A stretch of 64,000 nt of DNA, from contig NZ_CP025546.1 in assembly GCF_003614435.1 (NCBI RefSeq), forward strand, positions 1,674,001 through 1,738,000. Direction: 5' to 3'. Both the position numbers and the translations under genes were made by a program. This document shows, one piece after another, positions 1 through 64,000 of the stretch. The notes below the pieces were generated by a model, which was not told where the DNA came from, did not search any database, and was given only the letters and a program-made list of their open reading frames with translations. The number at the start of each line of letters is the position of its first letter. Position 1 is the stretch's first letter. This DNA is from Mycobacterium paragordonae (GTDB lineage: Bacteria; Actinomycetota; Actinomycetes; Mycobacteriales; Mycobacteriaceae).

Positions 1-669
1 GACCAGGTCGCACGGCTGATGCGGGCCGCCGGCATCGCAGGGGCGCGGCGCGGCAAACGCGTGCGCACCACCACGCCGGATCCCGCCGCGGCGCGACACC
101 CCGATCTGGTCGGGCGCAAGTTCACGGCGAACGCGCCGAATCAGCTCTGGGTGACGGATCTGACGTTCGTGCCGACCTGGGCTGGGGTGGCCTACGTCTG
201 CTTTATCGTCGATGCCTTCAGCAGGATAATCGTCGGCTGGCGAGTCGCCACGCACATGCGCACCACGATGGTGCTCGATGCGTTGGAGATGGCGCGTTGG
301 TCACGCGGAAACCTGTTGGCGGGCTTGACATGTCACTCCGATGCGGGATCGCAGTTTACCTCCATCCGATACGGTGAGCGGCTCGCCGAGATTGGCGCGG
401 TCCCCTCGATCGGGTCGGTCGGGGACAGCTTCGATAACGCTCTGGCGGAGACGGTGAACGGTTACTACAAGGCCGAGTTGATCTACGGGCCCGCCCGCAG
501 CGGGCCGTGGAGGACCGTCGAGGACGTCGAGCTGGCCACCCTGGGCTGGGTCTACTGGCACAACACCAGCCGCCTCCACGGCTACCTCAACGACATTCCA
601 CCGGTCGAGTTCGAAGCCGCGTTCTACGATGCACAACGGACCGACCAACCACTGATCGGAATCCAATAG
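1..669 (+). CDS. IS3-family transposase OrfB, 5'-truncated by the window edge
   Basis: This is the DDE integrase-type transposase that cuts and joins the ends of an IS3-family element. About 222 residues are visible. The catalytic triad can be read in order: Asp in VTDLTFV, Asp in CHSDAGSQ and Glu in ALAETVNG. The closing WYWHN-like region and the PPVEFEAAF tail are typical of the IS6110 branch. In this family OrfB is normally made as an OrfA-OrfB fusion by programmed frameshifting; orfA would lie left of the window. No internal stop or frameshift is seen in this part, so the copy may be intact. The product is certain at family level; the exact IS name needs a database search. Confidence 0.9.
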   Translation, partial: DQVARLMRAAGIAGARRGKRVRTTTPDPAAARHPDLVGRKFTANAPNQLWVTDLTFVPTWAGVAYVCFIVDAFSRIIVGWRVATHMRTTMVLDALEMARWSRGNLLAGLTCHSDAGSQFTSIRYGERLAEIGAVPSIGSVGDSFDNALAETVNGYYKAELIYGPARSGPWRTVEDVELATLGWVYWHNTSRLHGYLNDIPPVEFEAAFYDAQRTDQPLIGIQ

Positions 670-672
670 CCC

Positions 673-700
673 GAGTCTCCGGCAGAACCAGGGCGATTCA
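673..700 (+). repeat. Right terminal inverted repeat of the IS3-family element
   Basis: These 28 bp follow the transposase stop codon. They have the GAGTCTCYGG...GGGCGRTTCA shape of IS6110-group ends, and the disrupted host gene begins at the next base. The mate repeat is outside the window. Confidence 0.75.
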
Positions 701-1422
701 TCGACTTTTTCTATTTCGCTCCGTGGCCGCGTGCTCGCCGCCGTGTGCACGACCCCCTCCGTGATCTCTGGTCCGGGGTATTGCACCACCACGGTCACAT
801 AGTTGCCACCAGGGCCGACCCCTGCGTCGATGCACGTAGATTGTGAAGCATTGTCGGCCAAGGCCGCATCGACGGTGGCGATGACTTCATCGGAATCGTG
901 CGCACACAACAGCTTCCATCGTTTGAGATTCTGTTCGTGGACCAGGTCGTTTGCGGCTCGTTCTGCGGTGTCGGTCGTCCACAACCGGCGCCATCGACGC
1001 GGCGTGTCTGGGGTAACCGGGGCTGTTAGGTCAGGAAATTCTTCACGGTGCAGATTGGTGAGCAAGTCGGCTGCGTGGGCACTGTCGGCAGCCAACTGCT
1101 TGGCGCGGCGTCGATCGAGTGCATAGTCCACCATCAGCATGACCCCGCTCGCTAGCTCAACTCCGAGCCGGAAGGAATCGGCGACCGTTGCGGGGGGACG
1201 CTGATCTGCCACTTTGTTGACGGGTTTGGCCTGGTTGCGGTGACTGGGCCTTGGCCTGCTTGTCGCTGACGCGCTGAACGGACCAACACCCGAACTGAGA
1301 CCCATTCCATTGCTGCCGACATGAACGCGAGCTGCACGGGGACCGACACTGGCTCTGAGGCCGGTTGGGGAAGCCCGTAGGCGCACGCCCGGAGCGATAC
1401 GCAGGCTCAGGCCGAATCCCAT
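701..1422 (-). pseudogene. DUF4236 protein gene, 3' end removed by IS insertion
   Basis: The N-terminus (MGFGLSLRIAPGVRL, then LRASPTGLRASVGPRAARVH) is a clear DUF4236 domain of unknown function. It is followed by a charged helical region and a part ending near YVTVVVQYPGPEITEG. About 240 native residues remain. At base 700 the frame runs into the IS3 element and continues for about 130 meaningless residues antisense to the transposase. The C-terminal part of the gene is presumably on the far side of the element, outside the window. The start at 1422 has GGAGGT just upstream. DUF4236 genes are often island cargo, which fits the tRNA att site to the right. I treat it as disrupted; a truncated product could still be made. 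Confidence 0.75.
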
Positions 1423-1494
1423 ACCTCCACTTTTGCATCCCTCGGCGACAAGCAGCGGCCGCGGCCTGGAGTTAGTAACTGATTATGGGAACAA

Positions 1495-1560
1495 ATTTGG
1501 GAACCAAACTCCGCGAAACCACCCCAAATCAGCGCAACACAGCGCAACCACCCGAACGTC
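1495..1560 (+). repeat. Copy 1 of an imperfect ~65-bp repeat (second copy at 18228-18291)
   Basis: This stretch contains GCGAAACCACCCCAAATCAG and ends near CACCCGAACGT. It matches 18228-18291 closely (GCGAAACCA-CCAAATCAG, CACCCGAAGCGT). It lies just left of the tRNA-fMet fragment, inside the non-coding island end 1423-1620, where I see no gene. Confidence 0.6.
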
Positions 1561-1620
1561 AGACCCCATCTGACCAGCACAAATGAGACAGCCCGAACAC
1601 CCGAAAATCCCTGGCCCGTA

Positions 1621-1664
1621 GCTCATAACCCAGAGGTCGCAGGTTCGAATCCTGTCCCCGCTAC
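1621..1664 (+). other. 3' fragment of tRNA-fMet, probable attachment-site scar
   Basis: The bases read as the 3' half of a mycobacterial initiator tRNA. They contain the CAT anticodon in GCTCATAACCC, the variable loop, a complete T arm around GGTTCGAATCC, and the acceptor strand CCCCGCTAC. The 5' half (acceptor strand, D arm) is missing, so this is not a working tRNA. A 3' tRNA duplicate is what site-specific integration into a tRNA leaves at the distal end of an island. The intact tRNA should therefore lie to the left of the window and the island would end here. Confidence 0.8.
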
Positions 1665-1667
1665 AAA
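1652..1667 (+). repeat. Target-site duplication, left copy, of the IS481-family element
   Basis: CTGTCCCCGCTACAAA, the last bases of the tRNA-fMet fragment plus AAA, is repeated exactly at 2976-2991 on the other side of the insertion sequence. Confidence 0.85.
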
Positions 1668-2975
1668 TGTCCTGTCTCGGGACATCGTTGACAGGTGTCC
1701 CGAGACATGGTTTACACCTCGTCCCGGTTTTCTGGGCTGTTTCCGCATTTCACGCCGCGTGGTTGGTAGTCGCGGGTGGGGTCGAGGGTGAGTTTGCGGA
1801 TGAGGTGGCCGGTGCTGCGGTCCAGGACGCGGATGTCGAGGTCGTCGATGAGGACGGTGACTTTGGTGCCGGTGCGTCGTTTGCCGAGGCCGATGTGGTG
1901 TAGGCGGCTGTTGTGGCGCAGGGTGATGACGCCGGCGGCGTCGATGACGTCGGTTCGGATGCGGCAGTGGGCCGGGATGAGGTAGCCGCTCGGTGTGGCC
2001 TTGAGGCGGGCGTTGAACGCCTGTTGGGGGGTGGTTCTGTTGATCGCCCGGTGGGGGCGCTCGGTGTTGTAGTAATTGGTGAATTCGTCGAGTTGTTGTT
2101 GGAGTTGGGCCAGTGTGGTGGCGGGATGGGCTGTGAGCCATCGCTTTTGGGTTTGGTGGAAGCGCTCGACTTTGCCGCAGGTCTGGGGATGGTAGGGCCG
2201 GGAGTTGAGGTAGCGCACGCCTAGTTCGCCGAGGGTGATTTCTAGGGAGGTGCGTCCGCCGCGGCGGGGCGCGCCGGTGAAGATGGCGCCGTTGTCGGTG
2301 AGCACCGAGGCGGGTGTGCCCCAGCGGGTGAAGGCGGTGGTGAAGGTCGCGGTGACGTCGGGGCCGCTGATGGTGCGGCGGGCCACGCTGGCGATGTCTA
2401 GGCGGGAGTGGTCGTCGATGATGTTGAGGATTTCCGCACCGCCGCCGTGAGCGAGGTGCCAGTGGGTGGTGTCAGCTTGCCAGCATTGGTTGGGTAGTTC
2501 TGCGGCAAAGCGTTTCCAGGAGGAGCGGGGGCGCTTGTGGGGTTGGGGTGTGATGAAGCCGCGGCGCTGCAGGATGCGCCAGATCGTGGAGATGGCAGGC
2601 ACGTTGGTGATGGTGGGGTCGGTGGCCAGGTGAGAGGCGATGGTGTCGGCGCCGGCGTCGAGGCCACGTTTGGTCAGGGTCTTGCGCAGTCGCACGATGC
2701 GATCCTCGACATCGAGGGCGACGGCGTGCGGGCTGTGGTGTGGCCGGCGTGAGTGGGGCAGGAAGGCGGCGTCACCTTCGGTGTCGTAGCGTTTGCACAG
2801 TTGTTGCACCCATTGCCGGGAGACGTCGTAATCACGGGCGACATCGCTTTTGCTGCGACCTTCCAGGACCACGGCGGTGATCACGAGCTGCGCCTTCGAC
2901 ATGGCTGACCTCCTGGCTTGCCGAGGTGTCAACTATGTCGCGAGACAGCTGCCAACTATGTCCTGAAATCACACA
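1668..2975 (-). mobile_element. IS481-family insertion sequence, 1308 bp, apparently complete
   Basis: The two ends align without gaps as imperfect inverted repeats of about 50 bp. The left end begins TGTCCTGTCTCGGGACATCG. The right end, read inward on the other strand, begins TGTGTGATTTCAGGACATAG. Both continue into GTTGRCAG and then a matching ACACCTCG block. The element is flanked by an exact 16-bp direct repeat and contains one transposase gene. It separates the tRNA-fMet fragment from its terminator. Confidence 0.88.
1712..2902 (-). CDS. IS481-family DDE transposase
   Basis: About 396 residues. An N-terminal helix-turn-helix (SKSDVARDYDVSRQWVQQL) precedes an integrase core with Asp in WQADTTHW, Asp in VLTDNGAIF and Glu in GKVERFHQ, the DDE triad. 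The C-terminal segment after AINRTTPQQAF is the usual IS481 tail. I chose the ATG at 2902 because AGGAGG lies six bases before it; an in-frame start ten codons further up has no such signal. The gene fills the element between its inverted repeats. No frameshift is seen, so the transposase may be active. The role, cut-and-paste transposition of its own element, is known for the family. Confidence 0.92.
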   Translation of the reverse strand: MSKAQLVITAVVLEGRSKSDVARDYDVSRQWVQQLCKRYDTEGDAAFLPHSRRPHHSPHAVALDVEDRIVRLRKTLTKRGLDAGADTIASHLATDPTITNVPAISTIWRILQRRGFITPQPHKRPRSSWKRFAAELPNQCWQADTTHWHLAHGGGAEILNIIDDHSRLDIASVARRTISGPDVTATFTTAFTRWGTPASVLTDNGAIFTGAPRRGGRTSLEITLGELGVRYLNSRPYHPQTCGKVERFHQTQKRWLTAHPATTLAQLQQQLDEFTNYYNTERPHRAINRTTPQQAFNARLKATPSGYLIPAHCRIRTDVIDAAGVITLRHNSRLHHIGLGKRRTGTKVTVLIDDLDIRVLDRSTGHLIRKLTLDPTRDYQPRGVKCGNSPENRDEV

Positions 2976-2991
2976 CTGTCCCCGCTACAAA
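2976..2991 (+). repeat. Target-site duplication, right copy, of the IS481-family element
   Basis: Exact repeat of 1652-1667. Chromosomal sequence leading into the terminator follows directly. Confidence 0.85.
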
Positions 2992-2998
2992 GTGGGAT

Positions 2999-3030
2999 GG
3001 CCCTCAGGCGTAAGCCTGGGGGCCATTTTC
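2999..3030 (+). terminator. Intrinsic terminator, probably the original one of tRNA-fMet
   Basis: GGCCCTCAGGC, loop GTAA, GCCTGGGGGCC, then ATTTTC: an 11-bp stem with one G-T pair and a short T run. It follows the acceptor-stem copy at 2976-2991, as expected for the native tRNA terminator now moved 1.3 kb away by the insertion sequence. Confidence 0.75.
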
Positions 3031-3131
3031 GTGGCGGCCGGGGACACCCTGGGGGAGAGGAGACATGTCTTGGCAGCCTTTGCCGCATCTCTAACAATGT
3101 CGTCTTGTAGTTGCTATTACGATCGCGATTG

Positions 3132-4073
3132 ATGACTGAACGAGTTCGTGGACCTGTGTCGCCACAAGCGCAAGCCGGCGCGATTGCCCCGCTTGACGTC
3201 GACGGCTCCGGAGTCCTCCCCCCGGTCGATGCCAGAGTGCGTCGACTTTTTGGGCTGCTCGAGCGCTTCGCGCCATTTTTGGGATCACGGTGGGCAGTCG
3301 AGTTATGGTGCACGCCACCGGTTCTCGAGTCGAGTCTGCGCATGCCGCCGGGTGTGTCCCCGGGCCGGCCGGTAGAAGCGTATTGGGATGGGCATCGGGT
3401 CGCTGGTGAGGAGTGGGGCGAGGGACCGCCGATTTATCTGGTCCATGGGTGGGGCGGCCAGCGCGCGCATCTGGCAATCTTCGTCAAACCGCTGGTGGAG
3501 GCGGGGTATCGAGTTGTCGCGTTCGACCTGCCCAGCCACAACGAATCTGATCCAGGTGAGCTCGCGCCCGGACGCACCACAGCCACCGAGTGCGCCGACG
3601 CGATTGCGGCCATGATCGAGACCCACGGGCCCGCCCACGCGGTAGTAGCTCACTCACTCGGAGCAAACGCGACTGCGTTGGCGGCGGCGCAGGGCGCACC
3701 CGTAGGGCGCTTGGTCCTATTTGCGCCAATGGGCGATTTTCCCCTCTATCTCGACTGGTTCGCCGCACGCCATGGCTTCGGTCGCCGGATCCGCGCGGGT
3801 CTGCACCGCCGGCTGGAAAAGCGAATCGCCATGCCGCTGGAAGAGACGAACATGACGCGGATCGGTCGGCGAGCCAACTACCCACCACTGCTCCTGATCC
3901 ACGACCCCGACGACCCGGACAGCCCCTATGCCGCCACCGAGCGACTGGCCGCGGCGTGGCAAGGTGCACAATTTCTGACCACCCAAGGGCTCGGCCGCTT
4001 AGCGCATTACCGAATCCTGCGCCACCGCCCCGCTATTCGCGCCGGAGTGGAATTCATAGGTCCAAGCAGCTGA
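3132..4073 (+). CDS. Alpha/beta hydrolase
   Basis: 313 residues with the alpha/beta hydrolase fold. The oxyanion-hole region is IYLVHGWGG, and the nucleophile elbow is AHSLG, a variant of GxSxG with Ser in place. A probable acidic residue lies in HDPDDPDSP and a probable catalytic His in LGRLAHYRIL near the C-terminus. There is no signal peptide or membrane segment, so it is likely cytosolic. The substrate cannot be told. I use the ATG at 3132; an earlier in-frame start at 3111 adds seven residues not typical of the family. It is the first chromosomal gene after the island boundary and converges on the P450 gene. It could be an esterase, lipase-like or C-C hydrolase. Confidence 0.85.
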   Translation: MTERVRGPVSPQAQAGAIAPLDVDGSGVLPPVDARVRRLFGLLERFAPFLGSRWAVELWCTPPVLESSLRMPPGVSPGRPVEAYWDGHRVAGEEWGEGPPIYLVHGWGGQRAHLAIFVKPLVEAGYRVVAFDLPSHNESDPGELAPGRTTATECADAIAAMIETHGPAHAVVAHSLGANATALAAAQGAPVGRLVLFAPMGDFPLYLDWFAARHGFGRRIRAGLHRRLEKRIAMPLEETNMTRIGRRANYPPLLLIHDPDDPDSPYAATERLAAAWQGAQFLTTQGLGRLAHYRILRHRPAIRAGVEFIGPSS

Positions 4074-4098
4074 TCGGGCCCATCCTGCAGTGGCGACG

Positions 4099-5397
4099 TC
4101 ATGCTGTGGTCAGCCGGATGGAGAGTCGAATCGGGCCGCGTAGCGAGCTATGGGTAGACCATGTCGTGGGGCCCACGGGTTTGATCTGGCTGACGTGTTC
4201 GACGAGTTGTCGTAGCACCGCGTGCGCTTCCATGCGCGCCAGTGGTGCGCCCAGACACATGTGGGCGCCGTAGCCGAAGGCAATGTGGGAGCGTGGGTTG
4301 CGGTTGGCACGGTACTGGTCGGGTTCGTCGAAGACCGTTGGATCGCGGTTGGCCGCTCCGAACGACAGCAGGACGCGTGAGCCGTGGGGAATGGTGACGT
4401 CACCGATTTGATAGTCGGCGCGGGTATAGCGGTAGAGGTTCTGGATAGGGGTGGTGATGCGGAGTTGTTCTTCGATGGCCACCGGGATGAGATCGGGCCG
4501 CGCACGGATCATTTCGTATTGATCGGGATGATGGGCCAGGGTGTCGAACATGCCACCGAGGAGGTTGGTGGTCGTTTCGTTTCCGGCGATGAGTAGATGG
4601 ATCGCAATGAGCAGCAGTTGGCGGTCGGTGAGGCTGCCATCGGTGTTGTGTGCCACGAGCCGGCCCAGCACAGTATCCGAGCCTTTGAGGCTCCCTGCGG
4701 CGAATTGCTTGACGAAGTAGCGCTGCAACGCGGCCATTGCCGTCATTGACCGTGCGGCACCGATCAGTCCGGACAGCGTCGGAGTCACGTCCATGACTCC
4801 GACGCCGCGTTCCGACCATCGACGGAAGTCGCCGACATCGTCGTCGGGCACGCCGAGGATCCGTGCGATCAGGCGTATCGGCATTGGTATGGCCAACCGC
4901 TGCACAACGTCGCATCCGGGGTTGCTCAGCACATCCGCGACGAGTTCTTCGGCCAGCTTCTCGATGATCGCCTGCCAGGAGTTCATGGCCCCCTTGCTGA
5001 ATCCCGGCTGAACTTGCTTGCGCAGGCGGGTGTGCTCCGCACCGTCGGTGAGCACCGCCAGCGGTGCCGACATTCGCAGTCGGGTGACTCCTTGGGTGCT
5101 CGTGACCCGATCAGTGTCGCGCAGCGCGGCGCGCACGTCGTCGAGCCGGCTGATGATGAAGGTGGCGCGTTTGGGGTTGTAGTGCACGCGTCCACTGCTG
5201 TGCAGTGCCCGGTAGGCGTCGAAGGGGTGTGCAGCGGTGATGGGGTTTTGCGGGTCGTAGTCGGTGTTGACCGCGCCGGTCCACCCGTCGTAGCCGCGGC
5301 GGCGGGTTCGGATGGCGGCGGCCACATTCATCTTCACGGCATGGCCAAAGAGCCTGGCGCCTTCTGCTGCTCCCTGCATGGTCTGCCTCGCCGACAT
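4099..5397 (-). CDS. Cytochrome P450
   Basis: 432 residues, normal bacterial P450 length. The heme-thiolate loop FGYGAHMCLG (Cys about residue 381), the I-helix motif IAGNETT and the K-helix ExxR in EEQLRI are all present, so it should be catalytically competent. P450s insert one oxygen atom into a substrate using electrons from ferredoxin or flavoprotein partners; none is adjacent. The substrate is unknown. The gene starts six bases after the stop of the small DoxX-like membrane gene upstream, so the two form an operon. That operon is divergent from a TetR gene at 5867, its probable repressor. The CYP subfamily needs a database comparison. Confidence 0.93.
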   Translation of the reverse strand: MSARQTMQGAAEGARLFGHAVKMNVAAAIRTRRRGYDGWTGAVNTDYDPQNPITAAHPFDAYRALHSSGRVHYNPKRATFIISRLDDVRAALRDTDRVTSTQGVTRLRMSAPLAVLTDGAEHTRLRKQVQPGFSKGAMNSWQAIIEKLAEELVADVLSNPGCDVVQRLAIPMPIRLIARILGVPDDDVGDFRRWSERGVGVMDVTPTLSGLIGAARSMTAMAALQRYFVKQFAAGSLKGSDTVLGRLVAHNTDGSLTDRQLLLIAIHLLIAGNETTTNLLGGMFDTLAHHPDQYEMIRARPDLIPVAIEEQLRITTPIQNLYRYTRADYQIGDVTIPHGSRVLLSFGAANRDPTVFDEPDQYRANRNPRSHIAFGYGAHMCLGAPLARMEAHAVLRQLVEHVSQIKPVGPTTWSTHSSLRGPIRLSIRLTTA

Positions 5398-5403
5398 GCC
5401 GAC

Positions 5404-5745
5404 CTATCTGACCGGTCCACTGTCGCGACCGACGTCCCGCCGCGATCGGAGCTGAGTGGCGACGATGCAGGTCATCAGGTATCCGACGTAACACAGCCCG
5501 AGCGCGTGTGCGTGTCGTCGGGTCCGAGGAATAGCCGCCAGGATGCCGAGCGTCGTTTCGATGCCCCCGTTGATGTAGGTGAAGGCGCGCGCGTGCCGGG
5601 GGAAACCGAGGCGGTTGAATGGCTCGAACACTCGTGGCGCCAGGAAATGCGCCAGGCCGACGCTCACCGCGGCGGCTGTGCGCACGGGGCGGCTCTGCCG
5701 GCGCCGGCTATCAATATCGCTCATGCCGGCTACCGGTGACGACAC
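5404..5745 (-). CDS. Small DoxX-like membrane protein
   Basis: Up to 113 residues. The segments VRTAAAVSVGLAHFLAP, YINGGIETTLGILAAI and HALGLCYVGYLMTCIVA look like membrane helices. The NGGIETTLG region resembles DoxX/DoxD-like proteins, whose function is poorly defined. It is cotranscribed with the P450 gene six bases downstream, suggesting a role in the same process. The start is uncertain: GTG at 5745 or the internal ATG at 5724. Family assignment is tentative. Confidence 0.6.
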   Translation of the reverse strand: MSSPVAGMSDIDSRRRQSRPVRTAAAVSVGLAHFLAPRVFEPFNRLGFPRHARAFTYINGGIETTLGILAAIPRTRRHAHALGLCYVGYLMTCIVATQLRSRRDVGRDSGPVR

Positions 5746-5793
5746 ATACCTGACGCATCAGCGTCTCCATCTGGGCAGTCGAAGCTACCGTAA

Positions 5794-5816
5794 TTGCGAG
5801 ATTGTTTTTCTCGTAA
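5794..5816. promoter_or_regulatory. Probable operator between the DoxX/P450 operon and its TetR gene
   Basis: TTGCGAGA, seven bases, TCTCGTAA: 8-bp inverted arms with one mismatch, in the AT-rich middle of the divergent intergenic region. The position suits a TetR dimer controlling both directions. Confidence 0.5.
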
Positions 5817-5866
5817 ATAGTGCCACGGTGGGGCGCCGGTGTACAGGGCGGCGGGCTTAGGGTCGT

Positions 5867-6463
5867 GTGGTGAGCCAACCCCGCCGGGGACGACCGCGAA
5901 GTGCCGCTGCGCACGAGGCGATTCTGGCGGCGACTCGCTCGCTGCTTGTTGATGTCGGCTACGCCGGGGTTTCGATGGACAAGGTGGCCGCAGTAGCCGG
6001 GGTCGGCACGCAGACGGTGTATCGGCGCTGGCCGTCGAAGGCGCCCCTGGTGGCCGAAGCCGTCATGCAGCAATACCCCCCTGCCGACTTCACACTTCCC
6101 GACACCGGCGATTGCGTCGATGACCTACGAACCTGGATGCGCGAATACGCCGCACGCACGGCAGCGCCGGAAAATGTCGCACTGATCCGGGCACTCGCCG
6201 CGGCGGCTGCCGAAGACCTCGACGATCGAGACAGCCTCTACCGGCAACTCACCGGTCGTGTGCACCAAGCGGTGCAGGACCGGTTAGCAAAAGGGATAGC
6301 TCTCGGTCAGATTCAGGCCGGCACCGACATCGAGGCTGTCGCCGACGCGCTGATCGGAGCGATCCTGTACCGAGTACTCAGCTCGACAACACCCGTGAAC
6401 GAAACGCTGCAACGGTACGACGGGCTTATCGACACGCTGACAAGCGGACTCACTCCGCGCTGA
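5867..6463 (+). CDS. TetR-family transcriptional regulator
   Basis: 198 residues. The N-terminal TetR helix-turn-helix is plain: GRPRSAAAHEAILAATRSLL, then VSMDKVAAVAGVGTQTVYRR and WPSKAPLVAEAV. The rest is an alpha-helical ligand-binding domain. It starts at a GTG-GTG pair at 5867/5870. It is divergent from the DoxX-like/P450 operon with an inverted repeat between them, so the simplest inference is a repressor of that operon and of itself, released by a P450 substrate. It converges on the PE_PGRS gene. The ligand is unknown. Confidence 0.9.
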   Translation: MVSQPRRGRPRSAAAHEAILAATRSLLVDVGYAGVSMDKVAAVAGVGTQTVYRRWPSKAPLVAEAVMQQYPPADFTLPDTGDCVDDLRTWMREYAARTAAPENVALIRALAAAAAEDLDDRDSLYRQLTGRVHQAVQDRLAKGIALGQIQAGTDIEAVADALIGAILYRVLSSTTPVNETLQRYDGLIDTLTSGLTPR

Positions 6464-6483
6464 ACGGGGTGCGCGGGCAGCTA

Positions 6484-8433
6484 TCAGGACTGCCCGTCGC
6501 CGCCGTCGTTCGTGGCAGAGTTGCCCCAACCTGTGCCACCGAAGCCGCCGACACCGACAGTGCCGCCATGACCTCCGGCGTTGGGGAAACCGCCATTGTT
6601 TGCGCCGGGGCCGCCTGCCCCGCCGCCAGCACCGTCAGTGCCGCCGCCACCGGTGAACGGGAACCCGAGGGTCTCCAGGCCACCACCCCCACCGCCGCCG
6701 CCGGTGCCGATTCCACCGTTCCCCGCCGCGCCCCCGGCGCCAAATATGGCGGCGTAGGACGCGGAACCTCCGGCGCCTCCGGCTCCTGCGGCACCGCCGG
6801 CGAACGCGGCCCCTCCGCCTCCCCCGCCACCTCCGGCGCCGGCTGCTTGCAACACGGCGGTGCCGCCCGCGCCGCCGCCCCCGCCAGTGCCACCCGACCC
6901 GCCCGCCGGTGCGCCGGCACCACCGCCGCCGCCGGTGCCGCCAACCGCTTTGGCGACGGTGTTGCCGCCGGTCTCAGTTGTGGCGGTGCCGCCGGTGCCG
7001 CCGGTACCGCCGATGCCGCCGGTGCCGCCGCCGCCGGCGAAGGCGCCGCCAAGCCCGGCATGGCCGCCATCCCCGCCGGCGCCGCCACCACCCCCGCCGC
7101 CGGCGACGGCAGCAATGAGGTTGGCTGCGTCGGTCTGAGCCGTACCGCCGAGGCCGCCGGCGCCGCCTTTGCCCCCGCCGCCTCCACTGCCATTGACTCC
7201 GCTGCCGCTGGTGTTGCCGCCGGCCCCACCGGCACCGCCGTGGCCACCTTGGCCGCCGTGGCCGGCGTAGTCCTGGGCAAAGGTGCCGTCGTTGGCGCCG
7301 CCGGTACCGCCGATACCTCCGGCTCCACCGGTGCCGCCCGCGCCGCCGTTGCCGGCTTGCCCGTAATACCCGCCGCCGGGCCACACCCCGGCGCCACCGG
7401 CCCCACCGGCACCGGCGGCACCGCCATCGCCGCCGATTCCCCCGGCTCCGGCAATCGGTCCGCCGTTTCCGCCGCTGCCGCCGTGGCCGCCCGTGCCGCC
7501 GTTGCCGCCGAGACCGCCCACCCCGCCGGTCCCGCCCAGCAGGGCGTGGTTCGCGCCGCCGGCACCACCGTCACCGCCGGCCCCGCCGTGGAAGCCGCTC
7601 CCACCGGCCCCGCCGGGCGCGGCGTTGTTGAAGCCGGTATCGCCGCCGCCGCCTGAGCCACCCGCTCCGCCGGCACCGCCGGCACCGCCGAACAGGGAGA
7701 ACAATTGCTGGTTAACCCCGCCGGACCCGCCATTTCCGCCGTGGCCGCCAGGCCCGTTGTTGATGTTCACCCCGCCGCCTCCGCCGGCCCCGCCGGCTCC
7801 CGGCGAACCCCCGCCAAGGAACCCATTGGCCCCTCCGGCTCCGCCGTTTCCGCCGGAGCCGCCGAACAACGGGAACCCCTTTCCGCCGGCACCGCCATCA
7901 CCGCCGTGGCCCCACAAGCCCGCCGATCCACCGTTCCCGCCGGCCTTCCCGATCCCGCCGGACCCGCCGTTGCCGCCGTTGCCGATCAGCCACCCGCCGT
8001 CGCCGCCCTTCTGCCCGGTGAGCGGCGCCCCATCGGCTCCGTTGCCGAACAGCGGGCGACCCGTCAGCATCTTGACCGGGTCGTAGTTGAACACCCCGGT
8101 GGCCTGAATTTGACCGACCAGTGACGTCAGCGGGTCGGCAGCGGCCGCCGCATTGGCCGCCTCCGCCGTCGCATACGCCCCGGCTCCCGACGTCAACGTT
8201 TGAACGAATTGCTCATGAAACAGGGCCGCCTGCGCGCTGAGCGCCTGATACTGCTGGCCGTAGGCGCCGAACAACGCAGAGACGAACGCCGAAACCTCAT
8301 CCGCACCCGCCGCCAGCACCGCCGTCGTCGAGCCCGACGCTGCCGCCCTGGCAGCTTGCAGCGTCGACCCGACACTGGCCAGATTTGCCGCAGCCGCATC
8401 CACCAGTTCCGGTGCCACGCTTACAAACGACAT
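6484..8433 (-). CDS. PE_PGRS family protein
   Basis: 649 residues. An N-terminal PE domain of about 95 residues ([20 protein letters not shown], then helical Ala-rich sequence) leads to a linker with [13 protein letters not shown], the conserved GRPL motif of this family. About 500 residues of Gly-Gly-Ala/Gly-Gly-Asn (PGRS) repeats follow. PE_PGRS proteins are mycobacterial, surface-exposed or exported through ESX-5; the function of this one is unknown. No distinct C-terminal enzyme domain is visible. The start lies 42 bases after the stop of the PPE gene, so the two are probably cotranscribed. The repeat region produces long meaningless Pro/Ala/Arg-rich frames on both strands. Repeat number may vary between strains. 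Confidence 0.95.
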
Positions 8434-8475
8434 GGTGTCCTACCTTCATCTCAGCGCTACAGGAATCGACAACCG

Positions 8476-10914
8476 CTAGGGCGTGGTGCCCTGCTGGAAG
8501 ATGCCGGCGAGGTTGTGGCCGATGTTCTCCATGCCCGACACGAAGTTGTACGCAAGCCCGGCACCCAGATCGCCGACGTTGGCCATGCCCGAAACAGCGT
8601 TGCCGAAATTCGAGAAGCCCGAGGAGATTTGGCCGGTGACGTTGAAGCCCGAGGTGCCAAAGTTGAGGAACGGGAACGGGTTCGTGTTCTGGAAGCCCGA
8701 GACGAAGTCGCCGGTGTTGTAGAAGCCGGAGCTGGCACCGAGGCCCGTGTTGAAGAAGCCCGATGAAGGGGCGGTGGTGGTGTTGAAAAAGCCTGGCGCC
8801 GAGGGGATGTCGAATTGGGTGACCGTGACGGGGGCCGTTGTGATGCTGGGGACGTCGATGGCCGGCGCGTCGAAGGGGAAGATGTTGACGCTCTGAATAA
8901 CCACCGTCGGCGTCAAGGGGCCCGGGGGGATGGTGATTGTCGGCGTGTCGAATCCACCCAGGTTGATGGGGGGAACGGAGAAGCTGTTCGTCGATATGAC
9001 CGGAGTGTTGTAGCCCCCGGGCGCTCCGATGGTGATGATCGGGGCGTTGAATGACGTCAAACCGATCGTTGGCAGGTTGAAAGCGGAGATGAAGCCATTA
9101 GAACCGAATTGAGTTATCTGGTTACCGCTGTCATTCATTGAGAAGTACTTTATTGGAACCCCTGGGTCACCGATGAGAATCGGCGGGATGAAAACGTTGG
9201 TGAGATTGATATAGGTGCCGAGCCCGTCCAATTTCCCGAATGTCTGGGCCGGGTCGCCACCAACTTGGAAGTTGGCGGCAAGCGGAAGATACATGGACGG
9301 TAGTTGTACGAAGGGAAGGTTGAACTGTCCGATCGATATCGTGGGCGCCGTGAAACCGCCTACTGATATCGGTGGTGTCGTGAACTGCGGAATATGCACG
9401 CTCGGAAGGTTGATTCCCGGAATCGTTATCGTCGGGGCCGAGAACCCGCCGATGTGGAAGGAGGGGATTGAGAACTGCGAGTTGTTGATGATCGACGGTA
9501 TGACCATCTTCGGTGCGAAGAAGCCGCTGAGGTGGGCGGACGGGATGTGGATCGGGGGCAGGGTGAGGGCGGGCAGCCCGATTTGAACGTGCAGACTTCC
9601 CTGGAAATTGCCGGTCATGAACATGCCGTTGTCAAAGTTGCCGCTGATGAACATGCCGTTGTTGAAACTGCCGGTGTTGAATGCGCCGGTGTTGACGTTG
9701 CCGGTGTTGTAGGAACCGGTGTTGAAGCTGCCGAGATTGAAGTCGCCCGTGTTCACCCAACCGGGGTTGAAGGAGCCCGTGTTGTAGCTACCCGCGTTGT
9801 AGGCGCCGGTGTTGACGGCACCCGAGTTGAAGAAACCCGTGTTGAGATTTCCGGCGTTGAAGAACCCGGTGCTGGCTAGGCCCGAATTCGCGATGCCCGT
9901 GCTGAAGTCTCCCGAGTTGAAGAAGCCGAAGCTGCCCTTGCCCGAATTGAAGAACCCGACACTGCCGTCACCGGAATTGAACAGACCGAAACTGTTGGCG
10001 CCCGAGTTCAGCTGAATGCCGACCTGGTTGTTGCCGGTCAGTCCGATGCCGATGTTGTGGTCACCTCTGTTGGCGATACCGATGTTGAAGTTGCCCAGGT
10101 TGGCAATGCCCTGGTTGTTGCTGCCCAGATTCCCGAACAAGAGGTTGTGGCTGCCGACGTTTCCGGAGCCGATGTTTCCGTCGCCGATGTTTCCGGATCC
10201 GAAGTTGGAATTGCCGAGGTTCGCGTTGCCGATGTTCCCGAAACCGAAGTTGCCCATGCCGAGGTCGTTCATGCCGGCGTTGGCCAGGCCGAGGGCGAAG
10301 TCAAGTGACCGTGTGCTCGCGGCGGGTAGGGCCGCGGCGGCGGCGGATGCGCCCGCCTGCCCTCCGGTCAGCTGACCCAGCATGCCGGGCAGATTCTGCA
10401 GCGGCCCGGCGATCGGCAGTAAGGCGGCAACAGCGCTGGATGCGTCGGCGTAGTAGGCCACCATCGCGGCCACGTCCTGGGCCCACATCTCCGCATAGTC
10501 GGCCTCGACGGCTGCGATGGCCGGGAAGTTCAGGCCGAACAGGTTTGTCCGCGCGAGCGACGACACCACCAGGCGGTTCAGCGTGACCATGTCGGGGTGC
10601 ACCGTCGCCGCCTGCGCCTTCTCGAACGCGGCCACCATGGTGCGTGCCGCCGAAGCCGTCTGATCGGCTTGCGCGGAAACCGTTGTGAGCCAGCCGACGT
10701 AAGGCGCGGCGGCCTTCATCATCGCCTGCGATGCCGCGCCTTGATAGGACGCCTCAGTCAACGTCGAGGTCACCGAGTCGAAAGACGCTGCAGCCGAACC
10801 TAATTCCGCGGCCAAACTGTCCCACGCCTGCGCCGCGCCGAACAGGGGCTCGGCTCCCGCACCCCCGAATATTTGGGCCGAGTTGATCTCCGGTGGCAAC
10901 ACTAGAAAACTCAT
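8476..10914 (-). CDS. PPE family protein, MPTR subfamily
   Basis: 812 residues from MSFLVLPPEINSAQIF. The PPE domain spans roughly residues 1-180, with the PPE motif near the start and PYVGWLTTVSAQADQTA in the middle. Next come about 230 residues of NxGxGNxG-type pentapeptides such as NTGSFNPGWVNTGDFN, the MPTR signature. A central region of IPxIxLP/IGGF-type strands follows, then a second short run of FNTG repeats. These proteins are ESX-5 substrates placed on the cell surface; the individual function is unknown. I use the ATG at 10914, where the family consensus begins, rather than one twelve codons earlier. It is the upstream gene of a PPE-PE_PGRS tandem. Confidence 0.95.
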   Translation of the reverse strand: MSFLVLPPEINSAQIFGGAGAEPLFGAAQAWDSLAAELGSAAASFDSVTSTLTEASYQGAASQAMMKAAAPYVGWLTTVSAQADQTASAARTMVAAFEKAQAATVHPDMVTLNRLVVSSLARTNLFGLNFPAIAAVEADYAEMWAQDVAAMVAYYADASSAVAALLPIAGPLQNLPGMLGQLTGGQAGASAAAAALPAASTRSLDFALGLANAGMNDLGMGNFGFGNIGNANLGNSNFGSGNIGDGNIGSGNVGSHNLLFGNLGSNNQGIANLGNFNIGIANRGDHNIGIGLTGNNQVGIQLNSGANSFGLFNSGDGSVGFFNSGKGSFGFFNSGDFSTGIANSGLASTGFFNAGNLNTGFFNSGAVNTGAYNAGSYNTGSFNPGWVNTGDFNLGSFNTGSYNTGNVNTGAFNTGSFNNGMFISGNFDNGMFMTGNFQGSLHVQIGLPALTLPPIHIPSAHLSGFFAPKMVIPSIINNSQFSIPSFHIGGFSAPTITIPGINLPSVHIPQFTTPPISVGGFTAPTISIGQFNLPFVQLPSMYLPLAANFQVGGDPAQTFGKLDGLGTYINLTNVFIPPILIGDPGVPIKYFSMNDSGNQITQFGSNGFISAFNLPTIGLTSFNAPIITIGAPGGYNTPVISTNSFSVPPINLGGFDTPTITIPPGPLTPTVVIQSVNIFPFDAPAIDVPSITTAPVTVTQFDIPSAPGFFNTTTAPSSGFFNTGLGASSGFYNTGDFVSGFQNTNPFPFLNFGTSGFNVTGQISSGFSNFGNAVSGMANVGDLGAGLAYNFVSGMENIGHNLAGIFQQGTTP

Positions 10915-11019
10915 CGCCTCAAACCTTCCTTCTCCCAGCACCTTTGGCATGCGGCTCGCTGCGAGACCGCACCGAGCGTCTACAGGGTTTCGCGCTCGGC
11001 GAGCGGGGTAAAGGGGTCG

Positions 11020-11070
11020 AAATACCCAATCAGCGGAACAGCCTGCGCTGGGCCGGCAGTGTGGGTATTT
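11020..11070. repeat. Spaced inverted repeat upstream of the PPE gene
   Basis: AAATACCCA at 11020-11028 and its exact complement TGGGTATTT at 11062-11070 lie in the divergent gap between the PPE gene and the 11130 gene. It could be an operator or a looped RNA element; this is tentative. Confidence 0.35.
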
Positions 11071-11129
11071 ATGACGACGCGCACCAGTGACAGACTTCTG
11101 TCCATCGACCGGCTTTAGGAAGTGATGAC

Positions 11130-11747
11130 TTGGATGGTCTTGAGATGGCCACCGCCGAGCGCACGGACCTGGCTGATCTTCTGGAGACTCTGACGCCCGG
11201 GCAGTGGGAGGCGCCGTCCCTTTGTCAGGGCTGGCGGGTACGGGACGTGGTCGCTCACGTCATGAGCTTCGACGAGGTCAGTCTTCGTGGCATGTTTCGC
11301 CGCGCCATCCGGGGCCGGATCCTCCACATCAACCAGGTGGGTGTTGACGAACTCGCATCTCTCACTACCGAACAGCTCCTGCACAGGCTGCGGGCTCGTC
11401 TGAGGCCACAGGGGCTCGCCACTCTTCTCGGGGGCCGGCTCGCCCTGCTCGACGTCACCATCCATCATCAGGACATCCGCCGTCCGCTGGGTATGCCCCG
11501 CCAGATCCCGGCCGAACGGCTGCGGTGGGTCCTGGGGGCCTGCTTGTGGAGTCCCGAACTGCCGGCGTGGCGCCTCGCCCGCGGTTTACGCCTGACCCCA
11601 ACCGACCTGGACTGGACGCACGGCTCGGGACCGGAAGTCACCGGACCGGCAGAAGCCGTGCTGGTGGCCATCACCGGCCGGCGAAGTGCCATCGGGGAGC
11701 TGGCCGGCCCAGGGCAACCGGTGCTGGCCGGCCGGCTCACCCGCTGA
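11130..11747 (+). CDS. Maleylpyruvate isomerase family mycothiol-dependent enzyme (DinB-like fold)
   Basis: 205 residues of the TIGR03083/DinB-like type. The segments TDLADLLETLTPGQWEAPSLC, QGWRVRDVVAHVMSF and LLDVTIHHQDIRRPLG carry the spaced His residues that bind the metal in this four-helix-bundle fold (HV..., HHQD). Family members use mycothiol as thiol cofactor in isomerase or transferase reactions, or act in detoxification; the substrate here is unknown. A TTG start at 11130 has AGGAAG seven bases upstream; an ATG at 11145 is the alternative. It is divergent from the PPE gene and converges on the LuxR gene. Confidence 0.8.
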   Translation: MDGLEMATAERTDLADLLETLTPGQWEAPSLCQGWRVRDVVAHVMSFDEVSLRGMFRRAIRGRILHINQVGVDELASLTTEQLLHRLRARLRPQGLATLLGGRLALLDVTIHHQDIRRPLGMPRQIPAERLRWVLGACLWSPELPAWRLARGLRLTPTDLDWTHGSGPEVTGPAEAVLVAITGRRSAIGELAGPGQPVLAGRLTR

Positions 11748-11794
11748 GCCCAGTCGGGGCGACCAGCGCGCTTCAAATCATCTGACGTGAAACA

Positions 11795-14611
11795 CTATTG
11801 AGCCAGATGCAGACTCGCGGCCCCGTTGCGTGGGTAGTTCTGCCAGGCCTGCTGCTCCAACAGGCCCAGTTCGATTGCCAGGAGCGTCAACTGTGGGCGA
11901 CGCCGGCGCCCGGTCTTGTCACGGATCCGATCCAGGTGCGATCGCACGGTCCGCAGCGATATGACCAAGGCTTGGGCGATTTGCTGGTCTGTCTTGCCGT
12001 GGGCGAGCAAAGCCAAAAGCTCCAACTCCCGTCGGCTGAGCCGGTGCGCCGGCCGATCCCGCTTCGTCGACGCCACCGCCGGCGTCGAGCCGGCTGCCGC
12101 GAGCCCGTCGTGGTAGCCCGCAGCGATCGCGCGGTAGCCCGCCGCCGAGGCAGCATCGGCGGCCTCCCGGTACAGCGTGACGGCATCCATCGCATCGCCG
12201 CGGTAGGCGGCGAGATCAGCCGCCGCCCCCACGGCCAGGGGATGGCGGTCCGGCCCCAGCGCGGCGCTCACGCAGTGGTCGGCCTCGGCTTCGGACCCGA
12301 CTGCCAGCAACGCGGGCACCACGGTGCTCACGACGAAGGGGTCTTTGGCCAGCACGGGCACGCGTGTCAGCAGGGTTCTCGCCGCATCAGCAGCCGTCTG
12401 GGGGTCCCCGCCCCGGGCGACGGCCAGTTCGACGCGGGTAGGGCCGCAGATGCGGTGCCACCAGCCGTCGCGGGGCCCAAGATCTTCCAGTAGCGCCTCG
12501 GCTTCGGAAAGCCTGCCCTGCTGCAGCCGCACCCAGGCCAAGAGTTCACGCCCGAGGAAGGACGACATCCCGGTGGGAACGGCTTCGGAGGCGTCGAGCA
12601 CAGCCAGGGCGGCCGCCTCGGTTTGATCGATGTCGCCCAGGAATCGGCTTGCCACCGCCTCGATGAGCGACGCCAGCACCTCGGGCGCCGGGCCGACGTT
12701 GAGGGCGCGGGCGCCGCTGCGGATGAGGTCGACGACCGACGCCAGCTCGCCGGCCCGCATCGCCAACGCCTTCTGAAAAACGCTGATGATGATGCCGGCG
12801 CCGAATTCTTCGGGCAACCTCAGGCGCATCGCCTCCGCGACCCCGCGGTCGATCACCGCAATACCCTCGTCGCGGCGCCCCAGCTCACACAGCGCCGCAC
12901 CACGGTAAATCAACGCCGCGGCGCGGGCAGGCTTGGCATCGGACGCCTCGGCGAGCGCCAGCGCGCGATCGGCACACGCGAGACCGGCCGCGCCTTCCAG
13001 GTTGGAGTCGTGCCACATCGCCAGCCGCGCGTACAGCAAGGCCAGATCCGGTCCTGGCAAGGCGTTTTCGAGTATCAGACGCGCCCGCTCGAACGCATCG
13101 AGAGCAGCCTGATGCTCACCAAGGGCCAACTGCACGGAACCCAGGACGATGAGAAGCTTTGCCGTCAAGGCGTTTCCGGCTTCTCCCAGCAGCTCCACCC
13201 CCTCTTGCAGCGGGGCGATCGCGGCCGCCGGGTCCCCACTGGCCAGCAGCATCCGACTCCGCTCGCACAGCAAATTGCTGCGCTCAACAGGATTGACGAC
13301 GTTGACCAGTGCGTGGTCATACAGCGTCGCCGCCTCGGCAAACGCCCCCGCCCGCGACGTCATCTCAGCCGCCTCGGCGCACAGCGGCGCGGCGTCGGCC
13401 GCGCGACCGGCGGCCAACAGGTGACGACCCCGCTCGATCACCGGCGCGGGCGGCACCGTTGCCGCGAGCGCGTCGGCGGCGCGGCTGTGCAACGTCGTGG
13501 CTTCCCAGACCGGCACCGCGTTGCGCACGGCCTCGTAGGTGAGAGCGTGCCGGAACCGCAGCCGGCCGCGGTGGACCGGGTCGGTTTCCACCAGCCGTGC
13601 GCGGGTCGCGGCGGTCAGCGCAGCCCACACCACCGGGGCGCGCAGCCCGGTCAGCTCCGACAGCAACCCGGGATCGAAGGTGCTGCCGAGCACCGCCGCA
13701 GCCATCACGACGCGCTGGTAGTCCGGCTCGAGGTGATCGAGTCGTCGTAAAACGCCCAGCGCCAACGTGTTCGGCAGATGTAGCCCGGAAAGCTCCGAGC
13801 ATTGCCACGCTCCATCACGCCGAAAGACGTGCCCTGATCTGATCGCCGCTTCCAGCAACTCCTCGACGGCATACGGTACACCTTCACTGCGGTGCACCAG
13901 CATGTCGACCAACTCGCTGCTGACACGCTCGACCTCGAGTCGAGCGCACACCAGGCGCTGGACATCTCGTCGGGCCAGTGGCGACAAGTCCACCATGCTG
14001 GCCAGCCCGGCGCGTCGCCACCCGTCGAGCATGACGCGCACCGGGTGGGTCGCACCGCCCTCGTCCGAGCGGTCCGTCACCACCAAGAGCAACGGAAGCT
14101 TGCGGGTGCGCCGAGCGACGAAGTCGATCAGCGCGCGCGTGGATGCGTCAGCCCAATGCACATCCTCGACCACCAACAGCGCACCCGACTGGGCCGCCAC
14201 CGTGCGCAGCACCGTGACCACGCCCTCGAAGAGCTGCAGCCGGATCGGGGCACCGAACAGATCGTCGATCGGGGGCACTCCGTTGGACAGTTCCGGGACG
14301 ATCGCGCCCACCGCGCCGGCCGCCGGCCCGAGCTTTCGTCGAAATTCCGCCACATCGGCTGTCGTCAGGTAGGTATCGATCGCTTCGCAAAAGGGCAGAA
14401 AGGGCAATGCGAGCTCCAGCTCGCGGCACCCACCCCACAGCGCAGCACAGCCGCGCTCCTCGGCCCGGCGGCTGAGTTCACGGGCCAGGCGCGTCTTGCC
14501 CATTCCGGCATCGCCCGCCACCACACGCACCCGGCCCGTTCCCCGCCGGGCATCGTCGAGTGTTTCCTCCAGCGCCGCGAGGTCTGCATCCCTCGCGATC
14601 AGCGGGGTCAC
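11795..14611 (-). CDS. Large AAA-ATPase LuxR-family transcriptional regulator
   Basis: 938 residues. A P-loop NTPase module sits at the N-terminus with Walker A GDAGMGKT (residues 33-40) and a Walker B-like LLVVEDVHWAD. A long alpha-helical, tetratricopeptide-like middle follows (LGEHQAALDAFERARLIL and similar). The C-terminal LuxR helix-turn-helix is LSRRELELLALLAHGKTDQQ then SLRTVRSHLDRI. This is the MalT/LAL architecture, in which ATP and an inducer control DNA binding. The targets are unknown. The GTG start overlaps the TGA of a 20-codon leader frame (bases GTGA), suggesting translational coupling. It converges on the mycothiol-enzyme gene. Confidence 0.92.
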   Translation of the reverse strand: MTPLIARDADLAALEETLDDARRGTGRVRVVAGDAGMGKTRLARELSRRAEERGCAALWGGCRELELALPFLPFCEAIDTYLTTADVAEFRRKLGPAAGAVGAIVPELSNGVPPIDDLFGAPIRLQLFEGVVTVLRTVAAQSGALLVVEDVHWADASTRALIDFVARRTRKLPLLLVVTDRSDEGGATHPVRVMLDGWRRAGLASMVDLSPLARRDVQRLVCARLEVERVSSELVDMLVHRSEGVPYAVEELLEAAIRSGHVFRRDGAWQCSELSGLHLPNTLALGVLRRLDHLEPDYQRVVMAAAVLGSTFDPGLLSELTGLRAPVVWAALTAATRARLVETDPVHRGRLRFRHALTYEAVRNAVPVWEATTLHSRAADALAATVPPAPVIERGRHLLAAGRAADAAPLCAEAAEMTSRAGAFAEAATLYDHALVNVVNPVERSNLLCERSRMLLASGDPAAAIAPLQEGVELLGEAGNALTAKLLIVLGSVQLALGEHQAALDAFERARLILENALPGPDLALLYARLAMWHDSNLEGAAGLACADRALALAEASDAKPARAAALIYRGAALCELGRRDEGIAVIDRGVAEAMRLRLPEEFGAGIIISVFQKALAMRAGELASVVDLIRSGARALNVGPAPEVLASLIEAVASRFLGDIDQTEAAALAVLDASEAVPTGMSSFLGRELLAWVRLQQGRLSEAEALLEDLGPRDGWWHRICGPTRVELAVARGGDPQTAADAARTLLTRVPVLAKDPFVVSTVVPALLAVGSEAEADHCVSAALGPDRHPLAVGAAADLAAYRGDAMDAVTLYREAADAASAAGYRAIAAGYHDGLAAAGSTPAVASTKRDRPAHRLSRRELELLALLAHGKTDQQIAQALVISLRTVRSHLDRIRDKTGRRRRPQLTLLAIELGLLEQQAWQNYPRNGAASLHLAQ

Positions 14612-14670
14612 CGGAACCCGCCAGACTTAACGCTCAGCAGCACGGCGAGAGTCGCGATGGTCTTGTGCAT
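14608..14670 (-). CDS. Possible 20-residue leader peptide in front of the LuxR gene
   Basis: The frame reads MHKTIATLAVLLSVKSGGFR and stops with a TGA overlapping the GTG of the LuxR gene. GAAGGGA lies six bases before the ATG, a better ribosome site than the LuxR start has. The peptide has a hydrophobic middle like a short membrane or signal segment. It could be a translational-coupling leader; no homology is recognised. Confidence 0.45.
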   Translation of the reverse strand: MHKTIATLAVLLSVKSGGFR

Positions 14671-14970
14671 GCCAAATCCCTTCGTTGCACTTCTGCCCGA
14701 ATGCGCAGTGCGGGTTGGTCAAGCTTCAACGACCTACCGGGCTACCGATCCCAAGATCGCGGCGATGGGGCCGGGTACCCGACCGCTAACTCCCGCCGAC
14801 ACCAAGTCACAGTCCAGGTAGCTCACAATCATCGTGCGTGCGAATGTAAATATTCGACACGAATTTAATAGGGGTGAAGTGTGAGCCGGGCAAAGCGTCC
14901 GTCGAGGGTCAGCCGGCTGTCGCCGGATGCCGTTGAAAGCGGCTGGCACCCGAAACGACTTGCACTGCCG
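14671..14970. other. Intergenic region without a recognisable gene
   Basis: Divergence does not apply here: both neighbours read leftward. The only structure I see is a short inverted repeat at 14841-14856 (CGAAT, six bases, ATTCG) in an AT-rich patch that could be the promoter of the leader/LuxR unit. Small open frames here lack ribosome sites and familiar sequence. Confidence 0.5.
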
Positions 14971-15603
14971 TTAGTGCCGCCGCGCAGCGGGCGCTCCTGA
15001 CGACGTGACCGAGTTGACCACGCCCAGCACCATGTCGAGGGTGGCCTGTTCTGCCATCTCCCGCTGCTCACTCGATTCATGTTGCGCGCGTTCAAGATCG
15101 GCGAGCAGAGCGAAGACGACGGTGATCAATCCTCGAGTGCGCAGCGCCCGCAGACTGTCTGGCCGGGGTGGGGCCAGGGCTTCGAGGCGTCGCACGATGA
15201 GGGTGGTCGCGGTCCAGTCGCGCCGGCCCGTGAGGTCGACGCCGGGGTAGTCGCGGATCTTCTCCATGAACCGCGCGTGGAAGCCGGGAGCGCAGGCGCG
15301 CTGATGGTCGAAGACAGGCCCCAGCAGCGCCTGCAGCAGCCCGCGGGCGGTGAAGTCGCGCTCGGCCTCCAGCGCGGCGAGCCGTTGCAGACGTTCCGGT
15401 TCGAACACGCTCTGTCGTGCCTCGATGACGGCGGAGATGAGTTGTTCGCGGGTGCCGAAGTGGTATCGGATCGCGGCGCTGTTTCGCTGTCCCGCTGCCG
15501 CCACAACCTGGCGCAGCGACACCGCGGGACCCTGTTCGGCGATGAGCCGTTCGGCGGTGTCGATGAGCGTCACGCGGGCGGGTTCCTTGCTGCCCTCCTC
15601 CAC
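14971..15603 (-). CDS. TetR-family transcriptional regulator
   Basis: 210 residues. The N-terminal domain reads RVTLIDTAERLIAEQGPAVS, LRQVVAAAGQRNSAAIRYHF and GTREQLISAVIEAR, a standard TetR helix-turn-helix. The C-terminal helical domain should bind a ligand that cannot be predicted. It is divergent from the APH-like gene at 15708, about 100 bases away, with an inverted repeat between, and therefore probably controls that gene and itself. Confidence 0.9.
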   Translation of the reverse strand: MEEGSKEPARVTLIDTAERLIAEQGPAVSLRQVVAAAGQRNSAAIRYHFGTREQLISAVIEARQSVFEPERLQRLAALEAERDFTARGLLQALLGPVFDHQRACAPGFHARFMEKIRDYPGVDLTGRRDWTATTLIVRRLEALAPPRPDSLRALRTRGLITVVFALLADLERAQHESSEQREMAEQATLDMVLGVVNSVTSSGAPAARRH

Positions 15604-15634
15604 GTCGCAGAATCTACCACGAATGTATTGCAGA

Positions 15635-15654
15635 GTTAACCCATATGTATTAAC
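15635..15654. promoter_or_regulatory. Candidate operator between TetR and the APH-like gene
   Basis: GTTAACCCATATGTATTAAC: perfect GTTAA/TTAAC arms ten bases apart. The sequence ATGTATT also occurs twice in direct orientation here. The location in the divergent promoter suits TetR binding. Confidence 0.45.
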
Positions 15655-15707
15655 GTCGGCCGGCGTAAAGGCGGTTGCCGCCGAGACTCTGTCGTGAGGT
15701 TTCTTCG

Positions 15708-16817
15708 ATGCCTGAACTGGGCCACATCCCCACCGATGCGGCGGCGATCACGCGCGACCTGATCGAGCGGTTGATCGGCACCCTGAATCCCGGCGTCGGG
15801 GTGCGCGACCTCCGCATCCGCAGGGTGTGGCAATGGGGCGAAGGCGACGCGGTATCGACATCGGGACGCGTCGATCTGGAGCTGACATATGACGAGGCGG
15901 GTGCCGGTCTGCCGAGGCAGGTCGTGCTGAAGCTCGCGCGCCCCGACCTGCCGGCATATCCGCTGTACCGCAACGAAGTTCAGGTGTACAGCCGTCTTCG
16001 GCCGTGGCGCTTGGTTCGGACGCCGCAGTGCCTGGGGGCGTGGTTCGATGCGGCCACCGGAAGTTTCGGCCTGGCCCTGGAGGACCTCACCGCCCGGGGC
16101 GCACGGTTTCCGTCCGTGGCGTCGTCCCCGTCGTTGACAAGCCTGGAAGATGCCATCGGTCAGCTGGCGGGGTTTCACGCGTGGCACTGGGGAGCCCGTG
16201 CCGACTGGTCGGCTCCGGAGCTCAATTGGGCGCAGACGCACGTTGCGGGTGAATTGCACGATCTGTTCAGCCACCCCGATCTCGTGCCGGCGATGATCGC
16301 CGACGAGGTGGCCGGCAACCTGCACAAGCGGGAATTGGTCCAGTCGGTGGACGAGACCGTGGAGTCGTTGTACGACAAGGTTCAGCTGGTGCAGCGCCAC
16401 CAGTCACAGTTGCAGCAGACCCTGTTGCACGGCGACTGCCACGTGGGCAACACCTTCGTGCTGCCTGATGACTCGATGGGATTCGTGGACTGGCAGCTGA
16501 GCGTCCGCGGCTTTTACATGCACGACCTGTCCTATCTGATCGTCACGGGACTGGATGTCGCGCAACGGCGCGCGCACGAAAGACGGCTCGTCGAGTTGCA
16601 TCTGAGGCTGCTGCGCGGTCACGGCATCGAGGATCTGCCCACGCCCGCCGAGGCGTTCGAGGAGTACCGCCGTGCCCAGGCGTGGAACACCTACATCGGC
16701 TGGCTCACCTGTCCGGTGGCGAACTACGGCTGGGAGATCAACGTGGGAAACCACATTCGGCTGCTGACCGCGTATCGCGACCTGGACAGCGGTCGCGCCA
16801 TCGAAGCGATTCGCTGA
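15708..16817 (+). CDS. Aminoglycoside phosphotransferase (APH)-fold protein
   Basis: 369 residues with the kinase-like APH/choline-kinase fold. The catalytic loop is LLHGDCHVGNTF (Asp and Asn) and the metal-binding DFG-like segment is MGFVDWQLS. In mycobacteria such proteins are usually not true aminoglycoside resistance enzymes; many sit in lipid or CoA-metabolism clusters and may phosphorylate small molecules. No substrate can be assigned. The ATG at 15708 is preferred over a start eleven codons earlier that would reach into the operator region. It is divergent from a TetR gene and ends at a shared terminator with the esterase gene. Confidence 0.85.
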   Translation: MPELGHIPTDAAAITRDLIERLIGTLNPGVGVRDLRIRRVWQWGEGDAVSTSGRVDLELTYDEAGAGLPRQVVLKLARPDLPAYPLYRNEVQVYSRLRPWRLVRTPQCLGAWFDAATGSFGLALEDLTARGARFPSVASSPSLTSLEDAIGQLAGFHAWHWGARADWSAPELNWAQTHVAGELHDLFSHPDLVPAMIADEVAGNLHKRELVQSVDETVESLYDKVQLVQRHQSQLQQTLLHGDCHVGNTFVLPDDSMGFVDWQLSVRGFYMHDLSYLIVTGLDVAQRRAHERRLVELHLRLLRGHGIEDLPTPAEAFEEYRRAQAWNTYIGWLTCPVANYGWEINVGNHIRLLTAYRDLDSGRAIEAIR

Positions 16818-16834
16818 GCCGGGCTGCCCGGCTC
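16816..16834. terminator. Bidirectional hairpin between convergent genes
   Basis: GAGCCGGG, loop CTG, CCCGGCTC: a perfect 8-bp stem overlapping the stop codons of both convergent genes. There is no T run, as is common in mycobacteria. Confidence 0.5.
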
Positions 16835-18101
16835 ACTCCGCCACCGAACTCGCATCGCCCGTCATCCCCAGCCGCTCGCCCAGCCACGGCAGCGTCACCG
16901 CGAAAGCTCCCGCCGCCGACGGCCAGTCGTGCTTGCCCGGCAGCGCCGTCAGTTCACACGAAATGCGGCTGTCCCGAGCGGCCTCGCACAACGCCTCCGC
17001 CGCATCCTGTCCGACACCGTCTTGATCCCCAGAAGTCCCCGGGACCGCGAACAGGCCGGACATGCCGGTGTAGGGACCATGCCGGCGGATCGCGGTCCTC
17101 GGGTCGAACCGCCGGTACGCCTCGGCGTCACCGCCGAAGAGCCGGTCGATCGTCTGTTCCTGCGTGCCCGCGTTCGGTCCGATGTCACCGCCGATGTCGA
17201 CGAAGGCGCGGAAAATCTCGGGATGCATGACCGCCAGGTCGACGGCGCAGGTGCCGCCGGAAGAGAAGCCGACGACACCCCACTTCGGTTGTCCGCCAAG
17301 GCCGAACATATCTCCGATCTCTGGGATCACCTCCGCGACAAGGTGCTGCGCGGCGTTTCCGCGGGGCCCGTCGACGCATTCGGTGTCGACGGCGAATCCG
17401 CCGGTGGCGTCGGCGAAGACGGCGATCGGGGCCTCACCGCGGTGTGCCGCGGCGTATGCATCAAGGGCGTGGGTGGCATTGCCCACGCGAATCCAGTCCG
17501 CCGGAGTGCCGAATTCGCCCCCGATCATCAGGATCGCCGGAAGCGGCTTTCCGCTGAACCAGGCGGGCGGCAGGTAAACCCATTCGCGGCGGTGCGAAAA
17601 CCCCGACATCCGACTCCCGGTGGTCACCGCCACCAGCTTCCCGCCTTGTACCGCAACGCTTTTGCGCTGCATCGCGTAGGCGGCCTTGATGTCGACCTGA
17701 TTATGAAGTGGCCTGTTGGTGAGCTGGCTCCACGCGGCATCGACGGTGGGGAAGTAGCCCAGCCAGCCGTTGATCGTCAAACCGACGCACAGTAGGCAGA
17801 ACGATGTCGCGAATACCGACGCATTGCGCCGCCAACCGCCGGCACCGCGCCAGCCGGCGACGACCGTGGTGGCGGCCAGCCCGAAAAGGAAGACCCACAG
17901 CCAGAGTTGCCAAGGCGCGGGCTCGCTGGCGATTCCCAGCGTGTCGTAAGTCCAGTGCGCCACCGCAACGGTCACCACTCCGGCGGCCACGCCCACGGCG
18001 ACGAGGCGCTTTCGCCACCCGAGGGCATAAAGCAGCGCCGCGACGGTGACGATTTGCACCATGGCGGGAATGATTCCGTGCATCAGCGAGAGGTGCGGCA
18101 C
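16833..18101 (-). CDS. Membrane-anchored esterase-family alpha/beta hydrolase
   Basis: 422 residues. Three or four N-terminal membrane helices (IIPAMVQIVTVAALLYALGW, LVAVGVAAGVVTVAVAHW, WQLWLWVFLFGLAATTVVAG, and ASVFATSFCLLCVGLTI) occupy about the first 120 residues. A secreted-side domain of the putative esterase/antigen-85-like family follows, with nucleophile elbow VVGFSSGGTC and a probable catalytic His in LPGKHDWPS. Mycobacteria have several such proteins with esterase activity; whether this one transfers mycolates is not evident. It starts at GTG 18101, with an internal ATG at 18083 as alternative. It converges on the APH-like gene. Confidence 0.82.
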   Translation of the reverse strand: MPHLSLMHGIIPAMVQIVTVAALLYALGWRKRLVAVGVAAGVVTVAVAHWTYDTLGIASEPAPWQLWLWVFLFGLAATTVVAGWRGAGGWRRNASVFATSFCLLCVGLTINGWLGYFPTVDAAWSQLTNRPLHNQVDIKAAYAMQRKSVAVQGGKLVAVTTGSRMSGFSHRREWVYLPPAWFSGKPLPAILMIGGEFGTPADWIRVGNATHALDAYAAAHRGEAPIAVFADATGGFAVDTECVDGPRGNAAQHLVAEVIPEIGDMFGLGGQPKWGVVGFSSGGTCAVDLAVMHPEIFRAFVDIGGDIGPNAGTQEQTIDRLFGGDAEAYRRFDPRTAIRRHGPYTGMSGLFAVPGTSGDQDGVGQDAAEALCEAARDSRISCELTALPGKHDWPSAAGAFAVTLPWLGERLGMTGDASSVAE

Positions 18102-18227
18102 GTCGACCCTTCAATTCGGACAGACCGAGAGAGTTACCCGCAGTTAGAGCCGGAAAACGTGGCGCGCGGCACTGGGAGTTCGAGGTTCAGGATGACCTTG
18201 CTGTTCAGCCCTCGGCAAGCCAGCTCG

Positions 18228-18291
18228 ATTTTGGAAACAGACTTCGCGAAACCACCAAATCAGCCCAACACGGCGTAATCACCCGAAGCGT
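18228..18291. repeat. Copy 2 of the imperfect ~65-bp repeat
   Basis: It matches 1495-1560 over nearly its whole length with scattered substitutions and small gaps. It covers the last codons and stop of the nitroreductase gene, so the C-terminal tail of that protein (…GDYAVLG) is encoded by the repeat. This may be a scar of a past integration event. Confidence 0.55.
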
Positions 18292-19429
18292 GATCCGGCT
18301 TCGTGCGAGTTTTCGCTTTGAACGCCGCGTGGTTCGCCGCGGGGCGCGCGGTTTCTACGACGCGGGAGAGTTCGCGTCGCGGCGTTGAGGGCAACGGGTC
18401 CGCGCCGTCTGGTGCCCAACCGACTCGCAGCAGCATCTGGGGATGCCCTCGGCCGCCCAGCACCTCGTAGCGAACGGCGTCGCGGGTCGCGGGGATTTCC
18501 AGCGGCTCGGTGATCGGGCAGGTAGCCAGTCCCATCGCCGTCGCGGTGAGCAGGAGCGCACTGGTCGCCTCGCCAGCGCACAGCTGGGCGAGACGGTCGT
18601 CGGATGCGGTGCTGAGCACCAGGATGGCAGCGTTGTCCTCGGAGGGTGAGGCACCGGGTGGCTGCGCCAAGCCAGGCGCCGCGAAGATACGGCCAGGTAT
18701 CGTTGCGCCGCAGTCATGTTCGGGGACGTTGCGGGCGGGAACACCAGCTCGCGACCCGTATCGCCCACTCCACCTGGTGAGCTCGATGAGGTAATCACGG
18801 TTGGTTGCGTGAGCCTGTGCAGCTTGCTTGGCGATGTCGTGCAGTTTGTCCCTGGCGTCGACCGGGTGCAGCATGACACCCATTCGAGCCGCCAGGGCAA
18901 CCATCGAGGCGATATCAGCCGCGGCAACGGGGCGTGGGCTGTAGATTCGCCGATCGGTTCGACGCTGCGTGATCGCCGCCGCCAGAGATATGTCGGCACG
19001 ATCGGGGGCCTGTGGGTACACCTCGATGGTGGCGAGGTGGTCAGGATCGGCCGGATCTGGGTAGCGATGCACGACGGCCCGCCACCCCATCGCTGCCAAC
19101 GCGATGACGCAATGGTTAAGTGCTGCACCGCAACTCACTATCAGATCCCGGCCATCGGGGTCGGTAGCGGCAAGTTGCAGGCCTGGGTCGGCATACAGGT
19201 GCAGACCGCTCTGGTCCACCCGCCAGCGCCACGGCTGCGTGTTATCAATAGACGGTGCCCGGGTCGCCAGTGCGAGGAGTGCACGGATCGCCTCAGCATC
19301 CAACGGTGGGGTGGGCATGGCAGCGGGATCCGCTGCGGCTTCGGTATCAACGCCGCCCGCGACCGCGTTGTCGAGATCACACCGCAACGCCTCACCGCAT
19401 TCTCGATGACCTTGGTTCTTCGAGCTCAC
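18260..19429 (-). CDS. Rv3131-like Acg-family nitroreductase-fold protein
   Basis: About 389 residues. The core matches M. tuberculosis Rv3131 as I recall it: LATRAPSIDNTQPWRWRVD, DPDGRDLIVSCGAALNHCV, ITQRRTDRR, WSGRYGSRAGVPARN and LLLTATAMGLATCPITEPLE. The family has a nitroreductase fold but degenerate FMN sites and is induced by hypoxia and NO through DosR in M. tuberculosis; its role is unclear. The GTG at 19429 (or 19432) has a perfect AGGAGG at 19438-19443. This gives a 37-residue N-terminal extension over the ATG at 19318 that Rv3131-type alignment would favour and that has no ribosome site. It is divergent from tgs1, as in M. tuberculosis. The last residues are encoded by a repeat. 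Confidence 0.9.
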   Translation of the reverse strand: MSSKNQGHRECGEALRCDLDNAVAGGVDTEAAADPAAMPTPPLDAEAIRALLALATRAPSIDNTQPWRWRVDQSGLHLYADPGLQLAATDPDGRDLIVSCGAALNHCVIALAAMGWRAVVHRYPDPADPDHLATIEVYPQAPDRADISLAAAITQRRTDRRIYSPRPVAAADIASMVALAARMGVMLHPVDARDKLHDIAKQAAQAHATNRDYLIELTRWSGRYGSRAGVPARNVPEHDCGATIPGRIFAAPGLAQPPGASPSEDNAAILVLSTASDDRLAQLCAGEATSALLLTATAMGLATCPITEPLEIPATRDAVRYEVLGGRGHPQMLLRVGWAPDGADPLPSTPRRELSRVVETARPAANHAAFKAKTRTKPDHASGDYAVLG

Positions 19430-19503
19430 CACGACCGCCTCCTGACTTCCTCTTCGGCTCAAGGCTTTCGACTGCTGCCGGCTCATTGGTGATCCGACGA
19501 CTC

Positions 19504-19545
19504 TTGCTCCAAGAGCAATTTTAATGAATAATATCCTTTAAATAA
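19504..19545 (+). promoter_or_regulatory. tgs1 promoter region with palindrome and shared AT-rich element
   Basis: TTGCTC-CAA-GAGCAA (19504-19518) is a perfect inverted repeat. It is followed by TTAATGAATAATATCCTTTA, whose core recurs upstream of regulator B at 27952. TAATAT at 19529-19534 could be the -10 box, about 50 bases before the tgs1 GTG. No DosR box of the TTSGGGACTWWAGTCCCSAA type is visible between the two divergent genes. Confidence 0.55.
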
Positions 19546-19586
19546 AGGGTGAGCAACTGGTGGCATGCAGATGGGAGGTGCTGGTT

Positions 19587-20996
19587 GTGGACGAATTGAC
19601 GACCCTGGATGCGGGATTCCTGAAAGCCGAAGACGCCGACCGGCACGTGAGTTTGGCGATCGGTGGTCTGGCGGTCATCGAGGGACCGATCCCGGACCGT
19701 GCGGCGCTGCTGACGACACTGGCGCAACGGATCCGCGCCTGCCCTCGATTCGCGCAACGGCTACGTACGCGTCCGCTGGATCTCGGTGCACCGCAATGGG
19801 TGGACGATCCCGACTTTGATATGGGCCGCCACGTTCGGCGCCTCGCGCTACCATCGCCCGGAGACGACCAAGAGTTGTTCCAACTGGTCGCCGACGTCAT
19901 TTCCCGGCGTCTGGACCGGGATCGACCGCTGTGGGAAATCTGGATCATCGAAGGCCTCAGTGACAACCGGTGGGCAATGCTGACCAAGATTCACCACTGT
20001 ATGGCCGACGGAATCGCCGCCGCCCACATGCTCGCCGGGCTATGCGATGACGGCATCGACGAGAGTTTCGCCAGCCGCATCCGCGCCACCAAAGAGTCGC
20101 AGGAGCAAGGGCTTTCGGGCGGCATACGGGGTGTAAGTCCACTGAGCGCCCTCGGTGGGGTGTGGAGAGCCTCGGCTGCCATGGCGGCGACCGCGGCCCG
20201 CACGGCGATGGGTGCTGCCGAGATTGCCGCTGGGTTGCTGCGCCCGACCACGACGTCTCTGAATGGGCCAATCACCACATTGCGCCGCTACAGTGTGGCG
20301 CGGGTACCGCTGGCCGACATCGCGCAGGTGTGTCAGGCATTCGATGTCACCATCAATGACGTTGCGCTGGCTGCGATTACGGAAAGCTTTCGCAACGTCC
20401 TCATCGCACAGGGTGAAACGCCCTCGCCCGATGCGCTGCGCGCATTGGTGCCGGTGTCGATGCGCTCCGCGGAGGGGTTCGCCATGGCCGGCAACCGCGT
20501 CTCGGTGATGCTGCCTTACTTACCGGTCGATGAGGGGCACCCCGTTCAGCGGCTGCGGATGGTCCATTCACGATTGCATCGCACGAAGTCGCACGGTCAG
20601 CGGCAGGCGGGTCACGCATTCGTGTCAATGGCCGATCGCATTCCGTTTCCGCTGACCGCATGGGCGGTCCATCTGGTGACCCGGTTACCGCAGCGTGGTG
20701 TCACGACATTGGCGACGAATGTTCCCGGCCCTCGTCAGCCCCTGAAACTCATGGGCCAGCGGGTGCTCAGTGCATTCCCGGTGCCGCCGATCGCGATGCA
20801 GTTGCGAACTGGGGTGGCGATGTTCAGTTATGCGGACGACTTCTTCTTCGGTGTCCTTGCCGACTATGATGCCCTGACTGATATCGACGCCATGACGCGC
20901 GGAATCGAGCTGGCGGTGGCACGACTGATGACAATCGGCAAGCAGCACAGGCGATTACGTGGTCGCCGTGGACTGTCGCTGATCGTTGACGGCTAG
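19587..20996 (+). CDS. tgs1: Triacylglycerol synthase Tgs1-like (WS/DGAT)
   Basis: 469 residues. The start LTTLDAGFLKAEDADRHVSL, the catalytic HHCMADG (HHxxxDG), NDVALAAITESFRNVLI, TNVPGPRQPL and AMQLRTGVAMFSYADD follow M. tuberculosis Tgs1 (Rv3130c) closely as I recall it. The enzyme esterifies diacylglycerol with acyl-CoA to make storage triacylglycerol during hypoxia and dormancy, at the inner membrane or lipid droplets. The GTG at 19587 has GGGAGGTG upstream at good spacing. It is divergent from the Rv3131-like gene, the same pair arrangement as in M. tuberculosis, but its promoter carries a different regulatory element. Confidence 0.93.
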   Translation: MDELTTLDAGFLKAEDADRHVSLAIGGLAVIEGPIPDRAALLTTLAQRIRACPRFAQRLRTRPLDLGAPQWVDDPDFDMGRHVRRLALPSPGDDQELFQLVADVISRRLDRDRPLWEIWIIEGLSDNRWAMLTKIHHCMADGIAAAHMLAGLCDDGIDESFASRIRATKESQEQGLSGGIRGVSPLSALGGVWRASAAMAATAARTAMGAAEIAAGLLRPTTTSLNGPITTLRRYSVARVPLADIAQVCQAFDVTINDVALAAITESFRNVLIAQGETPSPDALRALVPVSMRSAEGFAMAGNRVSVMLPYLPVDEGHPVQRLRMVHSRLHRTKSHGQRQAGHAFVSMADRIPFPLTAWAVHLVTRLPQRGVTTLATNVPGPRQPLKLMGQRVLSAFPVPPIAMQLRTGVAMFSYADDFFFGVLADYDALTDIDAMTRGIELAVARLMTIGKQHRRLRGRRGLSLIVDG

Positions 20997-21197
20997 CCGG
21001 ACCACGACCGTGGGAACGCGCAGCTGATGCGGTGATCGTCCGCGGTGCATACCGCACCGGCCTGCAGGCATGCGGGCCATGGCCTTTGGGGATGAATGGT
21101 CATATCGCGTACCGCAGGGTTTGCGAACACCTCAAGGAAATCGACCGTACGGGTGGGGTGGTACTGCTGACGGCGTCTCGCGATGTCAAGTTGCACG
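20997..21197. other. Gap between convergent tgs1 and NirK-fusion genes
   Basis: Short open frames exist on both strands (for example 21032-21220 forward) but none has a ribosome site or a recognised motif. I see no hairpin terminator. Confidence 0.5.
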
Positions 21198-23789
21198 TCA
21201 CCGGCCTGCGACCTCGATGATGCCATGGGCGCCGCGCTCGGCGTCGACCATCGCGTGTGACACGAACGGGTAGCGACCGGGCTGGCCGAAACTCATTTCG
21301 ACGAATCCGCCTTGGGCCGCGAACAACCCGAGGGCCTGGGCACCGCCTGCGCTCGGGCTTCCCTTGCCGCCAAGCCGGTAGTCGCCCTCGGACCATACAG
21401 TGTCGAACTGACCCCCGACGACGTGGAACGAGGTGCCACGATTCGGTCCGGCTGCGAGGACCCAGATGCGAACGCGCTCGCCCACCCGCGCGACCAATGG
21501 TGCATGGTCGTATTGGCGGGCATAGCCGTTGAACACCACCAGGTCGGGCTTGTCCGCGACGACCTTGTCGCCGTCGGCAACTTCGCCGGGCGCGCCGAGG
21601 TACATCTCGGACTGGACGATCACATACTCGCGATCGACGCGCGGCAGGTCCGGCGGGTCGATGACAACCGCCCCGAACATGCCGTTGGCGATATGCAGTG
21701 ACATCGGCATCGTCGAGCAGTGGTAGAGCCAGATGCCCGCCCGCGTCGCGGTGAACCGATACACCAGGCGCTGACCGGGCTGGATGGTCCGCATCGGTTC
21801 GTCGGGGGCGAGCGCACCCGCGTGGAAGTCGATCGAATGCCCGGTGGTTCCGTCGTTGACAAGGGTGACCTCGAAGACGTCGCCGACCTTGCCGTGCAAT
21901 GTGGGGCCGGGTGCGGTGCCGCCAAACGTCCAGAGCCGCTGGCTGATTCCGGGGGAGACCTCCCGTTGGACCTCGTTCACGGGCAGCGTCACACGGTGCT
22001 CGGGCGTTGCCGGCGGCAGCGCGGCGTCGCGTGCGGTGAAGCCCGGCGCCGGGTCTGCGCTGAGGCTGCGCGCGATATCGCCGGCGGAGATCGGTGCGGG
22101 ATGCGGCGAGTCGTGCGAGTCGTGGTGGGCCGGGTGGGCGGGGGGCATCGGTGCACCGGTGACCCGGACCGAAAAGGTCATGCCCATCTGCCGGTGTCCG
22201 GCCACCGCGCACCAGCCGTCGAGGCTGGAGCCGATCACCCCGGCGTCGAGAACGGCCGACTCGCCCGGCGCGATCCGGCCGGTGCGGGTGCCGTTGGACA
22301 GCACCAGGTCGTGTTGGTCGGTGCCGGTGTTGTCCAGGGTGATCTGCAGTCGATCTCCAGCCGGAATCTCGACCGCGTCCGGCACGAAACGCATGCCCTC
22401 GATGCGGACCGAGACCATGGTGGTGTGGCCCGTGGCGGCCACCGCCACCTGCGGCGGGGTGCCGAATCCGAGCGACGCCGGGTCCGCGGCGACGGCGGCC
22501 GCAGTCGTCAGCACCACGACCCCGAGTCCGGCGGCGGCGACGCCGAGCCGGCGCCGCGGTGGTGCCATTTGGGGTTGGCCTGGAGCGGAAGGCTTTTCGC
22601 GATCGCGGTGTACCCGCCACACCGCCCGAACCAGCAGCGGCAGGAAGGCCGCGTAGGCCACCAGCACCAGCATTGACGCCGCGACCCGCACCAGACTGGG
22701 AGTCGGAAGGACGCAGAGCGGCAGCCCGGCGTTGGCGACGGTGAGCCGCCAGGGAGCCCCCCGCTCGAGTTCGGCTCCGGCCGCCAGCGTTGCCTGACGC
22801 CCACCCATCACCACGGGCGCCAGGTAGGTCAGTGACCCGAGTAGCACCTGCACCAGAAAGCCGGCCAGCACCGGCGCGGTGAGTTCGCCCGCCGCCGCGA
22901 CGGCTGCCGGCCAGGTCGGCGAGATCGCCAGTGCGACGGCGGCGAAAGCCAGCGACCCGAACAGCCAGGCGACGCCGGCCAAGACCGACAGCGTCGCAAA
23001 GTCGTTGGGCCGCTTGCGGCGGATCTCGTCGAGGTGCGGCCGCAGCACCATCCCCGCGGCACCCAGATACCCGACGACACCCAGGCCGGCGATCGGCGGT
23101 GAGCCCATCACCGCACCGCCGGCGGCCACGGCCAGCGCGGTGAGCAGCATCGGCAGGCCGCGGCGAGCGGCCACTTCGACTCCGTTGGCCATCCGGGTGC
23201 GCAGCATCGTCGGCCACAGTGTGACGAGCGTGCCCAGCACCGTGAGCGCCACCCAACCGAACAAGTTCAGCGCCGCATGTGCGATGACGAACCGCTCGTG
23301 GATATTGCCGGGGAGCGCCGGATTCGCCATCGCCACACCAAGTCCCGCGCCGATCGCCAGACACCCCGTCGCGGCGACGTAGTAACGCACGGTGACGCCG
23401 AAGCGGGCGGGTAATGCGGTGCGCAGCTGCCGTAGAAGTGTTGCCCCGTGTGCGAGGGCGACGACGGCGACCACGACACCGCCCGCCAATACCATCGGCC
23501 ACCACCGGCCGAGCATTCCGACGACCACAGTGACGGCGCCGGCGTTAAAGGCACTGAGGCGCAACGCTTCCGCCGTATGCTTCGGATCGGGCGGCCGACG
23601 CAGCAACGCATCGGCGAAATGCCGGCTCCAGATCAAGATGGCGTTTCCGGCCGCTCCAAGCGCCAACAGATGGATCAGCAGCCAGCCGGACAGCGGAAGG
23701 AACCGATGCGCGGCCGCCACCGCGACGAGCGCAACGAGCCAGGCGAACACGACCGCCCCGACACGCAGATGCCATCCCGAGCGATTCAT
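21198..23789 (-). CDS. Membrane-cupredoxin-NirK fusion: copper nitrite reductase-like oxidase
   Basis: 863 residues. Residues 1-400 contain about ten membrane helices. A single cupredoxin-like domain follows (about 455-540: IEIPAGDRLQITLDNTGTDQ, GWCAVAGHRQMGM), then a His-rich linker, then a two-domain copper nitrite reductase-like module (585-863). All NirK copper ligands are present: type 1 His651, Cys691 (YHCSTMP), His699 and Met704; type 2 His656, His690 and His789. Asp654 sits where the catalytic Asp98 lies (HSIDFH). It should reduce nitrite to NO, or act as a related copper oxidase, on the outer face of the membrane. Its ATG overlaps the stop of the NnrS-like gene (ATGA), so it is the third gene of a regulator-led operon. 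Confidence 0.85.
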   Translation of the reverse strand: MNRSGWHLRVGAVVFAWLVALVAVAAAHRFLPLSGWLLIHLLALGAAGNAILIWSRHFADALLRRPPDPKHTAEALRLSAFNAGAVTVVVGMLGRWWPMVLAGGVVVAVVALAHGATLLRQLRTALPARFGVTVRYYVAATGCLAIGAGLGVAMANPALPGNIHERFVIAHAALNLFGWVALTVLGTLVTLWPTMLRTRMANGVEVAARRGLPMLLTALAVAAGGAVMGSPPIAGLGVVGYLGAAGMVLRPHLDEIRRKRPNDFATLSVLAGVAWLFGSLAFAAVALAISPTWPAAVAAAGELTAPVLAGFLVQVLLGSLTYLAPVVMGGRQATLAAGAELERGAPWRLTVANAGLPLCVLPTPSLVRVAASMLVLVAYAAFLPLLVRAVWRVHRDREKPSAPGQPQMAPPRRRLGVAAAGLGVVVLTTAAAVAADPASLGFGTPPQVAVAATGHTTMVSVRIEGMRFVPDAVEIPAGDRLQITLDNTGTDQHDLVLSNGTRTGRIAPGESAVLDAGVIGSSLDGWCAVAGHRQMGMTFSVRVTGAPMPPAHPAHHDSHDSPHPAPISAGDIARSLSADPAPGFTARDAALPPATPEHRVTLPVNEVQREVSPGISQRLWTFGGTAPGPTLHGKVGDVFEVTLVNDGTTGHSIDFHAGALAPDEPMRTIQPGQRLVYRFTATRAGIWLYHCSTMPMSLHIANGMFGAVVIDPPDLPRVDREYVIVQSEMYLGAPGEVADGDKVVADKPDLVVFNGYARQYDHAPLVARVGERVRIWVLAAGPNRGTSFHVVGGQFDTVWSEGDYRLGGKGSPSAGGAQALGLFAAQGGFVEMSFGQPGRYPFVSHAMVDAERGAHGIIEVAGR

Positions 23790-24877
23790 GCCGGCACCCG
23801 ACCGGCCGCACGCGTCGCCGAATACCCGGCGACGGCGATGAACCCCAGGACAGCCACGATGTTCAGCACGCCACCCGCCTGGAGCGCCCAGTTGATGCCG
23901 CGCGCGTCACCGACCGCCAGTCGCAGCAGCAGCGACAGGTGCAAGAGCGCCGCCGGGCCGTACATCAATTGGGTGTAGGGCAGCGGGCGACGTAACACAG
24001 CGGGCAGAATCACGGGTGCGTGCGCCATGATCATCGACAGCACAAAGCCCAGCATCACCGCGTGCACCACGGCGTCATAGCCTGCGCCGGAACGGATTTG
24101 GCCGACCAATAGCCAGATAGACGCCGGCACCAGCAACCACACGTAACCGGCAAGCAGGCACACCGCCATGTATCGGGTCAGGCCCGTCGCGCGCACGGTG
24201 TGGCGAGCGACGTCGAACCGGCCCAGCCACACCACCGTCGCCAGCAGCGCCGCGCCGAGGATCGGGTAACCGGGTCCCTGCCACAACAATGCGGCGACGG
24301 TACCGGCGACCATGGCCACCACGACGACGATCAGCAGCGTCTCGGCGGGGGTGCCGAGCATCGTCACGCGGGCCAGCTCGAGGCGCTCTCCGACGATCGT
24401 GAGGATGAGAAAGCCCGACAGCCAGGGCAATACGTTGGGAACCGGCACACCGCCCAGCCACAACAGCGCCGCTCCGGTCGCCAACACCGCGCCGGCCATC
24501 TGCAACACGATCGCGACGTCGGCAGATCGCCGCCACAGTGACACGTATACCCCGAGCAGCACCGCCGACCCGGTGAGCAGCAGCACAGGGCCAAGGTTTC
24601 GGGGTGCCGGGCCGACCAGCAGTATCGCGCCGACGCCGAGGAATGCCGGACTCAGATAGGCCCACCATCGACGCGCGGCCACTGCGCGCTCCAGCGCAAT
24701 CACCGTTCCGGCGAACCCGAGTACCAGCAGGACGCCGTGCACTTCGGCCAACCGTATCGTCGTGATCGGTGCGGGCAGGCCGAGGAGCACCAGCGCCGCA
24801 TCGAGTCCGGCGAGGAGCGCGAACCCGCCGGGAACCAGGAGTAGCGATCGGGCCGGGGTGTGTCGGTCAGTCACCAT
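23786..24877 (-). CDS. NnrS-like polytopic membrane protein
   Basis: 363 residues and about eleven membrane helices. Conserved His-Gly and Ala-His positions (EVHGVLLVLGFAGTVIALER, VVHAVMLGFVLSMIMAHAPV) recall NnrS, a heme- and copper-containing membrane protein that counters nitrosative stress. I infer the family from these motifs, the helix pattern and the partner genes. The ATG at 24877 overlaps the end of the regulator gene by 11 bases, and its own end overlaps the NirK-fusion start. A longer frame up to 25105 exists only as a shadow of the regulator gene. It could instead be a distant heme-copper oxidase-like protein. Confidence 0.65.
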   Translation of the reverse strand: MVTDRHTPARSLLLVPGGFALLAGLDAALVLLGLPAPITTIRLAEVHGVLLVLGFAGTVIALERAVAARRWWAYLSPAFLGVGAILLVGPAPRNLGPVLLLTGSAVLLGVYVSLWRRSADVAIVLQMAGAVLATGAALLWLGGVPVPNVLPWLSGFLILTIVGERLELARVTMLGTPAETLLIVVVVAMVAGTVAALLWQGPGYPILGAALLATVVWLGRFDVARHTVRATGLTRYMAVCLLAGYVWLLVPASIWLLVGQIRSGAGYDAVVHAVMLGFVLSMIMAHAPVILPAVLRRPLPYTQLMYGPAALLHLSLLLRLAVGDARGINWALQAGGVLNIVAVLGFIAVAGYSATRAAGRVPA

Positions 24878-25589
24878 GTCGCACAACGGGTTCGGGCATG
24901 AACAGCCGGCAGGCGCCGGGTTCGGCGAATGGAATGAGGTCGAGCCCCCGGCCGCTGGGGGCGCCGAGGCGCTCCAGCATTCCCTCGACGATGCCGAGGT
25001 GGACCTGACAGACGACGGTGGGGTAGCGGCGGGCGGCGTCCAGCAAGGGGCAGCGGCGTAGCGCGATGCCTCCGATACCCTCGTGGGCGCCCGGGGTGCC
25101 GCCATCTTCGTCGTCGGGCGCGAAGCCCAGGCGGGTCAGCGCCGCGAGCACGGACTGCCGCGGATCGCCGCCGGCCCGATTGCCCTCGTCGACGAGTTCG
25201 TGTCCCCACTCGATGCCGGCCGCCCGCGCATCGCGCTCGGGGTGGACGCTGGTGCGCGCCAGATGACCGGCCAGTGCGGTCGCCAGACCGGCGTAATCGC
25301 GGACCGCGACGGTGGGGTCGGCGGCCGACACGCGGTACAACGTGGCCGGACGTCCGCGTCCGAGCGCCGTTGCGGCGGAGCGCTCCACGAGCCCGAGTTC
25401 AGCGACCGCGTCGAGGTGTTCGCGAACGGTGTTGGGATGCAGTTCAAGAGCGCTGGCGGCTTCGGCGACCCGGACGGGGGAGTGTGCGCGCACGTACTCG
25501 AGCACCCGCAGCCGCTGCCCGGACAGCGCCACCGGGGCCCGGAGCACCGGTGTCGGAGCGGGGCCCAAAACCGCCAGGTCTTTTTTCAC
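24867..25589 (-). CDS. Regulator A: winged-helix protein with Cys/His sensor motif
   Basis: 240 residues. The N-terminal winged helix reads LRVLEYVRAHSPVRVAEAAS, then LELHPNTVREHLDAVAELG and GRGRPATLYRV, close to ArsR/DeoR/SufR-type regulators. The C-terminal domain has LRRCPLLDAARRYPTVVCQVH and a later Cys, that is C-X13-C-X2-H-X29-C. This suggests a metal or Fe-S cluster that could sense NO or O2. Two paralogues (28001 and 29682) share the pattern. It heads the NnrS-like/NirK-fusion operon and is divergent from a hemerythrin gene, with a palindrome three bases before its GTG start, so autoregulation is likely. Sensor chemistry is inferred. Confidence 0.82.
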   Translation of the reverse strand: MKKDLAVLGPAPTPVLRAPVALSGQRLRVLEYVRAHSPVRVAEAASALELHPNTVREHLDAVAELGLVERSAATALGRGRPATLYRVSAADPTVAVRDYAGLATALAGHLARTSVHPERDARAAGIEWGHELVDEGNRAGGDPRQSVLAALTRLGFAPDDEDGGTPGAHEGIGGIALRRCPLLDAARRYPTVVCQVHLGIVEGMLERLGAPSGRGLDLIPFAEPGACRLFMPEPVVRHGD

Positions 25590-25591
25590 GG

Positions 25592-25609
25592 AATTTATTG
25601 TAGTAAATT
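25592..25609. promoter_or_regulatory. Palindromic operator candidate at regulator A
   Basis: AATTTA-TTGTAG-TAAATT: perfect 6-bp arms in an otherwise GC-rich region, between regulator A and the divergent hemerythrin gene. Confidence 0.5.
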
Positions 25610-25682
25610 AGGGGCGATGCAGATAGGGCAATGAGTCACCTTCGCTCAGCGAGCTTCTGGGACTCAACGGAAAGGAACCAAC

Positions 25683-26450
25683 ATGTCAGGCACCGACGTG
25701 ATCGTCGCTTCCACGGCCGCTGACGCCGATGCGGCCGAAGCCATCAAGGGGCATCACGCGCAGCTCGCAGGGCAGCTTGCGGTGCTCACCGATGCGATGC
25801 TGTGGGCGGTCGAGCGCGGTGCGGCCTTCGAGCCGCCACGAGCCGCTGCCCTGGTCTTCCTGACCGGCGAGCTATTGCCGCACGCCGCCGCCGAAGAGGA
25901 GCGCCTCTACCCGGCCGCCACTCATTCGGAGCGCGTCCGGCCGCTGGTCGAATCGATGATCGCGGTGCACCGCATCATCGGCTCCCTCGTCGAGCGCATC
26001 CGCATAGAGCCGCCGGTGCGGGCAGCCGCGTGCGGTCACGCCCTGCGAGTGCTGTTCGACGCACACCTTGTTGACGAGAACGAGCGGCTCTTGCCTGTCG
26101 TGGCTGCCGATCCCGACGTTTCCCTCGTCGAGGTGACCCATGGCATGCACGAACTCGTCGGACGTGCGGACTCCGCCAACGATGCCGAGCCATTACACAG
26201 CTGCGGCTGTTGTGAATCCGACGCTGACGATCCGGTGCTCGACGTTCGCGAGGTGCCGCACTCGATCCGGCATGCCACCGTGTTCGGCGCGTTCGATGCC
26301 GTTCCGGCCGGCTGCGCACTGGTGCTGATAGCTCCCCATGATCCGATCCCGCTGCTGCGTCAACTCGACCACCGTGCCGCGGGCCGGCTCGAGATCCAAT
26401 ACGAGCAGCGCGGGCCGGAGGCCTGGCGGCTGCGACTGATCAAGCGGTGA
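25683..26450 (+). CDS. Hemerythrin-DUF2249 fusion protein
   Basis: 255 residues. The first 160 or so form a hemerythrin (HHE) four-helix domain, with the metal-binding pattern visible as KGHHAQL, LPHAAAEEERLYP, AVHRIIGSL and FDAHLVDENERLLP. Such domains carry a di-iron site binding O2 or reacting with NO. A linker with SCGCCESD joins it to a DUF2249 domain (VLDVREVPHSIRHATVFGAF...). DUF2249 occurs in denitrification and NO clusters. ATG with AAAGGA six bases before. It is divergent from regulator A. The likely role is NO or O2 sensing or scavenging in the cytosol. Confidence 0.85.
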   Translation: MSGTDVIVASTAADADAAEAIKGHHAQLAGQLAVLTDAMLWAVERGAAFEPPRAAALVFLTGELLPHAAAEEERLYPAATHSERVRPLVESMIAVHRIIGSLVERIRIEPPVRAAACGHALRVLFDAHLVDENERLLPVVAADPDVSLVEVTHGMHELVGRADSANDAEPLHSCGCCESDADDPVLDVREVPHSIRHATVFGAFDAVPAGCALVLIAPHDPIPLLRQLDHRAAGRLEIQYEQRGPEAWRLRLIKR

Positions 26451-26469
26451 ACGGCGGCCGGCTTCACCT

Positions 26470-26661
26470 CTAAAGTTCGCGAGACAAGGCCGCACGAGGG
26501 CACGCTTCGATGGCCTGTGCGACAAGCGTCTCCTGCTCGACGGGGACGGGGTCGGTGATGACCACGGCGTATTCGTCATCGTCGAGTGCGAACACCTCCG
26601 GGGCGATATTCACACAGAACGCATTGCCCTCACATCGATCGCGGTTTACCACGACTCGCAT
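26470..26661 (-). CDS. Small [3Fe-4S]-type ferredoxin
   Basis: 63 residues from MRVVVNRDRCEGNAFCVNIA. Cysteines occur as C-X5-C and later in ACPRAAL, the three-Cys pattern of 3Fe-4S ferredoxins that often serve P450s. An in-frame start sixteen codons upstream gives an Arg/Pro-rich extension unlike the family, so I use 26661. It is the last gene of the osmC-hemerythrin-ferredoxin unit, 63 bases after the hemerythrin gene. It probably supplies electrons to a partner enzyme of the region; no adjacent P450 is present. Confidence 0.85.
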   Translation of the reverse strand: MRVVVNRDRCEGNAFCVNIAPEVFALDDDEYAVVITDPVPVEQETLVAQAIEACPRAALSREL

Positions 26662-26724
26662 CAAAATCCTCCTTACACCCGAGCCGGGACGTCGTACGGG
26701 GCGGCGCATCGCAACAGCCAGATC

Positions 26725-27198
26725 TCACCCGCCGGCTTGCTGGCACACCCACCCCTCGGGGGCGCGGCCGGTCACGATGAACCGGGTCAGTTCCGCGCTC
26801 GTATGTGGTGGCAGTTCTGTGTCCGCGTTCGGATAGATGACCGGCTCCTCTTTGGAATTGTGCTGCAGCAGTTGATCCAGCAGCTTTATGGACATATCCC
26901 TGAGCCGTGAATAGTCGTGTCCGTCGGCGAGCAGATCCGTCAGTGCGTCCATTGTCTGCCACAGCTGACCGTGTTCGCGCATCATCACAAAGATCGGCAT
27001 CACGACCCCGGCGTCGCGCAGCGGCGGAAACAGGAACACTTCTTCGAGATAGATGTGCCGGCGCAGCGCTTCCAACGTCCCGGTGAGCGATTCGGTTTGC
27101 ACGCTGCCGCAATCGAGCTTCTCGATGAAGGCCTGCAGCGCAGCGTCGATTTCGCGGTGTTCCCGCGTCAGCTCGGCCGACAAACTCGGACTGGACAT
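26725..27198 (-). CDS. Hemerythrin domain-containing protein
   Basis: 157 residues, essentially one HHE domain: ELTREHREIDAALQAF, RRHIYLEEVFLFPPLRDA, MMREHGQLWQTMD and LQHNSKEEPVIYP give the His/Glu ligands of a di-iron centre. The ATG at 27198 is used; a frame reaching 27414 is only a shadow of osmC. It lies 16 bases after osmC and before the small ferredoxin, one transcription unit behind the palindrome at 27715. The likely function is O2/NO binding or redox-stress defence. Confidence 0.87.
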   Translation of the reverse strand: MSSPSLSAELTREHREIDAALQAFIEKLDCGSVQTESLTGTLEALRRHIYLEEVFLFPPLRDAGVVMPIFVMMREHGQLWQTMDALTDLLADGHDYSRLRDMSIKLLDQLLQHNSKEEPVIYPNADTELPPHTSAELTRFIVTGRAPEGWVCQQAGG

Positions 27199-27214
27199 CT
27201 TGTGCACCTCTGCG

Positions 27215-27682
27215 TCAGCCCGCGTGACGGACAGGTTCGCTCTCGTCGAGCTCGGCATCGACACTGATCGTGGCACCGGCGAACAATCGCGAAACCGGAC
27301 ACAGGCCGGCAGCCTCGCCCACCACGGCCGCGAACGCCTCCTCGTCCAGGCCCACGACACGAGCCCTGACCTGCAACCGCGACGCGGTGATCGTCGGGAC
27401 TCCGTCGACCGCATCCAGGGTCACGGTGGCGGTGACATCGAGTCGCTCTGGCGGCGTGTCGTTTTCACCTAGTTTCAGGGCCAATGCCATTGAAAAGCAC
27501 GATGAGTGCGCTGCTGCCGCCAGCTCTTCGGGGCTGGTCTTGCCGCCCGGCTGCTCGGTGCGGGAGGCCCAGGTCAACGGCAGCCCATCCAGGGCTCCTC
27601 TACTGCCCTGCGACAGCTTGCCTTCGCCAGACGCCAACGGCCCTACCCATGTGGTCCGCGCGGTCCGATCCGCGATGCTCAT
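27215..27682 (-). CDS. OsmC/Ohr-family peroxide-defence protein
   Basis: 155 residues. The two redox Cys are visible in AAHSSCFSMALALKL and GLCPVSRLFAGA, the OsmC/Ohr pattern of thiol-dependent hydroperoxide reduction. The Glu-Glu-Leu segment before the first Cys (SPEELAAAAH) is also typical. It is cytosolic and uses a dithiol reductant. It leads the osmC-hemerythrin-ferredoxin operon, and a long palindrome lies 33 bases before its ATG, suggesting it responds to the same signal as fdxA, whose promoter carries the same element. Confidence 0.9.
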   Translation of the reverse strand: MSIADRTARTTWVGPLASGEGKLSQGSRGALDGLPLTWASRTEQPGGKTSPEELAAAAHSSCFSMALALKLGENDTPPERLDVTATVTLDAVDGVPTITASRLQVRARVVGLDEEAFAAVVGEAAGLCPVSRLFAGATISVDAELDESEPVRHAG

Positions 27683-27714
27683 ATTGCTCGACCCCTTTTC
27701 GCAGCTGGGCAGTA

Positions 27715-27739
27715 TTTATACAAGTTGTACTTGTGTAAA
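27715..27739. promoter_or_regulatory. Long palindrome upstream of osmC, copy 1 of a shared operator
   Basis: TTTATACAAG-TTGTA-CTTGTGTAAA, 10-bp arms with one mismatch, followed by CTCTA. The same arms and CTCTA recur upstream of fdxA at 29299 with a four-base spacer. Confidence 0.7.
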
Positions 27740-27946
27740 CTCTAGACTGTCACCTTGGGCATTGGCCAGGTCTATCGCGAGGCAGCGAGCATGCAATCGA
27801 CGGCAGCGATTCCTCGCCCCGTGACTCTGTCGCGACCTTGTCCGCCGAACTCAGTCACTCCACCATGGTGTCCGGCACGGCGCACCTGGTCTTCTCCTGT
27901 GCCGCAACGCCGTTCGTTATCGGGAGACAGCCGTGGCAGCCGGTGC

Positions 27947-27974
27947 TATTATTAATGAATAATATCCTCTAAAT
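27947..27974 (+). promoter_or_regulatory. Palindromic promoter element of regulator B, shared with tgs1
   Basis: TATTATT-AATG-AATAATA is a perfect 18-bp palindrome (27947-27964). The stretch from TTAATGAATAATATCCT to YTAAAT (27952-27974) matches 19521-19543. TAATAT at 27960 may be the -10 box about 40 bases before the start codon. The rest of 27740-27946 and 27975-28000 shows no gene. Confidence 0.65.
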
Positions 27975-28000
27975 CGGCTGGCGGGACGGGACGAGAGGAC

Positions 28001-28756
28001 ATGCGGGTGGGCAAGCACGACAAGGGCGAGGCCGGACAAACGCATCACGCGGGTCGCAATCGGCAACGCCAACGAGTTCTGCAACTGGTGCGCGAACACG
28101 ACGAGCCGGTCGACGCAGACGAGCTGGCCGCGCGGCTGGGCCTGCACACGACCACGGTCCGTTTCCACCTTGACGGGTTGTGCGACGAGGGAGTCGTGGA
28201 GCGCAGCCGGATCACGCGAGCCGGTGTGGGTCGTCCGCGCACCGGCTACCTCGCGGTGCGTGAGCGGCTGGACTATCGAATCGTGGCCGAGATACTGGCA
28301 CTGGAGCTGGGCGACACGGCCGACAAGCGGCGCCGTCGCGTCGAAGCCGCCGGCCGGCGCTGGGCTGAGCGGATCCCCGATGGCGTCTTGTACGAAGACA
28401 CTGCGGGACAACGTATTCCGGACGAAGTCGGGCCGGCGAAGTTCGTTGAAGCGCGAGCGGCATTGATCACCACGGTGTTCGACCGGATGGGTTTCGGTCC
28501 CGAGCTGACCGCGGCCAGAAAATCGTCCGACGGCAACCAGCGGACCATCCGTCTGTACCGCTGCCCCGTCCGCGATCTGGCCCGTGATCACCCGGAAGTG
28601 GCGTGTGCCCTGCACCGGGGGTTGCTGCAGGGACTTGTCACGAAGTCGGCAGCGCGCGGGGGGAATTCGGCCGTTTCGGAGCCGCGGATGCATGCCGAGC
28701 TCAAGCCCTTCGTCGAGCCCGAACTATGTCTCGCCAGGGTGATCGCGTGTGACTGA
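28001..28756 (+). CDS. Regulator B: winged-helix protein with Cys/His sensor motif
   Basis: 251 residues. Winged helix: RQRVLQLVREHDEPVDADEL, RLGLHTTTVRFHLDGLCDEG and GRPRTGYLAV. The C-terminal signature is LYRCPVRDLARDHPEVACALH then FVEPELCLARV: C-X13-C-X2-H-X37-C, with one more Cys two residues from the end. It is paralogous to regulators A and C. The ATG at 28001 sits only two bases after AGAGG; a GTG at 28007 would have better spacing. Its promoter carries an 18-bp palindrome, shared in part with tgs1, so it may regulate itself and tgs1. The ligand is unknown; NO or O2 is an inference from the neighbourhood. Confidence 0.82.
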   Translation: MRVGKHDKGEAGQTHHAGRNRQRQRVLQLVREHDEPVDADELAARLGLHTTTVRFHLDGLCDEGVVERSRITRAGVGRPRTGYLAVRERLDYRIVAEILALELGDTADKRRRRVEAAGRRWAERIPDGVLYEDTAGQRIPDEVGPAKFVEARAALITTVFDRMGFGPELTAARKSSDGNQRTIRLYRCPVRDLARDHPEVACALHRGLLQGLVTKSAARGGNSAVSEPRMHAELKPFVEPELCLARVIACD

Positions 28757-28804
28757 CATGTGCGCCCCGGTTGGCCCCGCGATGCCACGTTCAGGTTCCG
28801 GGCA

Positions 28805-29277
28805 TCAGATGGTTTGGTGACGCCCGAAGAATTCATGATCTTCGTTGTAACCGCCGTACCCGCTGCCAAGGTCGGAGTAGTTCGCGACAAACTCAATGCC
28901 CTTGAGCCACTTCACATGCCGAAAGCCATGCTGCAGCTCATTGCGAAGCCGCAGCGGCGCCCCGTGGCCGTAGGTTAGCGGCTCCGTTCATGTCGTAGGC
29001 CAGCATGCTCAGATGGTGGCTCACCCCATTTCGCCGCACCCGACCAGCCCCGGATGCAGAAGTGCTGGGTGATCTGTTCGTGGTAGGGCAGGCCGTGCAA
29101 GTCCGCCAGGGAGAACTCGCTCGGATGCTCGACAAGGCCGTAGACCTGGAGGCACCAGCCCGCAACCAGTAGCGCAAACCCGATGGGAATCAGCCACAGG
29201 GTGCGCAACGAATGACGCGGTGTGCCGGGGCCGCGGCTACCCAGGGAGTGTCGGAAGCGGGTTACGTTGTCGGTCAT
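28805..29277 (-). pseudogene. Decayed molybdopterin-dependent (sulfite oxidase-like) oxidoreductase
   Basis: The 5' part encodes a membrane anchor (LRTLWLIPIGFALLVAGWCL) and LADLHGLPYHEQITQHFCIR plus GWSGAAKWG, typical of the sulfite-oxidase fold with its molybdenum-binding Cys. The sequence then jumps to SMLAYDMNG in another frame and, after a further frame change, to LTYGHGAPLRLRNELQHGF and GGYNEDHEFFGRHQTI, the family C-terminus. An internal deletion of a substantial part of the domain and at least one frameshift are therefore present. No functional product is expected. It is divergent from fdxA. Confidence 0.8.
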
Positions 29278-29298
29278 GGGCGCTCACGCTCAGTGTGG

Positions 29299-29322
29299 TT
29301 TATACAAGACTGCTTGTGTAAA
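29299..29322. promoter_or_regulatory. Palindrome upstream of fdxA, copy 2 of the shared operator
   Basis: TTTATACAAG-ACTG-CTTGTGTAAA followed by CTCTA, ending ten bases before the fdxA ATG. It has the same arms as the osmC element at 27715. Confidence 0.7.
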
Positions 29323-29331
29323 CTCTACGCC

Positions 29332-29685
29332 ATGACATATGTAATTGGGGAGCCGTGCGTTGATGTGATGGACCGGGCCTGCGTCGAGGAATGTCCGGTC
29401 GATTGCATCTACGAGGGTGGTCGCGCGCTCTACATTCATCCTGACGAGTGCGTGGATTGCGGTGCGTGCGAGCCTGTTTGCCCCGTCGAGGCGATTTACT
29501 ACGAGGACGATCTGCCCGAAGAGTTGCGCCCCTACCAAGCGGACAATGCGGCGTTCTTCTTCGCGACGCTTCCTGGCCGTGACGACCCCCTGGGGTCGCC
29601 GGGCGGAGCCGCCAGGATGGGTGCCCTCGGCGTCGATGCACCGTTGGTGGCCAGCCTGCCCCGGCGTGACCCTGAGCGATTATGA
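29332..29685 (+). CDS. fdxA: FdxA-like seven-iron ferredoxin
   Basis: 117 residues, very like M. tuberculosis FdxA (Rv2007c) as I recall it: MTYVIGEPCVDVMDRACVEE, CPVDCIYEGG, CVDCGACEPVCPVEAIYYED and the tail DNAAFFFATLPGRDDPLGSP. The Cys spacing gives one 3Fe-4S and one 4Fe-4S cluster. It is a cytosolic electron carrier, DosR-induced in M. tuberculosis. Here a palindrome shared with osmC lies directly before the ATG. The stop overlaps the ATG of regulator C (ATGA), so ferredoxin and regulator are translationally coupled. Confidence 0.92.
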   Translation: MTYVIGEPCVDVMDRACVEECPVDCIYEGGRALYIHPDECVDCGACEPVCPVEAIYYEDDLPEELRPYQADNAAFFFATLPGRDDPLGSPGGAARMGALGVDAPLVASLPRRDPERL

Positions 29686-30356
29686 GTCCAGTCGAAGTGC
29701 GACGCGAGGAGTCCTCGGGTCGGCGTGGTGATGTGCTGCGGGCATTGAAAGCGCGATCAGGCCCGATGAGCATTACTGAGATAGCCAAAGTGCTTGATGT
29801 GCACTCTAATACAGTCCGTTTCCATCTGGACACGTTGGTCAGCGAGGGCCGGGTTGAGCATGTCGCGCCAGATCGCAAACGGCCTGGGCGGCCACCGCTG
29901 ATGTTTCGCGCGATTCCACAGATGGATCGCAGCGGACCACGTCATTACCGGTTGCTCGCCGAGATTCTCGCGTTGACTCTCGCCTCCGGTCGCGATGCCA
30001 GTGGCAAGGCACAAGCCGCGGGTCGTACGTGGGGGCGGGAGTTCACAACGAGCTCGCCGCGGGGGAAAAGATCAAGCATCAACGGCTCTGTCAACCACCT
30101 CGTAGAGGTCCTCGACGATTTCGGGTTTGCGCCCGAGCGCCGCAGATCCGGGGGAGAGCACCAGATCGGCTTGCGCCACTGCCCATTCCTCGAACTCGCC
30201 GAGACCCGACGCAAGGTAGTCTGCTCGATCCACCTGGGCCTCATGCAAGGAATTCTCGAAAGCCACGACGCATCAGTTGCTGTCGACCGACTGGATGCGT
30301 TCGTCCAACCCGATCTCTGTCTGGCTCACTTGAGACCGCAAGGGAACTCTCGGTGA
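29682..30356 (+). CDS. Regulator C: winged-helix protein with Cys/His sensor motif
   Basis: 224 residues. Winged helix: GDVLRALKARSGPMSITEIA, KVLDVHSNTVRFHLDTLVSE and RPGRPPLMFRA. Signature: LRHCPFLELAETRRKVVCSIH then FVQPDLCLAHL, C-X13-C-X2-H-X28-C. It is closest in layout to regulators A and B. Its ATG overlaps the fdxA stop, a strong sign the regulator acts with this ferredoxin, perhaps by sharing cluster status or by feedback on the operator at 29299. The role as repressor or activator is not known. Confidence 0.83.
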   Translation: MSPVEVRREESSGRRGDVLRALKARSGPMSITEIAKVLDVHSNTVRFHLDTLVSEGRVEHVAPDRKRPGRPPLMFRAIPQMDRSGPRHYRLLAEILALTLASGRDASGKAQAAGRTWGREFTTSSPRGKRSSINGSVNHLVEVLDDFGFAPERRRSGGEHQIGLRHCPFLELAETRRKVVCSIHLGLMQGILESHDASVAVDRLDAFVQPDLCLAHLRPQGNSR

Positions 30357-30697
30357 GCCCAGTGGTCGCCGCCGCCTTGACCTCGTAGCCACTACGCCCA
30401 AGTCGGCCTCGAAGTGGTCAAATCGATCGCGCTGGCCGTTGTGGGTGTGCTTCTCCTGTCGGGACACCCGCCGACGTAACGGCGTCGTCGACTCTAGGCC
30501 GGGGATCGGCCGGGGATCGGCTGGGCCGCCAGGGGCCGCCGAACGCAGGACATCTTGGCTTCGGCGGCGCCGTTTAAGATAATGCGATTTGCCGATAACG
30601 GGTTTTCGTCGGCACTAGGCGGGAAGTTGATATCAGTACGGGCGCGGCTCCTAGAGGGGGAGGTGACGTCGATGTTCGACACAAGGAAACGACCGGC
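30357..30697. other. Intergenic region with a short tandem repeat
   Basis: No gene is recognisable. A direct tandem repeat of GGCCGGGGATC occurs at about 30497-30520. An AT-richer patch near 30570-30600 (GTTTAAGATAATGCG) could hold the promoter of the KAS-like gene. Confidence 0.45.
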
Positions 30698-31948
30698 ATG
30701 ACCGCGTTGAGAACCGGTGAGGGGTTGCCCGACGTCGTGGTCACCGGCGTGGCGTCCACGACGTCGCTCGCGCCCGATGCCGAGGAGACCTGGCAGCAAC
30801 TACTGCAGGGCAGCAGCGGAATTCGAAAATTGGACAAGGATTTCGTGACCGAGTTCGAGTCGCCGGTGCGTATCGGCGGTCCATTGCGCGAAGACCTGGA
30901 CGAGCAATTCGGCCGCGTCGAGCTGCGCCGGTTCGCGTTCATGCAGAAGTTGTCCGCCGTCGTCAGCCGGCGCTTGTGGGAGCAGGCCGGCTCGCCCGAC
31001 GTCGACACCAATCGGCTGATGGTGTCGGTCGGCCTGGGCCTTGGCAGTACCGAGGACATTCCGCTCTGGCACAACATCTGGAAGGTCAAAGGCCTGAAGG
31101 CGATCTCGCCGATCTCGGTGCAGAAATACATGCCGAACGCGCCCGCCGCCGCGATCGGGCTCGACCGAGAAGCGAAAGCGGGCGTCGAGACGTCGGTGAT
31201 GGCCGACGCGTCGGGCACCGCGGCAATCGCCCAAGCGTGGCAGAGCATCGTCCTCGGAGAGGCCGACGTGGCGATCTGCGGCGGTGTGGAGACCGTGATC
31301 GAGGCGGTTCCCATGGCCACGTTCTGGCAGCTCGGCATGCTTTCCATCAACAACGACGACCCGACCGGTGCCTGCCGCCCGTTCGATAAGCACCGCGACG
31401 GCATGGTGCTGGCCGAAGGCGGCGCGATGATGCTGGTGGAAACCGAGGAGCATGCCAAAGCGCGGGGTGCGCCGATCCTGGCCCGATTGATGGGGGCCGC
31501 CGTGACGTCGGACGGATGCGACGCCGTGCTGCCGGACCCGGCCGGCGAGCGTGCCGGCGATGCTATCGCCCGTGCGATCCACCTGGCTGGGCTGACGCCG
31601 TCCGACATCGACCTCGTCAAGGCGCATGCCGCCGGCACAACGTTCGGAGATGCGGCCGAGGCGCGCGCCATCCGCCGGGCACTCGGTGATCATTCGCCCG
31701 CGGTGTACGCGCCCAAGGCGGCGCTGGGCAACTCCCTCGGCTCGGCCGGCGCGATCGAGGCGGTGCTCACCGTCCAGGCGCTGCGCGACCAGATCGTGCC
31801 GCCCACACTGAATTTCACCGAAGCCGACCCCGACGTCGACCTCGATGTCGTGGCCGGTGAGGCCCGCCGCGGCAACTACCGCTACGCCGTGGCGGAATCG
31901 TTCGGGCTGGGCGGCAACAACGTCGCGGTGGTGTTCGGCGCGGCCTGA
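30698..31948 (+). CDS. Ketoacyl-ACP synthase-like protein lacking the catalytic Cys (KasA/KasB-like pseudoenzyme)
   Basis: 416 residues, full length and alignable with mycobacterial KasA/KasB (IVLGEADVAICGGVETVIEA, NNDDPTGACRPFDKHRDGM, VYAPKAALGNSLGSAGAIEA, VAESFGLGGNNVAVVFG). The condensing Cys is replaced by Asp170 (MADASGTAA). Of the two active-site His, His310 is kept (KAHAAGT) but the second is Asn345 (LGNSLG). The supporting Lys in APKAALG is kept. It cannot carry out normal Claisen condensation by the Cys mechanism. It may act as a chain-length-factor-like partner, a decarboxylase-like or a regulatory subunit. ATG with AAGGAA upstream. It converges on ctaD. Confidence 0.88.
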   Translation: MTALRTGEGLPDVVVTGVASTTSLAPDAEETWQQLLQGSSGIRKLDKDFVTEFESPVRIGGPLREDLDEQFGRVELRRFAFMQKLSAVVSRRLWEQAGSPDVDTNRLMVSVGLGLGSTEDIPLWHNIWKVKGLKAISPISVQKYMPNAPAAAIGLDREAKAGVETSVMADASGTAAIAQAWQSIVLGEADVAICGGVETVIEAVPMATFWQLGMLSINNDDPTGACRPFDKHRDGMVLAEGGAMMLVETEEHAKARGAPILARLMGAAVTSDGCDAVLPDPAGERAGDAIARAIHLAGLTPSDIDLVKAHAAGTTFGDAAEARAIRRALGDHSPAVYAPKAALGNSLGSAGAIEAVLTVQALRDQIVPPTLNFTEADPDVDLDVVAGEARRGNYRYAVAESFGLGGNNVAVVFGAA

Positions 31949-31960
31949 TCGCGGCCTGAC

Positions 31961-33706
31961 TCAGCTGCGTACCTCGACGTCGTCAACTCTGGTGACGTCC
32001 TTATCGCCCGGGCCATGCGCCCGCCCGATGTGCGCTTCGTCACGCATACGCTTGACCATGTGCGGATAGTGCAGCTCGAAAGCCGGCCGCTCCGAACGGA
32101 TCCGCGGCAACTCGGTGAAGTTGTGCCGCGGCGGCGGGCAGCTGGTCGCCCACTCCAGCGAGTTCCCGTAACCCCACGGGTCGTCGACGGTCACCACCTC
32201 GCCGTAACGCCAGCTCTTGAAGACGTTCCACACGAACGGGAACATCGACAGGCCCAGGATCAGGGCCCCGACGGTCGACACGATGTTCAATGTCTGGAAG
32301 TTGTCGGTCGGCAGATAGTCGGCGTAGCGGCGCGGCATGCCCGCGTCGCCCAGCCAGTGCTGCACCAGGAACGTGGTGTGAAAGCCGATGAACGTCAACC
32401 AGAAGTGCAGCTTGCCCAGGCGCTCGTCGAGCAGCCGCCCGGTCATTTTCGGGAACCAGAAGTAGACGCCGGCGTAGGTGGCGAACACGATGGTGCCGAA
32501 CAGCACGTAGTGAAAGTGGGCGACCACGAAATAGGAGTCCGTCACGTGGAAGTCCAGTGGCGGGCTGGCCAGCATCACACCGGTCACACCACCCAGCAGA
32601 AAGGTGAGCAAGAAGCCGATCGAGAACAGCATTGGCGTCTCGAAAGTCAACTGGCCCTTCCACATCGTGCCGATCCAGTTGAAGAACTTGATTCCGGTCG
32701 GGACCGCGATCAGGTATGTCATGAATGAGAAGAACGGCAGCAGAACGGCACCCGTGGCGAACATGTGGTGTGCCCACACCGCGACCGACAAGCCGCCGAT
32801 CGACAGCGTCGCGTAAACCAGCGTGGTGTAACCGAAGACCGGCTTGCGGGAGAACACCGGAAAGATCTCGGTGACGATGCCGAAGAACGGCAGAGCCACG
32901 ATGTAGACCTCCGGGTGGCCGAAGAACCAGAACACGTGCTGCCACAACAGCACTCCGCCGTTGGCCGGGTCGTAGATGTGAGCGCCCAGGTGGCGGTCGG
33001 CGGCCAGCCCGAAAAGGGCGGCGGTCAGCAGCGGGAAGGCGATCAGCACCAGCACCGACGTCACCAGGATGTTCCAGGTGAAGATTGGCATTCGGAACAT
33101 CGTCATGCCGGGTGCGCGCATGCATACCACGGTGGTGATCATGTTGACCGCGCCGAGGATGGTGCCCAGACCGGCGATGATCAGGCCGGTGATCCACAGA
33201 TCGCCACCGGCACCGGGAGAGTGGACGGCGTCGCTGAGCGGGGTGTAGGCAGTCCAGCCGAACTCGGCCGCGCCGCCGGGAGTGATGAAGCCCGCAAGCA
33301 CGATCAGCCCGCCGAACAGGAACAGCCAGAACGAGAGGGCGTTGAGCCGCGGGAAAGCCACATCGGGTGCGCCGATCTGCAGCGGCAACACCAGGTTGGC
33401 GAAGCCGAACACGATCGGGGTGGCATACAGCAGCAGCATGATCGTGCCGTGCATGGTGAAGAGCTGGTTGTACTGCTCGTTCGACAGGAACTGCAGGCCG
33501 GGTGCGGCCAGCTCGGTGCGCATCAGCAGCGCCAGCAGTCCGCCGATGAAGAACATCGTGAAGCAGGTGACGACGTACATGATGCCGATCAGCTTGTGGT
33601 CGGTGGTGGTGATCAGCTTGTAGACCAGATTGCCGGTGGGGCCGAGCCGGGCCGGGAAGGGACGACGTGCGGTGAGCTGGGCAGCCTGGGGCTCCGCGAT
33701 CGACAT
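31961..33706 (-). CDS. ctaD: Cytochrome c oxidase subunit I
   Basis: 581 residues, twelve membrane helices. Heme a/a3 and CuB ligands are in place: [29 protein letters not shown] (His-Tyr pair), AVWAHHMFA and [11 protein letters not shown]. It is the catalytic subunit of the aa3 oxidase that reduces O2 and pumps protons in the inner membrane. The ATG at 33706 matches known CtaD starts better than one eleven codons upstream. In M. tuberculosis ctaD lies beside serB2; here it lies alone between a KAS-like gene and a DsbA-like gene, so this may be a second copy. Confidence 0.95.
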
Positions 33707-33786
33707 GGCGGTGCGGATTTCCTGCTTTTGCCACTTCAAACATCGCCGGCGTGTTTGAACGCGAACGTAGTGGTTAGGCGGTTCGG

Positions 33787-34380
33787 GTGACTGCCATCGA
33801 TCTCTACCTCGACCCGGTATGCCCGTTCTCCTGGGTGACCTCCCGCTGGCTGCTGGACGCGGCGGACAAGACCGGACGGCCGGTCGTGCTCCGGCAGATG
33901 AGCCTGGCGGTTCTCAACGAAGGCGAGGACGCGGACGAGGCGCATCAGCGCATGTTCGAACGGTCACGACGTTTGGGACGCCTGTTCGCCGCGGTCACCG
34001 ACCGGCACGGCCCGGAGGCTTTCGCCCGCCTCTACGAGCCGATCGGCACCCGTCTGCATGTCGAGAAAGAAGAGGTCACGCCCGGTTTCGTCGCCGATGT
34101 GCTGAGCGATCTGGGACTCGAAGACTCACTGTCGAATGCCTTGGATGAGAACAAATACGACTCCAAATACGACGAGGCGGTCCGGCGGGCGCACGCGGCG
34201 AGCCAGGACGCCCTGGGCGACGAGGCCGGCAGCCCGATCATTGCGATCGACGGCCGCGCTTTCTTCGGCCCCGTCCTGACCGATCTGCCCGAACCTGACG
34301 ACCGCGTCGTGCTGCTGGACGCGGTCGTCAGCGCCGCCGGCGTCCCTGCGTTCGCCGTCCTGCAGCGCCCGCACGGATAG
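33787..34380 (+). CDS. DsbA-like thioredoxin-fold protein (Rv2466c-like)
   Basis: 197 residues. The DsbA fold is evident from [20 protein letters not shown] near the start and [18 protein letters not shown] near the end, resembling Rv2466c, a mycothiol-dependent reductase. Here the active site is CPFS: the second Cys of the usual CPWC is replaced by Ser. A monothiol, glutaredoxin- or transferase-like mechanism is more likely than dithiol exchange. There is no signal peptide, so it is cytosolic. GTG start. It is divergent from ctaD with a gap of 80 bases. Confidence 0.87.
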
Positions 34381-34446
34381 ACACACCGGGTTGGGCATCC
34401 ACCAAGTCTTGCCCTAGACCCCAACCTGACACCTATTATTCGTCGG

Positions 34447-35796
34447 GTGTTCACCGGCGAACTGCGCGGAGCGCAGTGGCGATCCCAGGCGACCCGCCTG
34501 TGGGCGCCGACCGCCGTCGCGCTCATCGCCGCCGTGGTGATCGGACTGCAGGTCACGGCCAGCGGCGCCGGGTTCGTGGGTCCGCTGCGCAGCCTGGCCG
34601 GAGACTACTTCGGCACACCTACATCGGCCACCGTGCCGTGGGTGGGCCTTGGTGTGGCGATGGTCGGGCTGTCTGCCCGGTACCGGGTCTGGTCGTTGTC
34701 GGTGGCGGCGGCGCTCGATATTGTTTTCGCGGCGGTGCGGGTGGCGCGCGGGGGCGCGTTGACGCTCGGCAACGGTCCGCTGATCGTGCTGACCGGTTTG
34801 GCGGTGCTGGTCGTGTGGCGGCGCTGGGCCAGAGCTGAACAGTCCACGGCGTTGCGGGGAGTCGCGTTCGGTCTGCTGCTCATCATCGCCACCAAAGTCG
34901 GCGACAGCTGGTTGCGCATCACCGCGATTCTGCGACCGGTGGTGATGGACGAGTACGCGCTGTTGGCCGATCATGCCCTCGCGCAACCGTCGTGGCTGCT
35001 GGGCCGGCTCCTGCATCTGGGTGGTCCGGTTTTCAACGCAGCGCTGCACTGGGTGTACATCGAATTGCCGGTCGCGGCAATGGTGGTCGCGATCTATCAG
35101 CTGCGCAACGTCAGCATCGGCGGCTGGCCGCGGCACTTCCTGATACCGACATTCCTGGTGCTCGGCCTGATCGGGCCGCTGATCTACGTGTTCTTCCCGT
35201 TGGTGGGACCGGATTTCGCGTTCGGAAGCGCGGGCCGGGGATTCGAAGTCGGTGACTTCTGGCCGCACGCCGTGCCGCGGATCAACCTGTCGCCCAGGGC
35301 GATTGCGTTTGACGGGTCGACGCCGCGCAACTGCATGCCGTCAATGCACACCGCGTGGGCGCTGGCGGTGTTTTTGCACTCGCGTGGGGGACCACGGTGG
35401 CTGCGGATGGGCGGCGCGCTGTGGCTGGTCTGCACCGTCGCCGCCACCCTTGGCTTCGGGTACCACTATGGCGTCGATCTGCTGGCGGGCGGCGTGCTGT
35501 GCCTGACGGTGGAATCGGCGCTGCGGGAACCGGTGCGCGACCGGATCGGGTGGCGAATCGGCATGACGGCGTTCGGCGCCGCATTCCTGGCCGCGCTCTT
35601 GGTGTGTTGCCGCTACTTCGCGGAGGAGATGGCACGCTTCGCGGTGCCGTTCGGCCTACTCATCATCGGGGCGCTGGTGGCGTTCAGCGCCGCGTTTTAT
35701 GCGACGTACTTCGCCCGGCCGGCCCGACCGGCGAAGGACAGGAGCCTGCCGGTACCCGGCGTCTTCGTCGGTCAGGGTTCGTCGGCCGTGTCCTGA
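34447..35796 (+). CDS. PAP2-superfamily integral membrane protein
   Basis: 449 residues with about ten membrane helices. The phosphatase motifs lie in the second half: NCMPSMHTAWAL and TLGFGYHYGVDLLAGG, as in PAP2/inositol-phosphoceramide-synthase-like enzymes. It probably removes or transfers a phospho-group on a membrane lipid at the outer side of the inner membrane; the substrate is unknown. GTG start. The last 25 bases overlap the convergent TetR gene. Confidence 0.83.
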   Translation: MFTGELRGAQWRSQATRLWAPTAVALIAAVVIGLQVTASGAGFVGPLRSLAGDYFGTPTSATVPWVGLGVAMVGLSARYRVWSLSVAAALDIVFAAVRVARGGALTLGNGPLIVLTGLAVLVVWRRWARAEQSTALRGVAFGLLLIIATKVGDSWLRITAILRPVVMDEYALLADHALAQPSWLLGRLLHLGGPVFNAALHWVYIELPVAAMVVAIYQLRNVSIGGWPRHFLIPTFLVLGLIGPLIYVFFPLVGPDFAFGSAGRGFEVGDFWPHAVPRINLSPRAIAFDGSTPRNCMPSMHTAWALAVFLHSRGGPRWLRMGGALWLVCTVAATLGFGYHYGVDLLAGGVLCLTVESALREPVRDRIGWRIGMTAFGAAFLAALLVCCRYFAEEMARFAVPFGLLIIGALVAFSAAFYATYFARPARPAKDRSLPVPGVFVGQGSSAVS

Positions 35797-36398
35797 TGAA
35801 CCGCGGCGATGCCGTTGATGATTCCGGCGAGTAGCCGGTCGAGGTGTGGGCCGTCGTCGAACGCCCGCTGGCCGGCGACCAGCCGCATGAACAAGCCGCT
35901 GACGAAATTCAAAGTGGCAGAGACCTGTTCGTCGACGGTCGCCGGGTCGAGGTCCCGCCCAGGTTGGGACCGGATCACGATGTCGCGCTGCACCTGCGCG
36001 AACAGCGCGATGTTCTCGTCGAACACCGTCGCCAGGTCGGGATCCCGGTTGGCTTGGAGGATGAGCTCGAAGCGGGCCTTAGTGCGGCTGAGGCGAGGCT
36101 CCTGCGCCGAGAGCATGATCAGCGCCGCCAGGGGCGAAATGCCGCCCTCGTCGTCCCCACGAGGCTCCAGCACCGCAGACAGATCGGCGAGGTCCAACTC
36201 GCACACGCGTCGCGTCGTCGCCAGTAGCAGCGATGCGCGGGTGCGGAAGTAGAACGACGTGCTGCCGGCGGGAAGGCCGGCCCGTTGGTCGACCTTCGGG
36301 TGACTCAGGCCCTTGGCTCCCTCGAGGGCGAGCAGCTGGATCGCCGTGTCGCACAACAACCTGCGGCGTTCGTCGGCATTGGCTTTGCGTCGAGTCAC
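35772..36398 (-). CDS. TetR-family transcriptional regulator
   Basis: 208 residues. DNA-binding domain: RRRLLCDTAIQLLALEGAKG, LSHPKVDQRAGLPAGSTSFY and FRTRASLLLATTRR. The C-terminal part is helical. It is divergent from the NTF2-like/enoyl-CoA hydratase operon, with a perfect palindrome between them, so it probably represses that operon in response to an acyl-CoA or a related compound. Confidence 0.9.
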   Translation of the reverse strand: MTRRKANADERRRLLCDTAIQLLALEGAKGLSHPKVDQRAGLPAGSTSFYFRTRASLLLATTRRVCELDLADLSAVLEPRGDDEGGISPLAALIMLSAQEPRLSRTKARFELILQANRDPDLATVFDENIALFAQVQRDIVIRSQPGRDLDPATVDEQVSATLNFVSGLFMRLVAGQRAFDDGPHLDRLLAGIINGIAAVHQDTADEP

Positions 36399-36431
36399 GA
36401 TGGCCGGATCATACCGCTATTGCGCCTTTAT

Positions 36432-36447
36432 CTCTAAGACTTTAGAG
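36432..36447. promoter_or_regulatory. Perfect palindrome, probable TetR operator
   Basis: CTCTAA-GACT-TTAGAG, 13 bases before the ATG of the NTF2-like gene and 34 bases from the TetR start. Confidence 0.6.
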
Positions 36448-36459
36448 TTCTGCCCTATC

Positions 36460-36897
36460 ATGAGCGATCTATCACGAATCAGCGACGAACTCGAGATTTC
36501 CGCTCTGCTGCACCGCTACGCGCGTGCGGTCGACAGCAATGACTGGGAGCTGTATCGGGCCCTTTTCACCGACGACGCGGTCATCGACTACACCTCGGCC
36601 GGGGCGATCGCCGGTCCGCGGGACGAGGTGATCGACTGGCTCGGCAAGGGTTTCGCGACGATTCCGTGGACCATGCACTACATCACCAACATCGAAGCCG
36701 ACATCGACGGCGACACCGCCCGGGTCCGGGCGATGTTCTACAACCCGATGCACCTGCCCGGCATGGCCGAAATGAGTTCCTGCGGGGGCTATTACCACCA
36801 CGAACTGATCCGGACCGAAGACGGCTGGCGCAGCCGCAAGCTACGCGAGGAGAACGTGTGGTTTGCCAATGCGCCTGGACAACAGGGACATTCATGA
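36460..36897 (+). CDS. NTF2/SnoaL-like protein
   Basis: 145 residues with the SnoaL-like cone fold: ISALLHRYARAVDSNDWELY, RALFTDDAVIDYTSAGAI, PWTMHYITNIEADIDGD and a C-terminal SCGGYYHHELIRTEDGWRSR. Such proteins act as hydratases, isomerases or binding proteins in steroid, fatty-acid or polyketide breakdown. It overlaps the enoyl-CoA hydratase start by four bases (ATGA), so the two are cotranscribed and probably work on the same pathway. The ATG at 36460 is chosen; longer frames run through the operator. Confidence 0.85.
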   Translation: MSDLSRISDELEISALLHRYARAVDSNDWELYRALFTDDAVIDYTSAGAIAGPRDEVIDWLGKGFATIPWTMHYITNIEADIDGDTARVRAMFYNPMHLPGMAEMSSCGGYYHHELIRTEDGWRSRKLREENVWFANAPGQQGHS

Positions 36898-37724
36898 GCC
36901 AGGCGCAAACACCACCAGCACCCCGACCGCCCGAGGGCGACTGGCTCGGAACACCGTTCCTGCGGTTCACCCGCGAGGGCGCATTCGGAGTCTGCACCCT
37001 GGACCGACCGGAAGCGCGCAACGCGATGACGCCGGCGATGTACTTCGGCATCAAGTACGCGGTGAATCATGTCGGCAGCGACCCCGATCTGGCGGGGTTG
37101 CTCATCACCGGCACCGGAGACGTCTTCGCGCCCGGCGGTGACATGGGCGGGGGCGGTGCCGACAACTGGCTGACTTTCGGCGCGGCGCTCGGCATGGACG
37201 CCCTGCCCTTCGACACCCTGCGCCAATCCGCCAAGCCGGTGGTCGCCGCGGTCAACGGGCTCTGCCAGGGCGGGGGACTGCAAATCGCGCTGTGCGCCGA
37301 CATGGCCGTCGTCAGCGACCGCGCCACCTTCCGGGTGCCCGAGCTCTACCGCGGCATCGGCGACACCTACTACAGCCAGATGCTGGCCCGGCTGATCGGC
37401 CCGGTCCGCACCCGCGACCTGATGTTCACCGGACGCACCCTCTCGGCGCCGGAGGCGCTGGATTGGGGGATGGTGGCGCGCGTCGTCCCGCACGACGAGT
37501 TGGCCGGGGCGGCAAGGGAAGTGCTTGCGCAGTGCTGCCGGACCGCTCCGGGCGCCCGCACGGTGATCAAGTCCAGCCTGGACAACTACCTCGGCCTGTA
37601 CGACCGGATCGGCATGCAGTCCAGTCTCGGCGCCCCAGAATCGATCGAAGGCTTCATGGCTTTCAAGGAACGCCGATCGCCCAGCTGGGTGCACCCCTCA
37701 TTGAGAATCGAGGGGCGGCTCTAG
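36894..37724 (+). CDS. Enoyl-CoA hydratase/isomerase family protein
   Basis: 276 residues, crotonase fold. The oxyanion-hole segments are LITGTGDVFAPGGDMGG and VNGLCQGGGLQIALCADMA. RVPELYRGIG carries one candidate catalytic Glu. It hydrates or isomerises an enoyl-CoA in fatty-acid or sterol side-chain breakdown; the substrate is unknown. It is translationally coupled to the NTF2-like gene. The 3' end overlaps the amine-oxidase gene by 27 bases in convergent orientation. Confidence 0.9.
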   Translation: MSQAQTPPAPRPPEGDWLGTPFLRFTREGAFGVCTLDRPEARNAMTPAMYFGIKYAVNHVGSDPDLAGLLITGTGDVFAPGGDMGGGGADNWLTFGAALGMDALPFDTLRQSAKPVVAAVNGLCQGGGLQIALCADMAVVSDRATFRVPELYRGIGDTYYSQMLARLIGPVRTRDLMFTGRTLSAPEALDWGMVARVVPHDELAGAAREVLAQCCRTAPGARTVIKSSLDNYLGLYDRIGMQSSLGAPESIEGFMAFKERRSPSWVHPSLRIEGRL

Positions 37725-39005
37725 CGCAGCGATCACTTCGGCGGCGGCCCGCCGGCCGGCTTCGATCGCCCCGTCCAGATACCCCGGATGCTCACTGGCC
37801 GTTTCCGATCCACCCCAATGGATATCGCCGACGGGCACGCACGGCATCGGCACGAATCCCTCGGTGGTGCCCGGTTCGGGCAGTGCCACATAGCCACCCC
37901 CGACGTATTCATCGCAGTGCCAGGACTTCTCCTGCCAGTCGACCGGCTGCAGGACTTCGGCGCCGATGTGGGCCACCAGCGGCGCCAGCACGGCGTCCCG
38001 CCGCGCTCCGGCGTCCAGCGCGGACAGCTCTCTTGCATCGGGACCCCCCACCAGGACACACAGATGGCCGGGGCCTCTGGGCGCCGTGGTGTCGAAAACC
38101 GCGCTGCCAGGGTTGCCCAGTACGAGGAACTCCCCACCGCCGCGGTCCCGCCAGAACGGCCGGCGATACACGAAGACTGCCTTGTACACCGATCCCATAT
38201 AGGTGTTTCGTTGCAGTGCAACATAATTGACGGGTAGCTCGGGGTCGAACGCGATCCGGGCAGCCACCGGCGGGGGCGCCGTGACGATCACCTTGTCGGC
38301 CCGCACGTCGTCCGAAGCCGTTTTCACCACCACCCGGTCGGCACGGGTGATTGAGGTGACCCGCTGACCCGTACGCACCCGCGGGCCAAGCTCCGCGGCC
38401 AGCCGCTCCGCCAGCGCCCCGGCGCTCTCGACCAGTAATGACTCCTGGGCGCCGCCTTTGGTCCCGAGGATTGTCGACAGACCACCCTGGTGGCGGATCA
38501 TGTCCGCGGCGGCATGCACCGATAGCCGATCCAGATCGCCGGTCCACGAGATGAGAGCGACCACCTCCAGCAGTCGCCGGGCGGTGCGACCCGGCACTCT
38601 GCGCAGCCACCGGTCGAGCGTCGACGCATTCCACTTGGCCGGTGTTCCGACTCGTGCCAGTACGCCGAACCCTGCCATCGCCAAGGCGACGACCAGCATC
38701 GACGGCCCCATCGCTGAGACCCGGCGTGGACCGTCGATCACCGTGGGCAGGGCGCCGGTATGCATGGGGAACATGGTCACGCCGAGTTCGGTAGCCAAAT
38801 CCTTGACACGGTCGTGGTCGTGGCCGATCCACTGCCCGCCGAGGTCGAAGCACGACCCCAGCGTGCTGGTCTGGCCGAGTACGCGCCCACCCACCCGATC
38901 GGCCGCCTCGAGGACGATCACGTCGACGCCCGCGCGGTGTAGCTCGCGCGCTGCCGTCAGTCCCGACAGGCCGGCGCCCACTACCGCAACCGTTGAGTTA
39001 GGCAC
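37698..39005 (-). CDS. Flavin-containing amine oxidase family protein
   Basis: 435 residues. FAD-binding Rossmann motif VAVVGAGLSGLTAARELHRA at the start, then VLEAADRVGGRV and DLGGQWIG. The C-terminal FAD motif is IHWGGSETASEHPGYLDGAI. It resembles monoamine oxidases, which oxidise amines to imines with release of H2O2. The substrate is unknown. GTG start. Its promoter carries the operator also found upstream of the TetR gene, so it is probably controlled by that regulator. Confidence 0.9.
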   Translation of the reverse strand: MPNSTVAVVGAGLSGLTAARELHRAGVDVIVLEAADRVGGRVLGQTSTLGSCFDLGGQWIGHDHDRVKDLATELGVTMFPMHTGALPTVIDGPRRVSAMGPSMLVVALAMAGFGVLARVGTPAKWNASTLDRWLRRVPGRTARRLLEVVALISWTGDLDRLSVHAAADMIRHQGGLSTILGTKGGAQESLLVESAGALAERLAAELGPRVRTGQRVTSITRADRVVVKTASDDVRADKVIVTAPPPVAARIAFDPELPVNYVALQRNTYMGSVYKAVFVYRRPFWRDRGGGEFLVLGNPGSAVFDTTAPRGPGHLCVLVGGPDARELSALDAGARRDAVLAPLVAHIGAEVLQPVDWQEKSWHCDEYVGGGYVALPEPGTTEGFVPMPCVPVGDIHWGGSETASEHPGYLDGAIEAGRRAAAEVIAALEPPLDSQ

Positions 39006-39027
39006 TGTGTGTCTCCCGTCCTAATAA

Positions 39028-39045
39028 GTCGGTCAACCGACCGAA
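39028..39045. promoter_or_regulatory. Operator copy 1, upstream of the amine-oxidase gene
   Basis: GTCGGTCAACCGACCGAA; GTCGGT-CA-ACCGAC is a perfect inverted repeat. It nearly repeats 39725-39742. Confidence 0.65.
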
Positions 39046-39083
39046 TTAGTAAGCCACAGGCACCGCACACCGCGCAACACGTA

Positions 39084-39701
39084 TCAACGCGCCCTCTTGA
39101 CCGGTTGCGGGTCGGCGAACATGACCAGCATGTCCACGGCATGATCGAGATCGTGGCGTGCGCGAGCGGCGTCGGTGCTGGCGACGTACTGCACGATCAG
39201 GCCGTCCAGCACCGCCAGAGCCAACCGGCCGAGCGTCGGGAAGTCCACGGCGCACCGTTCGCCGGCGGCTCGCGCCGCCTGCTCGCACAGCGTGCTGACC
39301 AGGTCGGTGTACCGGTCGTACTGCAACTGGGCCAGTCCGCCCGCGCCTTCGGTGCGCACGGAATACATGGCCAGTTCATACTGCATGACCTGCAGTCCGA
39401 TCTCACGCTCCACCAACTTGGTCCAGAACCCCGTCATGCCCTGCCGCAGCGCGTGCGCAACACCGCGGTCGGGCTGCAGGCCGGGCCGCACCGCCGCCAC
39501 CACCTCGTCGATGACCGCCGAGATGACCGCCCGCAGCAATCGGTCCTTCGTCGGAAAGACGTAGTGCAGCGTGCCGAGTGGAATCCCGGCCTCGGCTGCC
39601 ACCGCGCGCAACGTCGTGCCCGGAACCCCGACGTCGCTCAGTACCCGGACTGCGGCGGTGACGATCTCCTCGTGACGTTGCTCCGCCCGCACGTATGCCA
39701 T
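39084..39701 (-). CDS. TetR-family transcriptional regulator
   Basis: 205 residues. Helix-turn-helix: RHEEIVTAAVRVLSDVGVPG, TTLRAVAAEAGIPLGTLHYV and FPTKDRLLRAVIS. The helical C-terminal domain should bind a ligand. The same 18-bp operator lies on both sides of the gene, upstream of itself and the WS/DGAT gene and upstream of the amine oxidase. It therefore probably controls all three units. Confidence 0.92.
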   Translation of the reverse strand: MAYVRAEQRHEEIVTAAVRVLSDVGVPGTTLRAVAAEAGIPLGTLHYVFPTKDRLLRAVISAVIDEVVAAVRPGLQPDRGVAHALRQGMTGFWTKLVEREIGLQVMQYELAMYSVRTEGAGGLAQLQYDRYTDLVSTLCEQAARAAGERCAVDFPTLGRLALAVLDGLIVQYVASTDAARARHDLDHAVDMLVMFADPQPVKRAR

Positions 39702-39724
39702 TGGTGGCTCCTTCGGGATCGATA

Positions 39725-39742
39725 GTCGGACAACCGACCGAA
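39725..39742. promoter_or_regulatory. Operator copy 2, between TetR and the WS/DGAT gene
   Basis: GTCGGACAACCGACCGAA: one base different from the copy at 39028. Confidence 0.65.
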
Positions 39743-39799
39743 GTGTACGGCGGTGAGCGGGGTCTGGCGCCCAACCCCGCGACGGGGTGGAATAGGCGT

Positions 39800-41224
39800 G
39801 TGAAGCGACTCAACGGTGTGGACGCCCTGATGCTGTACACCGAGACACCCGAGATTCACATGCACACGCTGAAGATAGGCATCCTCGACGTGTCAAAAAT
39901 GGAGCAGGACTTCAACTTTGAGCTGTTCCGCGAGGTCGGTTATCAGCGGCTCATGGCGCTGGAGCCACTGCGCTACCAGCTGCTGGACATTCCGCTGAAG
40001 TTGCACCATCCCATGTGGGTGGTGAACGAGGACATCGACCTCGACTATCACGTACGTCGCGCGCAGGTGCCGGCCCCCGGTGGACGCCGCGAGCTCGATG
40101 AATTGATCGGCCAGATCGCAAGCACCCCGTTGCGCCGCGATCACCCCCTGTGGGAGATGTACGTCGCCGAGGGGCTCGCCGGCAACCGGATCGCCATCAT
40201 CCACAAGGTCCACCACGTGTTGGCCGATGGAAAGGCCTCGGCGAACCAGATGGCCCAGGCCCTGTCGCCGCACCAGCCCGAGCCGCGGCGGTTGCCGCCT
40301 GAACTACCGACCCGCTCGCACCTGCTCAAGGAGGCCGCCAAGGATCACGCGGGCCTCATCCGAAAGCTGCCCCGTCTGGTCAACGAGACGGCGTCGGGAG
40401 TCTCCCGGGTGCGGCGCAGATCGAAGGAGCGCGGCGCGAACCCCGACCTCGCCCGCAATTTCGCCCCGCCGCCGTGCTTCATCAACCACCGAGTCACTCC
40501 CGGGCGCCGGTTCGCGACCGCACCGCTGGCGTTGGCCGACGTCAAGGAGACGAGCAAGCATCTCGGCGTCACGCTCAACGACGTCGTATTGGCCACGGTG
40601 GCCGGGGCGTTGCGCCGGCTGATGCTGCGCTACGACGGCCATGCCGACGTCCCGTTGATCGCCGGGGTGCCGGTGAGTTACAACCCGTCGCCAGACCGCC
40701 TGGACGGCAACGAGTTCACTTACATGACGCCCTCGCTGCCGGTGCATATCGAGGACGCGATGCAACGGGTGACGCTCACGGCGACGGCCACCAAGATCGC
40801 GAAGGAGAACCACCAGCTGCTCGGCCCGACCGTGCTGCCCGCCTGGATGTCCTACCTGCCGACGGCGTTGGCACCGCGCATCTTTCGCACCCAGGCCCGG
40901 CGGATGGAGTCGGGCAGCGTGATGAACCTGGTGGTGTCGAACGTGCCCGGGCCGCGCGAACGCGGCTGCATCGAAGGAGCGACGCTCACCGAGATCTATT
41001 CCGTCGGACCGATCGTGGCGGGCAGCGGCATGAACATCACCGTGTGGAGCTACGTCGACCAATTCGCCATCTCGGTGCTGACCGACGATCTCACCCTTGA
41101 CGATCCGCACGAGGCCACCGATGCGCTGATCGACGCTTTCCGTGAACTGCGCAGCGCCGCCGGACTTTCCGACGCTCTCACGCCGGTCGAGGCCGCCTTG
41201 CCGCTGGCCGCGGCGCTGGGTTGA
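39800..41224 (+). CDS. WS/DGAT family O-acyltransferase
   Basis: 474 residues from the GTG at 39800 (KRLNGVDALMLYTETPEIHM). The catalytic HHVLADG motif and the late VSNVPGPRERGCIEGATLTE and GSGMNITVWSYVDQFAISVL segments define the wax ester synthase/diacylglycerol acyltransferase family. It makes triacylglycerol or wax esters. It is less like Tgs1 than the 19587 gene. It overlaps the next gene by four bases. An operator shared with the amine oxidase lies upstream. Confidence 0.9.
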   Translation: MKRLNGVDALMLYTETPEIHMHTLKIGILDVSKMEQDFNFELFREVGYQRLMALEPLRYQLLDIPLKLHHPMWVVNEDIDLDYHVRRAQVPAPGGRRELDELIGQIASTPLRRDHPLWEMYVAEGLAGNRIAIIHKVHHVLADGKASANQMAQALSPHQPEPRRLPPELPTRSHLLKEAAKDHAGLIRKLPRLVNETASGVSRVRRRSKERGANPDLARNFAPPPCFINHRVTPGRRFATAPLALADVKETSKHLGVTLNDVVLATVAGALRRLMLRYDGHADVPLIAGVPVSYNPSPDRLDGNEFTYMTPSLPVHIEDAMQRVTLTATATKIAKENHQLLGPTVLPAWMSYLPTALAPRIFRTQARRMESGSVMNLVVSNVPGPRERGCIEGATLTEIYSVGPIVAGSGMNITVWSYVDQFAISVLTDDLTLDDPHEATDALIDAFRELRSAAGLSDALTPVEAALPLAAALG

Positions 41225-41877
41225 CGGCCATGCAGGGGCAGGGCTGGCGCAGGCACGTCGTGATCCGGCTGGTGGTTGCGGCACTCGTCGGCGCTGCCGC
41301 TGTGCTGCTCATCGTGACCACCCGGGGATGGGCGTACGCACCGAGCCTGGGATGGCTCGCCTCGGCGCTGGTCTATCTGGTGTGGACGTGGATCGTCGTG
41401 TTGCCGATGGACGCCGAGCGCACGCGCGAACACGTGGTGCCTGAGGACCCGCCGACCGGCTGGATCATCGACGTGGTGATCCTGTCGGCCAGCGTGGCGA
41501 GTCTGGCCGGGGTGGCGCACCTGCTCGCCGCCGGCTCCAAGTCGGGAGTGGAGAAAAACGTCGCTGCCGGGATCGGGGTGGTCTGCATCGCCGTCGCGTG
41601 GTGCGTCGTGCACACCGTCTTCAGCATCCGCTACGCCGACGTCTACTACTCGAACTCGGCCAGCGGCATCGACTTCAGCGGCGCAGAGGATCCCCGTTTC
41701 CTGGATTTCTTCTACCTCGGATTCACCATCGGGATGACCTACCAGGTCTCCGACACCACGTTGCAGACCGGCCAGCTGCGTCGCATCGCGCTGGGCCAGG
41801 CGCTGCTGTCCTACCTGTTCGGGGCGGTTATTCTGGCCGTCACCATCAATCTGGTTGTTGGACTGAGTAATTCATGA
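41221..41877 (+). CDS. DUF1345 membrane protein
   Basis: 218 residues, about five membrane helices (VVIRLVVAALVGAAAVLLIV and others). The second half, GAEDPRFLDFFYLGFTIGMT then YQVSDTTLQTGQLRRIAL, is the DUF1345 signature. Function unknown. The TTG at 41221 overlaps the WS/DGAT stop; an ATG nine bases later is also possible. It is in operon with the acyltransferase and followed 12 bases later by an NTF2-like gene. Confidence 0.82.
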   Translation: MTAMQGQGWRRHVVIRLVVAALVGAAAVLLIVTTRGWAYAPSLGWLASALVYLVWTWIVVLPMDAERTREHVVPEDPPTGWIIDVVILSASVASLAGVAHLLAAGSKSGVEKNVAAGIGVVCIAVAWCVVHTVFSIRYADVYYSNSASGIDFSGAEDPRFLDFFYLGFTIGMTYQVSDTTLQTGQLRRIALGQALLSYLFGAVILAVTINLVVGLSNS

Positions 41878-41889
41878 AAGGACGGCGCC

Positions 41890-42294
41890 ATGGCCGGTAC
41901 CGGGCAGCCCGCGCGTCAGCAGGCTCGAGAGGCTCGCGTCATCGAGCACATGCAGAGTGAGAACGTGCAGGAATGGGACCGCACGATGGCGACGTTCAGT
42001 CACCCCCGCTACGAAATGCCGGACGGGACGGTGTTCGACGGCGCTGACGAGGTCATGCAGTACTGGATCGATGGCCGTGCGCTGGTGCCCGACCAGACCA
42101 ACGAGCTGATCGAGCTCACCCACCTCGACGACGGGCAGGTCCAGATCGAGTTCTGGCTGCGCGGTACCCCGACTACGGCGGCAGAGCCGTTCGAGGTTCG
42201 GCTGTGGGCCGTCTTCGGCTTCGACGAGTCCGATCTGATCACCGGTGAGCGCGTCTTCGTCCAGCCGCCGACGGCCGACCAGATCGCGGGATGA
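41890..42294 (+). CDS. NTF2/SnoaL-like protein
   Basis: 134 residues. EHMQSENVQEWDRTMATFSH, YEMPDGTVFDGADEVMQYW and the strand LRGTPTTAAEPFEVRLWAVF fit the SnoaL/NTF2 cone fold. No enzyme activity can be assigned. It lies between a DUF1345 gene and an MFS transporter in a same-strand run. Confidence 0.8.
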   Translation: MAGTGQPARQQAREARVIEHMQSENVQEWDRTMATFSHPRYEMPDGTVFDGADEVMQYWIDGRALVPDQTNELIELTHLDDGQVQIEFWLRGTPTTAAEPFEVRLWAVFGFDESDLITGERVFVQPPTADQIAG

Positions 42295-42329
42295 TGTTTC
42301 TGAAATCCATCTGACGGGAACGAGGACGT

Positions 42330-43808
42330 GTGCCGAATAGCGAGGAACAGACCGTGTCGACGTCCGGCGAGCGCGGCGGTCCGATCCGCAGCCTGATTCC
42401 GGCCCGCATCGACCGGCTGCCCTGGTCGCCGTTCCACACCCGCATGGTGGTGGCGCTCGGCGTGGCCTGGATCCTGGACGGCCTGGAGATCACCGTGGCC
42501 AGCGCGGTGGCCGAGACGCTGACCGAACCGCAGACACTGCACCTGTCCTCGGCCGCCGTCGGGTTCGTCGCCACCGTCTACCTGGCCGGTGAGGTTGCCG
42601 GGGCGCTGTTCTTCGGAAGGCTCTCCGACAAGCTGGGCCGGCGCAACCTGTTCATGATCACCCTCGGTGTGTACCTGCTCGGCAGTGCACTCACCGCGGC
42701 GACACTGGGCAACAGCCCGGGCTGGATCGCCTTCCTCTACCTGACGCGATTCATCGCCGGCATGGGCATCGGCGGGGAATACGCGGCCATCAACTCGGCG
42801 ATCGATGAGCTGATCCCGGCCCGCTTCCGCGGCCGCGTCGACATCGCGGTCAACGGAACCTACTGGGCCGGGGCGGTGCTGGGCACCCTGGGCACGTTCG
42901 TGTTCCTGCGGGCGATCGAGCTGAGCCTGGGCTGGCGGCTGGCGTTCCTGATCGGCCCGGTCCTGGCGCTGGTGATTCTGCTGGTCCGGCGCAACCTGCC
43001 GGAGAGCCCGCGCTGGCAGGTCATGAACGGACGCACCGACGACGCCGAGCGCACCATCTCCCACATCGAGGAGGAGGTGCAGGCCACCGGAGCGACCCTG
43101 CCGCCGGTCGATGAATCCGCGGCCATCGAATTGCGGCCCGCCCAGGAGATCGGCTACCTCGCGTTGACGCGCGTGCTGTTCCGCGACTACCCGAGCCGGG
43201 CTGCGCTGGGGGCCGTGCTGATGATCAGCCAGTCGTTCCTGTACAACGCGATCTCCTTCACCTACACCCTGGTGCTGGGCAAGTTCTACGGCGTTCCCTC
43301 GGCCTCCACGCCGTTGTACCTGATCGCGTTTGCCGTGGGAAATCTGTTGGGACCCCTGACCATTGGGCACTTCTTCGACACCATCGGCCGGCGCAAGATG
43401 ATCGCCGGAACCTACCTGCTGTCGGGGCTGCTGCTGGCGGTCAGCGCGGCCCTGTTCCAGGCCGGCGTGCTCAACGCGATCACGCAGACCATCGCCTGGT
43501 GCGTCATCTTCTACATCGCCTCGGCCGGTGCCAGCGCGGCCTACCTCACGGTCAGCGAGATCTTCCCGCTTGAGGTGCGCGCCAAGGCGATCGCGGTGTT
43601 CTTCGCCATCGCACAGTGTTTCGGTGCGCTGGGGCCGGTGATCTACGGGGCGCTGATCGGCGACGGCTCCAAGCCGCTGCTGCTGTTCCTGGGCTATCTG
43701 CTGGGTGCTGCCGTGATGATTGTGGGCGGCCTAACCGCCTGGTTCCTCGCCGTCGATGCCGAGGGAAAGTCGCTGGAGGACATCGCCACACCGCTGGCCG
43801 CAAGGTGA
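42330..43808 (+). CDS. MFS transporter, metabolite/sugar-proton symporter type
   Basis: 492 residues with twelve membrane helices. The loop-2 motif GRLSDKLGRRNLFMI, the mirrored FDTIGRRKMIAG in the second half and RFIAGMGIGGEYAAINSAID place it among MFS sugar/metabolite proton symporters. The substrate is unknown. GTG start with CGAGGA upstream. It is last in the run beginning with the WS/DGAT gene and ends 11 bases before the sensor-phosphatase gene. Confidence 0.88.
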   Translation: MPNSEEQTVSTSGERGGPIRSLIPARIDRLPWSPFHTRMVVALGVAWILDGLEITVASAVAETLTEPQTLHLSSAAVGFVATVYLAGEVAGALFFGRLSDKLGRRNLFMITLGVYLLGSALTAATLGNSPGWIAFLYLTRFIAGMGIGGEYAAINSAIDELIPARFRGRVDIAVNGTYWAGAVLGTLGTFVFLRAIELSLGWRLAFLIGPVLALVILLVRRNLPESPRWQVMNGRTDDAERTISHIEEEVQATGATLPPVDESAAIELRPAQEIGYLALTRVLFRDYPSRAALGAVLMISQSFLYNAISFTYTLVLGKFYGVPSASTPLYLIAFAVGNLLGPLTIGHFFDTIGRRKMIAGTYLLSGLLLAVSAALFQAGVLNAITQTIAWCVIFYIASAGASAAYLTVSEIFPLEVRAKAIAVFFAIAQCFGALGPVIYGALIGDGSKPLLLFLGYLLGAAVMIVGGLTAWFLAVDAEGKSLEDIATPLAAR

Positions 43809-43819
43809 AGTCATACTGA

Positions 43820-46800
43820 GTGATCAACAACGGTTCCGGTGACGGGAGAGGGACGTCGGTGGTCTTTCGCGCAGACCAGGAGATAGGCCGCGATCTGGCT
43901 GCCGTGGACTGGGCGTCCACACCGCTTGGGCCGGTTGATGAGTGGCCACAGAGCCTGCGCACCGCCGTCGACATCCTGCTTTCGTCCCAGTTCTCCATGT
44001 GGATGGGGTGGGGCCCGGAACTCACCTTCTTCTGCAACGCCGCCTACCGTCGGGACACCCTGGGCCGCAAATATCCCTGGGCGCTGGGCCGGCCCGCCAG
44101 TGAAGTCTGGGCCGAAATCTGGGCCGATATCGCCCCGCGCGCCGATCGGGTCCTGACCGAGGGTGAGGCGACCTGGGACGAGGCGTTGATGCTCATCCTG
44201 GGGCGGTCCGGTTATCCGGAGGAGACCTATCACACCTTCTCCTACAGCCCGTTGCGCGATGACGACGCGCGCGTCGTCGGACTGCTCTGCGTGGTCAGCG
44301 AGGACACCGAGCGGGTGATCGCGCAGCGCCGCATCGCCACCCTGCGCGACCTGGGCTCGGACCCGAGTGTCATTCGCACCGAGCGGCAGATGCTCGATTT
44401 CGCCGCCGGCCAACTCGACAAGAACCCCTACGATCTCCCGTTCACCCTGACCTACCTCTTCGACGACCGGGGCAACGCAAGGCTTGCCGGAGTCAGTGGC
44501 ATCGCGCTCGGGCACCCGGCGGCCCCGGAAACGTTGGCGATCGGCGGCGACTCGGTGTGGCCGGCCGGCAAGGCGGCGCAGGGCGACTGCGAGGTAATCG
44601 AACTCGACGGTCTGGCAGCGAATCTGCCCACCGGCGCGTGGCCCGAGCCGCCGAAGCAGGCCTTCATGGTGCCGTTGCTGCAGCAGGGTGGCCCGCCGGT
44701 CGGATTCCTGGTGGCGGGACTGAACCGGTATCGCGAACTCGACGACGGCTACCGCGGGTTCGTCGAACTGGTGGCCGGCTACCTCGCGACGGGGGTGAGC
44801 AGCGCCCGCAGCTACCAGGCTCAGCAGCAGCGCGCCGAGGAGCTCGCCGAACTGGACCGCGCCAAGACCACCTTCTTCTCCAACATCAGCCACGAATTCC
44901 GCACCCCGCTCACCCTGATCCTGGGTCCGGTCGACGAATTGCGCGGTCGCGCAAGCGATTTAGACGAGACCGCACGCCAGGAGCTGGAGCTGGTGCACCG
45001 CAACGGATTACGGCTCGCCAAATTGGTCAACACGCTGCTGGACTTCTCGCGCATCGAGGCGGGACGGATGCAGGCCCGGTTCGAGCCGGTGGACCTGGCG
45101 TCGGTCACCGCCGAACTGGCCAGCGTGTTCCGTTCAGCGATCAACCAGGTCGGCCTCACGCTCACAGTGGACTGCCCGCCGCTGGACGAGCCGGTGTTCG
45201 TGGATCGCCAGATGTGGGAGAAGGTGGTACTCAACCTGCTCTCGAACGCGTTGAAGTTCACCTTCGACGGCGAAATCTCGGTACGGGTCGCCCGTGACGA
45301 CCGGCAGGCGGTAGTCACCTTCGCCGACACCGGGGTGGGTGTGTCGGCGGCCGAAATGCCGCGGCTGTTCGAACGTTTCCACCGCATCGAGACCACCCGT
45401 GCCCGATCCACCGAGGGCAGCGGCATCGGGTTGGCCCTGGTGCGGGAACTGGTCGGGTTGCACGGAGGGACCATCACTGCTGACAGCCGGGAGGGCGAGG
45501 GGACCACCTTCACCATCCGGTTGCCGTTCGGCACCGCGCATCTGCCACCCGACGAACTGGCCGAACCAAGCGACACCCGGGTGGCGCCGGGCACGGTTGC
45601 CGAGCCGTACGTGCAAGAGGCGCTGCGTTGGCTGCCCGGTGAATCCGAGACGGCGACACCGGTTTTGGAGGCCCTGCCGGCCCAGGGCGGGGGCACTGGC
45701 CCGGCGCCGCGGGTGTTGGTCGCCGATGACAACGTGGACATGCGCGAATATCTGGCGAACCTGCTGGGCGCGTCCGGGTACCAGGTCAGCGGCGTGGGCG
45801 ACGGTGAGCAGGCGCTGGAGGCCATCCGCGCCCAGCTGCCCGACCTGGTGATCAGCGACGTGATGATGCCCAAGCTGGACGGGCTGCAATTGCTGGCCGC
45901 GCTGCGGGCCGACCAGCGCACGGCGGCGCTGCCGGTGCTGCTGCTGTCGGCGCGGGCAGGCCAGGAAGCCTCCATCGAAGGCCTGCTGGCCGGCGCGGAC
46001 GACTACCTGGTCAAGCCGTTCGCCGCCGCGGAACTGCTGGCCAGGGTGCGCGCCAACGTCGAGTTGGCGCGAATCCGCAACTATCACGTCCGGTGGCGAA
46101 CCGCGCTGGTGGATTCGCTGCAGGAAGCCTTCTTCGTGATCGACGAACACGGCACCGTGATCGAGATCAACGCGGCTTTCGCCGAAATCCTCGGCTACGG
46201 CACAGAGGGACTGCCGTACGAACCTCCGCACGCCTGGTGGCCGGACCCCGAGACCGATATCACCGCCCGTCGGCTGGTCGAGGACGAGTTCGCGAAGTCG
46301 CTCGGCGAATCCGAGGGCAGCTTGTCCATCCCGGTCACCCACCGCGACGGGCACCGGCTGTGGATCGCGGTCAACTTCAGTCACGCCCACGATCCTGATT
46401 CCGGGCGCCGGGTCATGGTCGGCACCTTCCGCGACATCACGGCGGAGCACTACGCCGTGCAGAGTCAGAGCGCGCTGGCGGAGCTGAATCAGCAACTGGT
46501 GCAAGCCGATACGCTCACCGACGCGTTGCAGGGCGCCGCCGAGGTGCTGCGCCGGGTGTGGCAGGCGCGGCGCGTGTTGGCGGTGACCTTCACCAGCGGC
46601 TCGTCCAATGGAAGCGCGCCGCACGTGGTCTGCGCCGGTGAGCCGGCCGAGTGGGAAGACCTCACGCCGCAACTGCAGCAGCAGATCGGATCGCTGCGCG
46701 AAACGGATCTGCTGAGCACCGTCACCGTCGATGCGGGTGCGGCCGGTATCGCCTCGCAGCATCCCCGCGGGCTCCTGGTCATCTGGGTCGAATTGTCCGA

Positions 46801-47974
46801 GCATCGCCGTTTCACCCGGGAAGATCAGACGCTGCTCGCGGTGCTGGCCGGCCGGCTCGGGCAGGGATTGCAGCGCGTCTATCGACTCGACGAGCAACGC
46901 GAAACCGCGGTGGCGCTGCAGCATGCGATGTTGGGGCCGGCGTCGCTGCCCGAAGGTTTCGCGGTGCGGTATCTGCCCGCCAGTCACCCGCTGCAGGTGG
47001 GCGGCGACTGGTACGACGTCGTCGATCTCGACGAGGATCGCGTCGCGTTGATGGTCGGCGACTGCGTGGGTCACGGTCTGGCGGCGGCCACCGTCATGGG
47101 CCAGCTACGCAGCGCCTGCCGCGCGCTGCTGCTCGAGCAGCCCAGCCCCGGTGCGGTGCTCACCGCCCTGGACCGATTCGCCGCCCGGCTGCCCGGCGCC
47201 CGCTGCACGACCGCATTCTGTGCGGTGCTCACCCAGGAGACGGGCGAACTGGTGTACTCGAGTGCCGGACACCCCCCGCCGATCATGGTCTACGCGGACG
47301 GCACCATGGTGCTGCTGGGCGAAGAACACGGACTTCCCTTGGCGTTGCGCCCGAATTGGCAGCGACCCGAGAGCCGCATCACCATGCCGCCGCGAGCGAC
47401 CCTGCTGCTCTACACCGACGGTCTGGTGGAGCGGCGCGGGCATTCGCTGGATGACGGCATGACGCGGGCGGCAGACGTGGTGCAGACTGGCCGATCGCAG
47501 GCGCTCGAAGAGGTGGCCGATCGGCTCATGTCCCAATTGGAGCCCGGTGACGGGTATCCCGACGACGTGGCCATGCTGCTCTACCGGCAGCCCGCGCCGT
47601 TCTCACTGGAGTTCGTCGCCGACGCCAGCAATCTTGCCGACAGCCGGAATGCGTTGCGCGGCTGGCTGACCCGGGCGGGAGTCGAGCCGAATCAGATTCA
47701 GGATGTGCTCATCGCGACGGGTGAAGCAGTCGCCAACGCGATCGAGCACGGTCACCGCGACCGGCGGGTGGGCACCGTTTCGCTGCGCGCGACCGCGATC
47801 GTAGACCGGCTGCAGGTGACCGTCACCGACACCGGCGCCTGGAAGGCGCCGGCCCACACCGCCGACTTCAGCCGCGGACGCGGTATTTCGCTGATGCGAG
47901 TCCTGATGGAGGACTGCAGCATTGAATCCAGCGAAGCCGGCACGACCGTGTTAATGCATGCAAGGATCTCGTGA
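43820..47974 (+). CDS. Multidomain histidine kinase-receiver-PAS-PP2C phosphatase-anti-sigma kinase
   Basis: 1384 residues. The order is: PAS/GAF-like sensor region (1-330), HisKA with His358 (FFSNISHEFRTPLTLI), HATPase_c (NLLSNALKFT, DTGVGV, GSGIGLALV), receiver (about 630-750) with phospho-acceptor Asp680 (ISDVMMPKLDG), PAS (about 760-880), GAF-like stretch, SpoIIE/PP2C phosphatase (about 1010-1230; GGDWYDVVDL, VGDCVGHGLAAA), and a C-terminal RsbW-like ATPase (GEAVANAIEHGH). This joins two-component signalling to sigma-factor partner switching in one cytosolic protein. Its stop overlaps the start of a STAS gene, the expected substrate. The sigma factor controlled is not in the window. Confidence 0.93.
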   Translation: MINNGSGDGRGTSVVFRADQEIGRDLAAVDWASTPLGPVDEWPQSLRTAVDILLSSQFSMWMGWGPELTFFCNAAYRRDTLGRKYPWALGRPASEVWAEIWADIAPRADRVLTEGEATWDEALMLILGRSGYPEETYHTFSYSPLRDDDARVVGLLCVVSEDTERVIAQRRIATLRDLGSDPSVIRTERQMLDFAAGQLDKNPYDLPFTLTYLFDDRGNARLAGVSGIALGHPAAPETLAIGGDSVWPAGKAAQGDCEVIELDGLAANLPTGAWPEPPKQAFMVPLLQQGGPPVGFLVAGLNRYRELDDGYRGFVELVAGYLATGVSSARSYQAQQQRAEELAELDRAKTTFFSNISHEFRTPLTLILGPVDELRGRASDLDETARQELELVHRNGLRLAKLVNTLLDFSRIEAGRMQARFEPVDLASVTAELASVFRSAINQVGLTLTVDCPPLDEPVFVDRQMWEKVVLNLLSNALKFTFDGEISVRVARDDRQAVVTFADTGVGVSAAEMPRLFERFHRIETTRARSTEGSGIGLALVRELVGLHGGTITADSREGEGTTFTIRLPFGTAHLPPDELAEPSDTRVAPGTVAEPYVQEALRWLPGESETATPVLEALPAQGGGTGPAPRVLVADDNVDMREYLANLLGASGYQVSGVGDGEQALEAIRAQLPDLVISDVMMPKLDGLQLLAALRADQRTAALPVLLLSARAGQEASIEGLLAGADDYLVKPFAAAELLARVRANVELARIRNYHVRWRTALVDSLQEAFFVIDEHGTVIEINAAFAEILGYGTEGLPYEPPHAWWPDPETDITARRLVEDEFAKSLGESEGSLSIPVTHRDGHRLWIAVNFSHAHDPDSGRRVMVGTFRDITAEHYAVQSQSALAELNQQLVQADTLTDALQGAAEVLRRVWQARRVLAVTFTSGSSNGSAPHVVCAGEPAEWEDLTPQLQQQIGSLRETDLLSTVTVDAGAAGIASQHPRGLLVIWVELSEHRRFTREDQTLLAVLAGRLGQGLQRVYRLDEQRETAVALQHAMLGPASLPEGFAVRYLPASHPLQVGGDWYDVVDLDEDRVALMVGDCVGHGLAAATVMGQLRSACRALLLEQPSPGAVLTALDRFAARLPGARCTTAFCAVLTQETGELVYSSAGHPPPIMVYADGTMVLLGEEHGLPLALRPNWQRPESRITMPPRATLLLYTDGLVERRGHSLDDGMTRAADVVQTGRSQALEEVADRLMSQLEPGDGYPDDVAMLLYRQPAPFSLEFVADASNLADSRNALRGWLTRAGVEPNQIQDVLIATGEAVANAIEHGHRDRRVGTVSLRATAIVDRLQVTVTDTGAWKAPAHTADFSRGRGISLMRVLMEDCSIESSEAGTTVLMHARIS

Positions 47975-48294
47975 TGGCTACACCGCTCACCTTGAACACC
48001 GAGCGCGACCCCGACGGGGCGCACCGCTTGACCGCGGTCGGCGAGATCGACCTGAGCAACATCGAGGTGTTCAAGCGGGCCCTTTCCGAGGCCAACGCGG
48101 GCACCCGCGAGCCCATCACCATCGATCTCAGCGCGGTCAAGTATGTCGACAGCGCCGGAATCAACGCCCTGTTCGATCAGGCCGACGCGGTCGATGAATT
48201 GCACGTGATCGTCCATCCGTTGCTCGTTCGGGTGCTCACGGTGAGCGGGTTCAGCAAGATCGCGAGCATTGAGGCCGCGGCTACGGCCGACTGA
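47974..48294 (+). CDS. STAS-domain anti-sigma factor antagonist
   Basis: 106 residues, one STAS domain. The phosphorylation segment KYVDSAGINALFDQ has the conserved Ser. Its ATG overlaps the TGA of the kinase-phosphatase gene (TGATG). The RsbW-like domain of that protein should phosphorylate this Ser and the PP2C domain remove the phosphate, so that the unphosphorylated antagonist frees a sigma factor. It overlaps the convergent cupin gene by 14 bases. Confidence 0.92.
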   Translation: MATPLTLNTERDPDGAHRLTAVGEIDLSNIEVFKRALSEANAGTREPITIDLSAVKYVDSAGINALFDQADAVDELHVIVHPLLVRVLTVSGFSKIASIEAAATAD

Positions 48295-49228
48295 ACTGCA
48301 TGTCGAGGCTGCGCAGGTAGGTCTGCAACCCCGCATCCTGGACGGGAATCAGATGCGCCGGCGCGCCGGACTCGTTGTAGTGCGCGTGCCACATCCCGGG
48401 TGGCGTGGTGAACGCTCCGCCGGCCTGCCAGTCCACCCGAATCGGGTCGGCGATGCGGCCGCGGTCGTCGAGCCGGGTGCCCAGCAGCGTGTAGCACCCC
48501 GGCTGGGCGTCCAGGATCAGGTCCAGCGCGACCGACTGGTGGCGGTGCGGGCGCTGCTCCTGACCGGGCGGCAGCACCCCGAACATCGCCCAGAGCACGT
48601 GCGTCAGTGTCAGGGTCTGCTCCTGCTCGGCGTTGGCCAGCAGCACGCTGACCCGGTTCTTCTCGTTGGCGCCCGGTTGCGCCGCGATGTGCTCGAGTTC
48701 GGCGAGCACGTCCGCTCCGCGGAACTTGGTCGGGCGGAACCGCGGTTCGCCGGCCCGCACGCCGAGGTAACGGAGCAGGGGCTCGTCGTGCACCCAGTAC
48801 ATCGCCGCGCCGTCGGCGGCGTGGAACACCGCCCGCGCACCGGCCGGCAAAGTCAGGAAATCGCCCTTCTCCCAATGGACTAGGCGGCCGTCGACCGTTG
48901 CGCTGCCACGCCCGGACAGCACGTAGTACATCTGCGACGTGGCGTTCGGGCAGGTGTCGATCTGCTCGCCCGCGCGAATCCGCACGAAGTTCGCCAACAG
49001 CGCCGGACTGGTGGCCGCGCCGGTGTGCAGGCCGAGATCTGCCGACAGGTCCAACGGCACCACACCGGTCGGCTGATCCAGATAGATCTCCGGGCCGAAC
49101 TGGGCGATCGGCACCCGGGGCGTGTGGCCGGATCCGATCGGGTCGGCGGCCTGCGTGTATTCGAAATAGCGGGCCTCGTCAGCCCAGTCCTCGACGATCG
49201 GAGCTTGGCGGTGCAGTGCGGTAGTCAT
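48281..49228 (-). CDS. Bicupin protein, gentisate dioxygenase-like
   Basis: 315 residues with two cupin barrels: about 60-150 (SQMYYVLSGRGSATVDG, HWEKGDFLTLPAG) and about 215-300 (EQRPHRHQSVALDLILDAQP, TTPPGMWHAHYNESG). The His residues of the second barrel could bind iron, as in gentisate or hydroxynaphthoate dioxygenases; the first barrel has fewer. Ring-cleaving dioxygenase is possible but unproven. It is divergent from a GntR gene with a palindrome between, suggesting substrate-controlled expression. Confidence 0.8.
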   Translation of the reverse strand: MTTALHRQAPIVEDWADEARYFEYTQAADPIGSGHTPRVPIAQFGPEIYLDQPTGVVPLDLSADLGLHTGAATSPALLANFVRIRAGEQIDTCPNATSQMYYVLSGRGSATVDGRLVHWEKGDFLTLPAGARAVFHAADGAAMYWVHDEPLLRYLGVRAGEPRFRPTKFRGADVLAELEHIAAQPGANEKNRVSVLLANAEQEQTLTLTHVLWAMFGVLPPGQEQRPHRHQSVALDLILDAQPGCYTLLGTRLDDRGRIADPIRVDWQAGGAFTTPPGMWHAHYNESGAPAHLIPVQDAGLQTYLRSLDMQFSRP

Positions 49229-49246
49229 GTCTATATCGTATCTATC

Positions 49247-49263
49247 TTGTATCTATCATGCAA
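49247..49263. promoter_or_regulatory. Operator candidate between bicupin and GntR genes
   Basis: TTGTAT-CTATC-ATGCAA, an inverted repeat with one mismatch. The direct repeat GTATCTATC occurs twice in the same stretch (49238-49257). It suits a GntR/FadR-type dimer. Confidence 0.5.
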
Positions 49264-49305
49264 GCCGATAGAGTCTGCGGTACCACTGAGCCGCAGAGGA
49301 GGGCC

Positions 49306-49983
49306 ATGACGTTGGAGGTCACCAGCGGTCCGGGCGCGGCCAAGGACCGGGCACTCGACTACGTCAAGGCCAAGGTGCTGACCGGGGAGTTTCCCGGCGG
49401 GGAATTGATCAGCGAGGGTGAGGTGGCCACCGCACTGGGGATGTCGCGCACCCCGGTCCGCGAGGCGTTCCTGCAATTGGAGGCGGCCGGACTGTTGCGG
49501 CTGTATCCCAAGCGCGGAGCGCTGGTGGTGCCGGTCTCTCCGGATGAGGTGCGCGCGGTCCTCGAGGCCAGGGTGGTGCTCGAGGAGTTCGCCGTGCGGG
49601 CGGTGATCCAGCGCGGTCCCGACGCGTGTGCGGCTGTCTACGAACGGCTTTCGGCCCAGGTGCAGCGCCAGCGCGAGACCGCCGCTGCCGCCGACCTGCA
49701 TGCGTTCCTGGAGTCCGACCGTGCCTTTCACAACGCCACGCTGGAAGCGGCCGGTAACGCCATCCTGGCCGGCTTCTATTCCACCCTGCGCGACCGGCAG
49801 ATGCGGATGATCGGCGAATCGGCGCGCAATGCCCAACGGCTGGCCACCATCATCGACGAGCACGAACGCATCGCGGAGGCGCTCCGGGACGGGGACGGCG
49901 AGGCGGCGCGCCGGGCGGTCCGGGCGCATCTGGCGGGCACCATGCGGGCGCTGGGGCTGACCGGCGACGAGCAGTGGTCCTGA
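49306..49983 (+). CDS. GntR-family (FCD) transcriptional regulator
   Basis: 225 residues. N-terminal winged helix: LISEGEVATALGMSRTPVRE, AFLQLEAAGLLRLYPKRGAL. The C-terminal FCD domain (DEVRAVLEARVVLEEFAVRA, LESDRAFHNATLEAAGN, DEHERIAEALRDGD) has the His/Asp pattern that binds metal and carboxylate ligands. GAGGAGGG precedes the ATG at 49306. It is divergent from the bicupin gene and overlaps the desaturase gene by one base (TGATG). It likely regulates both directions. Confidence 0.92.
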   Translation: MTLEVTSGPGAAKDRALDYVKAKVLTGEFPGGELISEGEVATALGMSRTPVREAFLQLEAAGLLRLYPKRGALVVPVSPDEVRAVLEARVVLEEFAVRAVIQRGPDACAAVYERLSAQVQRQRETAAAADLHAFLESDRAFHNATLEAAGNAILAGFYSTLRDRQMRMIGESARNAQRLATIIDEHERIAEALRDGDGEAARRAVRAHLAGTMRALGLTGDEQWS

Positions 49984-51332
49984 TGCGGCGCGTCGTGGTG
50001 GTGGGTGGCGGCCTGGCGGGGCTGGCCGCCACGGTGTGGCTCGCCGAACTCGGCTATGCGGTCACGCTGCTGGAGAGCAACGGCAAACTGGGCGGGCGCA
50101 CCATCGGTCTGACATCCGGGCACGGCGATGCGATCGAGAACGGTCAGCACGTATTGGCCGGCTCCTACGACTGCATCTTCCGCTACCTGGATTCGGTTGG
50201 CACGCGCCATCTTCTGAAGTTTCCCGACGAGTTCGGCGTGCGCTATCCCGGCGGGCACATCGAGACATTCGGCCTTCGGCCGCGCAACGCCCGGCGCATA
50301 TTCCTCGGTCAGGTACGGGGCCTGGGGATGACGGCGTTGCTGCGGGCCGCGCCGGCGTGGGCCCGGCTGATGCGGGACTTGGTGCGCTTCGACGACGCGC
50401 TGGACGACATCACCGTGGACGAATGGTTCGATCGTCTCGGCTTTCCCGCGGCGGTTCGCCGAATCATGCTCAACTCCATGGTGATTGGGCTATTGAATGA
50501 GCTTCCGCAGTACGCGTCGGCCCACGCGTTCGCCGCGCTGTTGCGTACCGGCGCCGATCGGGTGCGTCGCGGCGGCGGGGCGGCCATGCGCATCGGCTAT
50601 CCCACCGTCGACCTGGAAACCTTGTACCTCAACGGAGCTCGGCGCGTGATGGCCGAACGCGGGGTGCAGGTGCGGTTGCGGACCCGGGCGGTGGCGGTCG
50701 CGGTGGACGACGGTCGCGCGCGCGGAGTGCGGCTGGCGGACGGTTCGGTGATCGATGCCGACGCGGTGGTGCTGGCCGTGCCGTCGTGGAATGTCCGGTC
50801 GCTGCTGGATGAGGTGCCCGGGTCCGAGGACGTCCGGTTGGCCGCCAAACAACTCGAGCCGATCCCGATCATGAACGCCTACGTGTTGCTCGACCGGCCG
50901 CTGGGCACCGTGGCACCGTGGGAATCGTTGCTGGACAGCGATATCGGGTGGGTGTTCGATCGGGACCGGATGCATGGGCCGCGCCAAGACGGCAACCATC
51001 TCTACGCGCTGACCACCTGCGCTGCCTATGACCTGATGACCTTGAAGAACCCGGAGGTGGCGGATCGTCTGGTGGGCGCGCTGCGCGCCAGCTACCCGGC
51101 CGCCCGGGAGGCCCGGGTCCTCGACGTCACCGTAGTGCCCTGGCCGAAGGCCACGTTCTCGTCCCGGGTCGGCATGTCCACCATTCGCCCCGGCAACCGC
51201 ACATCGTTGCCGAACCTGGTGCTGGCCGGTGACTGGACTCACAACGACTGGCCCACCACCATGGAGGGTGCCGCCCAAAGTGCCTCGTACGCAGTCGATC
51301 TCGTGCACGAGGCGCTGCGGTCCGGGAGTTGA
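49983..51332 (+). CDS. HpnE/phytoene desaturase-like FAD-dependent oxidoreductase
   Basis: 449 residues. FAD motif RRVVVVGGGLAGLAATVWLA, then LLESNGKLGGRTIGL. Sequence layout (IENGQHVLAGSYDCIFRYLD, PQYASAHAFAALL, NLVLAGDWTHNDWPTTMEGA) fits squalene-associated desaturases such as HpnE (hydroxysqualene dehydroxylase) and phytoene desaturases. No squalene or carotenoid synthase is adjacent, so the substrate is open. It is coupled to the GntR gene. Confidence 0.82.
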   Translation: MRRVVVVGGGLAGLAATVWLAELGYAVTLLESNGKLGGRTIGLTSGHGDAIENGQHVLAGSYDCIFRYLDSVGTRHLLKFPDEFGVRYPGGHIETFGLRPRNARRIFLGQVRGLGMTALLRAAPAWARLMRDLVRFDDALDDITVDEWFDRLGFPAAVRRIMLNSMVIGLLNELPQYASAHAFAALLRTGADRVRRGGGAAMRIGYPTVDLETLYLNGARRVMAERGVQVRLRTRAVAVAVDDGRARGVRLADGSVIDADAVVLAVPSWNVRSLLDEVPGSEDVRLAAKQLEPIPIMNAYVLLDRPLGTVAPWESLLDSDIGWVFDRDRMHGPRQDGNHLYALTTCAAYDLMTLKNPEVADRLVGALRASYPAAREARVLDVTVVPWPKATFSSRVGMSTIRPGNRTSLPNLVLAGDWTHNDWPTTMEGAAQSASYAVDLVHEALRSGS

Positions 51333-51370
51333 TCGCAGCCGGGCGCCGGCGGTATGAGATTCTGGGCCGC

Positions 51371-52204
51371 ATGACGAAGCTGCGGGGTCGACGGGTGGCC
51401 ATCACCGGTGGGGCCCAAGGCATCGGCCGGGCGATCGGTGAGGCGCTGATCGCGGCGGGCGCCGCAGTGGCCCTCGGTGACGTGCAGGAAGCCGCGGTCC
51501 GGCAGACCGGCACCGAGATCGGGTCCAAGGGCCATCACCTCGACGTGACCGACCCGGCGAGCTTCGAGGCCTTCCTGGACCAGGCAACCGCGGATCTCGG
51601 TGGGCTCGACGTTCTGGTCAACAACGCGGGCATCATGCCGATCGGGCCGTTTCTGCAGGAGAGCCCCAACGTCACCCGGCGGACCATCGAGATCGACGTG
51701 CTGGGCGTGCTGACCGGCACCCGGTTGGCCGGCGCCCGCTTCGCCGAGCAGGGATCGGGCCACATCGTCAACATCGCATCGGTGATGGGCACCCTGGCCT
51801 CCCCGAACGCGGCCACCTACTGCGCGTCCAAGTACGCCGTCGTCGGCTTCAGCGAGGCGTTGCGTCAGGAGTGGCGGGGCAACAGCGTCAAGGTGTCGGC
51901 GATCTGCCCCGGCTTCGTCCGCACCGAGTTGATCGCCGGGATGTCGGCGCCGGGACTGCTGGAGCGATTCCTCGTCGTCGACCCCGAGGACGTCGCCACC
52001 GCCGTGGTCGCCGAACTGGTCAAGGGTGCCTCCCGAACCGTGTTCGTGCCCAAGTTGGTGGGTCTGGTGTCCCGCGGGACGGTCACCCTGCCGGATGCGC
52101 TGGTCGATGCGGCATTCCGGTTGTCGGGGGGCAACAAGGTCACCGCGGAACTGGACCGCGAGCAGCGGGCCGCCTATCAGGCCCGTATCGAGAATCAGGA
52201 GTAG
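51371..52204 (+). CDS. Short-chain dehydrogenase/reductase
   Basis: 277 residues. Cofactor motif TGGAQGIGRAIGEAL, NNAG motif, catalytic Ser (IASVMGTLAS) and YCASK. It oxidises or reduces a hydroxyl or carbonyl with NAD(P). The ATG at 51371 is chosen over an earlier in-frame start. The next gene starts two bases after its stop. It is third in the GntR-led operon. Confidence 0.92.
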   Translation: MTKLRGRRVAITGGAQGIGRAIGEALIAAGAAVALGDVQEAAVRQTGTEIGSKGHHLDVTDPASFEAFLDQATADLGGLDVLVNNAGIMPIGPFLQESPNVTRRTIEIDVLGVLTGTRLAGARFAEQGSGHIVNIASVMGTLASPNAATYCASKYAVVGFSEALRQEWRGNSVKVSAICPGFVRTELIAGMSAPGLLERFLVVDPEDVATAVVAELVKGASRTVFVPKLVGLVSRGTVTLPDALVDAAFRLSGGNKVTAELDREQRAAYQARIENQE

Positions 52205-52206
52205 GC

Positions 52207-52911
52207 ATGGGGGACAACGACACTCGCATCGAACTGACCGGGCTGCGGGGGGTGCCGGAAAGCGCGCTGAGCCAGGCCTTGGTCGCGACGCTGCCGCGCA
52301 ACCAGGCGCCCGCACCGTGGGAGTGCCGCTGCTCGGCGCTGCTGTGGCTGGGACGCGGCGGTCGCGCCGCCGCCTCGGTGTTGCCGCCGGCGCTGGCCGG
52401 CAGCCCGGCGCTGGTCACCCTCGGCGCCTTCGTCCGCTACACCGACACCCCCGTCGGCGCCTACGACGAGGTGCTGGGCATCGTGGGTTCGCGCACCGGC
52501 CTGCGCCCGTGGGGCAACGTGGCCTTCATGTCGGTGGATTCGGAGTCCAGCCTGGTCGGCGGCCGCACCAACTGGGCGATGCCCAAGACACTGGCCCGCT
52601 TCGACGGGGAGTTGGCCGACGGCAACCTCATCACCGGCAGCAGCACCGCCGAGCCGTCGTGGACGGTCAGCGCGACGCCACGGATCAAGGGGCCGGCGCT
52701 GCCGCTGAAGGTCAAGGGCAGCGCGCGGCAGCAATTCTCGGACGGGCGCATCGGCGACTCGCTGCTGACGTTCAACGGCCGGATCCGCCCCGCGCTGGTG
52801 ACCGTCGGCGTGTCATCGTCCGGCCCGCTGCCGACGTGGTTGCGTCCCGGACTGCACCTGGGCGCGTTCGTCGAAGAGGCGACGTTCACGCTGGGGGAGC
52901 CGCGGTTTTAG
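52207..52911 (+). CDS. Acetoacetate decarboxylase-like protein
   Basis: 234 residues. TNWAMPKTLARFDGEL places a Lys where acetoacetate decarboxylase has its Schiff-base Lys. VTLGAFVRYTDTPVGAYDEV and PGLHLGAFVEEATFTLGEP fit the ADC-like fold. Many mycobacterial members are not true acetoacetate decarboxylases. It is last in the GntR-desaturase-SDR operon and may process the SDR product. Confidence 0.75.
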   Translation: MGDNDTRIELTGLRGVPESALSQALVATLPRNQAPAPWECRCSALLWLGRGGRAAASVLPPALAGSPALVTLGAFVRYTDTPVGAYDEVLGIVGSRTGLRPWGNVAFMSVDSESSLVGGRTNWAMPKTLARFDGELADGNLITGSSTAEPSWTVSATPRIKGPALPLKVKGSARQQFSDGRIGDSLLTFNGRIRPALVTVGVSSSGPLPTWLRPGLHLGAFVEEATFTLGEPRF

Positions 52912-52916
52912 GGGTT

Positions 52917-54413
52917 CTAGTCCAGCTCGCCGTACTCGTCGAACCAGTGCGCGAGCTTGCCGCGGCGGCTGACGGCGCGGAGCCTGGCCTCGGCCGCGGG
53001 ACGGGTCTTGCTGGTGGTGATGATCAGTAGCTCGTCACCGCTCTCGATGCGGGTGTCGGGCTCCGGGACGAAGGTGTGGCCGTCGCGGATGATCAGCGTG
53101 ATGACGGCCGGGTCGGGCAGCCGCAGTTCCAGGATGGTGACGTTGTGCAGCCGCGACGGCCGCTGCACCGTCATGGTCAGCAATTCGGCGTCGAGCATGT
53201 CCAGCGGGGCCGCTTCCACCTGAATCTCGCGAGTCGCTTCGCGAGAGATCAGCCCCAGCATGCGCGCGATCGGCCGCAGGCTGGGGCCCTGGATGAGGGT
53301 GAAGACCACGACCAGCACGAACACGATGTTGAGGAGGCGGGAGCTGTCCGGCACGCCCTCCACGATCGGAAAGGTCGCCAACACGATGGGCACCGCGCCG
53401 CGCAGCCCCGCCCACGACAGAAAGGCCTGATCGCGCCAGGGCACCCGGAACCAGATCAGCGTTCCCACCACCGAAAGTGGTCGCGCGACCAGCAGCAGCA
53501 CCAGGCCGATGACGATCGCCGGGATCACGTCGACCGCCAGTTCGCTCGGGTCGACCAGGAGTCCGAGCAACACGAACAGGCCGATCTGGGCCAGCCAGCC
53601 CACCCCCTCGGCGAAGGAACGGGTCGCCGATCGGTGTGGCAGACCGGAGTTCGCCAACACCACGGCCGCCAGGTATGCGGCGATGAACCCGCTGGTGTGG
53701 GCATCCCCGGCGGCGGCGAACGCGACCAGGCCGAGCCCGAACGTGGCGATCGGGTACAGCCCGGAGGCCGGCAGGGCGATGCGCCGCAGCCCGAACGCCC
53801 CGAGGTAACCGATCACCAGCCCGATCGCGGAACCGCCGACAAGTTCGTACACCAGGTCGGTGACGGCGCCCTCGGGTTTGAACACGAAGGGCACCACGCT
53901 GAACATCAGGACGAGGATCACGCCGGGCGCATCGTTGAAGCCGGATTCGGCCTCCAGCAGTCCGGCGAGTCGGCGCGGCAACGGCAGCACCCGCAACACC
54001 GAGAACACCGCCGCGGCGTCGGTGGAGGCGATGATGGCCCCGAGCAGTAATGCCAGCTGCCATTCGAAGCCCAGCAGCAGGTGCGCGCCGACCGCGGTGA
54101 TGACCGTACTGATCACCACGCCGGCGGTGCCCAGGGTGACGGCGGGGGCCAGTACCTTGCGGATGTCGCTGAAGCGGGTGGTCAAACCGCCTTCGACGAG
54201 GATGACGGCCAAGGCTGCGGTGCCGACATTTCGGGCCAGGATCACGTCGTCGAATTGCAGACCCAATCCGTCCTCGCCGATCGCGACGCCGACGAGCAGG
54301 AACAACAACAGGCTCGGGAAACCCACGACCGTGGCCACGCGGGTACCGACGATGCTGGCCAGCAGCACGAGGCCGCCGACCGACACGGTCAGGTACAGCT
54401 GTTCCAAGGTCAT
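52917..54413 (-). CDS. K+/H+ antiporter, CPA1 type (CvrA/NhaP2-like)
   Basis: 498 residues. Twelve or so membrane helices include the ion-binding ASTDAAAVFSVLR and ESGFNDAPGVILVL motifs of CPA1 antiporters. A cytosolic C-terminal TrkA_C/RCK-like domain (DMLDAELLTMTVQRPSRLHN, ESGDELLIITTSK) follows. It exchanges K+ or Na+ for H+ across the membrane, gated by a nucleotide. The ATG at 54413 is used; a TTG five codons earlier is possible. It is divergent from a TrkA-type gene, an apparent potassium-homeostasis pair. Confidence 0.9.
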   Translation of the reverse strand: MTLEQLYLTVSVGGLVLLASIVGTRVATVVGFPSLLLFLLVGVAIGEDGLGLQFDDVILARNVGTAALAVILVEGGLTTRFSDIRKVLAPAVTLGTAGVVISTVITAVGAHLLLGFEWQLALLLGAIIASTDAAAVFSVLRVLPLPRRLAGLLEAESGFNDAPGVILVLMFSVVPFVFKPEGAVTDLVYELVGGSAIGLVIGYLGAFGLRRIALPASGLYPIATFGLGLVAFAAAGDAHTSGFIAAYLAAVVLANSGLPHRSATRSFAEGVGWLAQIGLFVLLGLLVDPSELAVDVIPAIVIGLVLLLVARPLSVVGTLIWFRVPWRDQAFLSWAGLRGAVPIVLATFPIVEGVPDSSRLLNIVFVLVVVFTLIQGPSLRPIARMLGLISREATREIQVEAAPLDMLDAELLTMTVQRPSRLHNVTILELRLPDPAVITLIIRDGHTFVPEPDTRIESGDELLIITTSKTRPAAEARLRAVSRRGKLAHWFDEYGELD

Positions 54414-54556
54414 GTGGTTCCAGTCCAAACGAGGCGATCTGGTGCGGGACGACGCCGCCGATATCGGCGTGCTGCCAGTAAATCAGCCCGCGCCCGGCGG
54501 CCGCGCGTTGCACAGCGGGAAGTGCCGGGTGTCATGGCATACGCAAAGATGGTCCT

Positions 54557-55255
54557 GTGGCCAAGCGGAAGTTGCGGATCGGGATTGCCGGCGCCGGCAA
54601 TGTCGGCCGCTCGGTCGCCCAGGAATTGCTCGACGCCGGGCACAAGGTCCTGTTGATCGAGCGGCAGCGACGTAACTTCGAGCCGCACAAGGTGCCGGAG
54701 GCGGACTGGCTGAACGCCGACGCCTGTGAAATGTCGGCGCTTCAGGAAGCCGGCGCCCAGACGTGCGACGTGGTGATCGCCGCGACCGGAGACGACAAGG
54801 CCAACCTGGTGGTGGGGCTGCTGGCCAAGTCGGAGTTCGGGGTGCCCAGGGTGGTGGCCCGGATCAACGACGTCCGCAACGAGTGGTTGTTCGGCCAGTC
54901 GTGGGGCATCGACGTCGCGGTCTCGACGCCGGGCGCGATGGTCGCCGGGATCGAGGGCGCCATCGACATCGGGCACCTGGTGCGTCTGATGGGGCTGCAG
55001 GAAGGCCGTACCGCGCTGACGAAACTGACGCTGCCCGAAGACAATCCGTTGGTCGGGCAGTCGGTGGGCGAGTTGAAATTGCCGACGAACACCGCCCTGG
55101 TCACCGTGGTCCGCGGTGAGAACGTGATAGTTCCAGGGCCCGAAGATGTGCTCGAAGCAAGTGACCAACTGCTTTTCGTCGCCGACAACGCGCGCGAGCG
55201 CGCGCTATGGGCCGCGATCAACCGGGTCAGGCTCCCGTACGTTCCGCGATCCTGA
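54557..55255 (+). CDS. TrkA-type potassium uptake regulatory subunit
   Basis: 232 residues. RCK/TrkA_N Rossmann domain with IGIAGAGNVGRSVAQELLDA and DVVIAATGDDKANLVVGLLA, then a TrkA_C domain (LPEDNPLVGQSVGELKLP, VLEASDQLLFVADN). It binds NAD(H) or ATP and gates a K+ channel or transporter. GTG start. M. tuberculosis has two such genes (ceoB/ceoC) side by side; only one is here. It is divergent from the K+/H+ antiporter. Confidence 0.9.
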   Translation: MAKRKLRIGIAGAGNVGRSVAQELLDAGHKVLLIERQRRNFEPHKVPEADWLNADACEMSALQEAGAQTCDVVIAATGDDKANLVVGLLAKSEFGVPRVVARINDVRNEWLFGQSWGIDVAVSTPGAMVAGIEGAIDIGHLVRLMGLQEGRTALTKLTLPEDNPLVGQSVGELKLPTNTALVTVVRGENVIVPGPEDVLEASDQLLFVADNARERALWAAINRVRLPYVPRS

Positions 55256-55279
55256 GACCGGTACTAAACTTTCGTCATC

Positions 55280-56011
55280 ATGGCGATTCGGCGCGCTGTT
55301 CTGCTCATTGCGGATATCGGCGGATACACCAACTACATGAGTTGGAACCGACTGCACCTGGCGCACGCGCAGCAGGCAGTGGGCGCGCTGTTGGAGGCGG
55401 TGATCGATGCCGGTGGCAAGGGTCTGAAGCTCGCCAAGCTGGAGGGCGACGCCGCGTTCTTCTGGGTTCCCGACGGCGACGCGCGGGTGGTGTGCGAACG
55501 GCTGCCGAAGATGCGGCAGTCGTTCCTGGCCCGTCGTGAGCGCTTCAAGAAAGAGGCGCTGTGCGACTGCCGCAGCTGCGAGCAACTGGGCACCCTGTCG
55601 CTGAAATTCGTGGCCCACGTAGGTGAGGTCGCCGAACAGAAGGTGAAGCGCTACGTCGAGTTGGCGGGTGTCGACGTCATCCTGGTGCACCGCATGCTGA
55701 AGAACTCGGTGCCGATACCGGAGTATCTGCTGATGACCGACGCCGTGGCCGAGTGCCTGGATGAAGCGATGCGCCGCGCGTCGATGCCGCTGACCCACGA
55801 CTTCGAGGGCATCGGCGAGACGTCGACGTTCTACCTCGACCTCTCGACCGCCGAGGTGCCGGCCGCAGAGCCGCAGCGGGCTGGGTTGGGCAAGCTGTCG
55901 GCGCGGTTCAACCTGGAGATGAAGACGTTGCCGTTCCTGGTGGGTCTGAAGAAGCCTGCGGTCGGGTTCCGCAACCTCGGGCGCGGCGCCCCGGCGCAAA
56001 TGCCGGCCTGA
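55280..56011 (+). CDS. DUF2652 protein
   Basis: 243 residues. [19 protein letters not shown] and [18 protein letters not shown] resemble the core strands of class III nucleotide cyclases, a relation known for DUF2652. A Cys-rich turn CDCRSCEQL is in the middle. Key cyclase metal residues are not clearly complete, so cyclase activity is doubtful. It lies 24 bases after the TrkA gene and just before an NTF2-like gene. Confidence 0.8.
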
Positions 56012-56016
56012 CGCAG

Positions 56017-56394
56017 ATGTCGATTGACTTACTTCGCGAGATGTTCGATCGGATGGTGGTGGCCAAGAACGGCGACCTGATCGAGCACTATTTCCACCCG
56101 GATTTCGTGATGTGCTCCGACGGCCTGACGCAAGGTTTAGCCGATTTCCGTGACAGTCACCGCAAGCTCTATGCCACATCCATCGCCTACTCGGTCGAGT
56201 ACGACGAGGAGGCCTGGGTGCAAGCGGCCGACCGGGTCGCCGGCCGGGTGTGGATCACCACGTCACGTCCCGGCGAAGAGCCGACCCGGATAGAGGTGGT
56301 GCTGATCGCCGCGTACCGCGACGGGCGGATTCACCGCGTTTGGGAGACCACCTGGCCGAGCTGGCGCAACGTGGATGCGCTGGAAAATTATTGA
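56017..56394 (+). CDS. NTF2/SnoaL-like protein
   Basis: 125 residues. [31 protein letters not shown] and [20 protein letters not shown] fit the SnoaL-like fold. Function unknown. It begins five bases after the DUF2652 stop, so it shares its transcript. It converges on an amine-oxidase gene. Confidence 0.8.
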
Positions 56395-56407
56395 GGCGCA
56401 GCCTGTT

Positions 56408-57790
56408 TCACGGTTTGGGTAGGCGCTGCATCAGTTCCGCGGCGGCATGGCGTCCGCTGAGCAGGGCGCCGTGGACCGTTGCGGGGTTGTCCGCGCCCAC
56501 GGCCTCGCCGGCCAGGTAGAGCCGGTCGCCGATGGGCTCCTGCAACCGGCGCCGGTCGTCGAGACCCGAACCTGGCGCGTGGAAGGAATACGAACCCAAC
56601 GCGAAGGGGTCGGTGGTCCAGCTCGACGACCGCACCTCGACGACGTCGGTGCCGAAGAGTTGCCGGGCGACCGGCAGGGCCCCTGTCAGCAGATCGGCTG
56701 GGGGAGTGGATTCCACGCTGCGGCCCCGGGACCCGGGATTGAACGCCAGGACGATCGGCCCGGCCGCGGCGGGCAGGGTGAACCACTGTGCCCACAAGCC
56801 TTTGTCCGGGCCTTTGTCGGGGCCGGAACTCAGGTACTCGTAGAAGCTGTTCTCGGTGTCCCAGGTCCGCTGCTGGAAACGGAAGTAGCTCTTGGACAGC
56901 ACGCCGAAGCCCAGCGCGTTCACCGCATGCGTGTGTCCTTCGGGCAGCGGCGGATCGAAGGTGATGCTCGCGGCTTTCAGCACACCGAGCGGCACCGTGA
57001 CGATCGCCGCGGGCCCTTCGAAGGTGTGCTCGCCCGCCCGCACTTGTACTGAATTCTGTTGGCGGGAAACGGAAGTGACGGTGGTGTTGAGCACGATCGG
57101 AAGGCCGTCGGCCAGCAGCCGCGGGATGGCGTCGTAGCCGCTGGTGATCACCGACTGCGGCCCGTCGGTGAACTTGCCCAGATCGAAGGTCGTGGCCGAG
57201 AGCTGGCCGGCGTCGGCGGCGTACTCGTCCTCGATTTCGGTGGTGACGTAGAAATTCAGTTCGGCGCGCTCGCGGTCGGTGAGGTCGCCGGCCTGGGCGG
57301 TGATGGCGGCGCCGAGCGATCCGCCGGTCACCTCGTCGCGCGCGTCGGACACCAGCCGGCGCCAGGTTTTGGGGTCGAACGTCATCGGCTTCAGCTGGGG
57401 ATCGATCACCAGTTTGGTCGAGTCGTCGTAGTCCGTCGGCACGACGTCGGCGTGCACCCGCCGCGCCAACTCCACCAGCGGGTTGTTGGTGGTCCCGTGG
57501 ATCCAGGACGCGCCCATCTCCAGCGGCACCCCCCAGTCGCGGGTGGTGTGCACCCGCCCGCCGATCCGGTCGCGGGCTTCGAGGACCCGCACCGGCCAGC
57601 CCGCGTCGGCGAGGCTGCGCGCCGCGCCTAGACCGGCCATTCCGGCGCCGATGACCAGGACCGATCTGGTGTCCGGGGGCGCGGTGGTGGCCGGCGCTTT
57701 GGGGCGCTGCGCCGGCTGGTCGGGTGTCGCGCAGCCGCCGGCCAGCAGGGTGGTGGCCGCTAAAAACCCTCGGCGGGATAACTCCGGCAC
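56408..57790 (-). CDS. Exported (Tat lipoprotein-like) flavin amine oxidase
   Basis: 460 residues from GTG 57790, or 476 from ATG 57838. The N-terminus ELSRRGFLAATTLLAGGCAT has a twin-arginine RRGFL motif followed by a lipobox-like AGGC, so a folded, FAD-loaded protein is probably exported and lipid-anchored. FAD motif SVLVIGAGMAGLGAARSLAD, then VLEARDRIGGRV and MGASWIHGTTNNP. The C-terminal motif is RLYLAGEAVGADNPATVHGA. It resembles polyamine or monoamine oxidases. A duplicated GPDK-GPDK lies near residue 350. It converges on the NTF2-like gene. Confidence 0.88.
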   Translation of the reverse strand: MPELSRRGFLAATTLLAGGCATPDQPAQRPKAPATTAPPDTRSVLVIGAGMAGLGAARSLADAGWPVRVLEARDRIGGRVHTTRDWGVPLEMGASWIHGTTNNPLVELARRVHADVVPTDYDDSTKLVIDPQLKPMTFDPKTWRRLVSDARDEVTGGSLGAAITAQAGDLTDRERAELNFYVTTEIEDEYAADAGQLSATTFDLGKFTDGPQSVITSGYDAIPRLLADGLPIVLNTTVTSVSRQQNSVQVRAGEHTFEGPAAIVTVPLGVLKAASITFDPPLPEGHTHAVNALGFGVLSKSYFRFQQRTWDTENSFYEYLSSGPDKGPDKGLWAQWFTLPAAAGPIVLAFNPGSRGRSVESTPPADLLTGALPVARQLFGTDVVEVRSSSWTTDPFALGSYSFHAPGSGLDDRRRLQEPIGDRLYLAGEAVGADNPATVHGALLSGRHAAAELMQRLPKP

Positions 57791-57904
57791 GGTTTCGCCG
57801 TTATCTGATCGTGTTCTGGTTTGTGACGGACCGCACATTACGGTCAGGTAAAGTCGCGGGCAACTGGATGGCGGCAACGGAGCCGTGACCAAGGCGGGAG
57901 CGGC

Positions 57905-58891
57905 ATGATTGCTGACAAGAGTGCTCGGATTACTACCCGTGAAAGACCGGTTCGGCAGCTGCCTGCCGAGTTGCCGGAGAGTCGTACCGTCAAGGTTCGC
58001 GCAGCTGACGGCACCGTTCTGCACGCAGAGGTGTTCGGCCCGCCCGAGGGTTACCCCATCGTTCTGACGCACGGTTTCGTCTGTGCCATCCGGGCGTGGT
58101 CGCACCAGATCGCCGATCTGGCCACCGACTATCGCGTGATCGCCTTCGACCACCGCGGCCACGGCCGCAGCGCGGTACCCCGCCGCGGCGGTTACAGCCT
58201 CAAGCACCTGGCCTCCGACCTGGACTGCGTGCTTGATGCGACGCTGGCGCCGCACGAGCGCGCGCTGATCGCCGGGCATTCGATGGGCGGCATGACCATT
58301 CAGGCCTGGTCGGAACGCTATCGCCACAAGGTCCGTCGCCGCGCCGACGCCGTCGCGCTGATCAACACGGCCAGCGGTGACCTGCTGGACAAGATCAAGC
58401 TGTTGTCCGTGCCGCGCGGGTTTTCGCCGGCCCGGGTGGTGGCCGGGCGGACCCTGATCAGCGCGGTCGGCGGTCTGCCGCTGCCGGGGGCGGTCCGGAT
58501 TCCGAGCCGGTATCTGGTGGCGATGATGGCCGTCGGCGCCGGCGCGGACCCGGCGGTCGTCCAGCTCGTCTACGAGCTGTTCGCGCAGACCTCACCGATG
58601 GGCCGCGGCGGCTGCGCGCGGATGCTCATCGAGGAGATCGGCTCGCGGCACCTCAACCTGGAAGGCCTGACGGTGCCGACGCTGGTGATCGGCAGCGAAC
58701 ACGACCGGCTCACTCCGATCAGCCAGGCACGTAACCTCGCGCGCACCGCGCCGAACGTCGTCGACCTGGTCGAGCTGCCCGGCGGGCACTGCTCCATGCT
58801 GGAACAGCCCGACGAGGTCAACCGGCAGCTGCGTGCGCTGGCCGAGGCGTCCATCGAGCGCCAGGCCCGGGTCTCGCTGATCAGCTCATAA
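57905..58891 (+). CDS. hpx: Alpha/beta hydrolase, Hpx-like (Rv3171c type)
   Basis: 328 residues. Oxyanion region [13 protein letters not shown], nucleophile elbow [10 protein letters not shown], acid in [11 protein letters not shown] and His in [11 protein letters not shown]: a complete triad. It lies convergent to aofH, as Rv3171c (hpx, annotated non-heme haloperoxidase) does in M. tuberculosis as I recall. The true reaction is more likely ester or lactone hydrolysis. ATG with GGGAG upstream. A small inverted repeat (GACCG-N7-CGGTC at 57829-57845) is in its promoter. It overlaps the end of aofH by six bases. Confidence 0.85.
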
Positions 58892-60232
58892 CAGGGCGGA
58901 GACCTCAGCGGCGGCCCGCTGGCCGGATCTGACCGCTCCGTCGAAGTATCCGGTCCATTCGTCGGCGGTCTCGGTGCCTGCCCAGTGAATCGGCCCGACC
59001 GCTTGGCGCAGCACTTTGCCATACTTGGTCCACGACCCCGGCGGCACCGCCGCGGTTGGTCCGCCGGGGGCAAATTCTTCTGTCCCCCAACGGAAGTCGG
59101 TGTAGTCGAGCGGGTTGAGGGCCTCCTCGCCGTACAGCGAGGCGAAGCAGCGCAGCGCGTCCCGGCGGCGCTGGTCGGCGGGCAGCGAGTCGAAGGCGCG
59201 CGGGTCGACGAAGCCCAGCAGGACTCCGGGACCGTCCGCGTGCGGGCTGACGTCGAAAGTGATGAATACCGGGCCGTTGTCCAGCAGGGCCTGGCCGGAG
59301 AAGCCCTGGGCCCGCCAGAACGGCGTCTCGTAGGCCGCGTAGGCCTTGGTCAGCCGGCCCTGCGGCCAGTGCCGGGCGAGTTCGGTGTACTCGGGCGGCA
59401 GCGGGGGATTGAACTCGATGCCAGCCCGGTGCGCGGGTGGAATGGCGACGATGACGAAACCGGCCTCGGCCTGGCCCTGGTCGCAGGTGACCGTGACTCC
59501 CGACCCGTGCCGTTCGATGCGCCGGACGCGGGCGTCCAGCACCACGCGGTCGCCGAGTTCGGCCGCCGCCCGGTCGGCGATCTGCTGGGTGCCGCCGGGT
59601 ATCAGGTCCTGCTGGGCGCCGTTCTCGGTGTCGAGGAGCCGGTTGAGTCCGCCGGCTGCGCGCACGTAGCGGGCGGCGTGCAGCATCGACACGTCGTCGG
59701 GTTCGCAGCCCCATGTCACCCGGGTCATGATCGCCATCAGATCCCGCGACGACGCGGTGGCGCGCACCATGCCCAGCCACTGTCCGAGCGAGACGCCGTC
59801 GAGTTGACGGGCCCGCTTGGCGTGCCAGGGCGCGGCGATCGGGACGGTGCGCGAGATCCGCTCGAACTGCCACTGCAGCCGGCCGATGTCGAGCAGCCCG
59901 ACCAGCGAGAGCCGCGGGATGGTGCCGCTGTAGGCGCGGGCCGTGCCGCGCCAGTGGATCACGTTCTTGCCGTCGTGGTAGGTCGGAACGGTGGGCAACC
60001 CGAGCTCGCTGATCAGCTTGAGCACGGCGTCCTGAGTGGGTCCGACGAAGGAGCCGCCCCGGTCGATCGGCAGGCCGGCGACGCTGCCGCTGAACGAGCG
60101 GCCGCCGACCCGGTCGCGGCCTTCCAGTACCAGCACGTCATGGCCCTGTTGCGTGAGCTCCCGAGCTGCGGCGAGTCCGGCGAGACCGGCGCCCACCACG
60201 ACGACGTCGACATTCCAGGGGGGGTTCGGCAC
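58886..60232 (-). CDS. aofH: Flavin-containing monoamine oxidase AofH
   Basis: 448 residues from GTG 60232 ([20 protein letters not shown]). It closely follows M. tuberculosis AofH (Rv3170) as I recall it, including [58 protein letters not shown] and [18 protein letters not shown]. It oxidises amines using FAD and O2. Much longer upstream frames are shadows of the neighbouring gene. It is part of a block conserved with Rv3167c-Rv3171c, but separated from the Rv3169-like gene by an LLM oxidoreductase. Confidence 0.93.
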
Positions 60233-60305
60233 GTGCTCCAGTGAACAGCATCGGCTGCCGGTTCCGTAGGGTGACTTGCGTGCCGGATCTCCAGGTGGGC
60301 GTGCT

Positions 60306-61298
60306 TTGAAGGTATTCACCGCTTTATACGGTCTGGGGGACGCGGCCGACCGGGCGCGCGAGTTGCGCGACGCCGGGGCCGCCGGGGTGGCGACCTTCGA
60401 AGGTCCCCACGACGTGTTCGCGCCGCTGACCCTGGCCGCGACGGTGGGTGGCCTGGACCTGATGACCAACGTCGCAATTGCGTTTCCGCGCAACCCGATT
60501 CACCTGGCACACCAGGCCAACGACCACCAGCTGCTCAGTGGCGGGCGGTTCCACCTGGGCCTGGGCACGCAGATTCGTCCGCAGATCGAGAAGCGGTTCG
60601 GCGCGCAGTTCGACCGTCCGGTGCAGCGGATGACGGAGCTGATCGCGGCGCTGCGCGCGATCTTCGAGACCTGGAACTCCGGTACGCGCTTGGACTTTCG
60701 CGGCGAGTTCTACCGGCACACGCTGATGACGCCGACGTTCAATCCTGGCCCCAACCCGTACGGCCCGCCGCCCATCTACGTGGGCGCGCTCGGGCCGCGG
60801 CTGACCCGGGCGACCGCCGAGCACGCCGACGGTCTGCTGGTGATGCCGTTCGGTTCAAAGCGTTTCCTGCACGGCAGCACCATGCCGGCGGTGCGGGCCG
60901 GCCTGGAGGCCAGTGGTCGGCGCACGCAGGATTTCCGCATCATTCCGGAAGTCATCGTCTCGGGCGACTCGGAAGAGGCGGTGGCGGGCACCAGGCGGTT
61001 GCTGTCGTTCTACGGGTCGACGCCGGCGTACCGGCCGGTGCTGGCCGCGCACGGCTGGGAGGATCTGCAGCCCGAACTCAACGCGATGTCCAAGCAGGGC
61101 CGTTGGCAGGAGATGGGCTCCCTGATCACCGACGAGATGATGCACACCATCGCGGCGTGCGGCACCCCGGCGCAGATCGCCGCGCACATCCGCGACCGTC
61201 TCGACGGCGTCTCCGACACGGTGTTCCTGTATCAGGCGGCGCCGATCGGCCTGTCCACGCTGGCCGAGATCATCGACGAGTTAGGGCGCGACGGTTAG
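60306..61298 (+). CDS. LLM-class F420-dependent oxidoreductase
   Basis: 330 residues. Luciferase-like barrel: [60 protein letters not shown] and [20 protein letters not shown]. Mycobacterial members usually use coenzyme F420. The substrate is unknown. The TTG at 60306 has AGGTGGG upstream and gives the family-typical N-terminus; an upstream TTG at 60276 is less likely. It lies between aofH and the Rv3169-like gene on the opposite strand and overlaps the latter's end by 18 bases. Confidence 0.9.
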
Positions 61299-62395
61299 CC
61301 AGTCGGCGAATCCCGATGGGTCGTGCCGGCCCAGCGCGCCGTGCTCGTAGAGGCCCCAGCCCTCCACCGGCTCGCCGTCGCCGTCCCGGCAGACCGCGCG
61401 CCCGACGTGGTCGATGACGCCGAAGCCCGAGCGGGCGACGATGCCGGGGTCGGTCATGTCATAGGTCAGCCGCTCGGCGAACTTCTCGCCCTTCCACAGG
61501 CCGTGCGTCCAGTCCGAGTCGCCGCCGTAGCCGCCGCCGACGTGGATCGGCACCGGCAGCTTGGACTCTACGTCGAAGTGCACGGGGGTGCCGTCGGGCG
61601 TGGTCGCGTCGATGGTCGCGCCGGTCGGGATCCGGGTGCCGGAGCGGTAGTGGATCTTGACCCGCGGCCAGCCCAGCTGTTCGACCCGGCCGTCGCGCCA
61701 TACCCGCGTGCAGTCGTTGAGCGAGCGGAACCCGTTGGGCTCCTCCTGGATGATCAGCACGATCGCGAAGTCGTCGAATGCGATCGGCACGTACAGCCAC
61801 CACATCCCTTCGAACGGCGGGTCCGCGGGCCGGCCGGCGGGTTCCGGCTCGCCGATCGGGCGGATGCCCCAGGATCGGTCGCGGCTGCCGATCCAGACGG
61901 ACGGGTCGAGGGTGATCTCTTCGCCGTCGACACTCAGCCGGCCGCTCCAGCTGCCGAGTTGGGCGAACCGCTGGGCGTTGAGCGTGACCCGGTTGCCGGA
62001 CCGCAGGATGTGCGGCTGCTCCTGGACCACGTCGAATAGGCCCTCCCAGGTGAGATCGGCTGCGATGCCTTCGGTTTCGTCCAGCACGATGCGCAATTTG
62101 CGCAGCGGCTCGATGACCTCGACGCGGTAGCCGTTGACGTGCTGGTTCAACCGGTCCTGATCGATGGCATCCGAAAGGTGCACGGCCGTCTGCGTTTCGC
62201 CGCGCCGGACGAGCAGGAAGGCGTCCTTGACCCCGAGGTTGGGGTAGTAGCCGATGCCGGTGATGACGAAGATGTCTCCGGTCCGGTCGTGGGCGTTGTA
62301 GTAGGAGCGGTCGTAGAAGTTGCGGTCGGATGAGCCGGGCCAGGCGATCGGTTGGGGAATCTGGTGTACCGGGTATTCGTCGAGCGGGCCAAGCA

Positions 62396-62396
<1 letters not shown>
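61281..62396 (-). CDS. Rv3169-like conserved protein
   Basis: 371 residues from ATG 62396 (LGPLDEYPVHQIPQPIAWPG). No catalytic motif is recognised. Many Trp and beta-strand segments (WIGSRDRSWGIRPIGEPEP, MWWLYVPIAFDDFAIVLIIQ) suggest a lipocalin- or hydroxyneurosporene-dehydratase-like beta barrel. It overlaps the stop of the APH-like gene by one base (TAATG) and so is cotranscribed with it, the same pairing as Rv3168-Rv3169 in M. tuberculosis. The role is unknown, probably linked to lipid or steroid-type substrates. Confidence 0.82.
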
Positions 62397-63535
<1,139 letters not shown>

Positions 63536-63537
63536 TT

Positions 63538-63556
63538 ACGATACGGTAGGTAGCGT
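63538..63556. promoter_or_regulatory. Operator candidate for the Rv3167c-like TetR
   Basis: ACGATAC-GGTAG-GTAGCGT: 7-bp inverted arms with one mismatch, between the divergent APH-like and TetR genes, directly before the TetR ATG. Confidence 0.5.
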
Positions 63557-63557
63557 T

Positions 63558-64000
63558 ATGAAAGCAGACCCGTCCACCCTTGACAAGATCCCCGGCGCCG
63601 GGCGGCCGCGGGATCCGCGCATTGACTCTGCCATTCTCGCAGCGACCGCGGAACTGCTTGTCAACATCGGCTATTCGAATCTCAGTCTGGCCGCGGTGGC
63701 CGAGCGGGCCGGCACCACCAAGTCGGCGCTGTACCGCAGATGGTCCAGTAAGGCGGAATTGGTGCACGAGGCGGCGTTCCCGGTGGCGCCGACGGCGTTG
63801 GTGGCGCCGGCGGGTGATTTCGCCGCCGACATCCGGATGATGATCGAGGCCACCCGTGACGTATTCACCACTCCGGTGGTGCGGGCCGCGCTGCCCGGTC
63901 TGGTGGCCGACATGACCGCCGATGCCGAGTTGAACGCGCGGGTGATGTCGCGCTTCGCCGGTCTGTTCGCGGCGGTGCGGATTCGGCTGCGCGAGGCGAT
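63558..64000 (+). CDS. TetR-family regulator (Rv3167c-like), cut by the window end
   Basis: 147 residues are visible and the frame is still open at base 64000. The N-terminus KADPSTLDKIPGAGRPRDPR leads to a TetR domain: ATAELLVNIGYSNLSLAAVA, ERAGTTKSALYRRWSSKAEL. It is divergent from the APH-like/Rv3169-like operon, the arrangement of Rv3167c in M. tuberculosis. It probably represses that operon through the inverted repeat at 63538. Confidence 0.9.
   Translation, partial: MKADPSTLDKIPGAGRPRDPRIDSAILAATAELLVNIGYSNLSLAAVAERAGTTKSALYRRWSSKAELVHEAAFPVAPTALVAPAGDFAADIRMMIEATRDVFTTPVVRAALPGLVADMTADAELNARVMSRFAGLFAAVRIRLREA

What the first reader, a model, noticed from the sequence alone, without database searches (positions are those of the whole stretch)
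18260..30356. A 12-kb hypoxia/NO response region built around three paralogous regulators
Seen: Rv3131-like nitroreductase, tgs1, regulator A-NnrS-like-NirK fusion operon, hemerythrin-DUF2249, osmC-hemerythrin-ferredoxin operon, regulator B, and fdxA-regulator C. Known: Rv3131, tgs1 and fdxA are DosR targets in M. tuberculosis, and NnrS and DUF2249 proteins cluster with denitrification genes. Inference: an NO/O2-responsive system in which DosR-type target genes sit among dedicated local regulators, with nitrite reduction, NO binding (hemerythrins), thiol peroxidase and lipid storage under joint control.
Basis: partly seen in the sequence, partly recalled or inferred. Interest (0 to 1): 0.78.

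Follow-up and report, generated by a model that had tools for sequence, protein, structure and literature searches.

The report
Three sibling regulators with separate operators
In a non-tuberculous mycobacterium, three sibling regulators that look like iron-sulphur sensors each appear to have their own DNA switch, and one of them seems to run a fat-storage gene that lost its usual low-oxygen (DosR) switch through a small deletion.

Summary
The genes are there (the label NnrS is not supported) and parts of the grouping are conserved, but control looks partitioned, not joint. The three regulators are SufR homologues with a near-invariant three-Cys signature, and each tree group goes with its own promoter motif. 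M1 (RegB) lies before tgs and regB: only two sites in the 7.2-Mb genome; 13 of 14 M1-bearing genomes among 148 also carry regB. M2 (RegC group) lies before osmC, fdxA-regC, related ferredoxin genes and a fourth paralogue. M3 (RegA) lies between regA and the hemerythrin-DUF2249 gene. No DosR box was found in the window. The genome has a true DosR-DosS pair elsewhere, and a second acg/tgs pair with a DosR box beside a DosS/DosT-like kinase. In relatives the orthologous tgs promoter carries both M1 and a DosR box; here a net loss of roughly 110-225 bp took out the DosR box and brought M1 to -64 of tgs. So this tgs copy appears rewired from DosR+RegB to RegB alone. RegB's predicted sensor domain has a Bet3-like fold. 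Protein-site pairing, Fe-S binding, NO/O2 sensing and repression are inferred, not shown.

The parts
18260..19486 (-). acg (Rv3131-family FMN oxidoreductase); likely start near 19318
   Evidence: NF047509 337 bits; PDB 2ymv E 7.7e-42
19523..19543 (+). M1 site before tgs (its TTAAAT end read as -10: inferred)
   Evidence: 0 mismatches; 1 of 2 sites in the genome; -64 from the tgs start
19587..20996 (+). tgs (wax ester/triacylglycerol synthase family)
   Evidence: TIGR02946 456 bits; GTG start by alignment with relatives
19544..19586 (+). tgs leader in which the stretch holding the DosR box in relatives is missing
   Evidence: box inside the largest gap in 7 of 8 pairwise alignments
21198..23789 (-). 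NirK fusion: TM part, cupredoxin, copper nitrite reductase
23786..24877 (-).
   Evidence: about 11 hydrophobic stretches; no PF05940 match
24867..25589 (-). regA, SufR-homologous HTH regulator
25587..25608 (-). M3 site at the regA start, in the regA / hemerythrin-DUF2249 intergenic region
   Evidence: unique in the genome at up to 3 mismatches; longer form at regA in 32 of 49 regA-type loci
25683..26450 (+). hemerythrin-DUF2249 protein
   Evidence: PF01814, PF10006
26470..26709 (-). 4Fe-4S ferredoxin; likely start near 26661
   Evidence: PF13459
26725..27198 (-). second hemerythrin
   Evidence: PF01814; start by reading frame
27215..27682 (-). osmC
   Evidence: PF02566
27716..27739 (+). M2 palindrome before osmC
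   Evidence: relatives
27954..27974 (+). M1 site before regB
   Evidence: second of 2 sites in the genome
28001..28756 (+). regB, SufR-homologous HTH regulator
29300..29322 (+). M2 palindrome (spacer 4) before fdxA
   Evidence: sequence; relatives
29332..29685 (+). fdxA
   Evidence: NF045480 176 bits against cut-off 125
29682..30356 (+). regC, SufR-homologous HTH regulator

Best explanation
The region holds three insulated circuits built on one sensor chassis: a SufR-homologous HTH regulator whose C-terminal domain carries three near-invariant Cys and one His, most likely an Fe-S cluster site. RegA acts at M3, between its own operon (regA, TM protein, NirK fusion) and the hemerythrin-DUF2249 gene. 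RegC, and a fourth paralogue elsewhere in the genome, act at M2 before fdxA-regC and before osmC-hemerythrin-ferredoxin. RegB acts at M1 before its own gene and before tgs, next to acg. Loss or change of the cluster under NO, O2 or iron stress would release repression. In relatives tgs has two modules in series, M1 distal and a DosR box proximal; in this genome a deletion removed the DosR module and left M1 as the only recognisable control. Shown: genes, homology to SufR, motifs and their places, co-occurrence of M1 with regB, the missing stretch relative to relatives. Inferred: which protein binds which site, repression rather than activation, the Fe-S ligand, the signal, and that the missing stretch is a real deletion.
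For: M1: 2 sites in 7.2 Mb, none in the reversed control; 23 sites in 14 of 148 genomes, 21 of them before regB or between acg and tgs; 13 of the 14 genomes have regB, which is in 28 of 148, Fisher p 3e-10 (related genomes are not independent); matrix hit before 27 of 28 regB genes, 19 of the 20 that gave no site to the matrix. M2: of 29 opened loci 24 lie directly before osmC, fdxA, a ferredoxin or a RegC-group gene, plus L168 with its flank cut. M3. Three Cys 130, 129 and 129 of 130 sequences, His 128 of 130; SufR homology 98.5%, E 1.6e-15; the matching Cys of Rv1460 are required and the protein binds Fe-S (PMC6034842, passages). DosR box and M1 together in 8 distinct relatives' tgs promoters.
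Against: No binding, expression or spectroscopy. M2 at up to 3 mismatches is no more frequent in 148 genomes than its reversed control (60 rows against about 65, counted by hand), so single M2 sites are weak without their neighbours; 4 of 29 opened loci fit no such gene. One M1 genome (G088) lacks a regB match, and two M1 sites (L099, L115) lie before other genes. One regB gene (L141) has no site. The M2 spacer is 5 at osmC and 4 at fdxA. M3 was not found in its longer form in 17 of 49 regA-type loci. The third Cys is absent from the one SufR row in the alignment column used, so ligand spacing differs.
Confidence: 0.6

Rival explanations
1. One reading: one joint NO/O2 regulon of DosR-type targets with helper regulators.
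Against: No DosR box found in the window or in the fdxA and osmC promoters opened; three different motifs.
Confidence: 0.12
2. M1, M2 and M3 are promoter signatures (for a sigma factor or another regulator) rather than operators of RegB, RegC and RegA.
For: All three overlap likely -10 elements; no binding data; part of the conserved M3 block is the regA start codon and first codons.
Against: M1 goes with regB across 148 genomes and lies before regB in 13 of 23 sites; the motifs are palindromic or nearly so; motif classes follow the regulator groups of the tree.
Confidence: 0.15
3. The regulators sense something other than Fe-S/NO, for example zinc or a small hydrophobic molecule in a Bet3-like pocket.
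For: Predicted Bet3-like sensor fold; one of the Bet3-type matches is a palmitate-bound protein (6aq3); Cys/His sites also occur in zinc sensors (general knowledge).
Against: Homology to SufR including its CP...C segment; neighbours are ferredoxins, hemerythrins and a nitrite reductase.
Confidence: 0.2
4. The missing DosR stretch before tgs is an assembly error, or DosR acts through a weak site that the patterns missed.
For: No reads were available; DosR sites can be degenerate.
Against: Best match to the core in 19319-19600 has 4 mismatches of 12 fixed or two-fold positions; M1 and the tgs ribosome-binding site both stand intact on either side.
Confidence: 0.15

Closest known systems
SufR (Rv1460 and cyanobacterial SufR)
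   Same: HTH plus a C-terminal CP-x-Cys segment; profile-profile 98.5%, E 1.6e-15 over 164 columns; three Cys.
   Different: Far below the SufR model cut-off (RegA 23, RegB 24, RegC 18 bits against 178.8); not beside suf genes; Cys spacing differs (C-x13-C here, C-x12-C in Rv1460); other motifs. The genome has its own SufR before sufBD.
DosR (DevR) regulon of mycobacteria
   Same: Acg, Tgs and FdxA families; relatives' tgs promoters carry a DosR box.
   Different: No DosR box found here; the DosR-boxed acg/tgs pair of this genome is another copy.
Actinobacterial NirK with N-terminal TM and cupredoxin parts
   Same: Same architecture as the ~900-aa NirK of Propionibacterium acnes described in PMC4770552 (passages).
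   Different: Here preceded by a SufR-homologous regulator and a TM gene of unknown family.
MsvR of methanogens (HTH + V4R redox regulator; recalled)
   Same: HTH plus Cys-bearing domain; weak HTH-only NCBIfam hit for RegB, E 0.007.
   Different: No V4R model among the families listed for RegB, nor among the 25 most frequent of 96 in its alignment; kinship not tested.

Membership tests
SufR | Sequence homology over HTH and sensor part | tested here: met
   hhalign 98.5%, E 1.6e-15
SufR | Score over the SufR equivalog model cut-off | tested here: not met
   18-24 bits against 178.8; so homologue, not SufR
SufR | Three Cys for an Fe-S cluster | tested here: met
   three conserved Cys, 129-130 of 130, with other spacing than Rv1460
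SufR | Binds an Fe-S cluster; represses | not testable with these tools
   needs protein work
DosR regulon | DosR box in the promoter | tested here: not met
   none in the window; present in 8 relatives' tgs promoters
Copper nitrite reductase NirK | Homology and copper-site residues | tested here: met
   PDB 2dv6 aligned, with the HSxDFH, YHC, SFHV and SHA segments in place (the role of these residues is recalled); TIGR02376 165 bits, under its cut-off of 296
NnrS (PF05940) | Match to the family model | tested here: not met
Bet3/TRAPP-like fold (sensor domain of RegB) | Structural match of residues 87-251 | tested here: met
V4R / H-NOX kinship of that fold | Match to a V4R or H-NOX member | tested here: inconclusive
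   none listed; the kinship is recalled

The most novel reading that the evidence does not exclude
A family of SufR-derived sensors with a Bet3-like (possibly V4R/NO-sensor-related) domain has been copied into three insulated circuits, for nitrite reduction, lipid storage and Fe-S/thiol protection. One of them, RegB, forms with DosR a dual-input promoter on tgs in slow-growing mycobacteria, and lineages have dropped one input or the other: the window keeps M1 only, M. nebraskense (L016) a DosR box only, eight other distinct tgs promoters both.
Probability: 0.4. Interest if true: 0.75.

Novelty: new variant of a known kind. Interest (0 to 1): 0.6.

Why it matters
Tgs1-made storage fat is a standard marker of DosR-driven dormancy in M. 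tuberculosis (recalled). Here a set of orthologous tgs promoters in other mycobacteria carries a second module that goes with a SufR-like regulator, and a natural loss separates the two inputs, so the question of which signal drives storage lipid becomes testable by comparing species. It would fit a report, seen by me as passages only, that triglyceride production in M. avium was comparable with and without DosRS (PMC11876180). It also proposes concrete operators for regulators that the databases name only 'helix-turn-helix' or 'ArsR family'.

Tried and rejected
DosR control of the window genes: set aside for lack of a box. NnrS family: not supported. RNA element: no Rfam match at gathering score in 17500-31000. 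SufR's own fold: its model was poor (pLDDT 63), so I ran no fold search with it; its order of helices and strands in the aligned part resembles RegB's. The library of viral structures gave HTH-type and weak matches. PDB by sequence with RegC gave three matches at E 0.07-0.7; the profile of the group gave HTH matches and, at E 1.9, an archaeal TRAPPC3 over the sensor part. Padloc and PHROGs libraries were not used.

My first gene maps used NirK and second-hemerythrin queries in a wrong frame. One search repeats the map with frames checked; the places stood and the identities changed. Counts of NirK and of the regA-hemerythrin pairing are; the M1 and M2 counts do not depend on the two faulty queries.

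Literature: ten searches, read as listings, showed no paper on these three regulators, these motifs or a DosR+RegB tgs promoter; that covers this open library and those terms only. Passages were read of PMC6034842, PMC8494734, PMC4770552 and PMC11876180; no paper was read whole.

Full report
What is there. The window lies in a 7.22-Mb genome of five contigs, a mycobacterium whose regA is nearest to that of M. nebraskense among the 80 loci kept (90%). The NirK fusion (TM part, cupredoxin, nitrite reductase) is a known actinobacterial type (PMC4770552, passages).

The motifs. By eye, the promoters of tgs and regB share a 21-bp sequence (M1), those of osmC and fdxA a palindrome (M2), and regA has its own (M3). 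M1 occurs twice in the genome at up to 3 mismatches, both here, with none in the reversed control. In 148 genomes of the genus there are 23 sites in 14 genomes and none in the control: 13 before regB, 8 between acg and tgs, 2 elsewhere (L099, L115) (with the two own sites added). RegB at E<=1e-30 is in 28 of 148 genomes and in 13 of the 14 with M1 (Fisher p 3e-10; the genomes are related, so the p is too small). The other 15 regB genomes mostly have a diverged site: a matrix from 11 sites finds one before 27 of 28 regB genes (own left out), and before 19 of the 20 that gave it no site, at p<=0.015 against 200 shuffles each. In one relative the core reads as a near-perfect palindrome (GAGGAATAATATCCTC, L128). 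M2 with spacer 5 at up to 3 mismatches occurs in 31 of 148 genomes; its 60 rows are no more than the reversed control's (about 65, hand count). Its meaning rests on its neighbours: of the 29 loci opened (the best of each genome; the own site and G012's had none opened there), 24 lie directly before osmC, fdxA, a related ferredoxin or a RegC-group gene, L168 (flank cut) has osmC downstream, and four (L174, L178, L181, L191) have other genes. In the 80 named loci M2 at up to 4 mismatches gave 23 hits, 22 of them within reach of such a gene or of regC, against 2 in the reversed control. The fourth paralogue of this genome has an M2-like site too. M3 is unique in the genome; a longer form stands at or just before regA in 32 of 49 regA-type loci, with no hit in the reversed control.

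Conservation of the grouping. The scan found 462 confirmed relatives and kept the best 80. Of these, 49 (L016-L064) are of regA type: 40 have hemerythrin-DUF2249 next to regA and 38 have NirK nearby, from mycobacteria to Rhodococcus, Streptomyces, Thermocrispum and Propionibacterium; some contigs end early (my count). Of 31 loci of C type (L065-L095), 11 have fdxA before the regulator. The full 12-kb set is not fixed: regB, regC, fdxA and the osmC operon come and go.

DosR. The genome has DosR (PDB DevR E 4.7e-114) with a DosS-type kinase (DevS GAF E 4e-43), and another two-GAF kinase. Beside the latter sits a second divergent acg/tgs pair, 64% and 63% identical to the window's, with a DosR box 84 bp before tgs. 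In the window no such box was found, and the best match in 19319-19600 has four mismatches. In relatives the window's tgs has M1 at about -173 to -288 and a DosR box at about -57 to -74: 8 distinct promoters, 13 loci counting five repeats from a second collection. M. nebraskense (L016) has the box and no M1 within 600 bp at up to 3 mismatches. In the window M1 lies at -64 and the stretch with the box is absent; in 7 of 8 pairwise alignments the largest gap contains the box, in one (L025) the aligner puts the gap elsewhere. I read this as a deletion in this lineage that left tgs behind the M1 promoter; an assembly error is not excluded. None of the fdxA or osmC promoters opened shows a DosR box at up to one mismatch.

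Reading. Homology, places of motifs, co-occurrence and the promoter comparison are results. That RegB binds M1, RegC or its paralogue M2 and RegA M3, that they repress, and that they sense NO, oxygen or iron through an Fe-S cluster are inferences from SufR and from the neighbours.

Noticed in passing
window 28975-29277 (-): Open frame starting with a TM segment, divergent from fdxA, that looks like the decayed start of a membrane oxidoreductase gene; a similar piece (78% over 32 residues) lies near regB in L125, and a related-looking ORF lies behind an M1-like site in L115.
   Followed up: partly
window 27770-27858: Relatives (L023, L025, L027, L028) have a further acg-family gene (32-34% identical to the window's Acg) between osmC and regB; here DNA matches jump over it, so it is missing.
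   Followed up: partly
L149:6932-7591 (+), own genome C1:2549932: Fourth paralogue with an M2-like site, divergent from a methyltransferase gene; in G088 (L099) an M1-like site stands before a similar methyltransferase and an OsmC-like gene.
   Followed up: partly
L017, L020, L023, L025 and others, between M1 and the DosR box before tgs: A conserved stretch after M1 with a possible short leader frame.
   Followed up: no
L178, L191: M2-like sites 270-298 bp before TrkA-like genes in two genomes; perhaps chance.
   Followed up: no
window 4099-18101: Neighbours: P450 (4099-5397), PPE protein with pentapeptide repeats (8476-10950), AAA-LuxR regulator (11795-14611), TetR (14971-15603), phosphotransferase-family protein (15675-16817), esterase (16833-18101).
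   Followed up: no
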